Shown here in pieces: positions 1-64,000 of a stretch of 64,000 nt of DNA. The stretch is from Solicola gregarius (GTDB lineage Bacteria; Actinomycetota; Actinomycetes; Propionibacteriales; Nocardioidaceae): positions 4,216,001 to 4,280,000 of the forward strand of contig NZ_CP094970.1 in NCBI RefSeq assembly GCF_025790165.1, in the 5' to 3' direction. Under the pieces are notes generated by a model. It worked only from the letters and a program-made list of their open reading frames with translations. It ran no database searches and had not been told where the DNA came from. Position numbers and translations under genes: made by a program. How positions within the stretch are numbered: position 1 is the first letter of the stretch; every line of letters starts with the position of its first letter.

Positions 1-2
1 AC

Positions 3-824
3 ATCTGGCGTGCGATGCGAACCCCGATCGGGCCGGCCACGCTCGTACTGCCCGCGTCGGCACCGGGCGGTCGCGTTGCCGCGCAGGCCTGGGGCCCGGG
101 CGCCGGTTGGGCGCTCGACCGAGTGCCGAGAATGCTCGGCGACGCCGATGACGTGGACGGATTCGCGCCGCGCCACGACGTTTTGGCCGATGCCTGGCGA
201 CGTTTCGAGTTCGTCCGGGTGCCCGCTACCGGCCTGGTGTTCGAGGCCCTGCTGCCCGCCATCCTGGAGCAGAAGGTGACCGGTCACGAGGCGTGGTACG
301 CCTGGCGACGCCTCGTCCGCGAGCACGGCGAACCCGCGCCCGGACCCGGCGAGAGTCTTCGGCTCGCGGTCCCGCCGGCGGCCGAGACCGTACGTCGGAT
401 TCCGTCCTGGACCTGGCGACAGCTGTGCGTCGACCACGCGCGCTCCCGCGCGATCGTCACCGTGGCGCAGCGGGCCGACGCACTCGAGCGAACGCTCGAC
501 GCATCGGCGGACGCCGCTGAGACCGCCCTTCGGTCGCTGCCCGGCATCGGCGTGTGGACGGCCGCCGAGGTACGCCAGCGGGCACACGGAGATCGCGATG
601 CCGTGAGCTTCGGCGACTACCACCTCAGCGCGCGTGTCGGCACGGTGCTCACCGGCCGCCCGGTCGACGACGCGACCATGGCGGAGGTGCTCGAGGCGTA
701 CCGCCCGCACCGCTACCGGGTGCAGCGGCTGGTGGAGCTGGCCGGACCGATGCCGCAGCGGAGACACCCGAGAATGCCGCCGCGCCGGCATCTACCAACT
801 CCCGGCTCACCCGGCGGTCGATGA
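3..824 (+). CDS. DNA-3-methyladenine glycosylase family protein (HhH-GPD), 5' end cut by window
   Basis: Base-excision-repair glycosylase of the AlkA-like HhH-GPD superfamily. The helix-hairpin-helix LPGIGVWTAAEV is followed by FGDYHL, whose Asp is in the position of the catalytic aspartate. The frame is open to the first base of the window, and the residues before the first ATG (position 15) continue the family's RTPxGPATL stretch, so the true start lies upstream and this is the C-terminal part of roughly 300 residues. The stop overlaps the convergent secreted-protein gene by 18 bases. Damage specificity cannot be read from the sequence. Confidence 0.85.
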   Translation: MWRAMRTPIGPATLVLPASAPGGRVAAQAWGPGAGWALDRVPRMLGDADDVDGFAPRHDVLADAWRRFEFVRVPATGLVFEALLPAILEQKVTGHEAWYAWRRLVREHGEPAPGPGESLRLAVPPAAETVRRIPSWTWRQLCVDHARSRAIVTVAQRADALERTLDASADAAETALRSLPGIGVWTAAEVRQRAHGDRDAVSFGDYHLSARVGTVLTGRPVDDATMAEVLEAYRPHRYRVQRLVELAGPMPQRRHPRMPPRRHLPTPGSPGGR

Positions 825-1460
825 CGGACGCGGCCACGCCGGCCGGTCGAGCCGTAGCCATCCGCGCCGCGGAACGTCGTCTCCGCAGGTGATCGGCACG
901 TTGCCGGCCATTCCGCACGGCGCAGTCGAGCGATTCTCGTACCGCGACACGACGAAGTAGCGCCGGGCGCCGATCAGCCGGCGGGGCCCGCGCACGCGTA
1001 CGGCGCGCCGGCCGACACGACGCACGTCGAGCCGGGCGATGCGCTTGCGCGTCGCATTGCTGATCAGATCGGCGCGCAGCCACCCGTCGCGGGCGTAGAC
1101 GGTGATGTTGCGCGACGCGCCGGGCTCCGCCTCGGTGCCGAGTTCGAGCGTGATGTTGCGGTGCCGCCGCTGCAGGTCGGCGGTGCGGAACGGCTCGTAC
1201 GTGCGCACCGTGTACGTCAGGTCGACACGGTGTCTGTCTCGGACGGCGATCCGGTGCGTGACGCTCGCAATGTCGAGCGGGCCGCGTGTGTCGTCCGGGT
1301 CCGACGTGGTCGACCGGGTGACCCGGTCGGGTGCAGCGCCGGGCGCTGCGGGTGCGGGAGCGCCGAGGAGCAACGGGGCGGCGAGCGCGCCGGCGAATGC
1401 CACCGCTGTACGCCGGCGGGTTGGTGAGGCGGAGGGGAGACGAGCTGGGCGATGGGGCAC
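807..1460 (-). CDS. Secreted hypothetical protein
   Basis: A 217-residue protein with an N-terminal signal peptide: arginines, a hydrophobic core (AVAFAGALAAPLLL) and an Ala/Pro-rich cleavage region. I chose the GTG at 1460 because AAAGG lies about 6 bases upstream and the signal peptide begins there; the frame stays open further upstream without family-like sequence. The mature part is polar and probably beta-rich. Its C-terminal region has two cysteines (APCGMAG and ITCGDD) that could form a disulfide. I do not recognise a family. It is convergent with the glycosylase gene and divergent from the next gene. Confidence 0.7.
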   Translation of the reverse strand: MPHRPARLPSASPTRRRTAVAFAGALAAPLLLGAPAPAAPGAAPDRVTRSTTSDPDDTRGPLDIASVTHRIAVRDRHRVDLTYTVRTYEPFRTADLQRRHRNITLELGTEAEPGASRNITVYARDGWLRADLISNATRKRIARLDVRRVGRRAVRVRGPRRLIGARRYFVVSRYENRSTAPCGMAGNVPITCGDDVPRRGWLRLDRPAWPRPSSTAG

Positions 1461-1631
1461 GGTGCGCCTTTCGTTCGGTTGGCTTTCGCAGACAGCGTGC
1501 AGCGGCGCGCCGAAACCGTGCGAGGATGCGTCCCGGATCTGTGGACAAACCGTGCGTTGTGGACGGAACCGGGACGGAAGCGCGTACGTCCAAGCGGAAC
1601 CCGAGGGACAAGACGACCAGGAGGTGCGGAC

Positions 1632-2384
1632 ATGAGGACGCTCACCGAGGTGCGGCGAACCGCTCGCAAGGCCCTGCTCGCCGGCGCCGCGGCGGCCGCG
1701 ATGGTTGCCACGGCACTCGTCGTCGGGCTCACGACTCCGGCGTACGCCTGTAGCTGCGTGCAGATCGATCTGCAGACCCAAGCCAAGCAGGGCGACGCGG
1801 TCTTCGTGGGTACGCCCGTCGACGTCACCGAGAGCGGCAACAGCGCCGTCTACGAGGTGCGGGTGAGCGACGTCTACGCGGGCACGGCAGATCCGACGAC
1901 GACGGTGCGGACGGCCGCGGATGGCGCCTCCTGCGGGGTCGACCTGAAGCTCGACCGGCAGTACATGTTCGTCGGAGACCAGAAGCAGCCGCACGGTGAG
2001 GTCTCGACCACCATGTGCTCCGGCACGCAGCCGATCTCCGACCAGGCGATCCTCGACGTCGAGAAGGCACTCGGCCCGGCGACGCCATATCGCGACACCT
2101 CGGGGACCGGCGGGCGCGACCAAGCCGGAGACGACAAGGCCGACGCCGCATCCGGCGACGACAAGGACACGACCGCCAGCGAGGGCGGTACGAACGGTGA
2201 GTCGACCGGCACGGACGGCGGCAGCTCCGGCACCGCCGAGCCGGGCGACGCGCAGCAGGCTTCCGACAGCTCCGACGACGGCGGCAGCTCGACGACGTAC
2301 GCCGTGGTCGGCGTGGCGCTGGCTCTCGCGGTCGGGGCATCGTTCGCCCTGCCCCAGCTGCGACGCCGCAAGCGCAGCCAGTAG
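1632..2384 (+). CDS. Cell-surface TIMP/NTR-like protein with C-terminal membrane anchor
   Basis: A 250-residue exported protein. A signal peptide (about residues 1-38) ends just before a CSC motif. That motif opens a roughly 90-residue domain resembling the bacterial tissue-inhibitor-of-metalloproteinase (netrin-like) fold, in which the N-terminal CxC is characteristic; two further cysteines (ASCGVD, TMCSG) could pair with it. A low-complexity Asp/Ser/Gly/Thr linker (about 155-220) leads to one transmembrane helix and an RRRKRSQ tail, so it is probably displayed outside the membrane. AGGAGG at 1619-1624 sets the ATG at 1632. The partner is unknown, and bacterial members need not inhibit proteases. 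Confidence 0.75.
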   Translation: MRTLTEVRRTARKALLAGAAAAAMVATALVVGLTTPAYACSCVQIDLQTQAKQGDAVFVGTPVDVTESGNSAVYEVRVSDVYAGTADPTTTVRTAADGASCGVDLKLDRQYMFVGDQKQPHGEVSTTMCSGTQPISDQAILDVEKALGPATPYRDTSGTGGRDQAGDDKADAASGDDKDTTASEGGTNGESTGTDGGSSGTAEPGDAQQASDSSDDGGSSTTYAVVGVALALAVGASFALPQLRRRKRSQ

Positions 2385-2404
2385 TCCTCGGCACTGCTCC
2401 TGGG

Positions 2405-2887
2405 TCAGGAGGTCCGCGCCCTCCGGTGCACCGCGTCGACGTCGAGTCGGCGCGGTCCGGAGCCTTCCGCGCCGAGCGCGTCGTGCGGGTTGTAGAGCGT
2501 GCAGCGGCTGAGGGAGAGACAGCCGCAGCCGATGCAGTCGGTCAGGTCGTCACGGAGCCGCTCGAGCTGTTCGATCCGCTCATCCAGCTTCGTACGCCAC
2601 GACTGTGAGAGCCGTGCCCACTCGCGGCGGCCCGGTGTCTTGCCGTCCGGCAGCGTGTCGAGTGCATCGCGAATCTCGGCGAGCGGGATACCCACCCGCT
2701 GCGAGACGCGGATGAAGGCGACCCGGCGCAGGATGTCTCGCGAGTACCGCCGTTGGTTGCCGCTCGTACGAACGCTGGCGATGAGCTCCTGCCGCTCGTA
2801 GAAGTGGAGGGCGGAGACGGCGACACCGCTGCGCGCCGCGACCTGTCCAGGAGTGAGCATCTTCGCGTTCCAAGGTGGCGTCTCCAC
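2405..2887 (-). CDS. soxR: Redox-sensitive MerR-family regulator SoxR
   Basis: A 160-residue MerR-type activator. It has an N-terminal winged helix ([21 protein letters not shown]), a dimerisation helix, and the [12 protein letters not shown] cluster near residue 124 that binds the [2Fe-2S] centre in SoxR. In actinobacteria SoxR responds mainly to redox-active small molecules rather than superoxide itself. GTG at 2887 is preferred because GGAGGAG lies 4 bases upstream; an internal ATG ten codons later is also possible. It is divergent from uvrB, with an imperfect inverted repeat in the shared region. Confidence 0.93.
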
Positions 2888-2918
2888 GTTTCTCCTCCAC
2901 GGACCTGGCGTCGGACAT

Positions 2919-2938
2919 ACCTGAACCCTGATCAAGGT
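2919..2938. promoter_or_regulatory. Candidate SoxR operator between soxR and uvrB
   Basis: A 20-base imperfect dyad with ACCT/AGGT outer arms, and 12 of 20 positions symmetrical, lies about 30 bases upstream of the soxR start. MerR-family regulators bind dyads of this size between the -35 and -10 elements of their own promoters, so autoregulation is plausible. The match to the classical SoxR box is only partial. Confidence 0.4.
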
Positions 2939-3009
2939 TACCCGGCCGGACCAGGTTCGGCAGGGCGCGCACGGGACGGCTGTCGGTGCCCGGTCGTACC
3001 CTCGATGAC

Positions 3010-5109
3010 ATGAGACCAGTGACCGAGCTCGCGCGCCAGGTGGCGCCGATGCGTGTGGTGTCCGACTACGAGCCTTCCGGCGACCAGCCGCGCGCGATCG
3101 AGCAGCTCTCCGAGCGCATCGGCGCGGACGCCAAGGACTCCGTGCTGCTGGGCGCCACGGGCACCGGCAAGACGGCGACCGTCGCCTGGCTCGCCGAGCG
3201 CTTGCAGCGGCCGGTTCTGGTGCTCCAACCCAACAAGACACTCGCCGCCCAGTTCGCGAACGAGCTGCGCGACCTCTTCCCGGACAACGCCGTCGAGTAC
3301 TTCGTCTCCTACTACGACTACTACCAGCCCGAGGCGTACGTACCGCAGACCGACACCTACATCGAGAAGGACTCGTCGATCAACGACGAGGTCGAGCGAC
3401 TGCGGCACTCGGCGACGTGGAGCCTGCTGACCCGGCGCGACGTGATCGTGGTCGCGACCGTCTCGTGCATCTACGGGCTGGGTTCGGCCGACGAGTACAT
3501 CAATCGCATGATCCACCTGGAGGTCGGCGCCGATCGTGACCGCGACGAGCTGCTCCGAACGCTCGTGCAGGCGCAGTACACCCGCAACGACCTCAACACG
3601 ACGCGCGGCAACTTCCGCGTCCGCGGCGACACCCTGGAGATCTTCCCGGTCTACCAGGAGCTGGCGGTTCGGGTGGAGTTCTTCGGCGACGAGATCGAGC
3701 GCCTGATGACCCTGCATCCGCTCACCGGCGAGGTGCTCTCCGACGAGAAGCAGCTGTACGTCGGCGCCGCCACGCACTACGCGGTCGGGCCCGAGGTGAT
3801 GGAGCGGGCGATCGGGGGGATCGAGCAGGAGCTCGGCGAGCGGCTGAGCGAGCTCGAGGGCCAGGGCAAGCTGCTCGAGGCGCAGCGGCTGCGCATGCGC
3901 ACCTCGTACGACATCGAGATGATGCGCCAGGTCGGCAGCTGCTCGGGCATCGAGAATTACTCGCTGCACATGGACGGTCGTGAGCGCGGCAGCGCCCCGA
4001 ACTGCCTGCTCGACTACTTTCCGGAAGACTTCCTGCTCGTCATCGACGAGTCGCATGTGACGGTGCCGCAGATCGGCGGCATGTACGAAGGCGACATGTC
4101 CCGCAAGCGGACCCTCGTCGACCACGGGTTCCGACTGCCGAGCGCGATGGACAACCGACCGTTGCGATGGGAGGAGTTCCTGCAGCGCATCGGCCAGACC
4201 GTCTACCTGTCGGCGACTCCGGGCCCGTACGAGCTCGAGCAGTCCCACGGCGAGATAGTCGAGCAGATCATTCGGCCGACCGGCCTGGTCGACCCGGAGG
4301 TGATCGTGAAGCCGACCAAGGGCCAGATCGACGATCTGATCGGTCAGATCCGCGAGCGGGTCGAGCGCAAGGAGCGGATCCTCGTCACCACGCTGACGAA
4401 GAAGATGTCCGAGGACCTCACCGACTACCTCCTCGAGGCCGGCATCCGCACGCGATACCTGCACAGCGAGGTCGACACGCTGCGGCGCGTCGAGCTGCTC
4501 CGCGAGCTGCGCATGGGCGAGTACGACGTGCTCGTCGGGATCAACCTGCTGCGCGAGGGCCTCGATCTACCAGAGGTGAGCCTGGTGGCGATCCTCGATG
4601 CCGACAAGGAGGGCTTCCTGCGCTCGGGCAGGTCGCTGATCCAGACGATCGGTCGCGCCGCGCGCAACGTCTCGGGTCAGGTGATCATGTACGCCGACCA
4701 GATAACCGCCTCGATGGAGCAGGCGCTCGATGAGACGAACCGGCGACGCCAGGTGCAGCAGGACTACAACACCGAGCACGGCATCGACCCGCAGCCGCTG
4801 CGCAAACGCATCGGCGACATCACCGACATGCTCGCCCGCGAGGATGCCGAGATCGAGGAGCTCGTCGGCGGGTCCGGCCGATCGCAGTCGCGCGGCAAGG
4901 GTGCCGTCCTTACACCGGCGCTCGGGCCGTCGTTCAACCGCGATACGGCGAGCATGCCGGCCGCTGAGCTCGCCGACCTGATCCAGGAGCTCAACGAGCA
5001 GATGCACCTCGCGGCCGCCGAGCTGCAGTTCGAGGTAGCCGCCCGGATCCGCGATGAGATCGGCGACCTGAAGAAGGAGCTCCGGTCGATGATCAACGCG
5101 GGCGCGTAA
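3010..5109 (+). CDS. uvrB: Excinuclease ABC subunit UvrB
   Basis: Damage-verifying helicase of nucleotide excision repair, which receives DNA from UvrA and recruits UvrC. The 699-residue protein has Walker A GATGTGKT at residues 48-55, the beta-hairpin region rich in YYDYYQPE, helicase motifs through [15 protein letters not shown] and QTIGRAARN, and a C-terminal UVR motif that contacts UvrC. No ribosome-binding site precedes ATG 3010. A TACCCT at 2997-3002 sits 7 bases upstream, consistent with a leaderless transcript. uvrA and uvrC are also in this window but not adjacent. Confidence 0.97.
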
Positions 5110-5142
5110 CGACCGACGAGTGAGCGGTGCAGGAGCGACGGG

Positions 5143-6843
5143 TCAGCGCACCGTCAGGCGCCAGGGGAGCGACAGTACGCCCGGCACCTCGAGGCCCGCC
5201 GCGCGCGCGACACCGACGAGCATCCCTTCGGGCGAGGTCGCGACGGCATCTCCCGGTGACTCACTCGACTCCGAAGGGATCAGCCGTTGCAGCGGCGACA
5301 CGTGCGGCACCGGCACGGCGCGGGTCCGGTCGGGATCGAGGCCGGCGCGCGTCGCCGCGGCGTCGAGGGCAGTACGTAGCCCGCCGAGCTCGTCGACGAG
5401 ACCGCGCTCGAGGGCATCGGCGCCGGTCCAGACCCGCCCGCGCGCGAGCGGCTCCAGCACGCCCACGTCCATTCCGCGATCCTCGGCCGCCTTGGTCGTG
5501 AAGTCGGCGTACACCTCGTCGAGCCAGTCGTTCACCTTGGCCCATTGCGCATCGTCGAACGTCGTCGTCGGGCTGAACATCGTCGAGTGCACGCCCGACC
5601 CGATGGCCTCGCGGGTGACGCCGATGCGCTGGAAGGTGCGCCCGAGCGCAATCTTGCCGCCCAGCACCCCGATCGACCCGGTCAGCGTCGCCGGCAGCGC
5701 GACGATCGCATCGCACGGCATCGACACGAAGTACCCGCCCGACGCCGCGACGCCGCCCATCGAGGCCACAACGGGCCGGCCCGTATGTCGAAATGCCTGC
5801 ACTGCATGCCGGATCGCGTCGGATGCGACATACGAGCCACCCGGACTGTCGACCCGCAGGACGAGCGCCTCGAGCGAGTCGTCCTCGGTTGCGAGCCGGA
5901 GGGCCGCGCACACCGACTCGGAGCCGCAAGCGCGTCCGCCGAGTGGGCCGCCCCCATTGCGGCCGGTGGAGATGCCGCCGGTCACCGCGACGACACCGAC
6001 CTTCGGCCTCCGGCGACGAGCCAGCTGCTCCGCGGGCCGATTGGCACGGTGGCGCGCGTACCGGTGTGCGTAGTGCAGGGTGATCTCGCCGTCGGCGCCC
6101 CACTCGCGACGAGCATGCGCGTACGCGTCCGCGCGGTACCCGAGATGGTCGACGAGTCCCCGCTCGAGCGCGATGGGCGCAGGCACCGGCGCGGCGTCCA
6201 TCGCGGCGGCGAACGAGTCGGCATCGACTCCGCGCCGCCGACTCGCCACCGCGGCAATGCGCTCGACGACGGAGTCGGCGATCCGGCGGGTCATCTCGCG
6301 GTTCGACCCGGAGATCTCGTGCGACATGATCATCTCGGCAGCCGTCTTGAACTCGTGCCGCTGACCGAGCTGGGGTTCGGCATCGACCTTGTCGAGTACG
6401 CCGCGCAGCGTCATGACCTCGAGGGCGACACCCATCAACGCGACGCCGCCGCTGGGCTGGAGCCAGATCGAGTCGGTGTGCAGGGCGAGATAGTACGGAA
6501 CGGTTCCGGGGCCGAGCTCACCGAAGCTGGTCGCGGTGGCGACCGTGGGTTTGCCGGAGCGTGCGAAGGCCTCGAGGGCGGCGCCGAGCTCCTCCGCCTG
6601 TGCGATCGTCACCGTCTCCGACACCGTGACGATCGCCCCGGCGACCGCTGCGTCGGTCGCGGCGTACCGAAGACCCGCGATCGTCTCGGACAACAACGGC
6701 GTGTTGCGGCCGCGCAGTGCGGAGAACGGGTCCGACGGCGGATGGTCGACCAGCCCGCGCGTCAGGTCGACCTCGATCACCAGCGGGGGCCCGGTCCGGT
6801 CGAGGAACGGCAGTCGGTCCAGTGCGCGGCGACTCGGCTTCAT
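5143..6843 (-). CDS. sppA: Signal peptide peptidase SppA, 67-kDa type
   Basis: A 566-residue serine protease with tandem S49 domains. The two-domain SppA uses a Lys/Ser dyad split between its halves. The visible candidates are K166 in EFKTAAE and S368 in GGVAASGG, preceded by the conserved DSPGG loop. I see no N-terminal membrane helix, unlike the E. coli enzyme, so it may be cytosolic or peripherally attached. ATG 6843 matches the family N-terminus; GGGG just upstream is a weak ribosome-binding site. It is convergent with uvrB and divergent from terC. Confidence 0.93.
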   Translation of the reverse strand: MKPSRRALDRLPFLDRTGPPLVIEVDLTRGLVDHPPSDPFSALRGRNTPLLSETIAGLRYAATDAAVAGAIVTVSETVTIAQAEELGAALEAFARSGKPTVATATSFGELGPGTVPYYLALHTDSIWLQPSGGVALMGVALEVMTLRGVLDKVDAEPQLGQRHEFKTAAEMIMSHEISGSNREMTRRIADSVVERIAAVASRRRGVDADSFAAAMDAAPVPAPIALERGLVDHLGYRADAYAHARREWGADGEITLHYAHRYARHRANRPAEQLARRRRPKVGVVAVTGGISTGRNGGGPLGGRACGSESVCAALRLATEDDSLEALVLRVDSPGGSYVASDAIRHAVQAFRHTGRPVVASMGGVAASGGYFVSMPCDAIVALPATLTGSIGVLGGKIALGRTFQRIGVTREAIGSGVHSTMFSPTTTFDDAQWAKVNDWLDEVYADFTTKAAEDRGMDVGVLEPLARGRVWTGADALERGLVDELGGLRTALDAAATRAGLDPDRTRAVPVPHVSPLQRLIPSESSESPGDAVATSPEGMLVGVARAAGLEVPGVLSLPWRLTVR

Positions 6844-6940
6844 GGGCCCCAGCCTAGGGGCACGTCGTCGTGGTGGCGGGCGCCCGCGCAGATCGCGTAC
6901 GCGCGGGTCTCCGGTGGCTGGGGAGGGTGCGGCCTGTAAG

Positions 6941-7045
6941 AATGACCGGTGGAGGGGAGTATTCCTTCGCTGTTCCGCCGTCAGCTCGGCCACCCGACGT
7001 GGTCCGGTGGATCGGGCCGCGCTCCGCGGCGGAAGAGACCTCCGG
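6941..7045 (+). promoter_or_regulatory. yybP-ykoY (manganese) riboswitch aptamer upstream of terC
   Basis: The leader contains the hallmarks of this class: GGGGAGTA at 6954-6961, a GCCGTCA...GGC hairpin near 6976-6990, a CCGACGTGG segment, and a closing GGAAGAGACCTCC. Family knowledge: yybP-ykoY RNAs sense Mn2+ and commonly precede terC/alx/mntP-type transporters, exactly the downstream gene here. P1 can form from GGAGG (6951-6955) and CCTCC (7039-7043). Boundaries are approximate. Confidence 0.85.
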
Positions 7046-7069
7046 CAGCATGTTCCGCTTGACCGGAGG
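7039..7069 (+). promoter_or_regulatory. Anti-ribosome-binding-site hairpin of the terC riboswitch
   Basis: CCTCCGG (7039-7045) is perfectly complementary to CCGGAGG (7063-7069), which contains the terC Shine-Dalgarno GGAGG, 9 bases before GTG 7079. The first strand is also the 3' half of the aptamer P1 stem. The two pairings exclude each other, which predicts translational control: P1 formed (Mn2+ bound) frees the ribosome-binding site, and P1 open hides it. Confidence 0.75.
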
Positions 7070-7078
7070 TTTGAATCT

Positions 7079-8059
7079 GTGGATGTCACTACAGCCGAGT
7101 GGCTCATCACGGTGGGTGTCACCGTGGCCGTACTCCTGTTCGACGTCGTCATCGTCGCTCGCCGCCCGCACGAGCCGACGATCAAGGAATGCGTCATCGC
7201 GCTGTCGGTGTACATCGGCCTGGCGTTGCTCTTCGGCATCTGGGTGACGTCGTTCCACGGGCACGACTACGGCGTCCAGTTCTTCGCGGGCTGGCTCACC
7301 GAGTACAGCCTGTCGATCGACAACCTGTTCGTCTTCATCATCATCATGTCGGCCCTGAATGTGCCCCGGAAGTACCAGCAGGAGGCGCTGCTCGTCGGGA
7401 TCATCCTGGCGCTGATCTTCCGCGGGATCTTCATCGCGCTCGGCAAGGTCGCGATCGACAACTTCTCCTGGGTCTTCTACATCTTCGGCGCGTTCCTCGT
7501 GTACACCGCGTACACGTTGGTGAAGAGCTACCGGAGCCACGATGACGAGGAGTACAAGGAGAACCGGCTCATCGTCTTCGCGCGTACGCACCTGAACGCG
7601 ACCGACGAGTACCACGGGCTCAAGCTGTTCATCAAGCAGAACGGCAAGCGGATGATCACGCCGATGTTCATCGTGATCGTCGCGCTCGGCTCGACCGACA
7701 TCATGTTCGCGCTCGACTCGATCCCCGCGATCTACGGGCTGACGCAGGAGGCGTACATCGTCTTCACCGCGAACGTGTTCGCCCTGATGGGGCTCCGCCA
7801 GCTGTACTTCCTGCTCGGCGACATGCTGCAGAAGCTGGTGTACCTGTCGCTGGGGCTCTCGTTCATCCTCGCCTTCATCGGCGTCAAGCTCGTGCTGCAC
7901 GCACTGCACGAGAACGAGCTGCCGTTCATCAACGGTGGCGAGCCCCTCGACGTACCCGAGATCGACACCCTGGTCAGTCTCGGCGTGATCATCGTCACGC
8001 TTGCCGTGACGGCCGTCGCGAGCCTTCTCAAGTCGCGCAACCAGGCCGAGATCCAGTAG
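7079..8059 (+). CDS. TerC/Alx family membrane transporter
   Basis: A 326-residue polytopic protein of the TerC family with about eight or nine hydrophobic segments. It carries the acidic intramembrane motifs typical of the family (SLSIDNLFVF near residue 80 and GSTDIMFALDSIPAI near residue 210). Members export Mn2+ or help metallate secreted proteins; the name derives from tellurite resistance. GTG 7079 follows GGAGG at 7065-7069 and gives the expected N-terminus. Longer in-frame upstream sequence covers the riboswitch and is not coding. The Mn2+-type leader supports manganese homeostasis. Confidence 0.92.
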   Translation: MDVTTAEWLITVGVTVAVLLFDVVIVARRPHEPTIKECVIALSVYIGLALLFGIWVTSFHGHDYGVQFFAGWLTEYSLSIDNLFVFIIIMSALNVPRKYQQEALLVGIILALIFRGIFIALGKVAIDNFSWVFYIFGAFLVYTAYTLVKSYRSHDDEEYKENRLIVFARTHLNATDEYHGLKLFIKQNGKRMITPMFIVIVALGSTDIMFALDSIPAIYGLTQEAYIVFTANVFALMGLRQLYFLLGDMLQKLVYLSLGLSFILAFIGVKLVLHALHENELPFINGGEPLDVPEIDTLVSLGVIIVTLAVTAVASLLKSRNQAEIQ

Positions 8060-8194
8060 ATCGGCGCGTCGTCGGCGGCGGGCAGTCTCTGTCCGCCGCC
8101 ACCTGACCCAGATGTCAATAACACAGCGTGATTGCGACACGCCGGGCGGACTTGGCCGTGGCGAAAACCTGTCGTAGTGTGTCGGTTGCTACTC

Positions 8195-8395
8195 GACCGG
8201 CACGCCGAATTCCGCCCGGCCGGTCGGGTCCCTACCGTCAACTGCACGACGAGGGCGGAAGTGGGGGAACCACACGTTCCTCGGAGTTGGCCACGCACCA
8301 CGGTGCAGGTCGACTCCTCGGGGTGAAGTCGCGAAAGCGACGGGGCACCTTCTGGCCCTAACCCGACAGCTCACCTCACAGGCGTCGGAAGGGAT
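8195..8395 (+). promoter_or_regulatory. ydaO/yuaA (c-di-AMP) riboswitch upstream of the Rpf gene
   Basis: The 342-base gene-free stretch 8060-8401 holds a structured leader with ydaO signature blocks: GCCGAATTCCGCCC (from 8204), GGGGGAACCACA, GGGGTGAAGTCGCGAAAGCGAC, and the 3' block CCCGACAGCTCACCTCACAG followed by GCGTCGGAAGG just before the start codon. Family knowledge: this class binds cyclic di-AMP, usually turns expression off, and in actinobacteria often precedes rpf and NlpC/P60 genes. Ends are approximate. I see nothing else in 8060-8194 beyond likely promoter sequence. Confidence 0.85.
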
Positions 8396-8401
8396 CACCC
8401 T

Positions 8402-8917
8402 GTGTCTTCCACTGTTTCGCGCAACCACTCCGGTATGCGCCGCTCAGTCCGCGTCGTTTCGTCCACCCTCGCAGTCGGCGCTCTCGTCGCCGGCACGATG
8501 GCCGTGACGACGACTACGGCCGACGCCGCCAAGAACCGCACCTGGAACCGCCTCGCGCAGTGCGAGTCCGGTGGCCGCTGGCACATCAACTCGACGTACG
8601 ACGGCGGGCTCCAGTTCAGCCCGTCGACCTGGCGCGGCTACGGCGGCGGCAAGTTCGCCCCCTACGCCTACAAGGCGAAGCGCTGGGAGCAGATCGCGAT
8701 CGCCCAGCGCGTGCTGCGCGGCCAGGGCTGGGGTGCGTGGCCGGCCTGCTCGGCCTCGCTCGGCCTGGACCACTCCGACGCCGTCGCCCCGTGGGAGGGG
8801 CGCCCGCGCAAGGTGATCAAGTCGTTCTCGGGCAAGAACCACGGCTCCGCGAACCTCTACCTGCATTCGATGTCCGGCAAGAAGCACAAGGCCTCGGCGT
8901 TCACGCCGCTGCGCTGA
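8402..8917 (+). CDS. Secreted resuscitation-promoting-factor-type transglycosylase
   Basis: A 171-residue secreted muralytic enzyme. A signal peptide (about 1-42, ending ADA) is followed by a lysozyme-like Rpf domain (about 45-115): LAQCESGGRWHINS contains the catalytic Glu55, GGLQFSPSTW is present, and Cys54 pairs with the later WPACSA cysteine in known Rpfs. It cleaves peptidoglycan glycan strands during growth or dormancy exit. The C-terminal 55 residues are Lys/His/Ser-rich with no LysM or G5 module. GTG 8402 follows GGAAGGGA in the riboswitch tail, so translation may be directly gated. Confidence 0.92.
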   Translation: MSSTVSRNHSGMRRSVRVVSSTLAVGALVAGTMAVTTTTADAAKNRTWNRLAQCESGGRWHINSTYDGGLQFSPSTWRGYGGGKFAPYAYKAKRWEQIAIAQRVLRGQGWGAWPACSASLGLDHSDAVAPWEGRPRKVIKSFSGKNHGSANLYLHSMSGKKHKASAFTPLR

Positions 8918-8927
8918 CCTCGCCAAC

Positions 8928-8973
8928 ACGCACGCTGGCCTCGTCCCGATCTCGGGGCGGGGCCAGTTTGCGT
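8928..8973. terminator. Bidirectional hairpin between rpf and NlpC/P60 genes
   Basis: The two arms (ACGCACGCTGGCCTCGTCCC and GGGGCGGGGCCAGTTTGCGT) pair over about 20 positions with a few mismatches around a 6-base loop. It sits between the two convergent stop codons, which suits a shared intrinsic terminator. No U-tract follows, as is common in high-GC actinobacteria. Confidence 0.7.
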
Positions 8974-9851
8974 CAGTGCCGGATGAACCTGCCGGCGCCG
9001 GCCAGGTCGGCGCGTCGCGGCGGCGCCATCGGCGCATCCTCGATGTGCTGTGACCGGTCGCCGTCGGGCGCGTGCAGCATCGCGAGCTCGGCGCCCGCCG
9101 GGTTGGTCGCGAAGCCCACGTGGGTGATGCCGCGCGACGTCAGCCCGAAGAAGTAGAGGTCACCCGTCGACGCCTCGGTCGGGTCGAGCCTGGTCGCCGC
9201 TTCGATCTGGTCGTACGCGTCGCGCGGCACCGTGACGCCCGCCCTGCGGTGGACGAGATGGACGAATCCGGAGCAGTCGAGTCCCCATCCGCTCGTGCCG
9301 CCCCAGACGTACCGCATGCCGACGAACTGCCGTGCCTCCGTCAGCAGCGCCTCGACGTCGCGTACGTCGGTCGGCTCGGGTACGCGTGCGACCGCGGACG
9401 TCGGAGCCGTAATGGGGCCGTCCGGTCCGGCCAGTCGCACGACAGCGGGTCCGCGCTCGGTCTCGGGGAGCACGGTGCCGTACGAGAGCTCGCGGTCGTC
9501 GGCCGTGACGGTGGGCGTGGTCACGACGGCCAACGGGCCATCGACGGGATCGGTGTCGGACACATGAGCTGCGGGCACCCACCCCGGATAGCCGGCGGGA
9601 TCCGCCGACGACGGCTGCCAGGGAAGCACCAGCTCGACCCAGCCGGCGCGCTCGGAGACGACGCGCACGGGCTCGCCGTAGAGGGCCTGGGTCTCGGCGC
9701 GGCCGTGCAGGGCCGACGGCGGCGCAGCGAGCAGGGCGGCGTTCCAGGCGACCGGGTCGGGTGTCCGGGCGACGATCGCGGCGTCGACGTCGCGCGGCGC
9801 GTCGGGTCCTTTCCAGACCGTTGTGACGGGCACTGAGATCACCGTGGTCAC
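8973..9851 (-). CDS. NlpC/P60 murein-peptide endopeptidase (YkfC-like)
   Basis: A 292-residue cysteine peptidase. The N-terminal 155 residues look like SH3-type domains (YGEPVRVVSERAGWVELVLP). The C-terminal NlpC/P60 domain has C193 (LDCSGF), H244 (ITHVGFA) and a likely third residue at H260. The family cuts the gamma-D-Glu-diamino-acid bond. No signal peptide is visible, as in B. subtilis YkfC, which acts on imported murein peptides. GTG 9851 overlaps the epimerase stop by 4 bases (GTGA), so the two are translationally coupled. Together they would split and epimerise muropeptide fragments. Confidence 0.9.
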   Translation of the reverse strand: MTTVISVPVTTVWKGPDAPRDVDAAIVARTPDPVAWNAALLAAPPSALHGRAETQALYGEPVRVVSERAGWVELVLPWQPSSADPAGYPGWVPAAHVSDTDPVDGPLAVVTTPTVTADDRELSYGTVLPETERGPAVVRLAGPDGPITAPTSAVARVPEPTDVRDVEALLTEARQFVGMRYVWGGTSGWGLDCSGFVHLVHRRAGVTVPRDAYDQIEAATRLDPTEASTGDLYFFGLTSRGITHVGFATNPAGAELAMLHAPDGDRSQHIEDAPMAPPRRADLAGAGRFIRH

Positions 9852-10922
9852 GCGTGCACCTCGCGGATACCGAGCCCGGGCTCGCGGGAGAGGATGATCG
9901 TCGCGTCGTCGTAGCGCGGCCCGCCGGCGTACGGCGATGCGGCCGCCCACCATGCGGCGTCGAGGTCGTTCACCGCAGTCGTCTCGTACGCCGCGACGAG
10001 GCTCGCGGCGGCGCCGATGCCTACGTGGGTCTCCATCATCGAGCCGACCATCGTGCCGACGCCGTGGCTGCGGGCGCCCTCGAGGAGCGTGCGCGCGTTG
10101 TGGAGGCCACCGCACTTCGCCAGCTTGACGTTGATCATGTCGACCGCGCGGCGGCGGATCAGCTCGATGAGATCGCGGGTCGTGTGCACGCTCTCGTCGG
10201 CCATGATCGGCGTCGCGACGCGATCGGTGACCCAGGCGAGACCGTCGAGGTCGGCGGCGGCGACCGGTTGCTCGATCAGCTCGATCTCGAGGCGAGCGTC
10301 CTCGAAGCGCTCCGATGACCGAGACGGCCTCGCGTGGCGTCCACCCCTGGTTGGCATCGAGGCGGATACGCACGTCGGGCCCGGCCGCGTCGCGTACGGC
10401 ACGCACGCGCTCGACATCGGTCGCTGCATCGGTGCCGACCTTCATCTTGAGCACGCCGAACCCGTCGGCGATCCGCTCGCGAGTCGTGTCGGGCAACTCG
10501 GAGGCCTCACCCACCGAAAGCGTCACGTCGGTGGGGACCTCGTGGCGAGTGCCGCCCAGGAGACGGGGGAGCGATACGCCGAGCCGGCGCGCGGCGACAT
10601 CGTGCAGGGCAACGTCGACCGCCGCCTTGGCGCCGGCATTCGCGACGACCGCGCGCGACACGTCGCGTAGCAGCGGGACGAGGTCGTCGGGATCGCGTCC
10701 GGTCAGCACCGCCGCGAGAGGGCCGTCGATACACTCCTTCGCGCTGGCGAGCGACTCGCCGGTCACCTGCCACACCGCCGGTGCCTCGCCGAACCCGCGT
10801 ACGCCGTCGTCGTCCTCGATCTCGACGACGACGGTGTCGATGGTCTCGGTACGCCGGAGCGCCGTGACGAAAGGTGTGTGCAGCGGGACGCTGAGCCGGT
10901 ACGTGCGGACGGCGGCGATCAT
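9848..10922 (-). pseudogene. Dipeptide (L-Ala-D/L-Glu-type) epimerase, frameshifted
   Basis: Enolase-superfamily epimerase that interconverts L-Ala-D-Glu and L-Ala-L-Glu during murein-peptide use. The first 203 residues include the KMK pair (159/161) and Asp189 (RLDANQGW). After one extra G at 10312/10313 the frame shifts, and the rest continues in another frame with IEQPV, MADESV and INVKLAKCGG. Removing that base restores a full-length protein with all metal- and base-forming residues. It could be a genuine pseudogene or a sequencing indel. As it stands, the N-terminal frame runs on into the NlpC/P60 gene. Confidence 0.85.
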
Positions 10923-10934
10923 GCCGGCAGCCTA

Positions 10935-11093
10935 GTGCCCTGCGTTCGAAGTACCTTGACGTCTTTCGCCGCCCAGGCGGCGCCCCGCGGCGTTCTCGTC
11001 GTGCAAATAGGACCCACTATGACCTTCCTCCTCGGCCTTGCGGTGCATCCACCTGGACGACGCCTTCCGTAAAGCCGCTTCAACACAGGACAC
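10935..11093. mobile_element. MITE-like element with about 17-bp terminal inverted repeats and TA duplication
   Basis: A 159-base non-coding insert. The left end GTGCCCTGCGTTCGAAG and the right end, read inward as GTGTCCTGTGTTGAAG, match at all but two substitutions and one gap. It is flanked on both sides by TA (10933-10934 and 11094-11095), the target duplication of IS630/Tc1-mariner-type transposases. Removing it and one TA leaves the serine hydrolase stop TAG followed 9 bases later by the epimerase ATG, an intact operon junction. No transposase is encoded. Confidence 0.7.
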
Positions 11094-11926
11094 TAGTAGT
11101 CCGAGCGCGCCGCCCAGCACTCGGCGGCGACGCGCGCGACCAGCCGGTGCGCCGCGGGATCGTCGAGCTCGGCGCCGGTGAAGATCGACAGGATGAACGG
11201 CTCCTCGCCCGCCGGTCGCACGATGCCGACATCGTGGCAGGCCTCGTCGATCCAGCCGGTCTTGTGCGCGATGTACGTACCGGGCGGGAGCCCGGCCGGG
11301 ATGGCGTCGTTGGTCTCGCACGCCGCGAGGACCCGCTCCACCTCGGCCGTACGTGCGGGCGGCAGCAACCGCCCACCGCACAGCGCCACCAGCACCTGGG
11401 CGAGGTCGGCGGCCGTCGCGGTGTTGAAGATCCCTGCGTCACTAGCCGGCTCGTCCTGGATCGGCCGGCGCAACCGGGCCGCCTTCGCGCCCGCCGCGTC
11501 GTACACGTCGTTGACCGCGTCGATACCGATGCGTTCGATCAGCAGGTTCGTGGCGAGATTGCTGGACAGCACGATCGAGCGCTCGGTGAGCCACCCGATC
11601 GTCGCGCGCTCACCGAGGCGAGCCCACGGCGCCGGATCGTTGTCGTAGTCGGCGGTGTTGCGAAACGATCGCCCGTCGACGGTCGACGCGAACTCCTCGT
11701 GCACCGCCAGCTCGTCGTCGAGGTGCAGCCGGCCCTCCTCGGCCGCCCGGTGCACTGCGACGAGCAGTGGCAGCTTGAGCGTGCTTGCCGCCGGATGCTC
11801 GTGCCCGGCATCGCGTACGAGCCTGGGGGTGCCGTCGAGCGCGCCCATCCAGACCGAGATGGTCGCGTCGTGCTCGGTTGCGAGCGACGCGCTCGCGTGC
11901 TCGGCTCTAGCGATGCCTTCGCTCAT
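11093..11926 (-). CDS. Class A beta-lactamase-related serine hydrolase
   Basis: A 277-residue member of the penicillin-binding/beta-lactamase fold. The SxxK motif is S48-K51 (ASTLKLP), SSN (IVLSSNLATN) stands for SDN, and HKTGW supplies KTG. No signal peptide is apparent, so a cytoplasmic amidase or peptidase acting on imported peptides is more likely than classical beta-lactam resistance; a beta-lactamase role cannot be excluded. Its ATG overlaps the stop of the APC permease (ATGA). Its own stop TAG is now formed by the target TA plus the first base of the MITE-like insert. Confidence 0.85.
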   Translation of the reverse strand: MSEGIARAEHASASLATEHDATISVWMGALDGTPRLVRDAGHEHPAASTLKLPLLVAVHRAAEEGRLHLDDELAVHEEFASTVDGRSFRNTADYDNDPAPWARLGERATIGWLTERSIVLSSNLATNLLIERIGIDAVNDVYDAAGAKAARLRRPIQDEPASDAGIFNTATAADLAQVLVALCGGRLLPPARTAEVERVLAACETNDAIPAGLPPGTYIAHKTGWIDEACHDVGIVRPAGEEPFILSIFTGAELDDPAAHRLVARVAAECWAARSDY

Positions 11927-13329
11927 AGGTCGGTCGGATCCTTGAAGTAGGTGCGCTGGGCGCGGATGGCGCGGTTCACCAACCAGGTGATGACCCACAG
12001 GACGACGCCGACCGCCAGCAGCAGGCCCGCGACCTCGTACTGCTCGCCGTCGCGGTCGGTGTACGGGGTCACGAAGAAGGCGCACGCGATCGCGCCGATG
12101 ATCGGTAGCGCGGTCGGTGCGCGGAAGTGCTGGCGGTCGAGGGTGTCTCGGCGCAGGACGAGCACGGCGATGTTGACCACGGTGAAGACGCCGAGCAGGA
12201 GGAGGGCGGTCGTGCCGCCGAGTACGCTCACGGCGTCGTCGCTCGCGTTCGACACGTAGATGATCAGGCCGAACGCGATCGCGGTGGTGAACAGGATGGA
12301 CGCCCACGGCGTACGCCGGGTGCGGTGGACCTTGCCCAGGAACGGTGGCAGGACGGCTTGGTTCGCCATGCCGTACAACAGCCTGCTCGCCATCAGCATG
12401 TTGATCAGTGCGGAGTTCGCTACGGCGAAGATCGTGATGAACGGGAAGATGTCGTCGATCGGGATGTCCGGTGCGCCGCGCTGGACCACCTCGACCAACG
12501 GCGTCGGGCTCTCGGTCAGGACGCCGACCGGTACGACGGCAACGGCACATATCGAGACCAGGATGTAGATGATGCCGGTGATGGTGAGCCCGGTGAGCAT
12601 GATCTTCGGGAACGTACGCGCCGGATCGTGGGTCTCCTCCGCCATGTTCACGGAGTCCTCGAAGCCGACCATCGCGAAGAACGCGAGCGAGGTCGCGGCG
12701 GTCACCGAGAGGAAGACGCTCTTGTCCTCTGCGGTGTCGAACGCAACGACACGTGAGAAGTCGGCGTCGCCGCCGGCCATCGCCCAGAAGCCGACCATGA
12801 TCACCAGCAGCAGGCCGGACAGCTCGATCATGGTCAGCACGACGTTCGCCTTCACGCTCTCGGCTACGCCGCGGAAGTTCACGGCGGCGACGATCGCCAT
12901 GAACAGCAGCGCGATCAGCATCAGCACGTTGTCGGAGATGTCGAGGTCGAACCCGACGGCGAAGTTGTCGGCGACGGTCTTCGCCGCCGTCGACGCGGAC
13001 GTGATGCCCGAGCACATCACGGTGAAGCACACCAGGAACGTGACGAAGTGGAGCCCGAACGCCTTGTGGGTATAGAGGGCCGCGCCGGCAGCTTGTGGGT
13101 ACTTCGTGACCAGCTCGAGGTACGAGAAGGCCGTGACCATCGCGATCGCGAATGCGACGAGGAACGGCAGCCAGGCCGCGCCACCGACCTCGCCCGCCAC
13201 CTGACCGGTGAGCGCGTAGACGCCGGTACCGAGGATGTCGCCGACGATGAAGAGCAACAGGAGCTTCGGACCCATGACCCGCCTGAGTTCCGGCTGCTGC
13301 TGCTCCGATGCCGCGCTGGTCTCGCTCAT
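11923..13329 (-). CDS. APC-superfamily amino acid/peptide-derived substrate permease
   Basis: A 468-residue polytopic transporter of the amino acid-polyamine-organocation superfamily with about twelve hydrophobic helices. The N-terminal GDILGTGVYALTG is the family's unwound TM1 substrate loop. As first gene of the leftward operon with a serine hydrolase, dipeptide epimerase and NlpC/P60 peptidase, it probably imports amino acids or small peptides freed from the cell wall; the substrate is inferred only. ATG 13329 has GGGAGG about 5 bases upstream. Confidence 0.9.
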   Translation of the reverse strand: MSETSAASEQQQPELRRVMGPKLLLLFIVGDILGTGVYALTGQVAGEVGGAAWLPFLVAFAIAMVTAFSYLELVTKYPQAAGAALYTHKAFGLHFVTFLVCFTVMCSGITSASTAAKTVADNFAVGFDLDISDNVLMLIALLFMAIVAAVNFRGVAESVKANVVLTMIELSGLLLVIMVGFWAMAGGDADFSRVVAFDTAEDKSVFLSVTAATSLAFFAMVGFEDSVNMAEETHDPARTFPKIMLTGLTITGIIYILVSICAVAVVPVGVLTESPTPLVEVVQRGAPDIPIDDIFPFITIFAVANSALINMLMASRLLYGMANQAVLPPFLGKVHRTRRTPWASILFTTAIAFGLIIYVSNASDDAVSVLGGTTALLLLGVFTVVNIAVLVLRRDTLDRQHFRAPTALPIIGAIACAFFVTPYTDRDGEQYEVAGLLLAVGVVLWVITWLVNRAIRAQRTYFKDPTDL

Positions 13330-13350
13330 CGTGCCTCCCTGATCGGTTGA

Positions 13351-13378
13351 GAGATACCTTGTACCGTTCCAGGGTCAA
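13351..13378 (-). promoter_or_regulatory. Probable promoter of the permease operon
   Basis: On the minus strand TTGACC (13378-13373) is separated by 16 bases from TATCTC (13356-13351), giving -35/-10 elements about 25 bases ahead of the permease start. This is a reasonable housekeeping-sigma promoter by sequence only. Confidence 0.45.
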
Positions 13379-13387
13379 CGGCAAGCA

Positions 13388-14596
13388 TCACGCCCGGGGG
13401 CGCGCGAGGAGACTCACGCCGACCGCCGCCAGCAGGGCGAGCGTGGCGAGTACGCCGACCGCCGCGGCGGTGGCATGCCAGCCACCGTTGGACCAGGCGA
13501 CGCCGACGCTCGTACCGAACACGCTCGAACCCGCGTAGTACGCGAGGACATAGATCGCGCTCGCGATCGTCGTCGGGCGTTGCGCGAGCCGCGGGACCCA
13601 GCCGCTCGCCGCCGAGTGAGCAGCGAAGAACCCGGTGGTGAAGAGCACTGTGCCCACGATGATGGTCGACAGCCGGTCGGGAACGGTGACGGCGAGGCCC
13701 GCAGCCATCGCGACGATTGCGCCGCACACGACCGGTGGCCGCCCGAACCTGTCGGCGAGTCTGCCGGCCACAACGGACGCGGCCGTGCCCGACAGGTACG
13801 CGAGGAACACCAGTGACACGACGCTGCTCGGCAGGTCGAACGGTGCCGTCTCGAGGCGGAAGGTCAGGTAGTTGTACATCGCGACGAAGCCGCCCATGAG
13901 CAGGAACGGCAGCAGGTACAGCAGCGCGAGCGCGGGATTGCGAAGCTGGCGGAGGAGGTCGCGGACGATCGTACGCGCCGACGCATCTCGCGACTCCGAC
14001 TCCGACGGCGGGAGATTGGTCCAGAACACGAGCAGCGAGGCGACGCACACGAGCCCGATGGCCCCCTGCGAGACCCGCCACCCCAGCAGGTCGTCGACCG
14101 TCGCAGACACGAGCCGACCCCCGATCCCGCCGAGTGAGTTGCCGGCGACGTACAGCCCCATCGCGGCACCGACGGCGCGCGGGTTCACCTCGGCACCGAC
14201 GTGGCCCATCGCGACGCCGATGACTGCCGCCACAGCGATGCCGATCAATGCCCGGGCCCCGACAAGGGTGGTGAAGGTCGGCGCGACCGCGCTCAGGAAC
14301 ACCAGGGCGGAGACGGCGCAGAGTCCGATCCGCATCAGCAGCGTCCGCCCGATGGCCTCCGCGAGCACGCTCATGGGTACGACCGCGAGTGCCAGCGCCC
14401 CGGTGGCAGCCGACACGGTGAGGCTCGCCTGGGTCGCCGATACGTCGAACTCGTCGCCGAGCGTCGGCATCAGTGCCTGCGTGCTGTAGAGCGTTCCGAA
14501 CGCGGCGATGCCGGCAGCGAGCATGGCCGTGTTGAGCTTCCGTAAGCCGACCGAACCCGGCAGATGACCGGTGAAACCGGGTACGGATGCGCTCAC
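13388..14596 (-). CDS. MFS transporter (YnfM-like)
   Basis: A 402-residue major facilitator with twelve predicted membrane helices. FGTLYSTQALMPTLGDEF in TM1 is typical of the YnfM/CynX-like branch, and the A-loop RLADRFGRPP marks the second half. Such proteins are usually proton-coupled drug or metabolite exporters; no substrate can be assigned. The start is GTG 14596. It lies 58 bases downstream of the permease start region, on the same strand but probably as a separate transcription unit. Confidence 0.88.
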   Translation of the reverse strand: MSASVPGFTGHLPGSVGLRKLNTAMLAAGIAAFGTLYSTQALMPTLGDEFDVSATQASLTVSAATGALALAVVPMSVLAEAIGRTLLMRIGLCAVSALVFLSAVAPTFTTLVGARALIGIAVAAVIGVAMGHVGAEVNPRAVGAAMGLYVAGNSLGGIGGRLVSATVDDLLGWRVSQGAIGLVCVASLLVFWTNLPPSESESRDASARTIVRDLLRQLRNPALALLYLLPFLLMGGFVAMYNYLTFRLETAPFDLPSSVVSLVFLAYLSGTAASVVAGRLADRFGRPPVVCGAIVAMAAGLAVTVPDRLSTIIVGTVLFTTGFFAAHSAASGWVPRLAQRPTTIASAIYVLAYYAGSSVFGTSVGVAWSNGGWHATAAAVGVLATLALLAAVGVSLLARPRA

Positions 14597-14608
14597 CCGC
14601 CGACTCTC

Positions 14609-15013
14609 TCACCCGCGGGGTAGCGCGTCCTCACCGACCGCGGTCACGCCGAGCGAGCACGCACCGATGCAGGTGGCGAACGCCATGGTGGCGGCAGCGC
14701 CGTCGACGATCATCAGGGTGAAGCCGATGAAGAACACCGGCCAGGCGCCGAGCCAGGCGACGCAGGTCGCGGCGCGTGCCCAGCGGTGTGCCGTGTGGAA
14801 CCCGACCTCCGCGACCGCCGTGAACAGCAGCAGAACCCCGCACGCCGTTGCGATGACGGCGTACGGCTGGCCGGACGACGGCTCTGCGAGCGACAGCCGG
14901 TAGCCCGCCGCCGCAAGCCCCATGACGGCCAGTACGACGGCGAGGATGCCGTTCAACGCGTGACTGACCCGCGCCGCGGACGGTGCGGACCCAGTCGTTT
15001 GTAGGACGGCCAT
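14609..15013 (-). CDS. Small four-helix membrane protein of unknown function
   Basis: A 134-residue protein made almost wholly of four hydrophobic helices (about 19-40, 50-70, 78-100 and 103-125). I do not recognise a characterised family. It ends 12 bases before the MFS start on the same strand, so the two may be co-transcribed. The start is ATG 15013. Confidence 0.75.
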   Translation of the reverse strand: MAVLQTTGSAPSAARVSHALNGILAVVLAVMGLAAAGYRLSLAEPSSGQPYAVIATACGVLLLFTAVAEVGFHTAHRWARAATCVAWLGAWPVFFIGFTLMIVDGAAATMAFATCIGACSLGVTAVGEDALPRG

Positions 15014-15087
15014 CTCTTGACTATATGCACGATGTCTCGTGTTTACCGTTCGTTCACCGGGCCGGGTGCCTCCGGGGCGTCCCCGCC

Positions 15088-15849
15088 TCAGCCGACCTTG
15101 TCGATGAGGAAGGCCAGGGTGAATCCGAGCGCGGTGATCAGCCCGACGGCGTCACCGCCCTCCTCGTACGCCTCCGGGACCATCGTGTCGGCGAGCATGG
15201 TGATGATCGCGCCCGCGGCGAACGCCTGTACGCCGCCGATCAGGACGGGATCGGCCGCATCGAGGACGACGTAACCGAGCAGTGCGGACACGCCCGAGGC
15301 GAGGACGATGCCCGCCCACAGGCCCAGGATGGAGCCGGGCGTACGACCGTCGTGGCGCATTCCGGCGGCCGACGACCAGCCTTCGGGGATGTTCGACAAG
15401 AACACGGCGGCGACCATTGCGACGCCGACCCCGCCGCCACCGAGGAGGCTCAGCCCGATCGCGGCCGACTCGGGAATGCCGTCGAGAAGCGCGCCGAGCG
15501 CGAGTGCAGCGCCGCCACCGGCCGATGCGCTCGGCGTCCCGCTCGAGCACTCGGCCGGCCGCTGGCCTCGCGAGCGCTTCCGGTCGTGCGCCCCGCGGGC
15601 CACGAGTATCCGGTCGCCGGCGTAGTACGTGCACGACCCGAGCGCCATGCCGACAACGACAGACGTGGCGCCGCCGGCGTCGTACGCCTCAGCCGTCAGG
15701 TCGAATGCGACAGCGCTGATCAGGACGCCCGCACCGAGCGCCATGACGGCGGCGATGACCCGTGGGCTCGCGCGCACGTACAGCCCGAGGAGGGCGCCGA
15801 CAAGGAGTGCGCCGCCGCCGAAGAGTCCCCAGAACGTCGCCTCGAGCAT
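15088..15849 (-). CDS. ZIP-family divalent metal transporter
   Basis: A 253-residue ZIP (zinc/iron-regulated transporter-like) permease with about eight helices. The binuclear metal-site helices are visible as LLDGIPESAAIG (TM4) and LSNIPEGWSS (TM5); Asp replaces the more usual His/Asn in the first. A polar basic loop (about 85-108) joins TM3 and TM4. Such proteins import Zn2+, Mn2+ or Fe2+ passively. The start is ATG 15849, and the stop lies about 75 bases before the next leftward gene. Confidence 0.88.
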   Translation of the reverse strand: MLEATFWGLFGGGALLVGALLGLYVRASPRVIAAVMALGAGVLISAVAFDLTAEAYDAGGATSVVVGMALGSCTYYAGDRILVARGAHDRKRSRGQRPAECSSGTPSASAGGGAALALGALLDGIPESAAIGLSLLGGGGVGVAMVAAVFLSNIPEGWSSAAGMRHDGRTPGSILGLWAGIVLASGVSALLGYVVLDAADPVLIGGVQAFAAGAIITMLADTMVPEAYEEGGDAVGLITALGFTLAFLIDKVG

Positions 15850-15870
15850 GTCTCCTCATCCGGCGCCGGT

Positions 15871-16524
15871 CTACCAGCCGCGCTCGCGCCACTCCGACAG
15901 GTGCGGACGCTCGGCGCCGAGGGTGGTGTCGCCTCCGTGGCCGGGATAGACCCAGGTCTCGTCGGGCAGCCGGTCGAACAGCTTCTGCTCGACGGCATCG
16001 ATGAGCGACGCGAAGGCGTCCGGCGACGTCGTCTTGCCGACGCCGCCCGGGAACAGGCTGTCGCCGGTGAACAGGTGGGGGCCGCCGTCGGGGTCGTCGT
16101 ACAGCAGCGCGATCGAGCCCGGAGTGTGTCCGGCGAGGTGGATGACCTCGAGCTCGCAGCTGCCGACCGGGATCGTGTCGCCGTCGCCGACCCGCTCCTG
16201 CACGGTGACGGGCAGATCGTCGGCGTCCGGCTCGCCCGCGACGGTCGCAGCGCCGGTGGCGTCGACGACCTGCGGCAGGGCCTGCCAGTGGTCCGGATGG
16301 CGATGGGTGGTGACGACCCGGCGGAGACCGCCGTCACCGATCACCCGGATCAGCGTGTCGGGCTCGTCCGCCGCGTCGATCATGACCTGCGTGTCGTCGT
16401 GGCGGCAGCGCAGCAGGTACGCGTTGTTGGACATCGGTCCGACCGCGACCTTGGTGATGATCAGGTCGGCCAGCTCCTGCGTGTCGGGCGTGCCGCCGAC
16501 CGTTACGTTCCCGCTGTACGTCAC
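15871..16524 (-). CDS. MBL-fold metallohydrolase (glyoxalase II-like)
   Basis: A 217-residue metallo-beta-lactamase-fold protein. HRHPDH is the HxHxDH dinuclear zinc motif, AGHTPGS carries the third His, FTGDSLF the bridging Asp and YPGHGGD the last His. Layout and size resemble hydroxyacylglutathione hydrolase-like enzymes; in actinobacteria these may act on mycothiol thioesters, which is inference. I chose GTG 16524 because GGAGG lies 5 bases upstream; an upstream TTG would place the ribosome-binding site inside the gene. A mycothiol-linked family gene lies next upstream on the same strand. Confidence 0.88.
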   Translation of the reverse strand: MTYSGNVTVGGTPDTQELADLIITKVAVGPMSNNAYLLRCRHDDTQVMIDAADEPDTLIRVIGDGGLRRVVTTHRHPDHWQALPQVVDATGAATVAGEPDADDLPVTVQERVGDGDTIPVGSCELEVIHLAGHTPGSIALLYDDPDGGPHLFTGDSLFPGGVGKTTSPDAFASLIDAVEQKLFDRLPDETWVYPGHGGDTTLGAERPHLSEWRERGW

Positions 16525-16567
16525 ACGTACCTCCAAGGTTGGTTGTCCACGGTAGTCGCGGCGAGCA

Positions 16568-17311
16568 CTAGCGCCACTCGCCGAGCTTCGGGAGCTTGCC
16601 GGCCGAGATCGTGAGTGCAGAGCCGTTCGAGCGGCCGGTCACCCAGGCCAGCAGGTCGGTCGTCGGGCCCGAGACCGTGCGCGCGTCGTCGGCCCCGACC
16701 CGCAGCTCGACGTCGGTCGCCTCGAGGCTCAGCGGCTCGCCGGCCTGCCTCTCGAGGTCGTGTGCGGCGTCGGGCAGCGTGTTTCGTACCCAGGCGGATG
16801 GCCACTCCACGGGCTCGTACCCGACATTCAGGTCGACGTGGTGCAGCTCGATCTCGCCGAGGCGCATCATCGGGATCCACCAGGCCGGCTTCGCGTCGCC
16901 GGTGCCCCCGTGGCGTACCTCGGCGAGCCAGCGTCGCTGTGGCAGCACCTCGAGGTCGAGGGCGAGTGCCTTCGCGGTCTTCTCGACGTCCGCGATCAGC
17001 TCGTCGGCCGAGCGCGTCGAGCCCGCCTCGATATCCGCCGCACGCTTGTCGCGCGACGCATACATCGGGGTCTCGTCGCCCGTACGTGCCCAGGCGCAGA
17101 GGTTCTGCACGGCGCCGGCGTTGCGCGCGACGTGGGTGAGCAGGTGACCGCGCGTCCAGTCGGGCAGTGTGCTCGGCTCACGCATGGCATCGTCGTCGAG
17201 CGACCGGATCGCGTCGAGCATCCGGTCGGTCTGCGTACGGAGCAGCGACAGCGTCGCCGCGGGGGCGAGATCGGGTGTCGGCCACGGCAGGCCGGGTGTC
17301 GGAAGCGTCAT
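16568..17311 (-). CDS. Maleylpyruvate isomerase family (MDMPI) mycothiol-dependent protein
   Basis: A 247-residue DinB-like four-helix-bundle protein of the MDMPI family. The N-terminal LPDWTRGHLLTHVARNA and the middle EIELHHVDL supply the His/Glu/His metal ligands, followed by an SCP2-like C-terminal part. The best-studied member isomerises maleylpyruvate with mycothiol, but most genomic copies have unknown thiol-transfer substrates and no gentisate genes are nearby. The start is ATG 17311, and the stop is 43 bases from the MBL-fold gene on the same strand. Confidence 0.85.
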   Translation of the reverse strand: MTLPTPGLPWPTPDLAPAATLSLLRTQTDRMLDAIRSLDDDAMREPSTLPDWTRGHLLTHVARNAGAVQNLCAWARTGDETPMYASRDKRAADIEAGSTRSADELIADVEKTAKALALDLEVLPQRRWLAEVRHGGTGDAKPAWWIPMMRLGEIELHHVDLNVGYEPVEWPSAWVRNTLPDAAHDLERQAGEPLSLEATDVELRVGADDARTVSGPTTDLLAWVTGRSNGSALTISAGKLPKLGEWR

Positions 17312-17373
17312 GGACCCTAGATTGTCAGAACTGGGCGACGGCATACCGTGTGGGTCGCGCCACACCACTTTCG

Positions 17374-17398
17374 TTCGGGCACCGTAAATGCGCCCGAA
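17374..17398. promoter_or_regulatory. Inverted repeat in the MDMPI-uvrA divergent region
   Basis: TTCGGGC (17374-17380) and GCCCGAA (17392-17398) form a perfect 7-base dyad with an 11-base centre between two divergent genes. It could be an operator. It does not match the actinobacterial LexA box, so SOS control is not supported by it. Confidence 0.3.
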
Positions 17399-17497
17399 AG
17401 GCGGCTGTCGGTGGGCGATGGGAAGGTTCTGTCAGTGGGCGCCGTTACGCTGAGAGTCGCCCCAGAATCCACTCAGCTGTCGACCAACGGGAGTGTC

Positions 17498-20548
<3,051 letters not shown>

Positions 20549-20554
20549 CGCAGG

Positions 20555-20614
20555 TTGCTACATAGCGGCGCGGAGTACCATGGGCACGTGGTAGACCGCG
20601 CCACTATGTAGCAA
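20555..20614. repeat. Long palindrome, copy 1 of a tandem pair, at the uvrA 3' end
   Basis: A 60-base hairpin. TTGCTACATAG pairs perfectly with CTATGTAGCAA, then GGCGCGG with CCGCGCC and TACC with GGTA, giving about 22 paired positions. It lies 6 bases after the uvrA stop, facing the convergent TPR gene, so it can act as a terminator. Its sequence is also echoed in the neighbouring palindrome. Confidence 0.75.
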
Positions 20615-20616
20615 GT

Positions 20617-20668
20617 TTGCTGGGTAGAGGCGCAGTTTCCCATGGGCCCATGGTAATCCGCGGGGCAA
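20617..20668. repeat. Degenerate palindrome, copy 2 of the pair
   Basis: It starts TTGCT...TAG.GGCGC like copy 1 and shares CCATGGGC and TGGTA...CGCG at matching positions. It has a perfect 14-base centre CCATGGGCCCATGG (20640-20653) and weaker outer arms. It looks like a diverged duplicate of the 20555-20614 hairpin, suggesting a REP-like element rather than a simple terminator. Confidence 0.6.
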
Positions 20669-20686
20669 GGTCGCCGGACGGACCCG

Positions 20687-22000
20687 CTACGACCGCAGCC
20701 CACCCCGCCACAGTTGATCGCGGCGCGCATGCCGTCGGTCGAGCCGCGTGTCCAGCATCGCCGCCGCCTCGGCGTTGCGGCCGGCCGCGATCAGCGCGGC
20801 GATCCGGGTGTCCTCGATCACCTCACGCTGCGCATCGCTGCCGCCGAGCCGCCACGCTGTCGTGGCGATGCCTCCGAGCCGATCCGCCGCCGCGTCGTAC
20901 GCGCCCTGCCGGAGCGACAGCAGCGCCTCGCACAACGTGCTCGCGACCTCGCGCTGTACCCGGTCGTCGTGCGCCGCGCAACGCTGCCGAAGCCTGCCGA
21001 GGCCGTCCTCGTCTCCCGCGGCGCAGAGGCCGAGGGCCGCATGCATCGCCAAGAACGGAGTGTCCGGCTCGAACAGGTCGCGGTCGCTGACCTCGTCGAG
21101 CACCGTTCGCGCATCGGGGATCGCGTCCGCGCCGGGCGTCAGCGACCAACGCCACAGCAGCGAGGCGGAGTCCACGAGCGCCCGGCATCCCGTGACTCGC
21201 GGGGGTGCGAGCTCGGACTCGAACCGCCGGCGGACGGCGAGGAGGTCGCCGTTCGAGAGCTCGTGCAGTGCGGCGTGCCACGAGAAGTGCGCCAGGTTGT
21301 CGGCGTCTGGTCCGGAGGTGTCGATCCAGTCGGTGATCCAGGCGAGGCCGGCATCGTGGTCACCGGTCTCGTAGTGCACGTGTGCACGTGCGTGCACGGA
21401 ATGGCCGGCGCCCGGGTTCTCGCGCAACGAGCGGCACGCGAGGTCCATCGCCTCGTCGAACCTGCCCTGCTCCTGTCGGACGAATCCGAGCAGGCCGCTG
21501 AACCACCAGTCGTCGCCGTACGCCGGAGCCGCGTCCTCGACGATCTGCCACGCCTGGGCCGGCACGGCCGTCACGCCGGAGAACGCGATCGTCGGCACCG
21601 CGACCGACAGCAACAGCGCATCGCGTGGGTACGCGCGCACGTGGGCGATGAGCGGATCGGAGTCGCCCTGCAGGTGGGACACGACGGCATGCACATGGCT
21701 GCGCTCGCGCTCGGACGAGCGCCGAGCGTGCCGAAGCGCCGACGCGACGCGTGCGGGGAGATTGACGTTGGCGCCGAGCTCGTGGCCCATCAGCGCGAGC
21801 GTCGCGTGTCCGAGTGCGAACGTCGGGTCCATCGCGATCGACGCCGCGACCGCCTCGACGCCGCCTCGGCGCACCGCCAGCAGCGCGCGCAGGCCGTCGT
21901 TGTAGTGCGTAGCCGCCTCGGGCGACGTCGTCAGGCGCAGCCCGTACAGATCGACCGGCATCGCGGAGCGGGCGGTGAGGGAGGACGTGTCAACCGGCAT
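20687..22000 (-). CDS. Tetratricopeptide repeat protein (TTC38-like)
   Basis: A 437-residue all-helical protein whose organisation (DLYGLRLTTSPEAATHYNDG, SIAMDPTFALGHATLALM, a central HFSWHAALHELSNGD) matches the TTC38-type TPR family found in bacteria and animals. The family's function is unknown; TPRs usually bind peptides. No signal peptide is visible. Start ATG 22000 has no ribosome-binding site, but TAGTCT at 22012-22007 lies 6 bases upstream, so the mRNA is probably leaderless. A second ATG 13 codons on is an alternative. It is convergent with uvrA. Confidence 0.8.
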   Translation of the reverse strand: MPVDTSSLTARSAMPVDLYGLRLTTSPEAATHYNDGLRALLAVRRGGVEAVAASIAMDPTFALGHATLALMGHELGANVNLPARVASALRHARRSSERERSHVHAVVSHLQGDSDPLIAHVRAYPRDALLLSVAVPTIAFSGVTAVPAQAWQIVEDAAPAYGDDWWFSGLLGFVRQEQGRFDEAMDLACRSLRENPGAGHSVHARAHVHYETGDHDAGLAWITDWIDTSGPDADNLAHFSWHAALHELSNGDLLAVRRRFESELAPPRVTGCRALVDSASLLWRWSLTPGADAIPDARTVLDEVSDRDLFEPDTPFLAMHAALGLCAAGDEDGLGRLRQRCAAHDDRVQREVASTLCEALLSLRQGAYDAAADRLGGIATTAWRLGGSDAQREVIEDTRIAALIAAGRNAEAAAMLDTRLDRRHARRDQLWRGGLRS

Positions 22001-22006
22001 AAAACT

Positions 22007-22019
22007 AGACTAACTTAGT
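22007..22019 (-). promoter_or_regulatory. Leaderless promoter of the TPR gene with overlapping 11-bp palindrome
   Basis: Minus-strand TAGTCT (22012-22007) is a good -10, 6 bases before the ATG. It overlaps ACTAACTTAGT (22009-22019), a perfect dyad around a central C. The site is AT-rich against very GC-rich surroundings. A repressor bound there would block the promoter; the regulator is unknown. Confidence 0.45.
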
Positions 22020-22091
22020 AGAGATTGGTTTTCGAGCAACCCGTCCGCTCACGGTACGCCCACGACCGCCGTGGTGCGCGCAGATTTCGCG

Positions 22092-22493
22092 CTAGCTCGC
22101 GCTGCGTAACTCCTTCGCGACCCGCAGTGCGCCGATCGCGGCGTACGTGCCGGTCGCGGCCACCAGCGTGGCGGTCGCCCGACGAGGTACGTCTCCGCGG
22201 ACCAGGTGGACGACCCCGGCGGCCGTGTCGCTGACGTCGACGACGAGGCCGAGCCGGCGCCACCTCGACTTCGCGTCGTCGTCGCTGAGCAGATATCCGC
22301 ACCCCAGTGCGAAAGCCCGGCTACCGAACACTCGGGTGAGGTAGGTGACCTCGCCGGACGGCCGGCCGGGCAGACCCGCCGCCTTGGTGTTCGCGCCAGG
22401 GGCGGCGTACGCCGCGATGCCCCAGATGATCCGCCCGACCGCCATCGCGGTGACGGCCCCGTCGAGCGCCTTCGTCGATGTCTCACGATCCAT
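22092..22493 (-). CDS. Hypothetical membrane-associated protein
   Basis: A 133-residue protein with moderately hydrophobic segments (about 12-32, 53-68, 82-97 and 107-125), a layout seen in small DUF4267-like actinobacterial membrane proteins; this resemblance is weak. Start ATG 22493, divergent from uvrC. No function can be assigned. Confidence 0.65.
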   Translation of the reverse strand: MDRETSTKALDGAVTAMAVGRIIWGIAAYAAPGANTKAAGLPGRPSGEVTYLTRVFGSRAFALGCGYLLSDDDAKSRWRRLGLVVDVSDTAAGVVHLVRGDVPRRATATLVAATGTYAAIGALRVAKELRSAS

Positions 22494-22564
22494 GACCCAA
22501 GGATGGCAGAAACCGTGACCTGGGCGGGAGAGTGGAGCATCGGCTGGATGTCGTAGGTACCTCG

Positions 22565-22570
22565 TAGGGT
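22565..22570 (+). promoter_or_regulatory. Leaderless -10 element of uvrC
   Basis: TAGGGT is followed by exactly 7 bases and then GTG 22578, with no Shine-Dalgarno. This spacing places the transcription start on the start codon, as in many actinobacterial leaderless mRNAs, and favours this GTG over the one three codons upstream. Confidence 0.5.
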
Positions 22571-22577
22571 GGGACGC

Positions 22578-24560
22578 GTGCCAGATCCCGCAACCTATCG
22601 ACCGGCCCCCGGGTCGATCCCGACGTCACCGGGCGTCTACCGGTTCAGCGACGCCAAGGGTCGGGTCATCTATGTCGGCAAGGCCAAGTCACTGCGCTCG
22701 CGGCTCTCGTCGTACTTCGCCGATCCCGCCGGCCTGCATCCGCGTACGCAGACGATGGTTCAGACGGCGGCGAAGGTCGACTGGACGGTCGTCTCGACCG
22801 AGGTCGAGGCACTGCAGCTCGAATACACCTGGATCAAGCAGTACGACCCGCGCTTCAACGTCAAGTACCGCGACGACAAATCGTACCCCTGGCTCGCCGT
22901 GACGCTGAACGAGAAGTATCCGCGCGTCATGGTGGGGCGAGGCAAGAAGCGCAAGGGCGTTCGGTACTTCGGCCCGTACAGCCATGCGTGGGCGATCCGG
23001 GAGACGGTCGACCTGCTGCTTCGGGTGTTCCCGATGCGATCGTGTTCCAACGGCGTGTTCAACCGCAGCAAGCAGATGGGCCGGCCGTGCCTGCTGGGCT
23101 ACATCGACAAGTGCGCGGCGCCGTGCGTCGACCGGGTGAGTGCGGAGGAACACCGCGCGATCGCGGAGGACTTCACCGCGTTCATGGCCGGCCAGACCGC
23201 GCAGTTCGTCAAGCGGCTCGAGCGCGAGATGAAGCAGGCGTCGAACGAGCTGGAGTTCGAGCGGGCCGCTCGGCTGCGCGATGATCTCGGCGCCTTGAAG
23301 CAAGCCGTCGAGAAGAACGCGGTCGTCTTCGGCGACGGCACCGATGCCGATGTACTCGCGCTCGCCGAAGACCCGCTCGAGGCCGCAGTGCAGATCTTCT
23401 CGGTACGAAACGGACGGATCCGCGGGCAGCGCGGTTGGGTCGCCGACAAGGTCGACGACGCCGAGACGGCCGACCTCGTCGAGCGCGCACTCATCACCTT
23501 GTACGACGGCGAGGACGACGAGGCCATACCCAAGGAGGTGCTCGTCCCCGTCCTGCCCGACGATGCCGCCGCCGTACGCGCCTGGCTCGGGGAGCGCAAG
23601 GGCACGCAGATCTCGCTGCGGGTGCCCCAGCGCGGCGACAAGCGGGCGTTGATGGAGACCGTCGAGCGCAACGCGAAACAGTCGCTGGTGATGCACAAGA
23701 CGAAGCGGGCGAGCGATCTGACCACTCGCAGCAAGGCACTCGAGGAGCTACAGGCGGCTCTCGACCTCGAAGACGCACCGCTGCGCATCGAGTGCTACGA
23801 CGTCTCCAACCTGCAGGGCACCGAGGTGGTCGCCTCGATGGTCGTGTTCGAGGACGGGCTTCCGCGCAAGAACGAGTACCGCCGCTTCGTGATCCGCGGG
23901 GTCGACGGGCAGAACGACGTCGCTTCCATGCACGAGACGATCACCCGCCGGTTCAGGCGGCTGCTCGACGAGCAGGCGGCGGCCGGGGCGACCGACGTCG
24001 CCGACGCCGGCGACGGCGATGGTTCCCCGAGCCTGCTCGACCCCGAGACCGGGCGGCCGCGCAAGTTCTCGTACAGCCCTTCTCTCGTGGTCGTCGACGG
24101 CGGTCCGCCGCAGGTGGCCGCCGCGCAACGCGCCCTCGACGAGCTCGGCATCGACGACATCGCACTCTGCGGTTTGGCGAAGCGGCTCGAGGAGGTGTGG
24201 GTGCCCGGCGAGGAGGATCCCGTGATCCTGCCGCGTACGAGCGAGGGCCTGTATCTCCTGCAGCGCATCCGCGACGAGGCGCACAGGTTCGCGATCGGCC
24301 ACCACCGCCAGCGGCGGTCGAAGTCGATGGTGGAGAGCGCGCTCGATGGCGTACCCGGGCTCGGTGAGGTGCGCCGCAAGGCCCTGCTCAAGCACTTCGG
24401 TTCGCTCAAGCGACTCCGCGCGGCAAGTGTCGAGGAGGTCGCCGAGGTGCCAGGATTCGGCGTACGCACGGCGGCGACCGTCGTCGATGCGCTTGCCGGA
24501 GATGCCGACAAGGCGAAGGCGATGTCGGTCAACACCGCGACCGGTGAGGTCCTGGAGTAG
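22578..24560 (+). CDS. uvrC: Excinuclease ABC subunit UvrC
   Basis: The dual-incision nuclease of nucleotide excision repair, 660 residues. It has an N-terminal GIY-YIG domain ([19 protein letters not shown]), a Cys-containing segment ([16 protein letters not shown]), a UVR motif (about 205-240) that binds UvrB, an RNase H-like C-terminal nuclease ([29 protein letters not shown]) and tandem helix-hairpin-helix motifs ([28 protein letters not shown]). It heads the conserved uvrC-rapZ-yvcK-whiA cluster; rapZ begins 12 bases after its stop. Confidence 0.96.
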
Positions 24561-24572
24561 AGGGGAGCTCAG

Positions 24573-25436
24573 ATGTCCGCAATTCGTGAGGTGCTGCTGG
24601 TCACCGGGATGACCGGGGCGGGCCGGAGTACGGCCGCGAAGGTGCTCGAGGACCTCGGCTGGTTCGTGGTCGACAACCTGCCGCCGCAGCTGCTCGAGCA
24701 GACGATCGAGCTGCTGGGTCGTGGCGCATCCGATACGCGCCTCGCGGTCGTCGTCGACGCGCGCTCGCGATGGTTCTTCTCCGAGCTGGAGGGTTCGCTG
24801 ACCGCGCTGCGCGAGGGCGGTCTGCGCCCGTCGATCCTGTTCCTCGACGCGAGCGACGACGTACTCGTACGCCGCCAGGAGGCCGCGCGCCGGCCGCACC
24901 CGCTGATGCCCGAAGGCCGCCTGCTCGACGGCATCGAGGCCGAGCGATCGATGCTGCGGGTGCTGCGCGGGCGCGCCGACGTTCTGATCGACACGTCGCA
25001 CCTCAACGTGCACCAGCTGGCCGCCCGGGTGACGACGGCGTTCGCCGATCCGGAGGTGCAGCCGATCCGCGCGACCGTGGTGTCGTTCGGGTTCAAGTAC
25101 GGCATCCCCGCCGACGCCGACATGGTCGCCGATATGCGGTTCCTGCCCAATCCGTTCTGGGTGCCCGAGCTGCGCCACCAGACCGGCCTCAACGAGCCGG
25201 TACGCGAGTACGTCTACGCCGCGAACGAGGCGATGGAGTTCCTCGACAACTACGAGGCCGTGCTCAAGGGCGTTGCCCGTGGCTTCGTACGCGAGGGCAA
25301 GCGTTTCCTGAGTGTCGCGATCGGATGCACCGGCGGCAAGCATCGCAGCGTCGCGATGTCCGAGGCGCTCGCCGAGCGACTGCGTGGCGACGACATGCGC
25401 GTGATGGTGGTCCACCGCGACCTGGGCCGCGAATGA
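24573..25436 (+). CDS. rapZ: RNase adapter protein RapZ (YvcJ-like nucleotide-binding protein)
   Basis: A 287-residue P-loop protein with Walker A GMTGAGRST at residues 12-20 and the C-terminal domain (GCTGGKHRSVAMSEALAERL) shared by E. coli RapZ and B. subtilis YvcJ. In E. coli it guides RNase E to GlmZ and so controls amino-sugar synthesis. The actinobacterial target is not established. ATG 24573 follows GGGGAG, and its stop overlaps yvcK by 4 bases (ATGA). Confidence 0.94.
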   Translation: MSAIREVLLVTGMTGAGRSTAAKVLEDLGWFVVDNLPPQLLEQTIELLGRGASDTRLAVVVDARSRWFFSELEGSLTALREGGLRPSILFLDASDDVLVRRQEAARRPHPLMPEGRLLDGIEAERSMLRVLRGRADVLIDTSHLNVHQLAARVTTAFADPEVQPIRATVVSFGFKYGIPADADMVADMRFLPNPFWVPELRHQTGLNEPVREYVYAANEAMEFLDNYEAVLKGVARGFVREGKRFLSVAIGCTGGKHRSVAMSEALAERLRGDDMRVMVVHRDLGRE

Positions 25437-26413
25437 CCCCGCGGCGGATCCAGCGACCGCCGTGGATCGGGCGTCCCGGTGACCTTCCGTCGGTCGTCGC
25501 GCTCGGCGGCGGGCACGGTCTCGCTGCAACTCTTTCGGCCGTTCGGCGGATCACGCCCGACATCACCGCGGTGGCCACGGTCGCCGACAACGGCGGCTCC
25601 TCCGGCCGGCTCCGCGACGAGCTCGGCGTACTCCCGCCGGGTGACCTGCGGATGGCGCTCGCGGCGCTGTGTGGTGACGACGAGTGGGGACGTACGTGGG
25701 CGGACGTCCTGCAGCACCGCTTCAGCAGCGGCGGTGATCTGCACAACCACGCGGTCGGCAACCTGCTCATCGTGGCGCTGTGGGAGCTGTTGGACGACCA
25801 CGTCAACGGGCTCGACCTGGTCGGTCAGCTCCTCGGCGCTCAGGGCAGGGTGTTGCCGATGAGCTCGGTGCCGCTCGATATCGAGGCGCTCGTACGCCGT
25901 GAGATCGACGGCGAGGAGGAGGTCGGTCGCGTACGCGGGCAGGTCGAGGTGGCCTCGACCGACGCGGAGGTGATCGCGGTGCGCCTCGATCCGCCCGACC
26001 CCCCGGCGTGCCCCGAAGCGGTCGATGCCATCCGCTCGGCCGACTGGGTGATCGTCGGCCCCGGCTCGTGGTTCACCAGCGTCATCCCGAACCTCCTCGT
26101 ACCCGAGATCTTCGATGCGCTGCACGACACGGCCGCGCGCCGCATCGTCGTCCTCAACCTCGCGGCTCAGCCGGGCGAGACCGAAGGGTTCGCACCCGAG
26201 ACACATCTCGAGGTGCTGACCGCGCATGCGCCAGATCTCCAGATCGACACTGTGGTTGCCGATGCGGCCACCGTCGAGGATCCATCCGGGCTCACGAAGG
26301 CGGCCGCGTCGCTCGGCGCGGAGCTGGTCATCGCCGAGGTCGGCGTCGCCGACGGGTCGCCTCGGCACGACCCGCTGCGGCTCGCCGCCGTGCTCGAGGA
26401 GGTCATCGGGTAG
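25433..26413 (+). CDS. Gluconeogenesis factor YvcK/CofD-like protein
   Basis: A 326-residue Rossmann-like protein of the YvcK/CofD superfamily. VVALGGGHGLAATLSAVR is the nucleotide-sugar-binding glycine loop; VADNGGSSGRLRDEL and GDLHNHAVGNLL are family signatures. YvcK (CuvA in mycobacteria) binds UDP-sugars and supports cell-wall synthesis on gluconeogenic carbon. It overlaps rapZ by 4 bases and precedes whiA by about 150 bases, the standard actinobacterial order. Confidence 0.92.
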   Translation: MTPRRIQRPPWIGRPGDLPSVVALGGGHGLAATLSAVRRITPDITAVATVADNGGSSGRLRDELGVLPPGDLRMALAALCGDDEWGRTWADVLQHRFSSGGDLHNHAVGNLLIVALWELLDDHVNGLDLVGQLLGAQGRVLPMSSVPLDIEALVRREIDGEEEVGRVRGQVEVASTDAEVIAVRLDPPDPPACPEAVDAIRSADWVIVGPGSWFTSVIPNLLVPEIFDALHDTAARRIVVLNLAAQPGETEGFAPETHLEVLTAHAPDLQIDTVVADAATVEDPSGLTKAAASLGAELVIAEVGVADGSPRHDPLRLAAVLEEVIG

Positions 26414-26561
26414 CCGGCGGGCGGACGCGGTGAACGATTTGCGCATGAGCGGCGACAGGCGGGCGTCCGCGGGCGTAACGTCGGACCCGACATAGAGTTG
26501 GTCCGTTGTACTCGGACGACGGAGGTCGCGAAACGCGACGGAAACGGGGCAGGAACGATCT

Positions 26562-27547
26562 ATGGCTATGACTGCACAAGTCAAGGCGGAACTCGCGAGC
26601 ACGACGATCACGAAGGCCTGTTGCCGGAAGGCCGAGGTGTCGTCGCTGTTGCGTTTCGCGGGGGGACTCCACATCGTCAGCGGCAAGGTCGTCGTCGAGG
26701 CCGAGCTCGACACGGGCGCGGCAGCGCGCCGGGTACGTAAGGACATCCAGGAGGTGTACGGGCACGAGAGCGAGCTCGTTGTCGTCAACGGTTCGGGCAT
26801 CCGCAAGGGCACGACGTACGTCGTCCGGGTCGTCCGCGACGGCGAGGCGCTCGCCCGGCAGACGGGCCTTCTCGACGGCCGGGGAGGCCGGTGCGAGGAC
26901 TCCCGCCGCAGGTGGTCTCCGGTTCCTCATGCGACTCGGTCGCCGCCTGGCGCGGCTCGTTCCTGGCGCGCGGTTCGCTCACCGAGCCGGGTCGCTCATC
27001 GTCGCTCGAGGTGACGTGTCCGGGCCCCGAAGCGGCGTTGGCGCTGTGCGGTGCGTCGCGACGACTGGGCATCGCCGCGAAGGCGCGAGAGGTACGCGGG
27101 GTCGACCGGGTCGTCATCCGCGACGGCGAGGCGATCGGCGCGATGCTCACGCGTCTCGGTGCACACGAGACCCTCCTCGGCTGGGAGGAGCGTCGGATGC
27201 GCCGCGAGGTACGCGCGACCGCGAACCGACTCGCAAACTTCGACGACGCCAACCTCCGCCGCTCGGCGCGAGCAGCGGTTGCCGCGGGCGCGCGGGTCGA
27301 GCGGGCGTTGGAGATCCTCGGCTCCGAGGTACCCGACCACCTCAAGATGGCCGGCGCACTGCGTGTCGAGCACAAGCAGGCGAGCCTCGAGGAGCTCGGG
27401 CAGCTGCACGAGCCGCCGTTGACCAAGGACGCGATCGCCGGGCGCATCCGCCGGTTGCTGGCGATGGCCGACAAACGCGCCAAGGAGCAGGGCGTACCCG
27501 ACACGGAGTCATCGCTCACCGACGAGATGCTGCACGAGGACGCGTAA
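26562..27547 (+). pseudogene. whiA: Sporulation/cell-division regulator WhiA, single-base frameshift
   Basis: WhiA combines a LAGLIDADG-like N-terminal domain with a C-terminal helix-turn-helix, and in actinobacteria partners WhiB to control septation genes. The N-terminal part ([21 protein letters not shown]... to GLLDGRG, residues 1-107) is in one frame. After the G-run 26881-26884 the reading must move back one base to give [12 protein letters not shown]...[10 protein letters not shown] and the HTH region ([14 protein letters not shown]). One missing G explains it. The C-terminal frame could also be read alone from GTG 26891. Because WhiA is near-universal here, a sequencing indel is more likely than gene loss. 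Confidence 0.88.
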
Positions 27548-27642
27548 GCCCACGCCCATAGGTGGCCCAGCCCGCGCGGAAACCCACGAGCGGCAGAGGC
27601 TTTGGGTGATCGTTCGTTCGTGAGACTCCGGTGCTGGGTCGG

Positions 27643-29645
<2,003 letters not shown>

Positions 29646-29655
29646 TCGGCGGGCA

Positions 29656-30846
29656 GTGCAGACGATCGGCGATCTCGGCGACCTTCGCGGCCGCCGGGTG
29701 CTCGTACGCAGCGACCTGAACGTTCCGCTCGACGGCACGTCGATCACCGACGACGGCCGGGTACGCGCGAGCGTTCCGACGATCAGTCGGCTCCGCGACG
29801 CCGGTGCGCGGGTGATCGTCACCGCTCACCTCGGGCGTCCGAAGGGCGCGCCGGATCCGGCGTACTCGCTGGCTCCGGTGGCCCGGCGTCTGGGGGAGCT
29901 GCTCGGCGGCGACGTCGCGCTCGCGACCGACACCGTCGGCGACTCTGCGCGGCACACCGTCAACCGGCTCGAGGACGGCCAGGTGTGCGTACTCGAGAAC
30001 GTTCGCTTCAACCCCGGTGAGACCAGCAAGGACGACGCCGAGCGCGCCGCGTTCGCCGGCGAGCTCGCCAGCCTCGCCGACGCCTTCGTGTCCGACGGGT
30101 TCGGCGTCGTACACCGCAAGCAGGCAAGCGTCTACGACGTCGCGAAGCTGCTGCCGCACGCCGCCGGCGGACTGGTCGAGCAGGAGACTGAAGTGCTCGA
30201 GCGTCTCACCGAGTCGCCGGCGCGCCCGTACGCCGTCGTGCTCGGTGGGTCGAAGGTCTCGGACAAGCTGGGCGTGATCGACAGCCTGCTGGAGAAGGCC
30301 GACACGCTCCTGATCGGGGGCGGGATGGTGTTCACGTTCCTCGCCGCCTCCGGCAACGAGGTCGGTACGTCGCTGCTCGAGTCCGACCAGATCGACGCCG
30401 TCAAGGGCTACCTGGCCACGGCGAAGGAGCGCGGCGTCGACATCGTGCTGCCGACCGACGTGGTCGTGGCGCCGGCGTTCGCTGCAGACTCACCGGCGAC
30501 GACGGTCGCCGCCGACGCGATGCCGGCCGACCAGATGGGCCTCGACATCGGACCCGAGTCGGCGGCCGCCTTCGCGGAGGCGATCCGCGGCGCACGTACG
30601 GTCTTCTGGAACGGCCCGATGGGCGTCTTCGAGATGGATGCGTTCGCCGAGGGCACCCGGGTCGTCGCCCAGGCGCTGACCGAGGTGAGCGGCCTCTCCG
30701 TCGTCGGCGGGGGCGACTCCGCGGCCGCCGTACGCAAGCTCGGCTTCTCCGACGGCCAGTTCGGACACATCTCGACCGGCGGGGGCGCAAGCCTGGAGTT
30801 CCTGGAAGGCAAGACACTGCCCGGCCTCGACGTACTGGAGAAGTGA
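29656..30846 (+). CDS. pgk: Phosphoglycerate kinase
   Basis: Transfers the acyl phosphate of 1,3-bisphosphoglycerate to ADP. The 396 residues show the substrate-binding [13 protein letters not shown] near the N-terminus, the basic patch ENVRFNPGE, the hinge [13 protein letters not shown], and the nucleotide-binding GGGDSAAAV near the C-terminus. GTG 29656 begins the family N-terminus. It ends one base before the tpiA start, indicating translational coupling. Confidence 0.97.
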
Positions 30847-30847
30847 C

Positions 30848-31657
30848 GTGGCACAGAGCCGCACCCCGCTGATGGCGGGCAACTGGAAGTCGAACCTCAA
30901 CCACCAGGAAGCCGTCGTCCTGGTGCAGAAGCTCGCCTGGACGCTGCAGGACAAGAAGCACGACTTCGCCCGTGCGGAGGTCGCGGTGATCCCGCCCTTC
31001 ACCGACCTGCGCAGCGTGCAGACCCTAATCGACGGCGACCGGCTGAAGATCACCTACGGCGCACAGGACGTCTCGGTGTACGACGGGGGCGCGTACACCG
31101 GCGACATCTCTGCGGGCATGCTGGCCAAGCTCGGCTGCACGTACGTGATCGTCGGGCACTCCGAGCGGCGCGAGTACCACGGCGAGGACGACGCGACGGT
31201 CGCGGTCAAGACCCAGAAGACCATCGCCGCCGGGATGACCCCGATCGTCTGTGTCGGGGAGGGCCTGGAGGTACGCCAGGCGGGCGAGCAGGTCGACCAC
31301 ACGCTCGCCCAGGTCGACGGTGCTCTGACGGGGCTGACGCCCGAACAGGTGGCGGGGCTGGTGATCGCGTACGAGCCGGTCTGGGCGATCGGGACGGGCG
31401 AGGTCGCAACGCCTGCCGATGCGCAGGAGGTGTGCTCGGCGATTCGGAAGCGACTCGTCGAGACGGCGGCGCCGGAGGCCGCCTCAGCGACGCGTATCCT
31501 GTACGGTGGGTCGGTCAAGGCCACCAATATCGCCTCGATCATGGCGCAGCCCGACGTCGACGGCACCCTCGTCGGCGGCGCGAGTCTGAAGGCCGATGAG
31601 TTCGCGGCGATCGGACGGTACTACGACATGCCCGACCTGAACATCGACAACACGTAA
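30848..31657 (+). CDS. tpiA: Triose-phosphate isomerase
   Basis: Interconverts dihydroxyacetone phosphate and glyceraldehyde 3-phosphate. The 269-residue TIM barrel has GNWKSN with catalytic Lys, GHSERRE with the catalytic His, [11 protein letters not shown] with the catalytic Glu, and LYGGSVK for phosphate binding. The start is GTG 30848. It is third gene in the glycolytic operon, with secG 13 bases downstream. Confidence 0.97.
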
Positions 31658-31670
31658 GGCCACATCCGCT

Positions 31671-31907
31671 GTGATTCTGCTCTTCGAGATCGTGCTCGCC
31701 ATATCGAGCCTCGTGATGATCCTGCTCGTGCTGATGCACAAGGGCCGCGGTGGCGGGCTCTCCGACATGTTCGGCGGCGGTGTGTCCAGCGGCCTGGGCG
31801 GCTCCTCTGTCGCCGAGCGCAACCTCGACCGCCTCACCGTCGGCACCGCGGTGATCTGGGCGGTCAGCATCGTCGCGCTGGGGTTGCTGCTGAAGGTGTC
31901 GGCCTGA
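31671..31907 (+). CDS. secG: Preprotein translocase subunit SecG
   Basis: A 78-residue component of SecYEG. Two transmembrane helices (about 2-22 and 57-76) flank the conserved cytosolic loop MHKGRGGGLSDMFGGG. The start is GTG 31671. Its position after tpiA is standard in actinobacteria. Confidence 0.94.
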   Translation: MILLFEIVLAISSLVMILLVLMHKGRGGGLSDMFGGGVSSGLGGSSVAERNLDRLTVGTAVIWAVSIVALGLLLKVSA

Positions 31908-31919
31908 GAGATTACGTGA

Positions 31920-31949
31920 CGGGGGTTGTAACGTCGCGGGGGTTGTAAC
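31920..31949 (+). promoter_or_regulatory. Tandem 13-base direct repeats upstream of rbpA
   Basis: CGGGGGTTGTAAC occurs at 31920-31932 and again, identically, at 31937-31949, a 17-base period, 37 bases before the rbpA start. They may be activator sites or overlapping promoter elements; rbpA is stress-controlled in other actinobacteria, but no known sigma-factor consensus is matched cleanly. Confidence 0.45.
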
Positions 31950-31985
31950 ACCGAGCACTGAGAGCCCGACCCGGGAGGACAATTC

Positions 31986-32343
31986 GTGGGCAGCGGAAGT
32001 GCAATACGTGGGACCCGAATCGGGTCGGGACCCATGGGTGAGGACGTGCGCGGCGCGCCCGCCCCACGCTCGCACGTCAACTACTACTGCGGTAACGGAC
32101 ACGCGACGTCGCTGAGCTTCAGCAGCGGCGTCGAGCCACCGGACCGATGGGACTGCTTCGAGTTGCGGGCTTCCCGCGGGTGCGGATGCGGACAACCCGC
32201 CGCCGCTCGTACGCATCGAGCCGTACAAGACCCATCTTGCGTACGTCAAGGAGCGCCGCTCCGACGACGAGGCGGCCGCGATCCTCGACGAGGCGCTGTC
32301 CGACCTGCGTACGCGCCGCAAGAACGGCGAGGCGATCTACTAG
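31986..32343 (+). pseudogene. rbpA: RNA polymerase-binding protein RbpA, single-base frameshift
   Basis: RbpA binds the sigma factor and core RNA polymerase and stabilises open complexes. The start region (SAIRGTRIGS) and zinc-ribbon half NYYCGNGHATSLSF...WDC are in one frame from GTG 31986. An extra T at 32163/32164 shifts the frame; removing it gives WDCFECGLPAG and a continuous tail PYKTHLAYVKERRSDDEAAA...NGEAIY ending at TAG 32341-32343. The corrected protein is about 118 residues, family length. The gene is essential or important in relatives, so a sequence error is the likelier cause. Confidence 0.87.
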
Positions 32344-32344
32344 G

Positions 32345-32418
32345 GCGTTCGCGTTTCGGACCCTTTGCGGGGGTGCCCCGCGCCGCGTACCCCCGCGAAG
32401 GATCCGAAACGCGAACGC
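32345..32418. repeat. Long palindrome, left copy flanking the DUF559 gene
   Basis: GCGTTCGCGTTTCGGA pairs perfectly with TCCGAAACGCGAACGC (16 base pairs), then CCTT/AAGG and GCGGGGGT/ACCCCCGC, leaving a 14-base loop: 28 paired positions in 74 bases. It starts 1 base after the rbpA stop, so it can terminate rbpA. Its core (GTTT-GGACCCTT-GCGGGGGTG) recurs at 33417-33476. Confidence 0.8.
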
Positions 32419-32477
32419 GTGGGGATCGCACCTGTGGATAGCGGCGCCGTTCGTCCGCCGCGGAGGCATGCTGTGGT

Positions 32478-33407
32478 GTGTCACGCGCATCCACCATTCC
32501 GCCCTCCCTGCGTGGGCGTCCGTTCACCCGACGGCAGGCGATTGCTGCCGGCCTCTCTGCCGACTCCCTACGCGGCTCGCGGTTTCGTACGCTGTTCCGC
32601 GGCGTCTACGTCGTCGGTGACGAAGAGCCGACCTTCGCGTCCTATGTCGTCGCCGCATTGTTCGTACTGCCGAGCGACGCGGTCATCTCGCACGTCACGG
32701 CGCTGTGGTGGTATGGCGTGCATATCGGGTCGATGTGGCCGCTGCATTTCTCGACGAACACGACACTCAAGACTCGCCACGACGGTGTTCGGCTGCACCG
32801 TCGTCGCGGCAAGCTGAGACCCGTCCGTCACGACGAGCGTGAGGTATCCGGTCCGGAGCGTGCGTTCGTAGACTCGGCCACGCTGCTGCCGTTCGTGCTG
32901 CTCGTGATGGCCGGCGATGCCTTGATGCACGCGAAGCACACCAGCCTGCAGGCCCTCGGCGAGTACTGCGACGCCAGCCACATCCACGGTGTGGTGCGCG
33001 CTCGGCGTACGCTCCCGTTCCTCTCGGAGGGCGCGGAGTCACCGATGGAGACCGTCGTCCGGCTGATGCTGGTGCTTGCGCGGCTACCGATGCCCGAGTG
33101 CAACCCGGAGATCTGGCACGCGGGCCGATTCGTCGCTCGGTGCGATCTGGTGTTCCGCGCGTACAAGGTGATCGTCGAGTACGACGGCGAGTGGCACGAA
33201 CGGAGTCGCAAACAGCGTCAGCGCGACATCGAGCGCCGGGAGGCGCTCGAAGCTCTCGGCTGGACGGTCATCGTCGTGGTCGTCGAGGACCTCAAGGACA
33301 AGCGCGAGATCGTCCGCCGCGTGCATCGCGCCATAGTGGCGCACGGATACGCAGGGCCGAAGCCGGTCTTCAACATCATGTGGCAGGGATGGTTCGAGCG
33401 CGACTGA
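32478..33407 (+). CDS. DUF559/Vsr-like endonuclease-domain protein with AbiEi-like N-terminus
   Basis: A 309-residue protein. The N-terminal 90 residues (FTRRQAIAAGLSADSLRGSR...LFRGVYVVG) resemble the winged-helix AbiEi-type antitoxin region. The C-terminal 110 residues match the DUF559 very-short-patch-repair-like nuclease fold: CDLVFRAYKVIVEYDGEWH, then RDIERREALEALGW. Function is unproven; such genes occur in many copies in actinobacteria and are annotated variously as AbiEi-like antitoxins or nucleases. No partner toxin is adjacent. The gene is bracketed by two related palindromes and splits the otherwise conserved rbpA-pgl neighbourhood. Confidence 0.75.
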   Translation: MSRASTIPPSLRGRPFTRRQAIAAGLSADSLRGSRFRTLFRGVYVVGDEEPTFASYVVAALFVLPSDAVISHVTALWWYGVHIGSMWPLHFSTNTTLKTRHDGVRLHRRRGKLRPVRHDEREVSGPERAFVDSATLLPFVLLVMAGDALMHAKHTSLQALGEYCDASHIHGVVRARRTLPFLSEGAESPMETVVRLMLVLARLPMPECNPEIWHAGRFVARCDLVFRAYKVIVEYDGEWHERSRKQRQRDIERREALEALGWTVIVVVVEDLKDKREIVRRVHRAIVAHGYAGPKPVFNIMWQGWFERD

Positions 33408-33416
33408 CCGCGTTCG

Positions 33417-33476
33417 CGTTTTGGACCCTTAGCGGGGGTGTACGACGAGGTACACCCCCGCCAAGGATCCAAAACG
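33417..33476. repeat. Long palindrome, right copy flanking the DUF559 gene
   Basis: CGTTTTGGA/TCCAAAACG, CCTT/AAGG and GCGGGGGTGTAC/GTACACCCCCGC pair around a 6-base loop, 25 pairs. The core is nearly identical to the palindrome at 32345-32418, including the same C-A mismatch after GGA. It lies between convergent stops and can terminate both the nuclease gene and pgl. Confidence 0.8.
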
Positions 33477-33483
33477 GGGACGG

Positions 33484-34203
33484 TCAGAGGGCGCTGGCGG
33501 CCGCTTCGTCGAGGTGCCAGACGGTTTCGGTCTCGCCGCGTACGCCCGACGCCGGCGACTCGCCGACGCTCGCTCCGGCGGCGACTGACCGTGCCACCGC
33601 TTCCGCCTTGCCTGCGCCCGAGACGATGAACCACACGGCCCGTGATCGGTTGAGCGCGGCGTACGTCAGGCTGATCCGCAGCGGCGGCGGCTTGGGGGAG
33701 TCCTCGACGGCGACCGCGATCTGATCGTCGACGTGGAGCTGTGGGTAGCCCGGGAACAGCGAGGCGATGTGTCCGTCGGGTCCGAGGCCGAGCAGCAGGA
33801 CGTCGAACGAGCCCGCTCCGAACTCGCGTACCTCGTTGCCGTACGCTTGCGCGCCCGCGTCGAGGTCGCGGTCGTCGGCCGATGGCATCTCGTGGATGCG
33901 CCCCGCGCGGGCGCCGAGGTCGTCGAGAAAGGCCTCGCGGGCCTGCACGGCGTTACGATCGGGCGAGTCGCGGGCGACGAACCGCTCGTCGCCCCACCAG
34001 AACTCCACCGATGTCCACTCGACCTCGTCACGTCGCGGCGAGGCGGCGACCGCGCGGTAGAGATCGTTCGCGATCGTGCCGCCGGTCAGGCCGAGGTGGG
34101 GTACGCGTCCGGAGCGCTGCACGGCGGAGAGCCGCTCGATGAGCGCCTCCGCGACCGTCGAAGTGAGCGCTGCCGCGTCTCGGTGTCGGACGATCTCGCT
34201 CAT
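33484..34203 (-). CDS. pgl: 6-phosphogluconolactonase
   Basis: Hydrolyses 6-phosphogluconolactone in the oxidative pentose phosphate pathway. The 239 residues carry the sugar-phosphate isomerase-like motifs HLGLTGGTIANDLY, FWWGDERFV and LLLGLGPDGHIASLFPG. ATG 34203 overlaps the opcA stop by 4 bases. It is last gene of the tkt-tal-pgi-zwf-opcA-pgl unit; the palindrome at 33417-33476 follows. Confidence 0.94.
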   Translation of the reverse strand: MSEIVRHRDAAALTSTVAEALIERLSAVQRSGRVPHLGLTGGTIANDLYRAVAASPRRDEVEWTSVEFWWGDERFVARDSPDRNAVQAREAFLDDLGARAGRIHEMPSADDRDLDAGAQAYGNEVREFGAGSFDVLLLGLGPDGHIASLFPGYPQLHVDDQIAVAVEDSPKPPPLRISLTYAALNRSRAVWFIVSGAGKAEAVARSVAAGASVGESPASGVRGETETVWHLDEAAASAL

Positions 34204-35162
34204 GCGGACGCCTTTCGCTTCTTCGGCTTCGCGTCACCGGCCGCACGCTCGACGCGTACGAGCACGTGGCGCACGGCCTGTGCGTACACCTCGTCCTCGT
34301 CGAGGCGACGGAGGTCCTCCGCCAGGCACTCGGCGACGGTACGGCGGTTCAGCGCGACGGGACGATCGGCCTCACCGGGGATCGTGAACGTGCCCGTCGT
34401 ACCCGCGTCGCGATGCACCGCGATCTCGCCGCGCGGCGTCTGCAGGCGTACGTCGGTGAGGCCCGGGCCACGCGACGTCGTGTGTGTGATCTCGACGCCG
34501 AGCCGGGCTTCGAGCCAGCCGCACATCAGGTCGGCGCTCGGGTTTGCGCGCGCCGCCGACACTCGACCGCCGGTGACCGGGCCGTCGACCTGGTCGACCG
34601 CCGCGGCAAGCAGCGCTCGCCACGGCGTCAGCCGGGTCCAGGCCAGGTCGGTGTCACCGGGTGCGTAGTGCCGCGCCGCGGAGACCAGTGCCTTGCGCTT
34701 CGACCCACGGACCGCCGCTGCATCGGTGATCCGGCGTTGCGCCAGGCTGCCGATCGCGTCGGCGCTCGGGTTGTCGGGTGCGTCCGTCGGCCACCAGACG
34801 ACGACGGGGGAGTCGGGCAGCAGCAGCGGCAGGACGGCCGACTCGGCATGGCGTACGAGCTCACCGCTGACCCGCAGCAACAGCGACTCGCCGGGGGAGT
34901 CGTCGCCGATCGAGACCCGCGCGTCGAGCTGCGCCGCTCCGCGGGTCGACCGACGGACGAGACCGATCACCCGCGAGGGATGCTCCGACGACACCTCGCC
35001 GGCCGCCTTCATCGCGTCGTAGTGCGATGCCTCGTCGGTGACGACGACGAGTGTCATCACCATGTCCATCGCGGGACTACCCGCATTGCGGCGCGCGCGT
35101 ACGAGCGCGTTCGCGATGTCCGATGAGGTCGTGTCGGTCAGCTCGAACATAGGCCCTCTCAT
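34200..35162 (-). CDS. opcA: Glucose-6-phosphate dehydrogenase assembly protein OpcA
   Basis: A 320-residue OpcA, the allosteric/assembly partner of glucose-6-phosphate dehydrogenase in cyanobacteria and actinobacteria. Family segments include TLVVVTDE, SPVVVWWPTDAP and LAWTRLTPWRALLAAA. ATG 35162 overlaps the zwf stop (ATGA). A second ATG four codons later (MFELTD) would give a more typical N-terminus, so the exact start is uncertain. Confidence 0.93.
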   Translation of the reverse strand: MRGPMFELTDTTSSDIANALVRARRNAGSPAMDMVMTLVVVTDEASHYDAMKAAGEVSSEHPSRVIGLVRRSTRGAAQLDARVSIGDDSPGESLLLRVSGELVRHAESAVLPLLLPDSPVVVWWPTDAPDNPSADAIGSLAQRRITDAAAVRGSKRKALVSAARHYAPGDTDLAWTRLTPWRALLAAAVDQVDGPVTGGRVSAARANPSADLMCGWLEARLGVEITHTTSRGPGLTDVRLQTPRGEIAVHRDAGTTGTFTIPGEADRPVALNRRTVAECLAEDLRRLDEDEVYAQAVRHVLVRVERAAGDAKPKKRKASA

Positions 35163-36679
35163 GGTCGCCGCCAGGTACGGCCGTCGCGCGCCAGCATCTC
35201 GTCGGCCGACGACGGGCCCCAGGTACCTGACGGGTACTGGTCGGGCTTGCCGTGCTGGTGCCAGAAGTCGATGATCGGGTCGAGGATGCGCCAGGCCAGC
35301 TCGACCTCCTCGTGCCGCGGGAACAGCGGCGGATCGCCGAGCAGTACATCGAGGATCAGCCGTTCGTACGCCTCCGGGCTCGACTCGACGAACGCGCCGC
35401 CGTACGCGAAGTCCATGTTGACGTCGCGGATCTCCATCGCCGTGCCGGGCACCTTCGCGCCGAAACGCAGGGTCACGCCCTCATCGGGCTGGATGCGCAT
35501 GACGAGGGCGTTCTGGCCGAGCTCCTCGACCGCGGTCGCCTCGAACGGCAGGTGTGGCGCGCGCTTGAACACCACGGCCACCTCGGTCACCCGCCGGCCG
35601 AGCCGCTTGCCTGTGCGCAGGTAGAACGGCACGCCGGCCCAGCGCCGGGTCTCGATATCGAGCCGGATCGCGGCGTACGTCTCCGTCGTCGACCGCGCGG
35701 AGATGTCCTTCTCCTCGAGGTAGCCGGCCACCTTCTCGCCGCTCGCCCAGCCGGGGGCGTACTGCCCCCGCACGGTGTGCTCGTCGAGCCGGGCCGGCAG
35801 GCGTACCGACGACAGGATCTTCTGCTTCTCGATCCGCAGCGCCCGCGCCGAGAACGAGACGGGCTCCTCCATCGCCACCAGCGCCATCAGCTGCAGCAGG
35901 TGGTTCTGGATGACGTCGCGGGCCGCACCGATGCCGTCGTAGTAGCCGGCTCGGCCGCCGATGCCGATGTCTTCGGCCATCGTGATCTGGACGTGGTCGA
36001 CGTAGTTGGCGTTCCAGACCGGCTCGAACAGCCCGTTGGCGAAGCGGAACGCGAGGATGTTCTGGACGGTCTCCTTGCCGAGATAGTGGTCGATCCGAAA
36101 GACCGCCTCGGGCGGGAACACCTCCGAGGCGATCGCATTCAGCTCCTTGGCGCTGGCCAGGTCGTGCCCGAACGGCTTCTCGATCACCACGCGTCGCCAC
36201 GACTCGTCATGCTGGTCGGCAAGGCCGTGCTTGCTGAGCTGGCCGATGACGGTCGGGAAGAAGCCCGGCGGGATCGACAGGTAGAACGCGTGGTTGCCGC
36301 GGGTGCCGCGCTCGGCGTCGAGCTCCTCGACCGTCTCGCGGAGGTGCTCGTACGCCTCGTCGTCGTCGAAGTCGCCGGACACGAACCGGAACCCGGCGGC
36401 GAGCTGGTCCCAGACCTCCTGCCGGAACGGCGTACGCGCATGCGCCTTCGCCGAGTCGTAGACGACCTGGGCGAAGTCCTGGTTCTCCCAGTCGCGCCGG
36501 GCGAAGCCGACCAGCGAGAAGCCCGGAGGCAGGAGGCCGCGGTTGGCGAGGTCGTAGATGGCGGGTATGAGCTTCTTGCGGGCGAGATCTCCGGTGACGC
36601 CGAACATCACCATGCTGCATGGACCGGCGATCTGCGGCAGCCGCCGATCACGCGGGTCGCGCAGCGGATTCGGCTCCAC
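35159..36679 (-). CDS. zwf: Glucose-6-phosphate 1-dehydrogenase
   Basis: Oxidises glucose 6-phosphate to 6-phosphogluconolactone, producing NADPH. The 506 residues show the nucleotide-binding GVTGDLARKKLIPAIYDL and the active-site RIDHYLGKE. GTG 36679 immediately follows the pgi stop (TGAGTG). The overlap with opcA is consistent with complex assembly. Confidence 0.97.
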   Translation of the reverse strand: MEPNPLRDPRDRRLPQIAGPCSMVMFGVTGDLARKKLIPAIYDLANRGLLPPGFSLVGFARRDWENQDFAQVVYDSAKAHARTPFRQEVWDQLAAGFRFVSGDFDDDEAYEHLRETVEELDAERGTRGNHAFYLSIPPGFFPTVIGQLSKHGLADQHDESWRRVVIEKPFGHDLASAKELNAIASEVFPPEAVFRIDHYLGKETVQNILAFRFANGLFEPVWNANYVDHVQITMAEDIGIGGRAGYYDGIGAARDVIQNHLLQLMALVAMEEPVSFSARALRIEKQKILSSVRLPARLDEHTVRGQYAPGWASGEKVAGYLEEKDISARSTTETYAAIRLDIETRRWAGVPFYLRTGKRLGRRVTEVAVVFKRAPHLPFEATAVEELGQNALVMRIQPDEGVTLRFGAKVPGTAMEIRDVNMDFAYGGAFVESSPEAYERLILDVLLGDPPLFPRHEEVELAWRILDPIIDFWHQHGKPDQYPSGTWGPSSADEMLARDGRTWRRP

Positions 36680-38335
36680 TCAGTGCACCGCCTTCATGAT
36701 CGCGGCGAGCCCCTGCGCGCGGTCGGTCACGTGCAGGCGGACGACCGGTCTGCCGTGCTCGCTCAGCACCGATGCGTCGCCGACGGCCTGCGCATGGATG
36801 AACTCACCGAACGTGAAGTCGCGACCGGGTACGTCGAGATCGTGATCGGGGTCGTCGGTGATCTGCAGGTAGACGCCGGTCGCCGGACCACCCTTGTGGT
36901 ACTGACCCGTCGAGTGCAGGAAGCGGGGTCCCCAGCCGAATGTCGTCGGACGGCCGGTACGTCGTGCCAGCTCCTCTCGTACGCCCGCCAGCGCGGAGTC
37001 GCGATGCCGGTCGAGGTACGCCATCGCCGCGACGTAGCCGTGATCGGGATCGATGCGACCGAGCAGCGCGGTCACCGCCTCAGCGACGGTGGTCGCGTCG
37101 CCGAGCAGGTCGGGCGACGCGTACACCTCGACCGAGCCGTCGGTGAACGCAGGTGTGGGCTGCTCGCCTGCACCGTCGAGCAGCCCGCGGGCGGCGGCCT
37201 TCGCACTCTCGACGTCGGGTTGGTCGAACGGGTTGATGCCGATGATCCGCCCGGCGACGGCGGTCGCGTACTCCCAGAGCAACATCTGCGCGCCGAGGCC
37301 GGCGTCGATGGATGCGCCCCACCCCGACGACGGGGTCACCTTGTCGAACGGGAAGCCGGCGCCGATGGAGTACAGGCCCTCGTCGTCGGTGTTGGGGTCG
37401 AAGTTGGTGGACCCGACACTTTCGACGACCACGGGCAGGATGCCCTTGCCGTTCTTGCCCGTCGACTCCGCGAGCAGCTGCTCGGCCCAGTCGGCGAAGC
37501 CGACGATCGGGGTGTCGACGGAGACGAGGACCACCTTGTCGGTGCCGGCGCGGTTCGCGACCCCCAGCACGGCGCCGAGCCGCAGCGCCGGGTTGTCGAC
37601 GTCGTCTGACGCGAGCGCCGGGGCGATGGCGGCCGCGTCGTCGAGCAGCCCGCCGATGTCGGCACCGGCGAGCCCGCTGGGTACGAGGCCGAACGCGGTC
37701 AGCGCCGAGTAACGACCGCCGACGTCGGGGTTCGCATGGAACACGCGATAGCCGGCGCCCGTCGCCTCGTCGTCGAGCGGAGAGCCCGGATCGGTCACGA
37801 CGACGATCCGCTCGGCCGGGTCGATGCCGGCGTCGCGGAACGCCGTTTCGTACGCGCGCCGCTGGCTGTCGGTCTCGACCGTGCCGCCCGACTTGCTCGA
37901 CACCACGACGACCGTGCGCTCGAGCCGGTCGGCGATGGCCGCGCGTACGAAGTCGGGATGCGAGGAGTCGACGACGGTCAGCTCGACACCGTCGGACGCG
38001 CAGATCACCTCGGGCGCGAGTGACGAGCCGCCCATGCCGCACAGCACGACGTGGTCGACCCCGCGGGCGCGCAGCTCGTCGCGCAACGCGGTGAGCTCGG
38101 CGACCAACGGACGCGACTCCTCGGCAAGCCCGACCCAGGCGAGCCGCTTGGCCGCCTCGGACTCGGCGGCAGAGCCCCAGAGCGAGTGGTCGCGCTCGGC
38201 GATCCTGCCGGCGACGCGGTTCTCGACGAGTTCCTCGACGGCGCTCGTGTACGCGGTGACGTCGCGGTAGCCGACGCGTAGTCGAAACGTGCCGTTGGCC
38301 TCGACCTCCGCGGCGTTCCAGTCCGCGCCGCTCAT
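36680..38335 (-). CDS. pgi: Glucose-6-phosphate isomerase
   Basis: Interconverts glucose 6-phosphate and fructose 6-phosphate. The 551-residue SIS-domain protein has GMGGSSLAPEV, VVVSSKSGGTVET, WEYATAVAGRIIGINPFDQP and the C-terminal LHSTGQYHKGG. This Pgi type is fused into the pentose phosphate operon in many actinobacteria. ATG 38335 shares its A with the tal stop (TGATG). Continuous upstream sequence in the same frame belongs to tal and is not coding for Pgi. Confidence 0.94.
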   Translation of the reverse strand: MSGADWNAAEVEANGTFRLRVGYRDVTAYTSAVEELVENRVAGRIAERDHSLWGSAAESEAAKRLAWVGLAEESRPLVAELTALRDELRARGVDHVVLCGMGGSSLAPEVICASDGVELTVVDSSHPDFVRAAIADRLERTVVVVSSKSGGTVETDSQRRAYETAFRDAGIDPAERIVVVTDPGSPLDDEATGAGYRVFHANPDVGGRYSALTAFGLVPSGLAGADIGGLLDDAAAIAPALASDDVDNPALRLGAVLGVANRAGTDKVVLVSVDTPIVGFADWAEQLLAESTGKNGKGILPVVVESVGSTNFDPNTDDEGLYSIGAGFPFDKVTPSSGWGASIDAGLGAQMLLWEYATAVAGRIIGINPFDQPDVESAKAAARGLLDGAGEQPTPAFTDGSVEVYASPDLLGDATTVAEAVTALLGRIDPDHGYVAAMAYLDRHRDSALAGVREELARRTGRPTTFGWGPRFLHSTGQYHKGGPATGVYLQITDDPDHDLDVPGRDFTFGEFIHAQAVGDASVLSEHGRPVVRLHVTDRAQGLAAIMKAVH

Positions 38336-39444
38336 CACTTGCCCTTCTCGAGCTCGCTCGCCACCGTCGTCTCGAGCTCCGCCCAGGACTTGTCGAACTT
38401 CTCGACGCCTTCGTCCTCGAGCACCTGCACGACCTCGTCGTACGAGATGCCGACCGCGGCGACCCGCTCGAGCACGTCGCGCGACTCGTCGTACGTACCG
38501 CTGACGGTGTCGTCGACGAGCACCTTGCCGTGGTCCGCGACCGCCCGGAGGGTGGCTTCCGGCATGGTGTTGACGGTCGGCTTCGCGATCAGGTCGTCGA
38601 CGTACATCGTGTCGGGGTAGTCGGGGTCCTTGACTCCCGTCGATGCCCACAGTGGGCGCTGGGTGTTGGCGCCGGCGGTGAGCAGCGCCCGGCCACGCTC
38701 GGCCGAGAACTCCTGCTGGTAGAGCTCGAATGCAAGTCGCGCGTTCGCGACGGCGGCCTTGCCGCGCAACGCGAGCGCCTCGTCGCTGCCGATCGCCTCC
38801 AGCCGCTTGTCGATCTCGGTATCGACGCGGCTGACGAAGAACGATGCGACCGAGTGGATCGTCGAGATATCGAGCCCTGCCTGCTTGGCCCGCTCGACGC
38901 CGGAGAGGTACGCGTCGATGACCTCACGATGACGCTGGAGCGCGAAGATCAGCGTGACGTTGATGCTGATGCCGGCCGCGATGCTGGCCTCGATCGCGGC
39001 AACGCCCTCGCGGGTCGCCGGGATCTTGACCAGCAGGTTCGGCCGGGCGACCTTGTCGTGCAGCTCCTTGGCGCGACGGATGGTCGCCTCAGTGTCGTGC
39101 GCGAGGGCGGGCTCGACCTCGATCGACACCCGGCCGTCGACGCCGCCGGTGCGGTCGAACACCGGCAGCATCAGGTCGCACGCCTCTTGTACGTCGCGCG
39201 TCGTCAGCTCGAACACCGCCGTCTCGACGTCGGCGCCCGCGGCCACGAGCTCACGTACCTGCTCGTTGTAGCGCTCGCCGTCGGACAGCGCCTTGGCGAA
39301 GATCGTCGGGTTGGTCGTCACGCCGACGACGTTGGAGCCGGCGATCAGCTCGGACAGGTTGCCGCTCTCGATGCGCTCCCGCGAGAGGTCGTCGAGCCAG
39401 ATCGAGACACCGGCGTCGGACAATGCTTGGAGTCGGTCGTTCAT
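38335..39444 (-). CDS. tal: Transaldolase
   Basis: Transfers dihydroxyacetone units between sugar phosphates in the non-oxidative pentose phosphate pathway. The 369 residues include [13 protein letters not shown] near the N-terminus and [11 protein letters not shown] with the Schiff-base Lys, typical of the actinobacterial TalB-like type. ATG 39444 is preceded by AAGGAG. It is 47 bases downstream of tkt and shares one base with the pgi start. Confidence 0.96.
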
Positions 39445-39490
39445 GATTCTCCTTGCCTGGTGGGCGTTCGTGGAGTGCGTACGTGCGGTG

Positions 39491-41669
39491 TCAGGGCGCA
39501 TCCGGGTTATCGGCCGGCCCGACGGGACCTGACGGGCGTGCGAACACCGGCACCCCCGCGCCGCCGAGATCCGCGGCGGCCTTGATGCTGTCGCGGGCAG
39601 CGTCGGTGACAGCGTCGGCGGTGATGTGGAACTTGTCGAAGAGCGTCGCGTAGTCGGCGGACGCACCGAAATGCTCGATGCCCACGATGCGACCGGCGTC
39701 GCCGACCACCTCGCGCCAGCCCTGGGCGATGCCCGCTTCGACGCTGACCCGCGCGCGTACTGCCGGCGGGATCACCTCGTCGCGGTACGACGCCGGCTGC
39801 GCGTCGAACCACTCGCGGCACGGCATCGAGACGACCCGCGCGCCGACGCCCTCGGAGCCGAGCCGCTCACGCGCCTCGACGGCGAGCTGCACCTCCGAGC
39901 CGGTGGCGACGAGCACGACGTCGGGCCGCCCGCTCGGTGCGTCGAGGAGTACGTAGCCACCCTTCGCGACGCCGTCGACAGTTGCGAACCCGTCTTCGCC
40001 GCGCGGGAACACGGGCAGGTTCTGCCGGCTCAGCGCCAGCGCGGACGGACGGTCGGTGTGCTCGAGCACCGCGCGCCAGGCGGCGACGGTCTCGTTGGCG
40101 TCGGCCGGCCGGATGACGTCGAGCCCGGGAATCGCCCGCAGCGCTGCGAGATGCTCGATCGGCTGATGCGTGGGGCCGTCCTCGCCGAGGCCGATCGAGT
40201 CGTGCGTCCAGACGTACGTGACGGGCAGCTCCATCAGCGCGGCGAGACGTACCGACGGCCTCATGTAGTCGCTGAACACCAGGAACGTTCCGCCGTACGG
40301 CCGGGTCAGGCCGCTGAGCACGATGCCGTTGAGCACGGCGCCCATGCCGTGCTCGCGGATGCCGAAGTGCAGGACGCGGCCGTACTCGTCGCCGGAGAAC
40401 GCCTTGGTCGAGTGCTCGGCCGGCAGGAACGACGGCTGGCCCTTCGGCGTCGTGTTGTTCGAGCCGGCGAGGTCGGCGGAGCCGCCCCACAGCTCGGGCA
40501 GCACCGGTGCGGCGGCGGAGAGGAACTCGCCGCTGGCCTTGCGGGTCGCGACGCCCTTCGCGTCGGCCGGGAACGTCGGCAGGTCGCTGTCCCAGCCGTC
40601 GGGAAGCGCACGTGACTTGAGCCGGTCGAGCAGCTTCGCGGCATCGGGATTGGCCGCCGCCCAGGCGGCGTACTGCTCGTCCCACTCGGCGCCGGCCCGG
40701 CGGCCGCGGTCGAGTGCCTTGCGGGTGTGCTCGATGACGGCCGGCTCGACGTCGAAGGTCTTGTCGGGGTCGAAGCCGAGCACCTCCTTGGTGGCCCGCA
40801 CCTCGTCGTCGCCGAGTGCCGAGCCGTGCGAGGCGCCGGTGTTCTGCTTGTTGGGCGCCGGCCACGCGATGATGGTGCGCAGCACGATGAAGCTCGGCTT
40901 GTCGGTGACCTGCTCGGCGGCACGGTAGGCGTCGTACAGCGCCTCGACGTCCTCCTCGTAGTGGGTGCCGCCGTTGGTCCAGTCGACGGTCTGCACGTGC
41001 CAGCCGTACGCCTCGTAACGCTTGCCGACATCCTCGGAGAACGCGACCGCGGTGTCGTCCTCGATCGAGATCCGGTTGTCGTCGTACAGCACCGTGAGGT
41101 TGCCCAGCTGCTGGTGCCCGGCGAGCGAGGAGGCCTCGCTCGACACGCCCTCCTCGAGATCGCCGTCGGAGGCGATGACGTACACGCGGTGGTCGAACAG
41201 GCTCTCGCCGGGAGCGGCGTCGGGGTCGAGTAGACCGTGCTGTCGGCGGGCGGCCATCGCCATGCCGACCGCGTTGCCGACACCCTGGCCGAGCGGGCCG
41301 GTGGTGACCTCGATGCCCTTGGTGTGTGCGTGCTCGGGGTGGCCCGGCGTGAGACTTCCCCAGGTACGCAGCGCGGCGAGGTCCTCGATCCTCGAGGCCG
41401 TAGCCGGTCAGGTAGAGCTGGATGTACTGCGTCAGGCTGCTGTGGCCGCAGGACAGCACGAACCGGTCACGCGCGATCCAGTCGGGGTCGGCGGGGTCGT
41501 GTCGCATCAGCCGGTTGTAGATCAGGTACGCCGCGGGGGCGAGGCTCATCGCGGTGCCGGGATGGCCGTTGCCGACCTTCTGCACGGCGTCCATCGCGAG
41601 AACCCGGATGGTGTCGACTGCCTTGCGATCGAGATCGGTCCATTCGAGTGGATTGTGCCCAGTGGTCAC
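39491..41669 (-). pseudogene. tkt: Transketolase, single-base frameshift
   Basis: Thiamine-diphosphate enzyme that moves two-carbon units between sugars. The N-terminal frame from ATG 41669 gives the AIDTIR-like VDTIRVLAMDAV, NGHPGTAMSLAP and LSCGHSS up to LTGYGLE. One extra G at 41390 then shifts the frame; after it IEDLAALRTWGSLTPGHPE, TTGPLGQGVGNAVG, the ThDP motif ASDGDLEEG and the rest to 39491 follow. Corrected length is about 725 residues. The uncorrected reading would make two useless fragments of a core enzyme, so an indel error is likely. Confidence 0.9.
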
Positions 41670-41912
41670 AGCGCTCTGTCCTTCTGGTCGGGTCTATTCT
41701 CGCCGGTATCCGTCGCGTGCGGCGTACGCACGGTGTCGAGCGTACTCGGGGTCAGCCGCTCTCTCAGGTCTGCATTGCCAGCGGATCGCCGAGGCGTCCC
41801 CGGTGTGTGGCGGTCGCGCGCAAGGTTCTAGAATCGGCGCGTGCGCGTTCGATCTGGACGCGCTGTGCCAGGGCTCGAGTCAGCCGAGTCGCGCTGTCGT
41901 TACGAGGTGTCT

Positions 41913-42863
41913 GTGACTGCCGTCGATCCGCACGCCGTGCCGGTACGCGAGGTCGCTCAGGGGCCCGCTCCCGGCCCGACGGCGCGTGATGTCGTCGGCG
42001 CGTACGTCGCACTGACGAAGCCGCGCATCATCGAGTTGCTGCTGCTCACCACGGTGCCGGTGATGTTCCTTGCCGAGCAGGGTGTTCCGGGTCTGTGGAT
42101 CGTGCTCGCGACGGTTGTCGGCGGCGCGCTGTCCGCCGGCAGCGCGAATGCGCTCAACTGCGTCGTCGACGCCGATATCGACCAGCGGATGCGGCGTACC
42201 CGGCGCCGGCCGCTGCCGCGGCACGCGGTCGGTACGCGCGCAGCGCTCGTGTTCGGCCTGGTGCTCGGTGTGGTGTCGACCGTCTGGCTCGGCGTACTCG
42301 TCAACTGGTTGTCGTCGGGCTTGGCGCTGGCGGCGAACGTGTTCTACGTCGTCGGCTACAGCATGCTGCTCAAGCGTCGTACCTCGCAGAACATCGTGTG
42401 GGGCGGTGCCGCCGGCTGCTTCCCGGCACTGATCGGCTGGACCGCGATCACCGGTGAGCTCGCATGGGCTCCGGTCGTGCTGTTCATGGTGGTGTTCTTC
42501 TGGACCCCTCCGCACTTCTGGGCGCTGGCGATCCGCTATCGCGACGACTACGCGGCGGCCGAGGTGCCGATGCTGCCGTCGGTCGCGCCGACAGAGGTCG
42601 TCGCCCGCAAGATCGTCGGGTACGCGTGGGCGATGGCGGCGACGTCGCTGCTGCTGTGGCCGGTCACCCCGACGGGCTGGTTCTACCCGGCCGTCGCGAT
42701 CACGCTGGCGATCGTCTTCCTCGTGGAGGCGCACGATCTGCTGCGCCGCGCGCGTACGAACGACTCGATCGCAACCCTGCAGCCGATGCGGCTGTTCCAC
42801 TTCTCGAACGCGTACCTCGCGCTGCTGTTCGTCGCGGCCGCGGTCGACCCGTTCCTGCGCTGA
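41913..42863 (+). CDS. ctaB: Protohaem IX farnesyltransferase (haem O synthase)
   Basis: Polytopic prenyltransferase that converts haem B to haem O for cytochrome c oxidase. The 316 residues include the prenyl-diphosphate motif [21 protein letters not shown] and about nine membrane helices. GTG 41913 follows GAGG at 41904-41907 and yields the family N-terminus [13 protein letters not shown]. It is divergent from tkt, as in most actinobacteria. The next haem gene, ctaA, is about 9.4 kb away rather than adjacent. Confidence 0.96.
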
Positions 42864-42879
42864 CCCGACCTCCCAACCC

Positions 42880-42943
42880 CGCTGGGCCGCACGTTTGGCC
42901 CGTGCCGGACCGATCCGGCACGGCCGAAACGTGCGGCCCAGCG
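42880..42943. terminator. Strong hairpin after ctaB
   Basis: CGCTGGGCCGCACGTTT pairs perfectly over 17 bases with AAACGTGCGGCCCAGCG, and inside it CCGTGCCGG pairs with CCGGCACGG around a 6-base loop. It begins 17 bases after the ctaB stop and precedes the P450 operon promoter, separating the two units. It has no U-tract. Confidence 0.75.
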
Positions 42944-42965
42944 CCTTCAGCGGGCGGAGTGACCC

Positions 42966-42993
42966 TTGACACATAAACATCTATGGTTAAAGG
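42966..42993 (+). promoter_or_regulatory. Candidate promoter of the P450 operon
   Basis: TTGACA (42966-42971) and TAAAGG (42988-42993) are 16 bases apart in an AT-rich pocket about 35 bases before the P450 GTG. The same stretch contains TAAAC...GTTTA half-sites that a GntR/FCD regulator could use. Promoter calls by eye in this genome are tentative. Confidence 0.4.
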
Positions 42994-43026
42994 TTTAGGA
43001 ATTCCTGCTTCCCGAGAGGAGTTCCC

Positions 43027-44235
43027 GTGACCGTCTCCGCCTCCCGCTCGGCCGCTCCGTACTTCGACATCTCCGACCCCGCGTTCTCCGTGCAGTCCGA
43101 GCAGGTACGCGCGGCGCGCGACGCGAGCTGGTACGCCGAGACGAACTACGGGCTCGCGATCCTGCGGTACGAGGAGGTCAACCGGCTGATGAAGGACCGC
43201 CGGCTCCGCCAGGGCAGTGCCGCGTGGCCGGCGCACAACGGGGTGACCGAGGGGCCGTTCGCCGACTGGTTCGCGAGCTGGATCCTGAACAAGGAGGGCG
43301 ACGACCACAAGCGCCTTCGCCGCCTCCTCAACCCGGCGTTCTCGCCGAAGCTGCTGGCGAGCCTCGTCCCACGGTTCCAGGAGCTCGCGAACGAGCTGAT
43401 CGACGCGTTCCACGACACCGGGCACTGCGACTTCGTTGCCCAGTTCGGCGAGCCGTACGCCGCCCGCGTCATCGCGATCATGCTCGGCATCCCCGAGGAG
43501 GAGTGGCCGCGCATCGCCGGCCTGTCGACGACCATCGGGCTCTCGCTCGGCGTCACCATCAAGGACGACCTACCCGAGATCGAGACCGCGCTCGCCGGCC
43601 TGTACGAGTACGGCGACGAGCTGATCGAGTCGCGCCGACGCGAGCCGCGCGACGACTTCATGACCCGCCTCGTACAGGCGGAGCGAGACGACGACAAGCT
43701 CAGCCATCAGGAGCTGCGCGACACCCTCGCGCTGCTCGTCTTCGGCGGCTACGACACGACCCGCAACCAGCTCGGCCTGGCGATGCAGGCGTTCGTGCGC
43801 AACCCCGACCAGTGGCGGCTCCTCGCCGAGCGGCCCGAGCTCGGCAAGGCCGCCGTCGAAGAGGTGATGCGGGTCAACCCGACCGTCACCTGGGTCACGC
43901 GTGAGGCGCTCGAGGACTTCACGTTCCAGGACATCGACATCGAGGCGGGTACGACCATCCACCTGTTCTCCGAGTCGGCCGGTACCGACCCGCGGGTCAT
44001 GGCCGGTGGATTCGACATCACCGCCGAGCGGCCGCCGCACTTCGGCTTCGGTGGGGGAGCGCACCACTGCCTCGGCCACTTCGTCGCGCGCAGCGACATG
44101 AGTGAGGCCCTTCCGCTGCTCGCGCGCCGGCTGCTCGAGCCGCGTATCGACGGCGACGCGACCTGGTTGCCGCTCTCCGGAAACACCGGACCCACCCGAC
44201 TGCCCCTCTCCTTCCAGCAAGGGACGAAGCGATGA
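43027..44235 (+). CDS. Cytochrome P450 (candidate secondary-amine monooxygenase)
   Basis: A 402-residue soluble bacterial-type P450. The I-helix FGGYDTTRNQ (239-248) carries the oxygen-activation Asp-Thr; EEVMR is the ExxR motif; haem ligand Cys348 lies in FGFGGGAHHCLGH. GTG 43027 follows GAGAGGAG. It overlaps the ferredoxin gene by 4 bases. P450s next to a 3Fe-4S-type ferredoxin, a reductase and a glutamine-synthetase-like gene are known in mycobacterial piperidine/pyrrolidine and morpholine degradation (CYP151-type). By context this one may hydroxylate a cyclic or secondary amine; the substrate is not proven. Confidence 0.92.
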   Translation: MTVSASRSAAPYFDISDPAFSVQSEQVRAARDASWYAETNYGLAILRYEEVNRLMKDRRLRQGSAAWPAHNGVTEGPFADWFASWILNKEGDDHKRLRRLLNPAFSPKLLASLVPRFQELANELIDAFHDTGHCDFVAQFGEPYAARVIAIMLGIPEEEWPRIAGLSTTIGLSLGVTIKDDLPEIETALAGLYEYGDELIESRRREPRDDFMTRLVQAERDDDKLSHQELRDTLALLVFGGYDTTRNQLGLAMQAFVRNPDQWRLLAERPELGKAAVEEVMRVNPTVTWVTREALEDFTFQDIDIEAGTTIHLFSESAGTDPRVMAGGFDITAERPPHFGFGGGAHHCLGHFVARSDMSEALPLLARRLLEPRIDGDATWLPLSGNTGPTRLPLSFQQGTKR

Positions 44236-44426
44236 AGGTCTCCGTCGACCGGTCGGTCTGCCAGAACCACGGACAGTGCGCGATCGCCGCTCCCGAGGTG
44301 TTCGACATCGCCGACGACGGCGAGCTGGTGTACGAGCCCGAGCCGTCCGACGAGTTCGAGGCCGACGTCGAGGACGCCGCCGACGTGTGCCCGGTACAGG
44401 CGATCCTGGTCGGGAGCGCCGGATGA
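44232..44426 (+). CDS. Ferredoxin, [3Fe-4S]-type
   Basis: A 64-residue electron carrier. Cluster ligands are C10, C16 and C53, with His13 in the CxxHxxC position where a 4Fe-4S ferredoxin has its second Cys. This fits P450-dedicated 3Fe-4S (or His-ligated) ferredoxins. It is strongly acidic, as expected for docking to a basic P450 surface. It overlaps the P450 and the reductase genes by 4 bases each, so the three-protein electron chain is translationally coupled. Confidence 0.93.
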   Translation: MKVSVDRSVCQNHGQCAIAAPEVFDIADDGELVYEPEPSDEFEADVEDAADVCPVQAILVGSAG

Positions 44427-45667
44427 GGTCCGCCGAACCGGTCGTCATCGTCGGAGCGGCGATGGCGGGCCTGCGTACCGCCGAGCAGCTGCGCACGGGC
44501 GGCTGGGACGGTCCGATCATCGTCATCGGCGACGAACCGCACCTCCCGTACAACCGGCCGCCGCTGTCGAAGGAGGCGTTGTCGCTCTCGGCAGAGCGGC
44601 CTATCGGCGAGTGGCACGACACGGTCGCGTTTCGGCTACGCCCGAGCGTCTCGGATGTCCACTGGCGATTGGGCCGCACGGTCGTGGCCGCCGACCTCAC
44701 GGCGCGTACGGTCAAGCTCGACGACGGAGAGGCGCTCGGGTGGTCGGGTCTCGCCGTGGCGTCGGGCCTCCGGCCGAGACGGCTTCCCGCCGACTGGCCC
44801 ACCCAAGGCCGCGTCGCCCTTCGTACGCTCGACGATGCGATCGCCCTGCGTGCGGGCCTGCGACCGGGCGTGCGGGTGGTGATCGTCGGGGCGGGCTTCA
44901 TCGGCTGTGAGGTCGCCGCCTCCGCACGTCGACTCGGCTGCGAGGTGACGGTCGTCGAGCCGCTCGATGCCCCGCTCGTACGCGGGCTGGGCAATGAGGT
45001 CGGCACTGCGGTACGTCGCTACCACGAGCGGTCTGGCATTCGGTTCCGAATGGGACGCGGTGTGGTCGGGCTCGCTTCGGAGGGTGAGCGCGTCGCCGGC
45101 GTACGCCTGGACGACGGCGAGGAGCTTCCCGCCGACCTGGTCCTGGAGGCGATCGGTGCCGTTCCCAATGTCGAGTGGCTCGAGGGCAACGGGCTCGACC
45201 TCGGCGACGGGGTGCTGTGCGATGCAAGCCTTCGCGTCGAGGGGCGCTCAGGCGTCGTCGCCGCCGGCGACGTCGCGCGCTACCCGAACGCGCGGTATGC
45301 GATCGGCGCGCAACGTATCGAGCATTGGTCGAATCCGACCGACACGGCCAAGCGAGCGGCATCGACCCTGCTCGCCGACATCGATGGCGCACCACCGACA
45401 TCGACGCCGTTCGCTCCACTGCCGTCGTTCTGGAGCGACCAGGGTGACCTGCGTCTGCAGAGCTTCGGCTCGACCTGCATCGCCGACGCGGCAACGGTCG
45501 TCGACGGAAGACTCGACCCGCTCGATGACGGTGCCGTCGTCGAGTACACGCTCGGCAGCGAACTCGTCGGCGTCCTGCTCATCAACCAACCGCCCAAGAC
45601 CTTTCGCGCGCACCGAGCTCGCGTGGACGCAGCGTACCTATCCATCGATGGAAGGAACCCCCGATGA
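44423..45667 (+). CDS. FAD-dependent ferredoxin reductase
   Basis: A 414-residue two-dinucleotide-binding flavoprotein of the putidaredoxin-reductase type. VVIVGAAMAGLRTAEQL near residue 7 binds FAD, VVIVGAGFIGCEVAA near 155 binds NAD(P)H, and GDVARYPN is the second FAD motif. It would pass electrons from NAD(P)H through the ferredoxin to the P450. It sits within the operon with 4-base overlaps at both ends. Confidence 0.92.
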   Translation: MRSAEPVVIVGAAMAGLRTAEQLRTGGWDGPIIVIGDEPHLPYNRPPLSKEALSLSAERPIGEWHDTVAFRLRPSVSDVHWRLGRTVVAADLTARTVKLDDGEALGWSGLAVASGLRPRRLPADWPTQGRVALRTLDDAIALRAGLRPGVRVVIVGAGFIGCEVAASARRLGCEVTVVEPLDAPLVRGLGNEVGTAVRRYHERSGIRFRMGRGVVGLASEGERVAGVRLDDGEELPADLVLEAIGAVPNVEWLEGNGLDLGDGVLCDASLRVEGRSGVVAAGDVARYPNARYAIGAQRIEHWSNPTDTAKRAASTLLADIDGAPPTSTPFAPLPSFWSDQGDLRLQSFGSTCIADAATVVDGRLDPLDDGAVVEYTLGSELVGVLLINQPPKTFRAHRARVDAAYLSIDGRNPR

Positions 45668-47007
45668 CGGCCCTCGACGAACACCGGCGGCGCAACGCCG
45701 ATCCGCAAGCCCGCAAGGCGATTCAAGATGTCATCGCCGCAGAGGGGGTCGAGTACATCTACTACCAGGTGATCTCGCTCGGCGGACGCGTGCTGGCGAA
45801 GGTCGTCCCCGCGAAGCATCTCGCCCGCAACCTCGAGCGAGGAGTGCAGATGCACCGCGCCGCGATCGTCGACTTCACCACCACGCGCGAGGGTGAACTG
45901 CTCGGCGGCGGTACGCAGGCGCCCGAGTACACCGCCATGCCGGACCTCGACACGTTCGCCGTCCTGCCCTGGGACCGCACGGTCGCGCGCTTCCTGTGCC
46001 GCCTGTACGAACCGGAGCACCGCCCGGGCATCGGCGGCTCGGTGTTCGCCTGCGACCCGCGCGGCACCTTCATCCGTGCGCATGAGGAGTTCGAGGCAGC
46101 GACCGGTCTCGAGCTGCGTACCGGCTGCGAGCCGGAGATGACGTGGACGGGCCCGGGCCTCGACGTGAAGGTACGCCCAGACGCCAGCCCCGCCTATCAG
46201 ATGGATCTTCTCGAACGGATGCGCCCGATCTACCAGAGCCTGATCACGTACGCGTCCGACATGGGCCTCGACATGATCGAGGGTGATTACGAGGATCCCG
46301 GCCAGCTCGAGCTGAACTGGATGTACGACCGCGCCGACCGTACGGCCGACCGGCTGATGACCTACCGCACGATCTGTCGCCAGGTCGGCCGTGAGCACGG
46401 TGTGCAGCCGAGCTTCATGCCGAAGCCGACGACGGGCGCGATGGGCAACGGCTGCCACCACAACCTCAGTCTCTGGGACGGCGACGAGAACATCCTGGCC
46501 GAGGCGGGGCGGACGGAGCTGCACCTGACCGATCGTGGACGCCATGCGCTGGGCGGCCTGCTCCGCCACGCCGCGGGCTCGATGGCGGTCATGGGTTCGA
46601 CCGTCAACAGCTACAAGCGCTACTGGGATGCCGGGCAGTTCGCGCCCACCCAGATCGACTGGGGCATGGACGACAAGACCTGCACCGTGCGTCTCTCGGC
46701 GAACGGCCGTCTCGAGTACAAGCTCCCCGACGCGAGCGTGAACCCGTACCTCTCGCACACGTTGCTGCTGGCGTCGATCCGCGACGGTCTCGACGACGGG
46801 GTCGATCCCGATGGTGGCGGCTTCGACGCGTTGCCGCTGACGCTGGGTGACGCGGTCACGGCCTTCGCCTCGGCCAAGCCGATGCGCGATGCGTTACCGG
46901 CGGCGCTCGCCGATACCTACATCGCGATGAAGTCCGACGAGTGGGCGCGGTTCTGCGGTGCGGTGACCGACTGGGAGTTCGAGATGTACCTGGAGGCCAC
47001 TCCGTGA
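45664..47007 (+). CDS. Glutamine-synthetase-like gamma-glutamyl ligase
   Basis: A 447-residue GlnA-family protein with the ATP-grasp-like catalytic barrel (GNGCHHNLSLW; SYKRYWDAGQFAPT; RLEYKLPDASVNPYL). It lacks the classical adenylylation loop, and its N-terminus (YIYYQVISLGGRVLAKVVP) differs from housekeeping enzymes. GS-like ligases in amine catabolism (PuuA, IpuC, and those beside pip/mor P450s) join glutamate to an amine to protect it during oxidation. With ALDH and gamma-glutamyl hydrolases downstream, that role is the best inference. Nitrogen assimilation is unlikely. Confidence 0.9.
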   Translation: MTALDEHRRRNADPQARKAIQDVIAAEGVEYIYYQVISLGGRVLAKVVPAKHLARNLERGVQMHRAAIVDFTTTREGELLGGGTQAPEYTAMPDLDTFAVLPWDRTVARFLCRLYEPEHRPGIGGSVFACDPRGTFIRAHEEFEAATGLELRTGCEPEMTWTGPGLDVKVRPDASPAYQMDLLERMRPIYQSLITYASDMGLDMIEGDYEDPGQLELNWMYDRADRTADRLMTYRTICRQVGREHGVQPSFMPKPTTGAMGNGCHHNLSLWDGDENILAEAGRTELHLTDRGRHALGGLLRHAAGSMAVMGSTVNSYKRYWDAGQFAPTQIDWGMDDKTCTVRLSANGRLEYKLPDASVNPYLSHTLLLASIRDGLDDGVDPDGGGFDALPLTLGDAVTAFASAKPMRDALPAALADTYIAMKSDEWARFCGAVTDWEFEMYLEATP

Positions 47008-47060
47008 GCGAGGGAGCAGAGCGAGGGTCGAGCGAGCACCCGAGCGAACAATCGAGCACC

Positions 47061-47765
47061 ATGACGCCACTTCGCTTGGTGTGCGCCGACCTGCACGCAC
47101 CGCCGCTGTTCTCGCTGATGCGCGCAGACGGCACGCGTGAGGGGTACGAGCCGGCCGTTGCGCAGTTGATCGCCGACCAGCTCGGTCGCCCCCTTGAATG
47201 GGTCCCGCGTCCGTGGGCGGAGATGATCCCGACCGTTCAGGCGGGCGATGCCGACGGCCTGCTGTGCGGACAGGGCATCTCGCCCGAACGACTCGCACTG
47301 GTCGACTTCACCCGTCCGTACGCGGTCTTCGACGAGTCGGTGCTCGTACGCGCGGGCGACCCCGCCAGAAGGGCCGGCGATCTTGGCGGCCGGCGGGTGG
47401 CGGCGATCGCCGGCAGCGTGAACCTCACGCTGGCAAGGTCGTTCGTCGACGCGGAGGTCGTTGCGTTCGGCGGGGAGTCCGACGATGTGTTCGGCGAGAT
47501 GATCGGTGCACTCGAGGCCGGCGACGTCGACGCGGTCGTCGACGACGATGTCGCTCTGGTGCCCCTTGCCGACGACCCGCGGTTCGAGATCGCCTTCACG
47601 GTCCGTACGCGCAACGCGTGGGGCGTCGCGGTCGCCAAGGATCGCCCGGACCGCCTTGCGCTGCTGGACGATGCGTTGGCGCACGTTGTGGAGTCGGGCG
47701 GCCTCGAGGTCGCATGGAAGCAGTGGCTGCCGACGTTGGAGTTTCCGTTCGGGGGTGACACGTGA
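47061..47765 (+). CDS. Solute-binding-protein-3-fold protein without signal peptide
   Basis: A 234-residue protein with the bilobal extracellular-solute-binding family 3 fold (RLVCADLHAPPLFSLMRADG, GYEPAVAQLIADQLGR, RPWAEMIPTVQAGDADG). No signal peptide or lipobox is visible and no ABC permease is nearby, so it is probably cytoplasmic: a sensor, a metabolite buffer or an enzyme on this fold. ATG 47061 is preferred. A GTG at 47004 overlapping the previous stop would add 19 low-complexity residues encoded by GAGCGAG-like repeats. Confidence 0.75.
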   Translation: MTPLRLVCADLHAPPLFSLMRADGTREGYEPAVAQLIADQLGRPLEWVPRPWAEMIPTVQAGDADGLLCGQGISPERLALVDFTRPYAVFDESVLVRAGDPARRAGDLGGRRVAAIAGSVNLTLARSFVDAEVVAFGGESDDVFGEMIGALEAGDVDAVVDDDVALVPLADDPRFEIAFTVRTRNAWGVAVAKDRPDRLALLDDALAHVVESGGLEVAWKQWLPTLEFPFGGDT

Positions 47766-48472
47766 CGCGCCCGTTGGTTGCGGTCGCGGGTCTCCGCGCC
47801 CGCTCGATCACCGGCTTGCGACGGCCCGGCATCGGCGTCTCCGAGCGCGTCCTGGATTCGGTGTTCCGGGCCGGCGCCGAGCCGGTCGTACTCCCGCCGA
47901 TCGCCGCGCTCGACCACTACGCGCTCGGGCCGTACGTCGGTGTCGTGCTTCCCGGCGGCGGAGATCTCGATCCGAGCTGGTACGGCCAGCAGCGCGACGA
48001 CGCGAGTGAGGACGTCGACCTGATCCACGACCGTTGCGATCTGACGCTCGTACGCGACTGCATCGCGCGGCGGATGCCGCTGCTCGCGATCTGCCGCGGC
48101 ATGCAGGCGCTGAACGTCGCGTGCGGCGGCACGATCCGCCAGGACATCGGCCCGAGCGACGTACCGCATCGCAACGGCATGCACACCGTGACGCTGACGC
48201 CGGGGTCGGCGGTCGCTCGCGCGATGGGGTGCGACGAAGTGGTCGTCTCGTCGTACCACCACCAGTCCTTGGATGCGCTCGGCGACGGGCTGGCCGTCAC
48301 GGGCCGCGCACCGGACGGATGCGTCGAGACCGTCGAGCACCGCGAGGCACCCGTGCTGGCGGTGCAGTGGCACCCCGAGGACGACGCACACGAGCAGCCG
48401 TACGAGCAGGCGCTGTTCGACGCCCTGCTCACCCCGCAGAGCTGGTACGAGACCGCAGGAGCCGTGACATGA
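47762..48472 (+). CDS. Gamma-glutamyl-gamma-aminobutyrate hydrolase family protein (class I amidotransferase), copy 1
   Basis: A 236-residue peptidase C26/PuuD-like protein. Nucleophile Cys111 is in AICRGMQALN, and QWHPED gives the catalytic His and Glu. PuuD removes glutamate from gamma-glutamyl-GABA in putrescine breakdown; here it would release the amino acid after aldehyde oxidation. GTG 47762 overlaps the previous gene, and the stop overlaps the aldehyde dehydrogenase ATG (ATGA). Confidence 0.9.
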   Translation: MTRPLVAVAGLRARSITGLRRPGIGVSERVLDSVFRAGAEPVVLPPIAALDHYALGPYVGVVLPGGGDLDPSWYGQQRDDASEDVDLIHDRCDLTLVRDCIARRMPLLAICRGMQALNVACGGTIRQDIGPSDVPHRNGMHTVTLTPGSAVARAMGCDEVVVSSYHHQSLDALGDGLAVTGRAPDGCVETVEHREAPVLAVQWHPEDDAHEQPYEQALFDALLTPQSWYETAGAVT

Positions 48473-49959
48473 CCATGACGTACGCCGAGAACCTGGACCG
48501 GCTGGGATCCCTCGTGAAGCAGACCGACGCCTTCATCGACGGAGTGTTCACCCCGTCGGTCGAGGGCCGGAGGTTAGACAGCATCTCGCCTCGTGACGGC
48601 GCGGTCGTGGCATCGGTCGCCGAGTGCGACCGGGCCGACGTCGACGCGGCCGTACGTGCGGCGCGGGCTGCCTTCGAGGACGGTCGCTGGAGCCGTCGGG
48701 CGCCGCGTTCCCGCCGGCGGGTGCTGCAGCGTCTGTCGCGGCTGCTCGAGGAGCATGCCGACGAGCTGGCGTTGCTCGAGAGCGTCGACATGGGCAAACC
48801 GGTCAGCGACGCGATCGCCGTCGACCTGCGGGTGAGCGTGCAGACCTTCGACTTCTACGCCGAGGCGATCGACAAGACGTACGACCAGGTGGCGCCGACC
48901 GACCCGAGCGTGCACGCCACGATCACGCGCGAACCGCTGGGGGTGGTCGGGGCTGTCGTACCGTGGAACTTCCCGCTGATGCTCACGAGCTGGAAGCTCG
49001 GTCCCGCGCTCGCGGCAGGTAACAGCGTCGTCCTCAAGCCGGCGGAGCAGTCGCCGCTCTCGGCATTGCGCCTGGCCGAGCTCGCCGCGGAGGCGGGCCT
49101 GCCCGACGGCGTACTCAACGTGGTCCCCGGATACGGCGAGACCGCCGGTGCCGCGATCGGTCGGCACCTGGACGTCGACGCCGTCACGTTCACCGGATCC
49201 GGCCCTGTCGGCCGGGAGTTCCTCCGGCACGCGGCCGACAGCAACATCAAGCAGGTGTCGCTGGAGCTCGGCGGAAAGAGCCCGCAGATCGTGATGGCCG
49301 ACGCCCCGGACACCGTGGATGTCGCGGCGGCGATCGCCGGCGGGATCTTCTTCAACCAGGGCGAGGTGTGTTCGGCGGGCTCACGGCTTCTCGTGCACAG
49401 CTCGCGGCGCGACGAGCTCACCGAGGCCGTCGTGCAGGCGGCGCGCGAGCTCGAGCCCGGTGATCCGATCGATCCCGCGGCACGGCTCGGCGCGATGGTC
49501 GAGGCGGAGCATCTGGACCGCGTGCTCGCGTACGTCGACAGCGCCGACCAGGAAGGTGCTCGGCGACTGATCGGCGGCGGCCGGCGCCGGGAGGACACGG
49601 GCGGCTACTACCTCGAGCCCACGGTGCTCGACGACGTAGCGCCGACCATGCGGGTCGCACAGGAGGAGATCTTCGGTCCCGTGCTCACGATCCTGCCGTT
49701 CGACACGATCGAGGAGGCGGTCGCGCTGGCGAACGGCACGCCGTACGGACTCGCCGCCGCGGTGTGGACGAACGACCTCTCGACTGCGCACCTCACGGCG
49801 AAGGCGATACGTGCGGGCACGGTCTGGGTGAACTGCTACGACGCGTCCGACGTGACGGTGCCGTTCGGCGGATACGGTGAGTCCGGAATCGGGCGCGACA
49901 AGTCGCTGCATGCGCTCGACAAGTACAGCCACCTCAAGACGACCTGGATGCAACTGTGA
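48469..49959 (+). CDS. Aldehyde dehydrogenase (PuuC-like)
   Basis: A 496-residue NAD(P)-dependent aldehyde dehydrogenase. VPWNFPLM and the FTGSGPVG cofactor loop are present; SLELGGKSPQIV holds the general-base Glu; nucleophile Cys301 is in GEVCSAGSR. It is most like gamma-glutamyl-gamma-aminobutyraldehyde dehydrogenases and related amino-aldehyde enzymes. It lies between two PuuD-like hydrolases with overlapping ends, so it likely oxidises the (gamma-glutamylated) amino-aldehyde formed after P450 ring opening. Confidence 0.93.
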   Translation: MTMTYAENLDRLGSLVKQTDAFIDGVFTPSVEGRRLDSISPRDGAVVASVAECDRADVDAAVRAARAAFEDGRWSRRAPRSRRRVLQRLSRLLEEHADELALLESVDMGKPVSDAIAVDLRVSVQTFDFYAEAIDKTYDQVAPTDPSVHATITREPLGVVGAVVPWNFPLMLTSWKLGPALAAGNSVVLKPAEQSPLSALRLAELAAEAGLPDGVLNVVPGYGETAGAAIGRHLDVDAVTFTGSGPVGREFLRHAADSNIKQVSLELGGKSPQIVMADAPDTVDVAAAIAGGIFFNQGEVCSAGSRLLVHSSRRDELTEAVVQAARELEPGDPIDPAARLGAMVEAEHLDRVLAYVDSADQEGARRLIGGGRRREDTGGYYLEPTVLDDVAPTMRVAQEEIFGPVLTILPFDTIEEAVALANGTPYGLAAAVWTNDLSTAHLTAKAIRAGTVWVNCYDASDVTVPFGGYGESGIGRDKSLHALDKYSHLKTTWMQL

Positions 49960-50678
49960 CACCGCCGCTGATTCGAGTCGTCGTACCCCTGGAGATCGTC
50001 GGGGCCAGCGACGAGGTGCGCACACTGGTCAACCGGTTCACCGTCTCTGCCCTGAGGCTGCTCGCGAACGCCGGTGCCGAGGTCGGTGTCGTCGACGTGT
50101 CGGCCGCGGAGCGGCTCCCGGTCGAATCCGTGTGCGCCGCCGACGGCGTCCTGCTGCTCGGCGGTGGGGACCTCGATCCGGCGCTGTACGGCGGTGACCC
50201 GGCGGCCCCGAACCTCTACGGCGTCGACCGTCGTGCCGACGACTACAGCATCGCGGTCGTCCGTGCGGCTCGCCGCCGCGGCGTACCCGTGCTCGGCATC
50301 TGTCGCGGCAACCAGGTGATCAACGTGGCGGCCGGAGGCACGCTGTATCCCGATATCGCCGACCCGACACTCCACCACGGCGTCGCGCCCGAGCCGATGT
50401 TCCTCGACGAGACGGTGACGTTGGTCGATCGCTCGTGGGTCGGTGACCTATACGGCACCGAGCGCCTGGTCGTCCGCTCCGGGCACCACCAGGCCATCCG
50501 CGACGTCGCACCCGGCCTGCGCGCCGTCGCGTGGGCCGGTGACGGCATCGTCGAGGGCGTCCAGGCCGACGATGGCTGGTGCGTCGGCGTCCAGTGGCAC
50601 CCCGAGGACACCGATGGTCCGGCCGAGGACGCCGAGACGATCATCAAGAGCTTCGTCGGCGTCTGCACCTCACGCTGA
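49956..50678 (+). CDS. Gamma-glutamyl-gamma-aminobutyrate hydrolase family protein, copy 2
   Basis: A 240-residue second peptidase C26 member, with nucleophile Cys116 in GICRGNQVIN and QWHPED conserved. It is clearly diverged from copy 1 outside the motifs, so the two may act on different gamma-glutamyl substrates or form a heteromer. The start is GTG 49956. Its stop TGA is the first three bases of a 22-base tandem repeat array. Confidence 0.9.
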   Translation: MTPPLIRVVVPLEIVGASDEVRTLVNRFTVSALRLLANAGAEVGVVDVSAAERLPVESVCAADGVLLLGGGDLDPALYGGDPAAPNLYGVDRRADDYSIAVVRAARRRGVPVLGICRGNQVINVAAGGTLYPDIADPTLHHGVAPEPMFLDETVTLVDRSWVGDLYGTERLVVRSGHHQAIRDVAPGLRAVAWAGDGIVEGVQADDGWCVGVQWHPEDTDGPAEDAETIIKSFVGVCTSR

Positions 50679-50807
50679 GGAGAGGATCCCGGCCCGGTGA
50701 GGAGAGGATCCCGGCCCGGTGAGGAGAGGATCCCGGCCCGGTGAGGAGAGGATCCCGGCCCGGTGAGGAGAGGATCCCGGCCCGGTCAGGAGAGGATCCC
50801 GGCCCGG
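50676..50807. repeat. 22-bp tandem repeat (six units)
   Basis: TGAGGAGAGGATCCCGGCCCGG is repeated head-to-tail at 50676, 50698, 50720, 50742, 50764 and 50786. The first five are identical; the sixth starts TCA. The first unit supplies the stop codon of the preceding gene. There are no spacers, so this is a minisatellite, not CRISPR. Confidence 0.95.
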
Positions 50808-50827
50808 TGTGGGGCCAGAATTCTCTC
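50790..50827. terminator. Hairpin formed by the last repeat unit
   Basis: GAGAGGATCCCGGCCC in unit six pairs with GGGCCAGAATTCTCTC at 50812-50827, with 12 of 16 positions matching. A second complement, GGGCCAGAACTCTCTCCTCA, follows directly. The structure lies between the P450 operon and the oppositely oriented sensor gene, so it likely terminates both. The tandem units look like duplications of one terminator arm. Confidence 0.55.
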
Positions 50828-50850
50828 GCGGGAGGGCCAGAACTCTCTCC

Positions 50851-51537
50851 TCAGCGTAGGGCGAAGAGCCGCCAGCCGACGCCCACGCCGCCGACGGGCA
50901 GCGGCTCGGCAGTACGGATCCGAAGTCGCTCCGACGGCGCCACGTCGGGGCTGTTCGACACGATCACCCGGTCGTCGCGGTCGACGAGGGCGAGCTCGGC
51001 CGCGCCGCGTCGTACGTGCTCGAACAGCATCGGGTCGAAGGCGGCCATCAGGACGTCGACGCCGCTCGCGCCGACGAACACGTCGTCGACCACGACCGGT
51101 GTCGCGAAGGTGAGGATGAACCGGTCGGCGCCCGCGTAGTCGAGGTACGGACCGCGTACCGACGGCCGGCCCGCCTTCGCGCCGACGTACCACTCCATCT
51201 CGACGTAGTCGTAGCCGTCGGGGCTGGTCGGCTCGAGGTCGAGCACGAGCCGCGAGTGACCACCCGAACCGTCCGACTGCCACCACTCGAGGTACCGGTC
51301 GACGTCGGCGAGCGTGGTCGGCTCGGCTAGGAAACCCGCACCGGTGTAGTGCGGGTGCGAGTCGAGCTCGGCGAAGATCGCCTGTTGCAACGGCTCGAGA
51401 TCGTGGGCGGAGACGGTGCCGACCGCGTCCCGCCAGAGGGTACGTACGCCGTCGCGGATGCGTCCGGCCGTGGCGAAGACCTCGTCGAGCGTCGCCTCGA
51501 TGCGGACAGCGCAGTCGCGAGTAGCCGAATCGGTCAT
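50851..51537 (-). CDS. Soluble PDC/Cache-like sensor domain protein
   Basis: A 228-residue protein. The region HPHYTGAGFLAEP, YLEWWQ, EWYVGAKAGRPSVRGPYLDYAG and ILTFATPVV...GVDVLM follows the beta-sheet order of PDC/Cache sensor domains. Unlike most Cache domains it has neither membrane helix nor signal peptide, so it would sense a cytoplasmic ligand. ATG 51537 overlaps the gntR stop by 4 bases (ATGA), implying the regulator and sensor are made together and perhaps act together on the P450 operon. Confidence 0.75.
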   Translation of the reverse strand: MTDSATRDCAVRIEATLDEVFATAGRIRDGVRTLWRDAVGTVSAHDLEPLQQAIFAELDSHPHYTGAGFLAEPTTLADVDRYLEWWQSDGSGGHSRLVLDLEPTSPDGYDYVEMEWYVGAKAGRPSVRGPYLDYAGADRFILTFATPVVVDDVFVGASGVDVLMAAFDPMLFEHVRRGAAELALVDRDDRVIVSNSPDVAPSERLRIRTAEPLPVGGVGVGWRLFALR

Positions 51538-52277
51538 GTCGTGAGTCCAATGTGCGCGCGGATGAGTCGACGCATGTTCGCGGTGGCGTGCCCGCGGGCG
51601 AGTGAGTACGCGAGCGACTCGTCCTCGTTCTCGATCGCGGCCGCGATGGCGACGTGGTCGGCCGCGACGGCCGCCGGGTCGAGAGGCTCGGGCTCCGGGA
51701 GCCACAGCAGGTTCGCGTACTCGGACTGCAGCGACACCTCGCGTCGGGTGAGGCGCTCGGACTGCGAGCCGACCGCGACCTCGATGTGGAACCGGCTGTC
51801 GAGGCGTGCGCATTCGGCGACCGGTGCGGTGTCGGCGAGCGCACGGGCCAGTTCGAACATACGCGTCACCGTAGCGCGTTCGGCCCGCCGGGCGGCCAGG
51901 CCGGCGCATGCCGCGGAGACGGCGGTGGCCTCGTCGCCGAGATCGCGCAGCTCCGTGCTGCTCAGGCGAGCGAGCTCCTGGGCGAGCCGGTCGGTCGGGT
52001 GGCTCCTGGGCCGGCGTACGAAGCTCCCGCCGTTGCGGCCACGCCGCGTCGTGACGTACCCCTGCTCGCGCAGACTCGCCAGCGCCTCGCGAAGGGTGAC
52101 GGTCGAGACGCCGAACTGAGCGGCGAGCTCGGCCTCCGACGGCAGCTGCTCGCCCTCGGCGACCAGGCCGAGACGGATGGCCTCGGTGATCCGCTGCGCC
52201 ACGACATCCGCACGACCGCCCTGGCTGATCGGCGTGAACACCGTCAGCCGCGCGGATCCGGACGTCTCGGCGGTCAC
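51534..52277 (-). CDS. GntR-family transcriptional regulator, FCD subfamily
   Basis: A 247-residue regulator. It has an N-terminal winged helix (LPSEAELAAQFGVSTVTLREALASLREQGYV) with an RRGRNGGSFV wing, and a C-terminal all-helical FCD effector domain with the metal-binding D-R-H pattern (LDSRFHIEV and GHATANMRRL). FCD proteins sense small carboxylates or amino acids. It faces the P450 operon convergently, and the related mycobacterial pip cluster is also controlled by a GntR protein. It is therefore the likely regulator. The start is GTG 52277. Confidence 0.9.
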   Translation of the reverse strand: MTAETSGSARLTVFTPISQGGRADVVAQRITEAIRLGLVAEGEQLPSEAELAAQFGVSTVTLREALASLREQGYVTTRRGRNGGSFVRRPRSHPTDRLAQELARLSSTELRDLGDEATAVSAACAGLAARRAERATVTRMFELARALADTAPVAECARLDSRFHIEVAVGSQSERLTRREVSLQSEYANLLWLPEPEPLDPAAVAADHVAIAAAIENEDESLAYSLARGHATANMRRLIRAHIGLTT

Positions 52278-52301
52278 GCAGGGCCTCTCATTGGCTCGAC
52301 T

Positions 52302-53243
52302 CTAGTTCCCGGCCCCGTCGGTGCGGGGTATGCGCGGCCGCGCCGATCCCAGCTCCGCCGGTGCATGGGCGACCACGACGAGAGCCGTGCCCGCGGCGAC
52401 CAGCACGGCTGCCCCCAGCATGTGGATGCCGACCAGCACCACGGGCAGGTCGGTGAGGTACTGCACGAAGCCGATCGTGCCTTGCGCAAGCTCCGTGCCG
52501 AGCAGGAGGTACGCGAGTCGTACCGGTCCGCCGACGGCTCGAACCGCGAACACGCAGCCGACGGTCAACCCCAACAGGACGAACACGGAGTCGGCATGCA
52601 GCTGGCTCATCGCTGCCGGGTCGAGCCCGTTGCGGCGGGCATCGAGGTCGCCCGCGTGCGGTCCGCTGCCGGTGACGATCGTGCCCAGGTAGACGGTCAC
52701 CCACAGCGCCAGGTAGGTCAGGCCCACCAGGTGGCGTACGGGCCCGGGGAGTACGGGTGGCCCGCCGATGTCCGGCGGTCTGCGCACCCAGAGCATCAGC
52801 ACGGTCGCGGCCGCGCTGAGTCCCATCGACAGCATCATGTGCAGCGCGACGACCCAGGGGTTGAGGTCGGTGAGCACGGTGATGCCACCGATGACTCCCT
52901 GGAACGGGATGCCGAGCGCGATCGCTGTCGCGAGCACCAAGGCGTTACGCCGCCGCGGCCGCCAGCGCAGGATCGCGAACCAGGTGGCGATAGCGATCGC
53001 GACAAGGACGTACGTCAGCAACCGGTTACCGAACTCGATGATGCCGTAGACACCGAGCTCGGAGTGCGGGGTGAGGGAGTCCTCGGTGCACTGCGGCCAG
53101 GTCGGGCAGCCGAGGCCGGAGCCCGTCAGGCGTACGGCGCCTCCGGTGACGACGATGCCGATGTTCGCCACCAGGTTCGCGATCGTGAGCCCGCGTACCA
53201 ACCCCGCGGTGGGCGTGCGGAACGCCTCGATCAACCTGCGCAT
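52302..53243 (-). CDS. ctaA: Haem A synthase (COX15/CtaA family)
   Basis: A 313-residue eight-helix membrane protein that oxidises haem O to haem A for aa3 oxidase. GGAVRLTGSGLGCPTWPQC is the N-terminal signature, and His in IIEFGNR-, ALHMMLS-, LHADSV- and GIHMLGAA-type helices supply haem ligands. The cysteine in LGCPTWPQC resembles the actinobacterial/Bacillus cysteine pair. ATG 53243 is one base from the ABC permease stop (TGAGATG), so the three leftward genes form one unit. Confidence 0.93.
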   Translation of the reverse strand: MRRLIEAFRTPTAGLVRGLTIANLVANIGIVVTGGAVRLTGSGLGCPTWPQCTEDSLTPHSELGVYGIIEFGNRLLTYVLVAIAIATWFAILRWRPRRRNALVLATAIALGIPFQGVIGGITVLTDLNPWVVALHMMLSMGLSAAATVLMLWVRRPPDIGGPPVLPGPVRHLVGLTYLALWVTVYLGTIVTGSGPHAGDLDARRNGLDPAAMSQLHADSVFVLLGLTVGCVFAVRAVGGPVRLAYLLLGTELAQGTIGFVQYLTDLPVVLVGIHMLGAAVLVAAGTALVVVAHAPAELGSARPRIPRTDGAGN

Positions 53244-53244
53244 C

Positions 53245-54027
53245 TCACTCCCACCGGAACGTCTTGGCGACGGCGAAGCCGGCGAGCAGGGCCCACGCGA
53301 CCAGCACCACGAGCGGCTCCGCGCCCGGACCGCCACCGGCGGTCACCGCCCGGATGGCCTCGGAGAGCGCCGCCGAGGGCAGCAGCTCCAGGAACGGCTG
53401 CGCCGAGTCGGGATACCGACCGAGCGGTACGACGATCGCTCCGCCGAGCAGCAGCAGTACGTAGATCAGGTTGGCGGCGGCCAGGGTCGCCTCGGCGCGC
53501 AGTACGCCGGCGACGAGCAGGCCGAGAGCGCCGAACGCCGCGGTGCCCAAGAGAACCACCAGGACCAGCCACGCGATCGCGAGCACACCGCCGGACGGTT
53601 CCCAGCCGAGGAGCAGCGCGGCACCGCCGAGCACGACCAGCTGGATCGCCTCGACGACGAGGACAGCGGCCGTCTTGCCGGCGAGCAGCCCCGCTCGTGG
53701 AAGCGGCGTCGAACCGAGCAGCTTGAGCACCTCGTACCGCCGCTCGAAGCCGGTCGCGATCGCCAGCGAGGTGAACGACGTCGACAGGATCGCGAGGGCG
53801 AGTACGCCAGGGGCGAGGATGTCGATGCGTGACCCGGTGCCGAGGTCGACGACGTCGCCGGACTCGGTGCCGGCGACGAGGACGAGCAACGGGATGACGA
53901 GCGCGAGCAGGATCTGCTCGCCGTTGCGGAGCAGGAGCCGGCTCTCCATCCGCGCCTGCGCGGCGACCATCCGGGGCAGCGGTGCAGCCCCGGGCCGCGG
54001 CGTGAGGTCCAAGGTCGCGCCGCTCAC
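53245..54027 (-). CDS. ABC transporter permease
   Basis: A 260-residue ABC-2-type permease with six hydrophobic segments; the LLLGWEPSGG...VLLGTAAFGALGLLVAG region is typical of drug/haem-type exporters. GTG 54027 overlaps the ATPase stop by 4 bases. It pairs with the ATP-binding gene directly upstream. Linkage of this exporter to ctaA is common in actinobacteria and has led to a suggested role near haem/cytochrome assembly, but its substrate is unknown. Confidence 0.88.
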   Translation of the reverse strand: MSGATLDLTPRPGAAPLPRMVAAQARMESRLLLRNGEQILLALVIPLLVLVAGTESGDVVDLGTGSRIDILAPGVLALAILSTSFTSLAIATGFERRYEVLKLLGSTPLPRAGLLAGKTAAVLVVEAIQLVVLGGAALLLGWEPSGGVLAIAWLVLVVLLGTAAFGALGLLVAGVLRAEATLAAANLIYVLLLLGGAIVVPLGRYPDSAQPFLELLPSAALSEAIRAVTAGGGPGAEPLVVLVAWALLAGFAVAKTFRWE

Positions 54028-54944
54028 CGCAGCTCCTTGCCGGTCAGCTCGAGGAAGACGTCCTCGAGGGTGCGTCGCTCGACGGACAGCCGTTCGGCCA
54101 TCACACCGTTCGAGGCACACCATGCCGTGAGGGTGGCCAACAGTGCCGGGTCGACCTCGCCCGTGACGACGTACGCGCCGGGCATCGTCTCGACGACCTT
54201 GGTCGCCGAGGAGAGTGCGAGCGCGAGCTCACCGACGTCGAGACCGGGCCGTGCCGTGAACCGGATGGTGTTCTCGGCGCCCGACGACGTGAGCTGCGTC
54301 GGCGTACCGCTCGCGATGACCCGTCCGTTGTCCACGACGTGGACCTGGTCGGCGAGGCGCTCAGCCTCGTCCATGTAGTGCGTGGTCAGCACCACGGTGA
54401 CGCCCGCATCGCGCAGGTCGTCGACGAGCTGCCAGGTCGCGCGGCGTGCCTGCGGGTCGAGGCCGGCGGTCGGCTCGTCGAGGAACACCAGCTCCGGTCG
54501 CCCGACGATCGCCATGGCGAGTCCGAGCCGTTGGCGTTGGCCGCCGGACATCCGCCGGTACGGCGTGCGCCCGAGGGAGCGGAGGCCGAGTCGCTCTACC
54601 AGCGCGTCGACGTCGAGCGGGTACGCGTGCAGCGACGCGACGTGGGCGAGCATCTCGCCGGCGCGGGCGCCAGACCAGGACCCGCCCTGCTGCAGCATGA
54701 CGCCGACGCGCGGCCGCAGATCGGCGCCGTCGGTGATCGGGTCGAGCCCGAGGACGCGCACGTACCCGCCCTGGGGCCGCCGGTAGCCCTCGCACGTCTC
54801 GATGGTGGTGGTCTTCCCGGCGCCGTTGGGTCCGAGAACGGCGGTGACCGTGCCTCGGCCGACGCTCATGGTCAGCCCGTCGACGGCCGAGACATCCCCG
54901 TAGCGCATGACGAGGCCGCTGACCTCGACGACGGGGGACTCCAC
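54024..54944 (-). CDS. ABC transporter ATP-binding protein
   Basis: A 306-residue ABC-2-type ATPase. Walker A is GPNGAGKTT, the signature RMSGGQRQRL, Walker B LVFLDEPTAGLD, H-loop TTHYMDEA; a roughly 80-residue C-terminal extension follows. GTG 54944 has no ribosome-binding site, but TAGACT lies 6 bases upstream, suggesting a leaderless start. It heads the ATPase-permease-ctaA unit and is divergent from sufR. Confidence 0.92.
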   Translation of the reverse strand: MESPVVEVSGLVMRYGDVSAVDGLTMSVGRGTVTAVLGPNGAGKTTTIETCEGYRRPQGGYVRVLGLDPITDGADLRPRVGVMLQQGGSWSGARAGEMLAHVASLHAYPLDVDALVERLGLRSLGRTPYRRMSGGQRQRLGLAMAIVGRPELVFLDEPTAGLDPQARRATWQLVDDLRDAGVTVVLTTHYMDEAERLADQVHVVDNGRVIASGTPTQLTSSGAENTIRFTARPGLDVGELALALSSATKVVETMPGAYVVTGEVDPALLATLTAWCASNGVMAERLSVERRTLEDVFLELTGKELR

Positions 54945-55067
54945 CGGATCAGTCTAATTCTGTGAAGGGATGCACAAGCGGGCGGTCCCGTCCGCGCGCC
55001 CGACGACCACCGTGCCTTGCACGGTAAGGATCTGCAGGGCACGATGAATTCGCCGCGCACAGTGACG

Positions 55068-55091
55068 GTTTACCATGTAAACATGGTAAAC
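55068..55091. promoter_or_regulatory. 24-bp perfect palindrome in the ABC-sufR intergenic region
   Basis: GTTTACCATGT and ACATGGTAAAC are perfect 11-base arms around AA, in an AT-rich island inside the 254-base gap between divergent transcripts. The length and symmetry suit an operator for a TetR/GntR-like dimer. It lies closer to the ABC/ctaA side than to the sufR promoter. The cognate regulator is unknown. Confidence 0.55.
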
Positions 55092-55177
55092 GTACGCTGG
55101 CGAACGATGCGGGAACGGCCCGACTCGTGTGCGATCGCACACGCGTACTAAGGTCAACCTTGGTTGAACGCGCCGGG

Positions 55178-55202
55178 TATTAACATCACACTGGTGTTGT
55201 GA
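55178..55202 (+). promoter_or_regulatory. sufR promoter with SufR operator over the start codon
   Basis: TATTAA (55178-55183) is a good -10. ACACT-GGTGT-TGTGA at 55188-55202 exactly fits the ACACT-N5-TGTGA inverted repeat reported for mycobacterial SufR. It covers the likely transcription start and the GTG start codon (55199). An additional dyad TCAACC-TT-GGTTGA lies at 55154-55167 upstream. Autorepression by the Fe-S form of SufR is predicted. Confidence 0.75.
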
Positions 55203-55954
55203 AATACACGCGTGCCGTCGAGACGTCGCCTGCGGACGACGCTCCGACGCGAGACCGCGTGGTCAAGAGCATCCTCGAGTCCGGCCCGTCGACGGCCGCC
55301 GATCTCGCCGAGCGCCTCGAGCTCACTCCCGCCGCCGTACGCCGGCACCTCGACCACCTCCTTTCGGAGGGCACGATCGAGGCGCGTGAGCCGAGGGTCA
55401 CCGGGCACCGAGGTCGCGGGCGACCGCCGAAGATCTTCGTGATCACCGACGCCGGCCGCGAGGAGTTCGCTCAGCAGTACGACGACCTCGCCGTCCACGC
55501 GCTACGGTTCCTCGCCGACTCCGCGGGCGACGAGGCGGTGCTCGAGTTCGCTCGGCGACGCGTCGCCGAGCTCGAGGACCGCTACCGTCCGCTGATCGAG
55601 GGCGCGAGCGTCGAGGACCGTCCGCGCGTGCTCGCCGAGGCGCTGACCGCCGATGGTTACGCAGCGTCGGTACGCACGGCGCCGAGTGGCGACCAGGTGT
55701 GCCAGCACCATTGTCCGGTGGCGCATGTGGCGGCGGAGTTCCCGCAGCTGTGCGATGCCGAGACCGAGGTGTTCGCCCGGCTGCTGGGCCAGCACGTCCA
55801 GCGACTCGCGACCATCGCGCACGGCGACGGCGTGTGCACGACCAATGTTCCCGATCAACCCAGGAATCCCCGGCAACCGATGGCCGTTGCCTCTGGTGGC
55901 GGATCAACCACCGATGCATCCGGCCCGCACGACAATGGGAGGACTCCCGCATGA
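55199..55954 (+). CDS. sufR: Fe-S cluster biogenesis repressor SufR
   Basis: A 251-residue repressor of the suf operon. It has an N-terminal winged helix ([34 protein letters not shown] wing) and a C-terminal [4Fe-4S] domain. Cys168, Cys172, Cys185 and Cys213 have the same 4-13-28 spacing as the cluster-region cysteines of M. tuberculosis SufR. Cluster loss should relieve repression. GTG 55199 lies inside its own operator, and the stop overlaps sufB by 4 bases. Confidence 0.93.
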
Positions 55955-57390
55955 CGACAACGTCCAACGAGCGCAACGCGGTCGAGGAAGCCAACCCGGA
56001 GCTCGCCGGCCTCGGCCGGTACGAGTTCGGGTGGTCCGACTCCGACGTCGCCGGTGCAGCCGCCAAACGCGGCCTGTCCGAGGCGGTCGTGCGCGACATC
56101 TCCGGGAAGAAGGACGAACCCGAGTGGATGCTCGACCTGCGCCTGAAGGGCCTCAAGCTGTTCGATCGCAAGCCGATGCCGCACTGGGGTGCGGACCTCG
56201 ACACGATCGACTTCGAGAACATCAAGTACTTCGTACGCTCGACGGAGAAGCAGGCCGCGAGCTGGGAAGACCTCCCGGACGACATCAAGAACACCTACGA
56301 CAAGCTCGGCATCCCCGAGGCGGAGAAGCAGCGCCTCGTGTCGGGCGTCGCCGCGCAGTACGAGTCCGAGGTCGTCTACCACAAGATCCGTGAGGATCTC
56401 GAGGAGCAGGGCGTCATCTTCCTCGACACCGACACGGCGCTCAAGGAGCACCCGGAGCTGTTCAAGGAGTACTTCACGACCGTCATCCCGGTCGGCGACA
56501 ACAAGTTCTCCGCGCTGAACACCTCGGTCTGGTCCGGCGGCTCGTTCATCTACGTGCCGAAGGGTGTCCACGTCGACATCCCGCTGCAGGCGTACTTCCG
56601 CATCAACACCGAGAACATGGGTCAGTTCGAGCGGACGCTGATCATCGTCGACGAGGACGCGTACGTCCACTACGTCGAGGGCTGCACCGCGCCGATCTAC
56701 AAGACCGACTCGCTGCACTCCGCCGTCGTCGAGATCGTCGTGAAGAAGGGCGGCCGCTGCCGCTACACGACGATCCAGAACTGGTCCAACAACGTCTACA
56801 ACCTCGTCACGAAGCGCGCCACCTGCGAGGAAGGCGCGACCATGGAGTGGGTCGACGGCAACATCGGCTCCAAGGTGACGATGAAGTACCCCGCGATCTA
56901 CCTGATGGGCGAGCACTCGCGCGGTGAGACGCTGTCGCTCGCGTTCGCGGGCGAGGGCCAGCACCAGGACTCCGGCGCCAAGATGGTGCACTGCGCGCCG
57001 CATACGTCGAGCTCGATCATCTCCAAGTCGGTCGCGCGCGGCGGCGGTCGTACGTCGTACCGCGGTCTGCTGCAGGTCCAGGAGGGCGCCGAGCACTCCG
57101 CGAGCACGGTCAAGTGCGACGCCCTGCTGGTCGACCAGATCAGCCGATCCGACACCTATCCGTACGTCGACGTGCGAGAGGACGACGTCTCGCTCGGCCA
57201 CGAGGCAACGGTCTCGAAGGTCAGCGCCGACCAGCTGTTCTACCTGATGAGCCGCGGCCTCGACGAGGACGAGGCGATGGCGATGATCGTCCGCGGTTTC
57301 GTGGAGCCGATCGCGCGCGAGCTGCCGATGGAGTACGCCCTCGAGCTGAACCGACTGATCGAGCTGCAAATGGAAGGTGCCGTGGGGTGA
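55951..57390 (+). CDS. sufB: Fe-S cluster assembly protein SufB
   Basis: Scaffold subunit of the SufBCD complex, 479 residues. The right-handed beta-helix core is typical ([23 protein letters not shown] is in part visible, plus [14 protein letters not shown]); the conserved Cys in [23 protein letters not shown]-type segments and the C-terminal [21 protein letters not shown] contact SufD and SufC. No intein is present, unlike mycobacterial SufB. ATG 55951 follows GGGAGGA and overlaps sufR. Confidence 0.96.
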
Positions 57391-58592
57391 CTGCCACGAC
57401 TGATACTGACAACGCCGTCTCCGCAGCGATCGAGACAACCGATCGCATCGCCAGCCATCTGCACCCAACGGGTTCGTTCTCCCTGGACGACCACGCGGTG
57501 CCGAACGGTCTCGAGGAGGTCTGGCGGTTCACGCCGCTGAAGCGGCTGAAGGGCCTGCACAACGGGAAGTTCAACCCCGACGGCAAGGTCGTCGCGAGTG
57601 TCGACGCCGACGAGCGCGTGCGCATCGAGACGGTCGGGCGCGACGACGCGCGGCTCGGCAGTGTGTACGCGCCGGGTGACCGGATCAGCGCGCAGGCGTG
57701 GACCTCGTTCACGGAGGCGACGGTCGTGACCGTGCCCGCCGAGACCGAGGTCGACGAGCCCATCGTGGTGAGCGTGCGGGGCGAGAACGCCGACCAGGCG
57801 ACGTTCGGGCACATCTTCCTCGATCTCGAGCAGTTCGCCTCCGCGACGATCGTGCTCGACCACTCGGGCAGTGCCCTGCTCGCGGCCAACGTCGAGATAC
57901 GCATCGGTGACGGTGCCGCACTCACGCTGCTGTCGGTACAGGACTGGGACGACGACGCCGTCCACGTCGCGCACCACCACGCCCTGGTCGGCCGCGACGC
58001 GACGTACAAGCATGTTGCGGTGTCGTTCGGCGGTGACGTCGTGCGTCTGAACACCTCGGTCGAGTACGGCAGCACCGGCGGCGACGTCACGTTGCTCGGC
58101 CTGTACTTCGCCGACGCCGGCCAGCACCTCGAGCATCGGCTCTTCGTCGACCACAACCGCCCGAACGGGCGCAGCCACGTCGACTACAAGGGCGCGCTCC
58201 AGGGCGACAAGGCGCACACGGTGTGGATCGGCGACGTGCTGATCCGCAAGTCGGGTGAGGGCATCGAGACGTACGAGAGCAACGACAACCTGGTGCTCAC
58301 CGACGGCTGTCGCGCCGACTCCGTGCCGAACCTCGAGATCGAGACCGGCGAGATCGCGGGTGCCGGCCACGCGAGTACGACGGGTCGGTTCGACGACCAG
58401 CACCTGTTCTACCTGCAGAGCCGGGGCATCCCGGAAGAGGAGGCCCGTCGTCTGGTCGTGTACGGGTTCTTCAACGACATCATCCGGCGCATCGGTGTGC
58501 CGCAGGTCGAGCCGCGGCTGCTGAGCGCGGTCGAGGCCGAGCTGGCGAAGAACATCGGTGTTGCGGCGGTGACGAGCGAGCCACGAGCGTGA
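57387..58592 (+). CDS. sufD: Fe-S cluster assembly protein SufD
   Basis: SufB paralogue and heterodimer partner, 401 residues. The beta-helix core ends with [30 protein letters not shown], aligned with the SufB C-terminus; [15 protein letters not shown] holds the interface His typical of SufD. GTG 57387 overlaps the sufB stop by 4 bases. The frame extends upstream inside sufB but is not coding there. Confidence 0.95.
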
Positions 58593-58602
58593 AGGCGAGG
58601 GT

Positions 58603-58929
58603 ATGAGCTTCACCCGTGCAGCGGCGTTCAACGACGTGCCCAAGGGCGGCGCGATCGGGGTCGAGGTCGGCGGTGTCGACGTCGCCCTGGTGCGCGACGG
58701 CGACGACGTGTACGCGATCCACGACGAGTGCTCGCACGCCGAGATCCCGCTCTCGGAGGGCGACGTCGAGGGCTGCGAGATCGAGTGCTGGCTGCACGGC
58801 TCACGCTTCGACGCGCGTACCGGCGCGGTGCTGAACCTGCCGGCGACCGAGCCGGTCGCCGTCTATCCGTGTCGCCGCGAGGGCGACGACGTCGAGGTCG
58901 ACGTCGAGAACCCGCTTCCCGCACCGTGA
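58603..58929 (+). CDS. Rieske-type [2Fe-2S] ferredoxin of the suf operon
   Basis: A 108-residue Rieske-fold protein. The cluster motif ECSHAEIPL and later CWLHGSRFD give the Cys-x-His and Cys-x2-His ligands. It resembles non-haem oxygenase ferredoxin subunits, but its fixed place between sufD and sufC in actinobacteria points to electron supply for Fe-S assembly. ATG 58603, 10 bases after sufD. Confidence 0.92.
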   Translation: MSFTRAAAFNDVPKGGAIGVEVGGVDVALVRDGDDVYAIHDECSHAEIPLSEGDVEGCEIECWLHGSRFDARTGAVLNLPATEPVAVYPCRREGDDVEVDVENPLPAP

Positions 58930-58974
58930 CCACCAACTGAACGAAACATCAGCGAACCTAAGGACTACGAGCTC

Positions 58975-59736
58975 ATGGCCACACTGGACATTCGCGACCT
59001 GCACGTCGAGGTCGACACCGAGGACGGACCGAAGGAGATCCTGCGCGGCGTCGACCTGACCGTGAAGTCGGGCGAGACGCACGCGATCATGGGCCCCAAC
59101 GGCTCCGGTAAGTCGACGCTCGCGTACTCGATCGCCGGTCACCCGAAGTACAAGGTCACCGGCGGTTCCGTCACGCTCGACGGCACCGACGTCCTCGGCA
59201 TGACCGTCGACCAGCGCGCACGCGCCGGCCTGTTCCTCGCGATGCAGTACCCCGTCGAGATCCCCGGGGTCTCGGTCGCGAACTTCCTGCGGGCCGCCAA
59301 GACCGCGGTCGACGGCGAGTCGCCGAAGCTGCGTACCTGGATCAAGGACGTCAACGACGCGCTCGAGGGCCTGAAGCTGGACAAGCAGTTCGCCCAGCGC
59401 AGCGTCAACGACGGCTTCTCCGGCGGTGAGAAGAAGCGGCACGAGATCGTGCAGCTCGACCTGCTCAACCCGAAGTTCGCCGTCCTCGACGAGACCGACT
59501 CCGGCCTCGACATCGACGCGCTGCGCATCGTGGCCGACGGCGTCAACAAGTTCACGTCCCAGGGCGACCGCGGCCTGCTGCTGATCACGCACTACACGCG
59601 GATCCTGCGCTACATCAAGCCCGACTTCGTGCACGTGTTCGTCGCCGGACGCGTCGCCGACGAGGGCGGCCCGGAGCTCGCCGAGCAGCTCGAGGCCGAG
59701 GGCTATGACAAGTACGTGCGGGCGGCGACGGTCTGA
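58975..59736 (+). CDS. sufC: Fe-S cluster assembly ATPase SufC
   Basis: ABC-type ATPase of SufBCD, 253 residues. Walker A is GPNGSGKST, signature GFSGGEKKRHEI, Walker B FAVLDETDSGLDIDAL, H-loop ITHYTR; the salt-bridge DETDSGLD variant is typical of SufC. AAGGAC precedes ATG 58975. The stop shares a base with the sufS ATG (TGATG). Confidence 0.96.
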   Translation: MATLDIRDLHVEVDTEDGPKEILRGVDLTVKSGETHAIMGPNGSGKSTLAYSIAGHPKYKVTGGSVTLDGTDVLGMTVDQRARAGLFLAMQYPVEIPGVSVANFLRAAKTAVDGESPKLRTWIKDVNDALEGLKLDKQFAQRSVNDGFSGGEKKRHEIVQLDLLNPKFAVLDETDSGLDIDALRIVADGVNKFTSQGDRGLLLITHYTRILRYIKPDFVHVFVAGRVADEGGPELAEQLEAEGYDKYVRAATV

Positions 59737-61013
59737 TGGTTGTCGCCGAGTCCAGCGCCGCCGACGTCGGTTACGACATCGACCTGGTGCGCCAGGACTT
59801 CCCGGTGCTGGGTCGGCGGCTGGCCGGTGACCGGCCGCTCGTCTACCTCGACAGCGCGAACACGTCGCAGAAGCCGACGGTGGTCATCGACGCGATCGAC
59901 GACCATTACCGCAACCACAACGCGAACGTCGCGCGGGCGCTGCATCAGCTCGGCGCCGAGGCGACCGAGGCGTACGAGGGCGCCCGCGACAAGGTCGCGG
60001 CGTTCATCGGCGCGCGTAGCCGCGACGAGATCATCTTCGCGAAGAACATCTCCGAGGGCCTGAACCTCGTCGCGAACGTCCTCGCCTGGGCCGGTCCGCC
60101 CTACGGCGTCGGCGAGGGCGACGAGATCGTCATCACCGAGATGGAGCACCACTCGAACATCGTGCCGTGGCAGCTGCTGGCGCAGCGGCGGGGCGCGACG
60201 CTGCGGTGGTTCGGGCTCACCGACGAGGGTCGGCTCGACCTGTCGAACATCGACGATGTGATCACCGAGCGTACGAAGGTCGTCTCGCTCGTGCACGTGT
60301 CGAACATGCTGGGCACGATCAACCCCGTCGCCCAGATCGCGCAACGCGCGCACGAGGTCGGTGCACTCGTCGTCGTCGACGCGGCCCAGGCGGTGCCCCA
60401 GCTTCCGTACGACGTGCTCTCCACCGGCGCCGACTTCGTCGGCTTCACCGGCCACAAGGCCGTCGGGCCGACCGGCATCGGCGTCCTGTGGGGCCGTCAC
60501 GACATCCTGGAGCAGCTGCCCCCGTTCCTCGGCGGCGGCGAGATGATCGAGACCGTCACGATGGAGCGGTCGACGTACGCCCCGCCGCCGGCGCGGTTCG
60601 AGGCGGGCACCCAGCCGATCGCCGAGGCCGTCGGTCTCGGCGTCGCGGTCGACTATCTCAGCGGCCTCGACATGGGCGCCGTCGCCGCGCACGAACGCCG
60701 CATCACCGCGTACGCCTTGGGCCAGCTGGCCGAAGTGAAGGGCCTGCGCGTCATCGGCCCGACCGAGGCCGTCGACCGCGGGGGAGCGATCAGTTTCGAG
60801 CTCGACGGGGTGCATCCGCACGACGTGGCGCAGGTACTCGACTCACGCGGCGTCGCGGTGCGGGCGGGCCACCACTGCGCGAAGCCGGCGCACGCGCGGT
60901 TCGGTGTGCAGTCGTCCGTACGCGCCTCGCCGTACCTCTACACCACCGAGGCGGAAATCGACGCGCTCGTCGAGGCGTTGGAGTACACCAAGAACTACTT
61001 CAAGGTCGGGTGA
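59736..61013 (+). CDS. sufS: Cysteine desulfurase SufS
   Basis: PLP-dependent group II desulfurase that frees sulfur from cysteine, 425 residues. ITEMEHHSNIVPWQ holds the PLP-stacking His, GFTGHKAVGPTGIG the Schiff-base Lys, and RAGHHCAKP the persulfide Cys. It overlaps sufC by one base and precedes sufU by 3 bases, its expected sulfur acceptor. Confidence 0.96.
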   Translation: MVVAESSAADVGYDIDLVRQDFPVLGRRLAGDRPLVYLDSANTSQKPTVVIDAIDDHYRNHNANVARALHQLGAEATEAYEGARDKVAAFIGARSRDEIIFAKNISEGLNLVANVLAWAGPPYGVGEGDEIVITEMEHHSNIVPWQLLAQRRGATLRWFGLTDEGRLDLSNIDDVITERTKVVSLVHVSNMLGTINPVAQIAQRAHEVGALVVVDAAQAVPQLPYDVLSTGADFVGFTGHKAVGPTGIGVLWGRHDILEQLPPFLGGGEMIETVTMERSTYAPPPARFEAGTQPIAEAVGLGVAVDYLSGLDMGAVAAHERRITAYALGQLAEVKGLRVIGPTEAVDRGGAISFELDGVHPHDVAQVLDSRGVAVRAGHHCAKPAHARFGVQSSVRASPYLYTTEAEIDALVEALEYTKNYFKVG

Positions 61014-61016
61014 GCC

Positions 61017-61475
61017 ATGGATCTCGATGTCCTGTACCAGGAGATCATTCTCGATCACTACAAGAACCCGCACGGCAAGGGCCTGCGCGAGCCGTACGAG
61101 GCCGAGGTACATCACGTCAACCCGACCTGTGGTGACGAGATCACGATGCGCGTACACCTCGAAGGCGAGCAGGTCGCCGACATCTCCTACGACGCCGAAG
61201 GCTGCTCGATCAGCCAGGCGTCGGCCTCGGTGCTCAACGACCTGCTGATCGGCAAGTCGGTCGGCGACGCGATGGGCGTGCTGGACGAGTTCCAGTCGGT
61301 GATGCAGGGCCGCGGCCAGGTCGAGCCGGACGAGGAGCGCCTCGAGGACGGCGTCGCGTTCGCGGGCGTGGCGAAGTTTCCGGCGCGGGTAAAGTGTGCA
61401 CTGTTGTCCTGGATGGCCTTCAAGGACGCTACGGCGCAGGCCGCAGCGGCGAGCGGCGGAGCGAGGGACGAGTGA
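61017..61475 (+). CDS. sufU: SufU sulfur-acceptor protein
   Basis: A 152-residue zinc-dependent sulfurtransferase of the SufU type. Zinc/sulfur ligands appear at NPTCGDEI, AEGCSISQAS and RVKCALLSW, and the region between is lengthened as in SufU rather than IscU. It accepts persulfide from SufS. The start is ATG 61017. Its C-terminal tail is Ala/Gly-rich. Confidence 0.94.
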   Translation: MDLDVLYQEIILDHYKNPHGKGLREPYEAEVHHVNPTCGDEITMRVHLEGEQVADISYDAEGCSISQASASVLNDLLIGKSVGDAMGVLDEFQSVMQGRGQVEPDEERLEDGVAFAGVAKFPARVKCALLSWMAFKDATAQAAAASGGARDE

Positions 61476-61515
61476 GCAGCGAGCGCGACAAAGGGCGCTG
61501 CCAAAGGGAGGAAGC

Positions 61516-61875
61516 ATGACCGAGAACGCAACCGATCTACCAGAGGTCGATCTGTCCGCGGACACCACGGTCGCGGTCGACGACGTCAACGAGGCCCTCA
61601 AGGATGTCGTCGATCCCGAGCTCGGCATCAACATCGTCGACCTCGGCCTCGTGTACGGCATTTCGCTCGACGACGACAACAACGCGTCGATCGACATGAC
61701 GCTGACCTCCGCGGCCTGCCCGCTGACCGACGTCATCGAGGACCAGACGCGTCAGTCGCTCGAGGGCGTGGTCAATGACTTCCGGATCAACTGGGTCTGG
61801 ATGCCGCCGTGGGGTCCCGACAAGATCACCGACGACGGCCGCGAGATGCTGCGGGCCCTCGGCTTCAACGTCTAG
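61516..61875 (+). CDS. sufT: SufT-like metal-sulfur cluster assembly factor (DUF59/MIP18)
   Basis: A 119-residue DUF59 protein with the conserved VVDPELGINIVDLGLVYG and TSAACPLTDVIE, whose Cys is the family's reactive residue. It assists Fe-S maturation of specific clients. GGGAGGA precedes ATG 61516. It is the last recognisable suf gene. Confidence 0.94.
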   Translation: MTENATDLPEVDLSADTTVAVDDVNEALKDVVDPELGINIVDLGLVYGISLDDDNNASIDMTLTSAACPLTDVIEDQTRQSLEGVVNDFRINWVWMPPWGPDKITDDGREMLRALGFNV

Positions 61876-61887
61876 ACGCAGCCCTAG

Positions 61888-62460
61888 GTGGACTCGCCGC
61901 ACCGTACGGTGCTCGTGGCGTACGAGCGACTCGACGGCTGGTGCGAGCGCTTCGGTGCGCGGCACGGCGGCTACGTACGCGAGCGGTTCGGCACGCGGGT
62001 ACGCCTCACGGCGACCGACGGCGCGGAGGCCGAGTTCGGCGATGGCCCGCCGCCCGAGCGGTTCGGGCTCGTCCTGGTACGCCGTGGCGGTTACGCGGTC
62101 GGCCTCGTCGAGCACGGGGTGCTCGCAGCGTCGAAGTGCGGCACGCGTTACGTCCAAGGGCGCACCAAGGCGGGCGGCTGGAGTCAGCAGCGGTACGCGC
62201 GGCGCCGGTCCAACCAGGCGGACGGGCTCGCCGGGGCGGCCGGTGACGCGATCCGGCGCGTGCTCGGTGACGCCGGTGCGCTGACGGCTTACGGCGGGGG
62301 AGACCACCGCCTGGTCGACGCCTCGCTCGACGCGAGTCGCGCCGGTCGCGTCACGCTGGCGGAGCGCTGGCTCGACGTACCCGATCCGCGCCACGCGGTG
62401 CTCGTACGTGCCGTCGACCAGGCTCGGTCGGTGCCGATCGAGCTGAACGCACTCGCCTGA
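61888..62460 (+). CDS. acVLRF1-family (Vms1/eRF1-like) peptidyl-tRNA hydrolase-type protein
   Basis: A 190-residue protein with the VLRF1 domain: RTKAGGWSQQRYARRRSNQAD contains the Gln-rich catalytic loop that replaces the eRF1 GGQ in yeast Vms1 and human ANKZF1. These enzymes cleave peptidyl-tRNA on stalled large ribosomal subunits. The actinobacterial form (acVLRF1) is predicted to do the same. The start is GTG 61888, 12 bases after sufT, so it may be co-transcribed with the suf operon. Confidence 0.82.
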   Translation: MDSPHRTVLVAYERLDGWCERFGARHGGYVRERFGTRVRLTATDGAEAEFGDGPPPERFGLVLVRRGGYAVGLVEHGVLAASKCGTRYVQGRTKAGGWSQQRYARRRSNQADGLAGAAGDAIRRVLGDAGALTAYGGGDHRLVDASLDASRAGRVTLAERWLDVPDPRHAVLVRAVDQARSVPIELNALA

Positions 62461-62485
62461 TCCGGCGGCTCGACACCCGCGCCGG

Positions 62486-63787
62486 TCACCACGGGGTGAT
62501 GGCGTCCAGGCCGTCCTTGATGGTGCCGCCCGGATCGTCCACGAAGTCGCTGACACCCTCGCTGACCCCGTCGACGACGCTGTCCAGGCCGCTGTTGTCG
62601 TACAACCAGGACGCACCGTCGGCGATCTTGTCGCCGGTCCACTGGGCGGCGTCCCAGATCTCCTCGCGGTACTGGTACACCATGCTGCCGAGCGCAACGA
62701 CGCCGGCGCCGATCGCGACCGCGGCCAGCGCAGGTGGGAAAGCCGCGCCCATGATGAGCGCGGCCGTGCCGAGTCCGCCGGACACCATGAACGCGCTGTT
62801 GCCGACGACGCCGTTGATCTTCTCGTCGGTCGCCAGGGTGTCCCACTGGTCGATCGTGTTGTAGAGGCCGACGCCACCGACGACGACCGCGGCCGGCGAC
62901 AGGATGCGGCCGGCCCATTTGCTGATCGGCCCGAACCATTTGGAGTTCGCGCCGTACTTTCCGAAGAGGTAGCCGGGCCTGGCCGCGTTGGTCATGTTCT
63001 GACCGCGGTAGAAGGCCTTCGCGTCGCCGGGCTTCATCCCGTGGTCCTTCATGATCTGGCGAACCTGGGCGATGATCTCCGGAGAGGTGGTCGCACTGTG
63101 CAGACCGCCGGGCCCGAGCTTGAACATGTAGCGCGTGAACGAACGTACCCAGCTCGGCGAGGTCAGCACGAAGTTGCTGGTCGCCGCGATCATCCGCATG
63201 GTGTTGAGCGTCGCGATCGTCTGTCCGGTGGCGTGCGCCACCTCCTCGGCCGTCAGGTCGCCCGAGATGAACAGGCTCACCAGCGTCTCGTCCGACGGCC
63301 CGTCCTTGAGCAGTCCGCCGGCGAAGTCGGCAGCGTCGTCGAGATCGCCCTCGTACCCCTTGCGCTTGTCCTCGAGCCGCGAACGTAGGCTCGCGCCGGC
63401 CGCGTCGATATCGGACTGGCTGGCCTCCTCGATCCCCTCGGGCGTGCACAGCCCGGTCGCGTAGAAGTCGTGGCTCTTGGCCGTTTCGTACTCCGTGTTC
63501 AGCTCGTCGATATGGCCGTCGTAGGTGCAGATGGCCATCGCGAAGTGGCGGATCGCCCCACCGGCGAGCAGGGACGCAGAGCCGAGCTCGCCCGAACCGG
63601 CCTCCGGGGTCGCGGACGCGTTCGCGACGGGGTCCTTGATGTCGTACTGGGTCTCGTCGGATGCTGCCGCCGAGCGGCCGTCGAGGTTGGACTGCAGCGT
63701 GCTGTAGGTCGTCTGCAGGCTCGCGGCGGAGTCACCGGCCTCCTTGCTAGCACCGGAATCGCCGCGGTAGTACTCGAACAGGGACAC
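62486..63787 (-). CDS. Uncharacterised protein with WXG100/LXG-like N-terminus and hydrophobic C-terminal region
   Basis: A 433-residue protein. The first 180 residues are helical and polar, with repeated Ala/Ser/Asp/Glu patterns and a SLFEYYRGDSG start seen in some Type VII-linked proteins. About 297-315 and 329-373 are Gly/Ala-rich hydrophobic helices (glycine-zipper-like), and the end is acidic. GTG 63787 has GGAAGG about 12 bases upstream. I do not recognise a family; a secreted or membrane-active effector is a guess. No obvious immunity gene or ESX component is adjacent. Confidence 0.6.
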   Translation of the reverse strand: MSLFEYYRGDSGASKEAGDSAASLQTTYSTLQSNLDGRSAAASDETQYDIKDPVANASATPEAGSGELGSASLLAGGAIRHFAMAICTYDGHIDELNTEYETAKSHDFYATGLCTPEGIEEASQSDIDAAGASLRSRLEDKRKGYEGDLDDAADFAGGLLKDGPSDETLVSLFISGDLTAEEVAHATGQTIATLNTMRMIAATSNFVLTSPSWVRSFTRYMFKLGPGGLHSATTSPEIIAQVRQIMKDHGMKPGDAKAFYRGQNMTNAARPGYLFGKYGANSKWFGPISKWAGRILSPAAVVVGGVGLYNTIDQWDTLATDEKINGVVGNSAFMVSGGLGTAALIMGAAFPPALAAVAIGAGVVALGSMVYQYREEIWDAAQWTGDKIADGASWLYDNSGLDSVVDGVSEGVSDFVDDPGGTIKDGLDAITPW

Positions 63788-63894
63788 CTGACGCCAATCC
63801 TTCCCTCGCCTGCAGTTAACTGTCCGTAACCATAGGGGGCAACGGGGTCATGGACGCACTGTGACGGCGTGGGGTGGTGATGTGTGGATGAGCG

Positions 63895-64000
63895 CTATCG
63901 GCGCTGGGCGCCGCGGCTCGCGCGCACGGCGTCGGCGAGCAGCCGGCCGTTGCGATGCGCATCGCGAAAGCTCAGCCGCCACCGTGCGGTCTCGTACCCG
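63895..64000 (-). CDS. C-terminal fragment of an unidentified protein, cut by window end
   Basis: The minus strand is open from the window edge to TAG at 63897-63895, encoding GYETARWRLSFRDAHRNGRL...ASRGAQRR. The pattern (a GY-x-x-x-R-W start, then a basic helix) is like the end of DUF559-type nuclease domains, but 35 residues cannot settle it. Codon use is typical of the window. Confidence 0.4.
   Translation of the reverse strand, partial: GYETARWRLSFRDAHRNGRLLADAVRASRGAQRR

Follow-up and report, generated by a model that had tools for sequence, protein, structure and literature searches.

The closest described counterparts of the locus analysed here are the REPtrons (REP/REPIN–RAYT systems) of Pseudomonas, E. 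coli and other bacteria, in which an enzyme gene lies between short palindromes, further copies of which are scattered through extragenic DNA, with one repeat class per enzyme. REPINs are inverted doublets set at a fixed distance around a less conserved spacer (PMC3116915), and RAYT genes are often flanked by REPs (PMC3733652). Our analysis of a nuclease gene of Actinomycetota, its homologs and the palindromes around them shows a strikingly similar organization: the enzyme gene stands between palindromes that recur elsewhere, these have the form of inverted doublets with a constant spacing and a variable centre, and each enzyme has its own repeat. The REPtron enzyme, however, is an HUH/Y1 (IS200/IS605-like) transposase and its repeats carry a GTAG end, whereas the protein here combines AbiEi-like and Vsr/EDxHD-like parts, no GTAG-like terminal tetranucleotide is common to the palindromes listed and the repeats vary freely between gene lineages. 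With an unrelated enzyme and no GTAG tag, the system falls outside the strict definition of a REPtron; there is a fair chance that it belongs to a separate class of mobile element. Insertion-sequence MITEs offer another parallel as short, non-coding inverted-repeat elements that rely on an enzyme encoded elsewhere, but the cassette here holds no DDE/HUH transposase, shows no clear target-site duplication and has an element of 57–75 bp.

The gene lies in the window (the whole 64-kb stretch of DNA that was analysed) between two convergent host genes, rbpA (31986–32343, forward strand) and pgl (33484–34203, reverse strand; 6-phosphogluconolactonase, Pfam PF01182, 9.8e-67), which form the left and right edges of the insertion site. 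The upstream palindrome, U (32345–32418), consists of two 37-nt arms or half-sites (32345–32381 and 32382–32418) that are 86% complementary. The downstream palindrome, D (33411–33482), starts 3 bases past the stop codon of the nuclease gene, and its 33-nt arms (33411–33443 and 33450–33482) are 88% complementary. These are the longest two low-mismatch hairpins in the window. They are 79% identical to each other over 73 nt and have in common a C·A mismatch within GGACCCTT/AAGGATCC, which bears out an earlier, sequence-only reading of two matching palindromes around the gene, with slightly wider limits for D than the 33417–33476 given there. Folded as single-stranded DNA, U and D reach −38.5 and −31.1 kcal/mol (z-scores against shuffles of −8.3 and −9.2), and 0 of 200 shuffles were as good.

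Without a mismatch, the core GGACCCTTNGCGGGGGT is present only at the U and D sites of the 4.9-Mb genome. A BLAST search of that genome gave a third full-length copy, solitary and 75% identical (G000:C1:3163890–3163964), and the complete doublet was found in 0 of 197 other genomes of the same bacterial family. We therefore rejected an ordinary terminator as the identity of the window palindrome. A scan of window positions 31000–35000 yielded no terminator-like site and no T-tract, and the same interval had no Rfam match. Since there are only three copies, 75–79% identical, the window's own repeat family may be inactive. Elsewhere in the window are two palindromes with sequences unlike U and D, at 42880–42943 (30-nt arms, 93% complementary) and 20555–20614 (26-nt arms, 88% complementary), which may be solitary representatives of further palindrome families. 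A 17-bp direct repeat (ACGTGACGGGGGTTGTA / ACGTCGCGGGGGTTGTA) occupies 31914–31947 between secG and rbpA, and the reading frame of rbpA itself slips by one base near 'gagttgcggg' (32150–32180), through either a genuine frameshift or an error in the sequencing.

The nuclease gene (32478–33407, forward strand, GTG start) encodes a 309-residue protein that matches Pfam DUF559 (E = 3.8e-7), and its structure was predicted with a mean pLDDT of 96.4 (96 homologs). Residues 3–183 (32484–33026, forward strand) form an AbiEi-antitoxin-like DNA-binding region, according to structure comparison (AbiEi antitoxin 6y8q, VIA-align Z 11.9, rmsd 5.7 Å, 175 residues aligned; Rv2827c 1zel, Z 8.4) and a PADLOC match to AbiEi (5.9e-11). 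A nuclease domain follows at residues 186–291 (33033–33350, forward strand), delimited by structure comparison and conservation; it resembles the catalytic domain of the homing endonuclease I-Bth0305I (3r3p; Z 12.1, 2.4 Å, 96 residues), NGO0050 (Z 11.1) and Vsr (1cw0; Z 10.3), and matches a Vsr-like EDxHD sequence profile (E = 0.0033). The predicted structure is that of an AbiEi-type DNA-binding domain joined to a nuclease of the Vsr/EDxHD homing-endonuclease type. The residues D223, E234 and H240 are invariant among homologs, from which we judge the nuclease to be probably active.

What is known of the two parts bears on how the protein might meet its repeats. I-Bth0305I binds its target, which spans nearly 60 bp, as a dimer (PMC3943268), and AbiEi proteins bind palindromes in promoters, by which AbiEi antitoxins autoregulate (PMC11062541); together, these precedents make it plausible that a dimer of the AbiEi–DUF559 protein would sit on the 57–75-bp inverted repeat. 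The likeness to I-Bth0305I lies in the catalytic fold and in the long two-part target expected here, and the differences in the N-terminal AbiEi-like part and in a gene that is intergenic instead of residing in an intron or intein. With AbiE type IV toxin–antitoxin systems (AbiEi, including Rv2827c), the protein shares its N-terminal fold and a palindrome upstream of the gene, but it has a C-terminal nuclease, downstream and dispersed repeats, and no adjacent gene for an AbiEii nucleotidyltransferase toxin. Vsr and Vsr-like DUF559 endonucleases, such as Caulobacter VsrA, have the nuclease fold and the DUF559 domain in common with it; unlike them, the protein here has an extra AbiEi-like domain, palindromic flanks and no known tie to a methylase. 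Beside the nuclease gene, where the neighbours are rbpA and pgl, we found no partner toxin or methylase gene. Cargo of plasmids or phages was considered and rejected, as only five plasmid records and one phage record gave matches, all distant.

Flanking palindromes are common at homologous loci. In a set of 120 distinct homologs from the window's bacterial family, palindromes of approximately 57–78 bp are typically placed 50–110 bp 5′ of the start codon (median position of the upstream repeat, −75) and 0–25 bp 3′ of the stop codon. Within 150 bp of the genes, a total of 36 kb, there are 91 strong hairpins, compared with 14 in the other approximately 313 kb of the same loci, a roughly 57-fold difference in density. 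Upstream and downstream flanks match each other within 88 of the 120 loci against an expected 1%, the threshold being the 99th percentile of mismatched (between-locus) pairs, and the median score is 34 against a null of 12.8. Outside the bacterial family, matching flanks were found at 16 of 30 loci, including L042 of Amycolatopsis xylanica, which alone was found when named genomes were scanned with the window protein as the single query. About one quarter of same-family loci and one half of distant loci have no detectable flank match. Paralogs in the window's own genome follow the pattern, with matching flanks at L326, L327, L328 and L151 and a downstream palindrome only at L138. The flanks of L327, and of L048 from another genus, are short tandem arrays of a half-site of about 22 bp in inverted orientation, not a single palindrome. 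The sequence-only reading was to fall if other DUF559 genes lacked the palindrome and it occurred widely as an ordinary terminator; other DUF559 genes do have palindromes, and that of the window is not a widespread terminator.

The check proposed with the sequence-only reading, whether other DUF559 genes have the same core, gave a negative answer: palindrome sequence differs at nearly every locus, and each gene or close ortholog group has a private palindrome that diverges with the protein. Across all loci, palindromes are alike only where the proteins are at least approximately 70% identical, and the same-genome paralogs L128 and L142, at 71% protein identity, already have differing palindromes. 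The coupling is also seen with the L105 palindrome: among 49 genomes of its genus, only two have it, exactly those with 95%-identical nuclease genes, and no other protein in the set exceeds 56% identity.

Palindromes of these gene-specific families are also dispersed as solitary copies, which have the same ends and about the same length as the flanking copies and differ from the cassette copies by 10–20% in sequence. Copy numbers come from BLAST-type searches and are lower bounds: the L111 palindrome occurs at at least 24 places in G134; G048 holds at least 10 solitary copies of the L011 palindrome and at least about 13 of the L083 palindrome; G008 holds at least about 7 of L128 and at least about 9 of L142; the L105 palindrome has at least about 8 copies in each of G109 and G112; and the L138 palindrome has at least two solitary copies in the window's genome. 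In the genomes examined, one cassette stands to at least 7–24 solitary copies. Solitary copies lie between convergent (26), tandem (15) and divergent (0) gene pairs, and cassettes show the same bias (59 convergent, 28 tandem and 5 divergent).

Comparison of sister species, which the sequence-only reading had suggested as a search for empty sites, revealed such sites. At the L011 site of genus g21, G048 carries the cassette, G021, G069 and G056 are free of it, G063 has a cassette with a different palindrome and in G037 the place is taken by a solitary palindrome from a further family. When seven sites with solitary copies in G048 were compared with relatives, these sites too were empty, occupied by the same family or occupied by another family. 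Between G109 and G112, which are about 91% identical in nucleotide sequence, at least five solitary sites are held in common, and a clean empty site in G109 (TTCTAG|CCGCTAGG) stands opposite the copy at G112:800141, with a flank identity of about 91%. One L105-type copy in G109 has an unrelated palindrome at the orthologous G112 site; the replacement palindrome, GTCCTTTCGACAAGCTCAAGGA...TCCTTGAGCTTGTCGAAAGGAC, lies at L364 5080–5190. The empty-site comparisons showed no consistent target-site duplication; at a single site, a 4-bp CCGC repeat may be present.

The rbpA–pgl junction of the window is itself a site of turnover. In G008, another species of the genus, rbpA and pgl are convergent neighbours with no nuclease gene between them, and among 40 genomes compared the gap is 12–460 bp in most relatives without the gene, in keeping with the earlier statement that the nuclease gene interrupts this pair. 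DUF559 homologs that are 28–36% identical to the window protein are present at the same junction in at least four other genera (L048, L053, L065 and L071), in both orientations. Such distant homologs, in both orientations at one junction, suggest that recurrent insertion at a single permissive site fits better than inheritance. The junction of G005 (L072) has a solitary palindrome from the family that flanks the DUF559 gene L181 elsewhere in G005. A solitary tandem half-site array is seen at the junction in L054 (1280–1498), and a homopolymeric G/C palindrome at that of G037 (L051 2224–2292) is probably an assembly artefact.

The repeats keep a strict architecture. Members of one family agree in total length to about 1 bp (57, 59, 64, 75, 68 and 70 nt), and the outer 20 bp or so of each arm are 90–96% conserved around a variable centre. 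Pairing between arms equals the independent expectation in most repeat families (p = 0.14–0.99); of the two G048 families, one has a weak outer signal (p = 0.028) and the other has inner covariation (p = 0.0005). In the gene sense, G·T and A·C mismatches number 87 and 87 in downstream repeats and 105 and 79 in upstream repeats, the latter a mild bias. Selection for an RNA hairpin was judged unlikely on these grounds, there being no strand bias downstream, a mild one upstream and arms mostly without covariation. Constant length with independently varying arms is what two protein-read half-sites would be expected to produce, and we picture the repeat as two conserved half-sites of about 20–25 bp, read by a protein at fixed spacing in duplex DNA or, less probably, as a cruciform.

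On balance, we think that the cassette in the window probably belongs to a family of REPIN/REPtron-like miniature mobile elements in Actinomycetota that is served by a non-RAYT nuclease. Movement of the repeats would be the work of the AbiEi–DUF559 nuclease. Its AbiEi-like part would read a half-site of about 20–25 bp, a pair of subunits would occupy the two half-sites, which are a constant distance apart, and the Vsr/EDxHD-type domain would make its cut within the repeat or next to it. Through cutting and repair, the short repeat and, more rarely, the entire cassette with the gene would then be copied or moved elsewhere. Insertion may be tolerated where convergent genes meet at their intergenic 3′ ends, or a strong hairpin placed there could serve as a bidirectional terminator. 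No hydrolytic PD-(D/E)XK-type enzyme is known to transpose DNA alone, so a copying step by host repair has to be assumed. The stronger proposal, that an AbiEi–Vsr/EDxHD nuclease and not a transposase spreads a gene-specific repeat through cutting and host repair, and so defines a new class of mobile DNA, is tentative, and we hold its chances to be slightly short of even. The earlier likening of the locus to a REPtron-style or homing cassette survives as an analogy, through the flanks of homologs, the dispersal and the differences between sites. It does not extend to a strict REPtron, and homing into one allelic site, as with EDxHD homing endonucleases, finds no support, since the copies here are at many unrelated intergenic sites.

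The main rival to the REPIN-like model takes the entire repeat–gene–repeat cassette as the mobile unit and the solitary repeats as remnants of recombination, like solo LTRs. Direct repeat copies in every cassette could indeed recombine, solitary and flanking repeats have the same ends, and a cassette is present or absent at the L011 site; we nevertheless find this account unlikely, because solitary copies outnumber the cassette so heavily, no second cassette with the same repeat was found at the loci examined and the solitary copies are 10–20% different from the cassette copies. Less probable still is that the repeats are purely host regulatory DNA, with an autorepression operator upstream, a terminator downstream and solitary copies acting as a regulon or as bidirectional terminators. 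The median upstream position of −75, the autoregulation of AbiEi through promoter palindromes (PMC11062541) and the preference of solitary copies for gene 3′ ends all accord with such a role, but it does not account for the downstream copy, for dispersed copies at 3′ ends instead of promoters or for orthologous sites that are empty or hold unrelated palindromes, and the T-tract and the downstream excess of G·T over A·C expected of terminators are missing. Upstream autoregulation and downstream termination may well exist in addition to mobility; regulation alone is insufficient because it leaves dispersal and turnover unexplained.

A role in defence, with the protein as nuclease or toxin and the repeats as its protective or titrating sites, seems to us very improbable. 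AbiEi and Vsr-like domains do occur in defence proteins and the turnover between genomes is typical of conflict genes, but no partner toxin or methylase gene adjoins the nuclease gene, neither the dispersal nor the target context is predicted, and the family is nearly absent from phage and plasmid records. We give almost no credence to the idea that these are ordinary REP elements moved by a RAYT and that the DUF559 gene plays no part: palindromic, intergenic inverted doublets of fixed length are as in REPINs (PMC3116915), but the repeats are specific to the DUF559 gene that they flank, and Y1_Tnp (PF01797) was found in none of eight of these genomes in a search whose E. coli control was positive, although a sufficiently diverged transposase could escape this profile. 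On that absence, RAYT was rejected as the driver.

In the open-access papers searched, we found no description of DUF559 or AbiEi–DUF559 proteins tied to palindromic repeats. DUF559 nuclease genes are very common in actinobacteria. Our analysis offers a hypothesis of function and a candidate DNA partner for each member of this gene family, and the gene–repeat pairs amount to a ready-made set of recognition specificities for a nuclease whose putative target is long and in two parts. They may also show that the REPIN problem, the persistence and spread of short non-coding palindromes in bacteria, has been solved a second time by unrelated means. If true, the model would account for DUF559 genes being multicopy in Actinomycetota and would provide an enzymatically independent counterpart of the REPIN–RAYT system.

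Follow-up and report, generated by a model that had tools for sequence, protein, structure and literature searches.

Layout of the block between ctaB and ctaA

The window (the whole 64-kb stretch of DNA analyzed here) carries a block of ten genes between ctaB and ctaA, consisting of an eight-gene run on the + strand and a convergent Cache-GntR/FCD pair on the - strand. The gene list of the sequence-only reading was borne out, with all frames open and coordinates slightly corrected, as follows:

ends at 42863: ctaB
42966..42999, + strand: promoter-operator, TTGACA then a TCTA-N4-TAGAG-like palindrome (core at 42980)
43027..44235, + strand: cytochrome P450, PipA/MorA (CYP151)-like, GTG start (Pfam p450)
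44232..44426, + strand: single-cluster ferredoxin, CxxHxxC (Pfam Fer4_13/Fer4_15)
44423..45667, + strand: FAD/NAD(P)H ferredoxin reductase (Pfam Pyr_redox_2 and Reductase_C)
45664..47007, + strand: glutamine synthetase (GS)-like ligase, probably a gamma-glutamyl-amine ligase (Pfam Gln-synt_C)
47061..47765, + strand: solute-binding protein (SBP) fold, SBP_bac_3, without signal peptide (Pfam SBP_bac_3)
47762..48472, + strand: PuuD-like gamma-glutamyl hydrolase 1, Peptidase C26 (Pfam)
48469..49959, + strand: PuuC-like aldehyde dehydrogenase (ALDH; Pfam Aldedh)
49956..50678, + strand: PuuD-like gamma-glutamyl hydrolase 2 (Pfam)
50851..51537, - strand: stand-alone dCache (PDC) protein (sub-threshold Pfam and predicted structure)
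51534..52277, - strand: GntR/FCD transcriptional regulator (Pfam GntR and FCD)
from 52302, - strand: ctaA

Start codons of the ferredoxin, reductase, SBP, ALDH and Cache genes were chosen within longer frames. Overlaps had been claimed at nearly every junction, and indeed 4-base overlaps occur at six of the seven + strand junctions, the lone exception being GS/SBP with a gap of 53 bases; the Cache and GntR genes also overlap each other by 4 bases. Nine of the ten proteins passed the Pfam gathering score, the Cache protein being the exception (33.6 versus 45 bits, E 3.8e-8). Base composition gives no mark of the block (GC of 0.675-0.715 versus 0.644-0.715 in the flanks), and ARAGORN found no tRNA in the whole 64-kb window.

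The palindrome upstream of the P450 gene is absent from the sequence-only account. Its core has one mismatch in the window (TAAAG for TAGAG) and is spaced one base further from TTGAC than in most relatives. Allowing at most one mismatch, we found the core ahead of the P450 gene in 30 of the 53 sequences whose P450 is at least 63% identical (19 exact; window and pGKT2 included), compared to a mean of 0.36 and a maximum of 2 in 50 shuffles, which ignore common descent. Where the P450 was less than 63% identical, only 1 of 24 upstream regions had it. A second core with at most one mismatch lies at 58408 in the window, without TTGAC.

Recurrence of the operon and variability of the interval

We examined 47 loci in which the P450 was at least 63% identical and was followed by more than 6 kb of sequence. 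An SBP match lay within 8 kb of the P450 in all 47, GS-like and PuuD genes were each found downstream in 45, and GntR and Cache matches lay nearby in 43 and 41, respectively. An ALDH of any kind was present downstream in 27 loci, with no match in the other 20, and one at least 55% identical occurred in only 17 of 82 loci. Co-occurrence of the same genes in so many contigs places the arrangement far beyond chance. At proteobacterial loci (P450 57-63% identical), the P450 was accompanied by two GS-like matches in 17 of 17, and no SBP, Cache or GntR match was found at any of them. The idea that this strain joins two pathway logics is not supported, since the combined operon is found in many contigs: the block is a patchy, recurring operon and not a local fusion of two pathways.

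The ctaB-ctaA neighborhood had also been proposed to be variable, and this stood up to comparison. In a same-genus genome (G001), ctaB and ctaA are ~15 kb apart with other cargo between them. Among 34 other ctaA-matching relatives, 25 also carried ctaB on that stretch; there the two genes are 2-4,687 bases apart, and no block gene had a match between them (E <= 1e-5); the remaining nine, where the gap was not resolvable, lie outside this count. Nevertheless, a single new insertion does not by itself explain the interval: its last PuuD gene shares 73% identity with one found between ctaB and ctaA in the same-genus genome and is, judging from this similarity, probably common to both genomes of the genus by descent.

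Enzymes and a proposed route for cyclic secondary amines

The P450 shares 64-74% identity with P450s from Mycolicibacterium, Streptomyces and Rhodococcus loci (64-71% for loci titled Mycobacterium or Mycolicibacterium, of which there are many). Its heme cysteine C348 is invariant and the I-helix T244 at least 95% conserved across 77 relatives; in the ferredoxin, C10, H13, C16 and C53 are invariant across 60. Based on a core like that of PipA/MorA systems, the P450 is a candidate CYP151 member, with a weakly supported placement of the window in the P450 tree (SH-aLRT 83, short search). Grouping with steroid or terpene P450s had been named as evidence against an amine role. The closest solved P450 is 3p3l/3p3o (E 7.8e-79), and steroid enzymes come next at 3e-49 and weaker; pointing the other way, the top NCBIfam row is pentalenolactone synthase of a terpene pathway, though at 129 bits versus a cut-off of 700. 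We take 3p3l/3p3o to be the natural-product enzyme AurH.

The best solved match of the GS-like protein is the glutamate-methylamine ligase 9qur (E 4.3e-47), nearly tied with the ordinary GS 8ool (E 7.1e-47). It falls below the NCBIfam cut-offs for gamma-glutamylputrescine synthetase and for type I and type III GS, with 191.6 of 650 bits for the PuuA equivalog and 189 of 429 bits for the GlnA model. PuuC is the top NCBIfam match of the ALDH at 576 of 850 bits, and the two PuuD-like proteins reach 93 and 69 of 266 bits. These proteins thus appear to resemble the Puu enzymes in kind of function only, not as equivalogs. PuuD-like 1 has intact CRG and WHPE motifs, with C111, H204 and E206 conserved at 95% or more in 49 relatives, and C116, H215 and E217 of PuuD-like 2 are invariant in 50.

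With GS-like, PuuC-like and PuuD-like genes co-occurring and motifs intact, the reading first proposed, an operon for cyclic secondary amines that includes a gamma-glutamyl step, is still the likeliest. We assign a probability of roughly 0.75 to the block being a PipA/MorA (CYP151)-type operon for small cyclic secondary amines (pyrrolidine, piperidine) in an extended actinobacterial form. From gene content, conservation, motifs, the operator, missing signal-like stretches and predicted folds, we infer its reactions, ligands and regulatory links. Electrons would pass from the FAD reductase through the ferredoxin to the P450, which would hydroxylate the carbon adjoining the ring nitrogen, and the carbinolamine would yield an omega-aminoaldehyde in equilibrium with a cyclic imine. 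The GS-like ligase would cap the free amine with glutamate and so block ring re-closure, the PuuC-like ALDH would oxidize the exposed aldehyde, and a PuuD-like hydrolase would free glutamate and an omega-amino acid (GABA or 5-aminovalerate), to be taken up by a GABA transaminase whose gene lies at another genomic location. One genomic permease, 2 Mb from the operon and linked to it only by 71% identity to a single permease beside a Streptomyces brasiliensis operon (L047), adjoins genes for an aminobutyraldehyde dehydrogenase (672 bits versus a cut-off of 615) and a GABA transaminase (581 versus 507); CoA-transferase-like and acyl-CoA-dehydrogenase-like genes nearby score below their cut-offs.

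Other readings of the gene set can be weighed against this evidence. The near tie between 9qur and a true glutamine synthetase would suit a reading in which the same amines were degraded but the GS-like protein only assimilated released ammonia, with PuuC and PuuD serving other amines, and the overexpressed GS of a related Gulosibacter cluster was tied to nitrogen use and assimilation in the available text of PMC9477822. We consider this quite unlikely, because three further Gln-synt_C genes are present in the genome, all with higher scores (456, 415 and 329 versus 213 bits), the GlnA cut-off was missed and PuuD genes share the operon in 45 of 47 loci. It is also unlikely that the P450 acts instead as a dealkylase on an N-alkyl amine that is acyclic or larger, be it a drug, an alkaloid or a pollutant, leaving the primary amine to the GS-like and PuuD proteins and the aldehyde to the ALDH. 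The same gene set would do, the different gene set of all 17 proteobacterial loci means that substrates may differ, and downstream of one Mycolicibacterium operon (L085) lies a reductase whose DmmA-like match is below cut-off; however, a GABA-type route is present in the genome together with a matching permease, and described relatives work on N-heterocycles, as far as the available text of PMC9477822 goes. A biosynthetic cluster, making rather than breaking a product, would suit the 3p3l/3p3o match and the far sub-threshold pentalenolactone synthase row but is very improbable: neither Pfam nor NCBIfam revealed a synthase or an assembly-line gene within the block, the hydrolase and ALDH point to breakdown, and relatives adjoin permease (three checked by Pfam) or aminotransferase genes.

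Apparently cytosolic sensor-like proteins and comparison with known systems

The SBP-fold protein belongs to SBP_bac_3 by both sequence family (Pfam) and predicted fold (mean pLDDT 93.6). Its lack of an export signal had not been remarked on before. By simple hydropathy rather than a trained predictor, the window's protein reaches 1.11 on a 17-residue scale and none of 55 relatives has a signal-like hydrophobic stretch (highest 1.41), compared to 7 of 7 correctly framed SBP paralogues from the same genome (1.74-2.35). The protein seems, from sequence, to be cytosolic. Its top folds, which are tied, bind glutamate, aminoethylcysteine/ornithine and deoxyfructosyl-glutamine, and all 41 aligned sequences keep R77 and D161-D162, which match LAO residues R77 and D161 that anchor the amino-acid ligand. 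It probably binds a glutamate-like ligand, for example the gamma-glutamyl intermediate. There is a smaller but real chance that it is instead an enzyme, a lyase or isomerase for the imine or aldehyde intermediate: cyclohexadienyl dehydratase arose from amino-acid SBPs, its ancestral precursors are among the matches, and many polar or aromatic residues are invariant (including E30, W47, W52, E92 and N121). The invariant ligand-anchoring residues and the ligands of the top folds argue against this.

For the other protein, described earlier as a PDC-like sensor, the fold was upheld by structure, with full-length alignment to solved dCache domains (mean pLDDT 94.3); the location differs, as this normally extracellular type looks soluble and cytosolic here. 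No N-terminal signal or membrane helix was found; the protein has an internal hydropathy peak (1.64 over 19 residues), but the hydrophobic core of its model consists of strands and not of a membrane helix. The best 11 VIA-align rows (Z 19.8 to 18.1) comprise eight distinct receptors, six of them amine receptors (CqsR, PacA, McpU, TlpQ, PctD and McpX) by row title or by the available text of PMC10104139. An amino-acid receptor, CtaA-proline, is close behind (Z 18.0), and the first Foldseek row with an amino-acid ligand in its title ranks 21st. The same partial source gives F188, Y189, M215, S217 and D235 as the dCache_1AM positions in PctD, with the M215 column reportedly always hydrophobic in amine sensors (PMC10104139). 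Matched through the PctA alignment and an equal 18-residue spacing, W116, Y/F117, T143 and D161 are each present in 40 of 40 Cache sequences, and the M215-like column holds V, I, L or A in 29 and T or G in 11. The arginine two before the conserved tryptophan that marks amino-acid sensors, presumably R126 of PctA in dCache_1AA sensors, occurs in 0 of 40 (Met 35, His 3, Lys 1, Thr 1); the tryptophan itself is invariant. These model-based matches suggest that the Cache protein is probably a cytosolic amine sensor. The neighboring regulator, with helix-turn-helix GntR and FCD domains both above gathering score, probably acts at the palindrome in the P450 promoter.

More tentatively, and on balance doubtfully, two extracellular-type folds may have been moved to the cytosol for one pathway, the Cache protein working with GntR/FCD on TCTA-N4-TAGAG and the SBP gripping gamma-glutamyl intermediates as carrier or gauge. 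Both proteins offer a test of whether extracytoplasmic sensor folds are reused inside the cell. If true, capture of pathway intermediates in the cytosol would be a new use of the SBP fold, and a GntR regulator with a separate Cache ligand sensor a new regulator layout.

Cyclic secondary amines occur widely among solvents, drugs and alkaloids. MorABC includes a reductase, PipR is of GntR type and, to our knowledge, PipA/MorA systems are known mainly for the first step; the operon could supply later steps, and with it the unexplained GS-like gene of those systems can be tested as a cap against re-closure. In the available text of PMC10516948, CYP151-pipA, fdx and glnA form one operon in PAH-degrading Mycobacterium, and P450, ferredoxin and GS-like genes are likewise together here, as in PipA/MorA (M. 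smegmatis/Mycobacterium HE5). PipA and MorA act on piperidine, pyrrolidine and morpholine, and Gulosibacter relatives share ~52-53% identity with PipA of M. smegmatis and MorA of HE5 (PMC9477822, available text). Beyond the core described in these partial sources, the operon has a cytosolic SBP, PuuC, two PuuD, Cache and a conserved operator; the core is of known kind, and the two sensor-like proteins, of types normally extracellular, seem to work inside the cell here.

Like the Puu pathway, the block has a GS-like ligase, a PuuC-like ALDH and a PuuD-like hydrolase, but Pfam and NCBIfam revealed neither a PuuB-like oxidase nor a PuuP-like permease there, the aminoaldehyde would come from the P450, and all proteins are below NCBIfam cut-offs. 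The Cache protein shares with dCache_1AM receptors the fold, conserved aromatics, the hydroxyl residue T143 and the final aspartate D161, whereas it is stand-alone, apparently cytosolic and beside a GntR gene rather than part of a membrane receptor, it retains the upstream aromatic Y109, and its M215-like column is not always hydrophobic. Gordonia pGKT2 shares the order GntR/FCD, Cache, P450 (69.5%) and GS (60%, covering 381 of 447 residues), with one mismatch in the operator, but has no ferredoxin, reductase, SBP, PuuD or ALDH match at 1e-5. There, an FAD reductase and a long P450 follow, which we take to be xplB-xplA of explosive (RDX) breakdown, and the same regulator, operator and P450 ahead of them suggest how those genes may be expressed.

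Gene content and genomic setting of the block

All genes listed by the sequence-only reading are present in the window. Eight of them, encoding a P450, a ferredoxin, a reductase, a GS-like ligase, an SBP protein, a PuuD-like hydrolase (PuuD1), an ALDH and a second PuuD-like hydrolase (PuuD2), lie head to tail on the plus strand (43027–50678) downstream of ctaB, which ends at 42863; neighbouring genes overlap by 4 bases at six of the seven junctions. Convergent to this run, a Cache protein and a GntR/FCD regulator are encoded on the minus strand (50851–52277), and the end of this pair adjoins ctaA. A tandem repeat (50676–50809; 22-base unit, 6.1 copies, 98% matches) lies between the two convergent gene groups. 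Key motifs are intact in the window proteins, including the heme Cys of the P450, CxxHxxC in the ferredoxin, EPE and HH in the GS-like protein and Cys-His-Glu in PuuD1 and PuuD2. Among relatives, whose protein starts were picked automatically, a regular expression for the PuuD motifs matched 44 and 47 of 49 and 30 and 45 of 50 sequences, alignment being the better measure. Assignment as PuuA, PuuC and PuuD equivalogs was dropped because the cut-offs were missed.

Comparison of the ctaB–ctaA interval across relatives agreed with the earlier suggestion that the block is variable. Apart from the same-genus genome G001, 25 relatives carry ctaB and ctaA on a single stretch; in these the two genes are 2 to 4,687 bases apart, with no block gene between them at E ≤ 1e-5 (nine relatives with ctaA were left out of this count). 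G001 itself has an interval of ~15 kb carrying other cargo, namely sugar-type ABC transporter, GH31, kinase and aldolase genes together with a luciferase-like monooxygenase and an FMN reductase. The DNA on the two sides of the interval is 83% and 79% identical between the window and G001, and the sole block gene found in common is the last PuuD (73% protein and 74.5% DNA identity). From PuuD to ctaA, the same-genus stretch (L148, 15000–18100) has the luciferase-like monooxygenase and FMN reductase where the window has the Cache–GntR pair, so this position holds a different cargo that is again oxidative.

Gain of the block by transfer fits the sequence comparisons. In the P450 tree, the window sequence stands beside sequences from Rhodococcus, Streptomyces ossamyceticus and Litchfieldella (support 83) and apart from rows titled Nocardioides and Aeromicrobium. 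Loss in G001 rather than gain in the window is also a conceivable history, two species being compared. A compositional island was considered and dropped, as block GC resembles that of the flanks and no tRNA was found.

Recurrence and rarity of the operon

A pattern-based scan of a species-genome collection with the P450 returned 87 related stretches; we kept 80 and searched each with every window protein. Leaving out nine loci with at most 6 kb downstream, we counted 71 with more than 6 kb, in which the P450 was at least 63% identical to that of the window (n = 47) or less (n = 24). Every one of the 47 had an SBP match within 8 kb of the P450, 45 had a GS-like gene downstream, 45 a PuuD gene downstream and 27 an ALDH downstream; L080 and L092, the two exceptions for GS, carry such a gene on the other strand. 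GntR and Cache genes were found near the P450 in 43 and 41 of the 47 loci, respectively, and of the six Cache misses, four had less than 1.7 kb upstream and one (L080) had a Cache match just past 8 kb. At 57–63% P450 identity, all 17 loci titled as Proteobacteria had two GS-like matches and were without SBP, Cache and GntR. The shorter of these two matches is ~250 residues in most of the Proteobacterial loci L094–L111. Also below 63%, three loci (L112, L115 and L117) contained GS, SBP, PuuD1, GntR and Cache, and four (L113, L121, L123 and L125) contained none of these.

The operon is also rare. SBP relatives occurred in at least 4 of the 396 genomes of the phylum, the window's own among them (E ≤ 1e-40; seven candidates scored per genome, among the matches listed), and a P450 more than 50% identical was present in 4 of 58 relatives, own included. 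Besides the window, two of these SBP-positive genomes had a GS-like gene directly upstream, and the remaining one (L159) had no GS match on its short stretch. The proposal that two pathways had been joined locally was not borne out, and a one-off fusion was dropped, because the same operon recurs widely.

Probable cytosolic sensor-fold proteins and a candidate operator

None of 55 SBP relatives had a signal-like stretch, the top N-terminal 17-residue hydropathy being 1.41 with upstream in-frame residues included. The window protein scored 1.11 versus 1.74–2.35 in seven correctly framed paralogues from the same genome, which carry lipobox-like motifs (seven counted of 12 SBP_bac_3 matches, with the window protein set apart and L166, L172, L167 and L173 left out). 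R77 and D161–D162 were invariant in 41 of 41 sequences. R77 and D161 of LAO anchor its ligand, and by our own alignment to the LAO residues we presume that LAO D161 pairs with D162 of the window protein. These LAO residues are those mutated in entries 6mkx and 6mla. The structural model was confident (pLDDT 93.6), and its best fold matches, with top rows tied, have as ligands glutamate, aminoethylcysteine or ornithine, and deoxyfructosyl-glutamine; a natural guess for the putative ligand would be a compound with a free alpha-amino-acid end, such as a gamma-glutamyl amide.

The Cache protein has 228 residues and no N-terminal signal or membrane helix, and its model (pLDDT 94.3) consists of a long first helix followed by strands and short helices. 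Hydrophobic stretches (19-residue mean >1.6) occurred inside 15 of 40 Cache proteins (window, 1.64) and within the first 60 residues of one of 40; since the window model has strands there, we take the internal stretches to be core strands. Y109, Y111, W116, D133, T143 and D161 were invariant in all 40, and the column matching the Arg of amino-acid sensors held Met in 35, His in three, Lys in one and Thr in one. The best 11 VIA-align rows (Z 19.8 to 18.1) represent eight distinct receptors, six of them amine receptors (CqsR, PacA, McpU, TlpQ, PctD and McpX) and the others MkcA and a Leptospira receptor, with an amino-acid receptor next in the list (Z 18.0). The model comparison suggests that the protein binds an amine, without establishing the strict dCache_1AM motif.

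The promoter–operator stretch of the P450 (42966–42999) contains a palindrome with the core TCTA-N4-TAGAG. Allowing one mismatch, 30 of 53 sequences, counting the window and pGKT2, had the core upstream of the P450, nearly always directly 3' of TTGAC; in 19 it was exact, and the window copy has one mismatch. Shuffled controls gave a mean of 0.36 and a maximum of 2, the related sequences being non-independent and their kinship uncorrected by the shuffles. Among P450s below 63% identity, 1 of 24 had the core upstream, and the loci scanned held two sites outside P450 promoters, in L094 (minus strand, one mismatch) and L123 (~500 bases upstream). The palindrome, a candidate operator, lies just downstream of a −35-like box, a position that would suit repression.

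On Gordonia pGKT2 (L149, 12476–19487), GntR/FCD, Cache, a P450 (69.5%) and a GS match covering 381 of 447 residues occur together, and the operator has one mismatch. Directly after this set come an FAD reductase and a long P450, which we take to be xplB–xplA; an amine-sensing promoter may thus drive the genes for RDX breakdown. This reductase was dropped as a relative of the block's own, with no match at 1e-5.

Proposed amine chemistry and known operons

A permease 71% identical to that beside the Streptomyces brasiliensis operon is located elsewhere in the window's own genome, in the following gene set:

G000:C1:2224284-2234076 (L154 8285-18077), permease, aminobutyraldehyde dehydrogenase, GABA transaminase, then a frame without assigned family

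The dehydrogenase scored 672 bits (cut-off 615) and the transaminase 581 bits (cut-off 507), and the CoA-transferase- and acyl-CoA-dehydrogenase-like genes that come next scored below their cut-offs. From these matches, the set looks like a C4/C5 amino-acid route. A divergent regulator-like frame upstream is PucR-like by eye only. A Rhodococcus opacus plasmid carries, within 40 kb, a P450 (52.9%), a GS–SBP pair, PuuD, ALDHs, an aminotransferase, a CoA-transferase, acyl-CoA dehydrogenases and a permease. The window's genome has one more cluster of glutamylation type (G000:C1:1952500-1959300; L155 ~4500–11300), with PuuD-like, ALDH, GS-like, GntR and permease-like genes, all distant matches. An operator before the distant permease operon was dropped, as neither L154 nor L155 contains the core at up to one mismatch.

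The sequence-only reading of the block as an amine-catabolism operon is likely right. The P450 would first open the ring of a C4 or C5 substrate, and a glutamate cap would be put on the freed amine, so that the ring could not re-close; the PuuC-like enzyme would then oxidise the aldehyde, and the PuuD-like enzyme would remove the cap last. This full open-cap-oxidise-uncap logic would be available because PuuC- and PuuD-like genes join the core.

Among the matches listed from open-licence PMC texts, no paper dealt with the extended operon, with amine breakdown involving a cytosolic SBP or with a GntR–Cache pair; PMC10820124 proved not relevant. The P450–ferredoxin–GS-like core equals the CYP151-pipA, fdx, glnA operon, as described in PMC10516948, and the substrates of PipA and MorA are piperidine and morpholine, according to PMC9477822. 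The operon is a known kind in an extended form that recurs, and the points that are new and worth testing are the operator and the two apparently cytosolic proteins with sensor folds.
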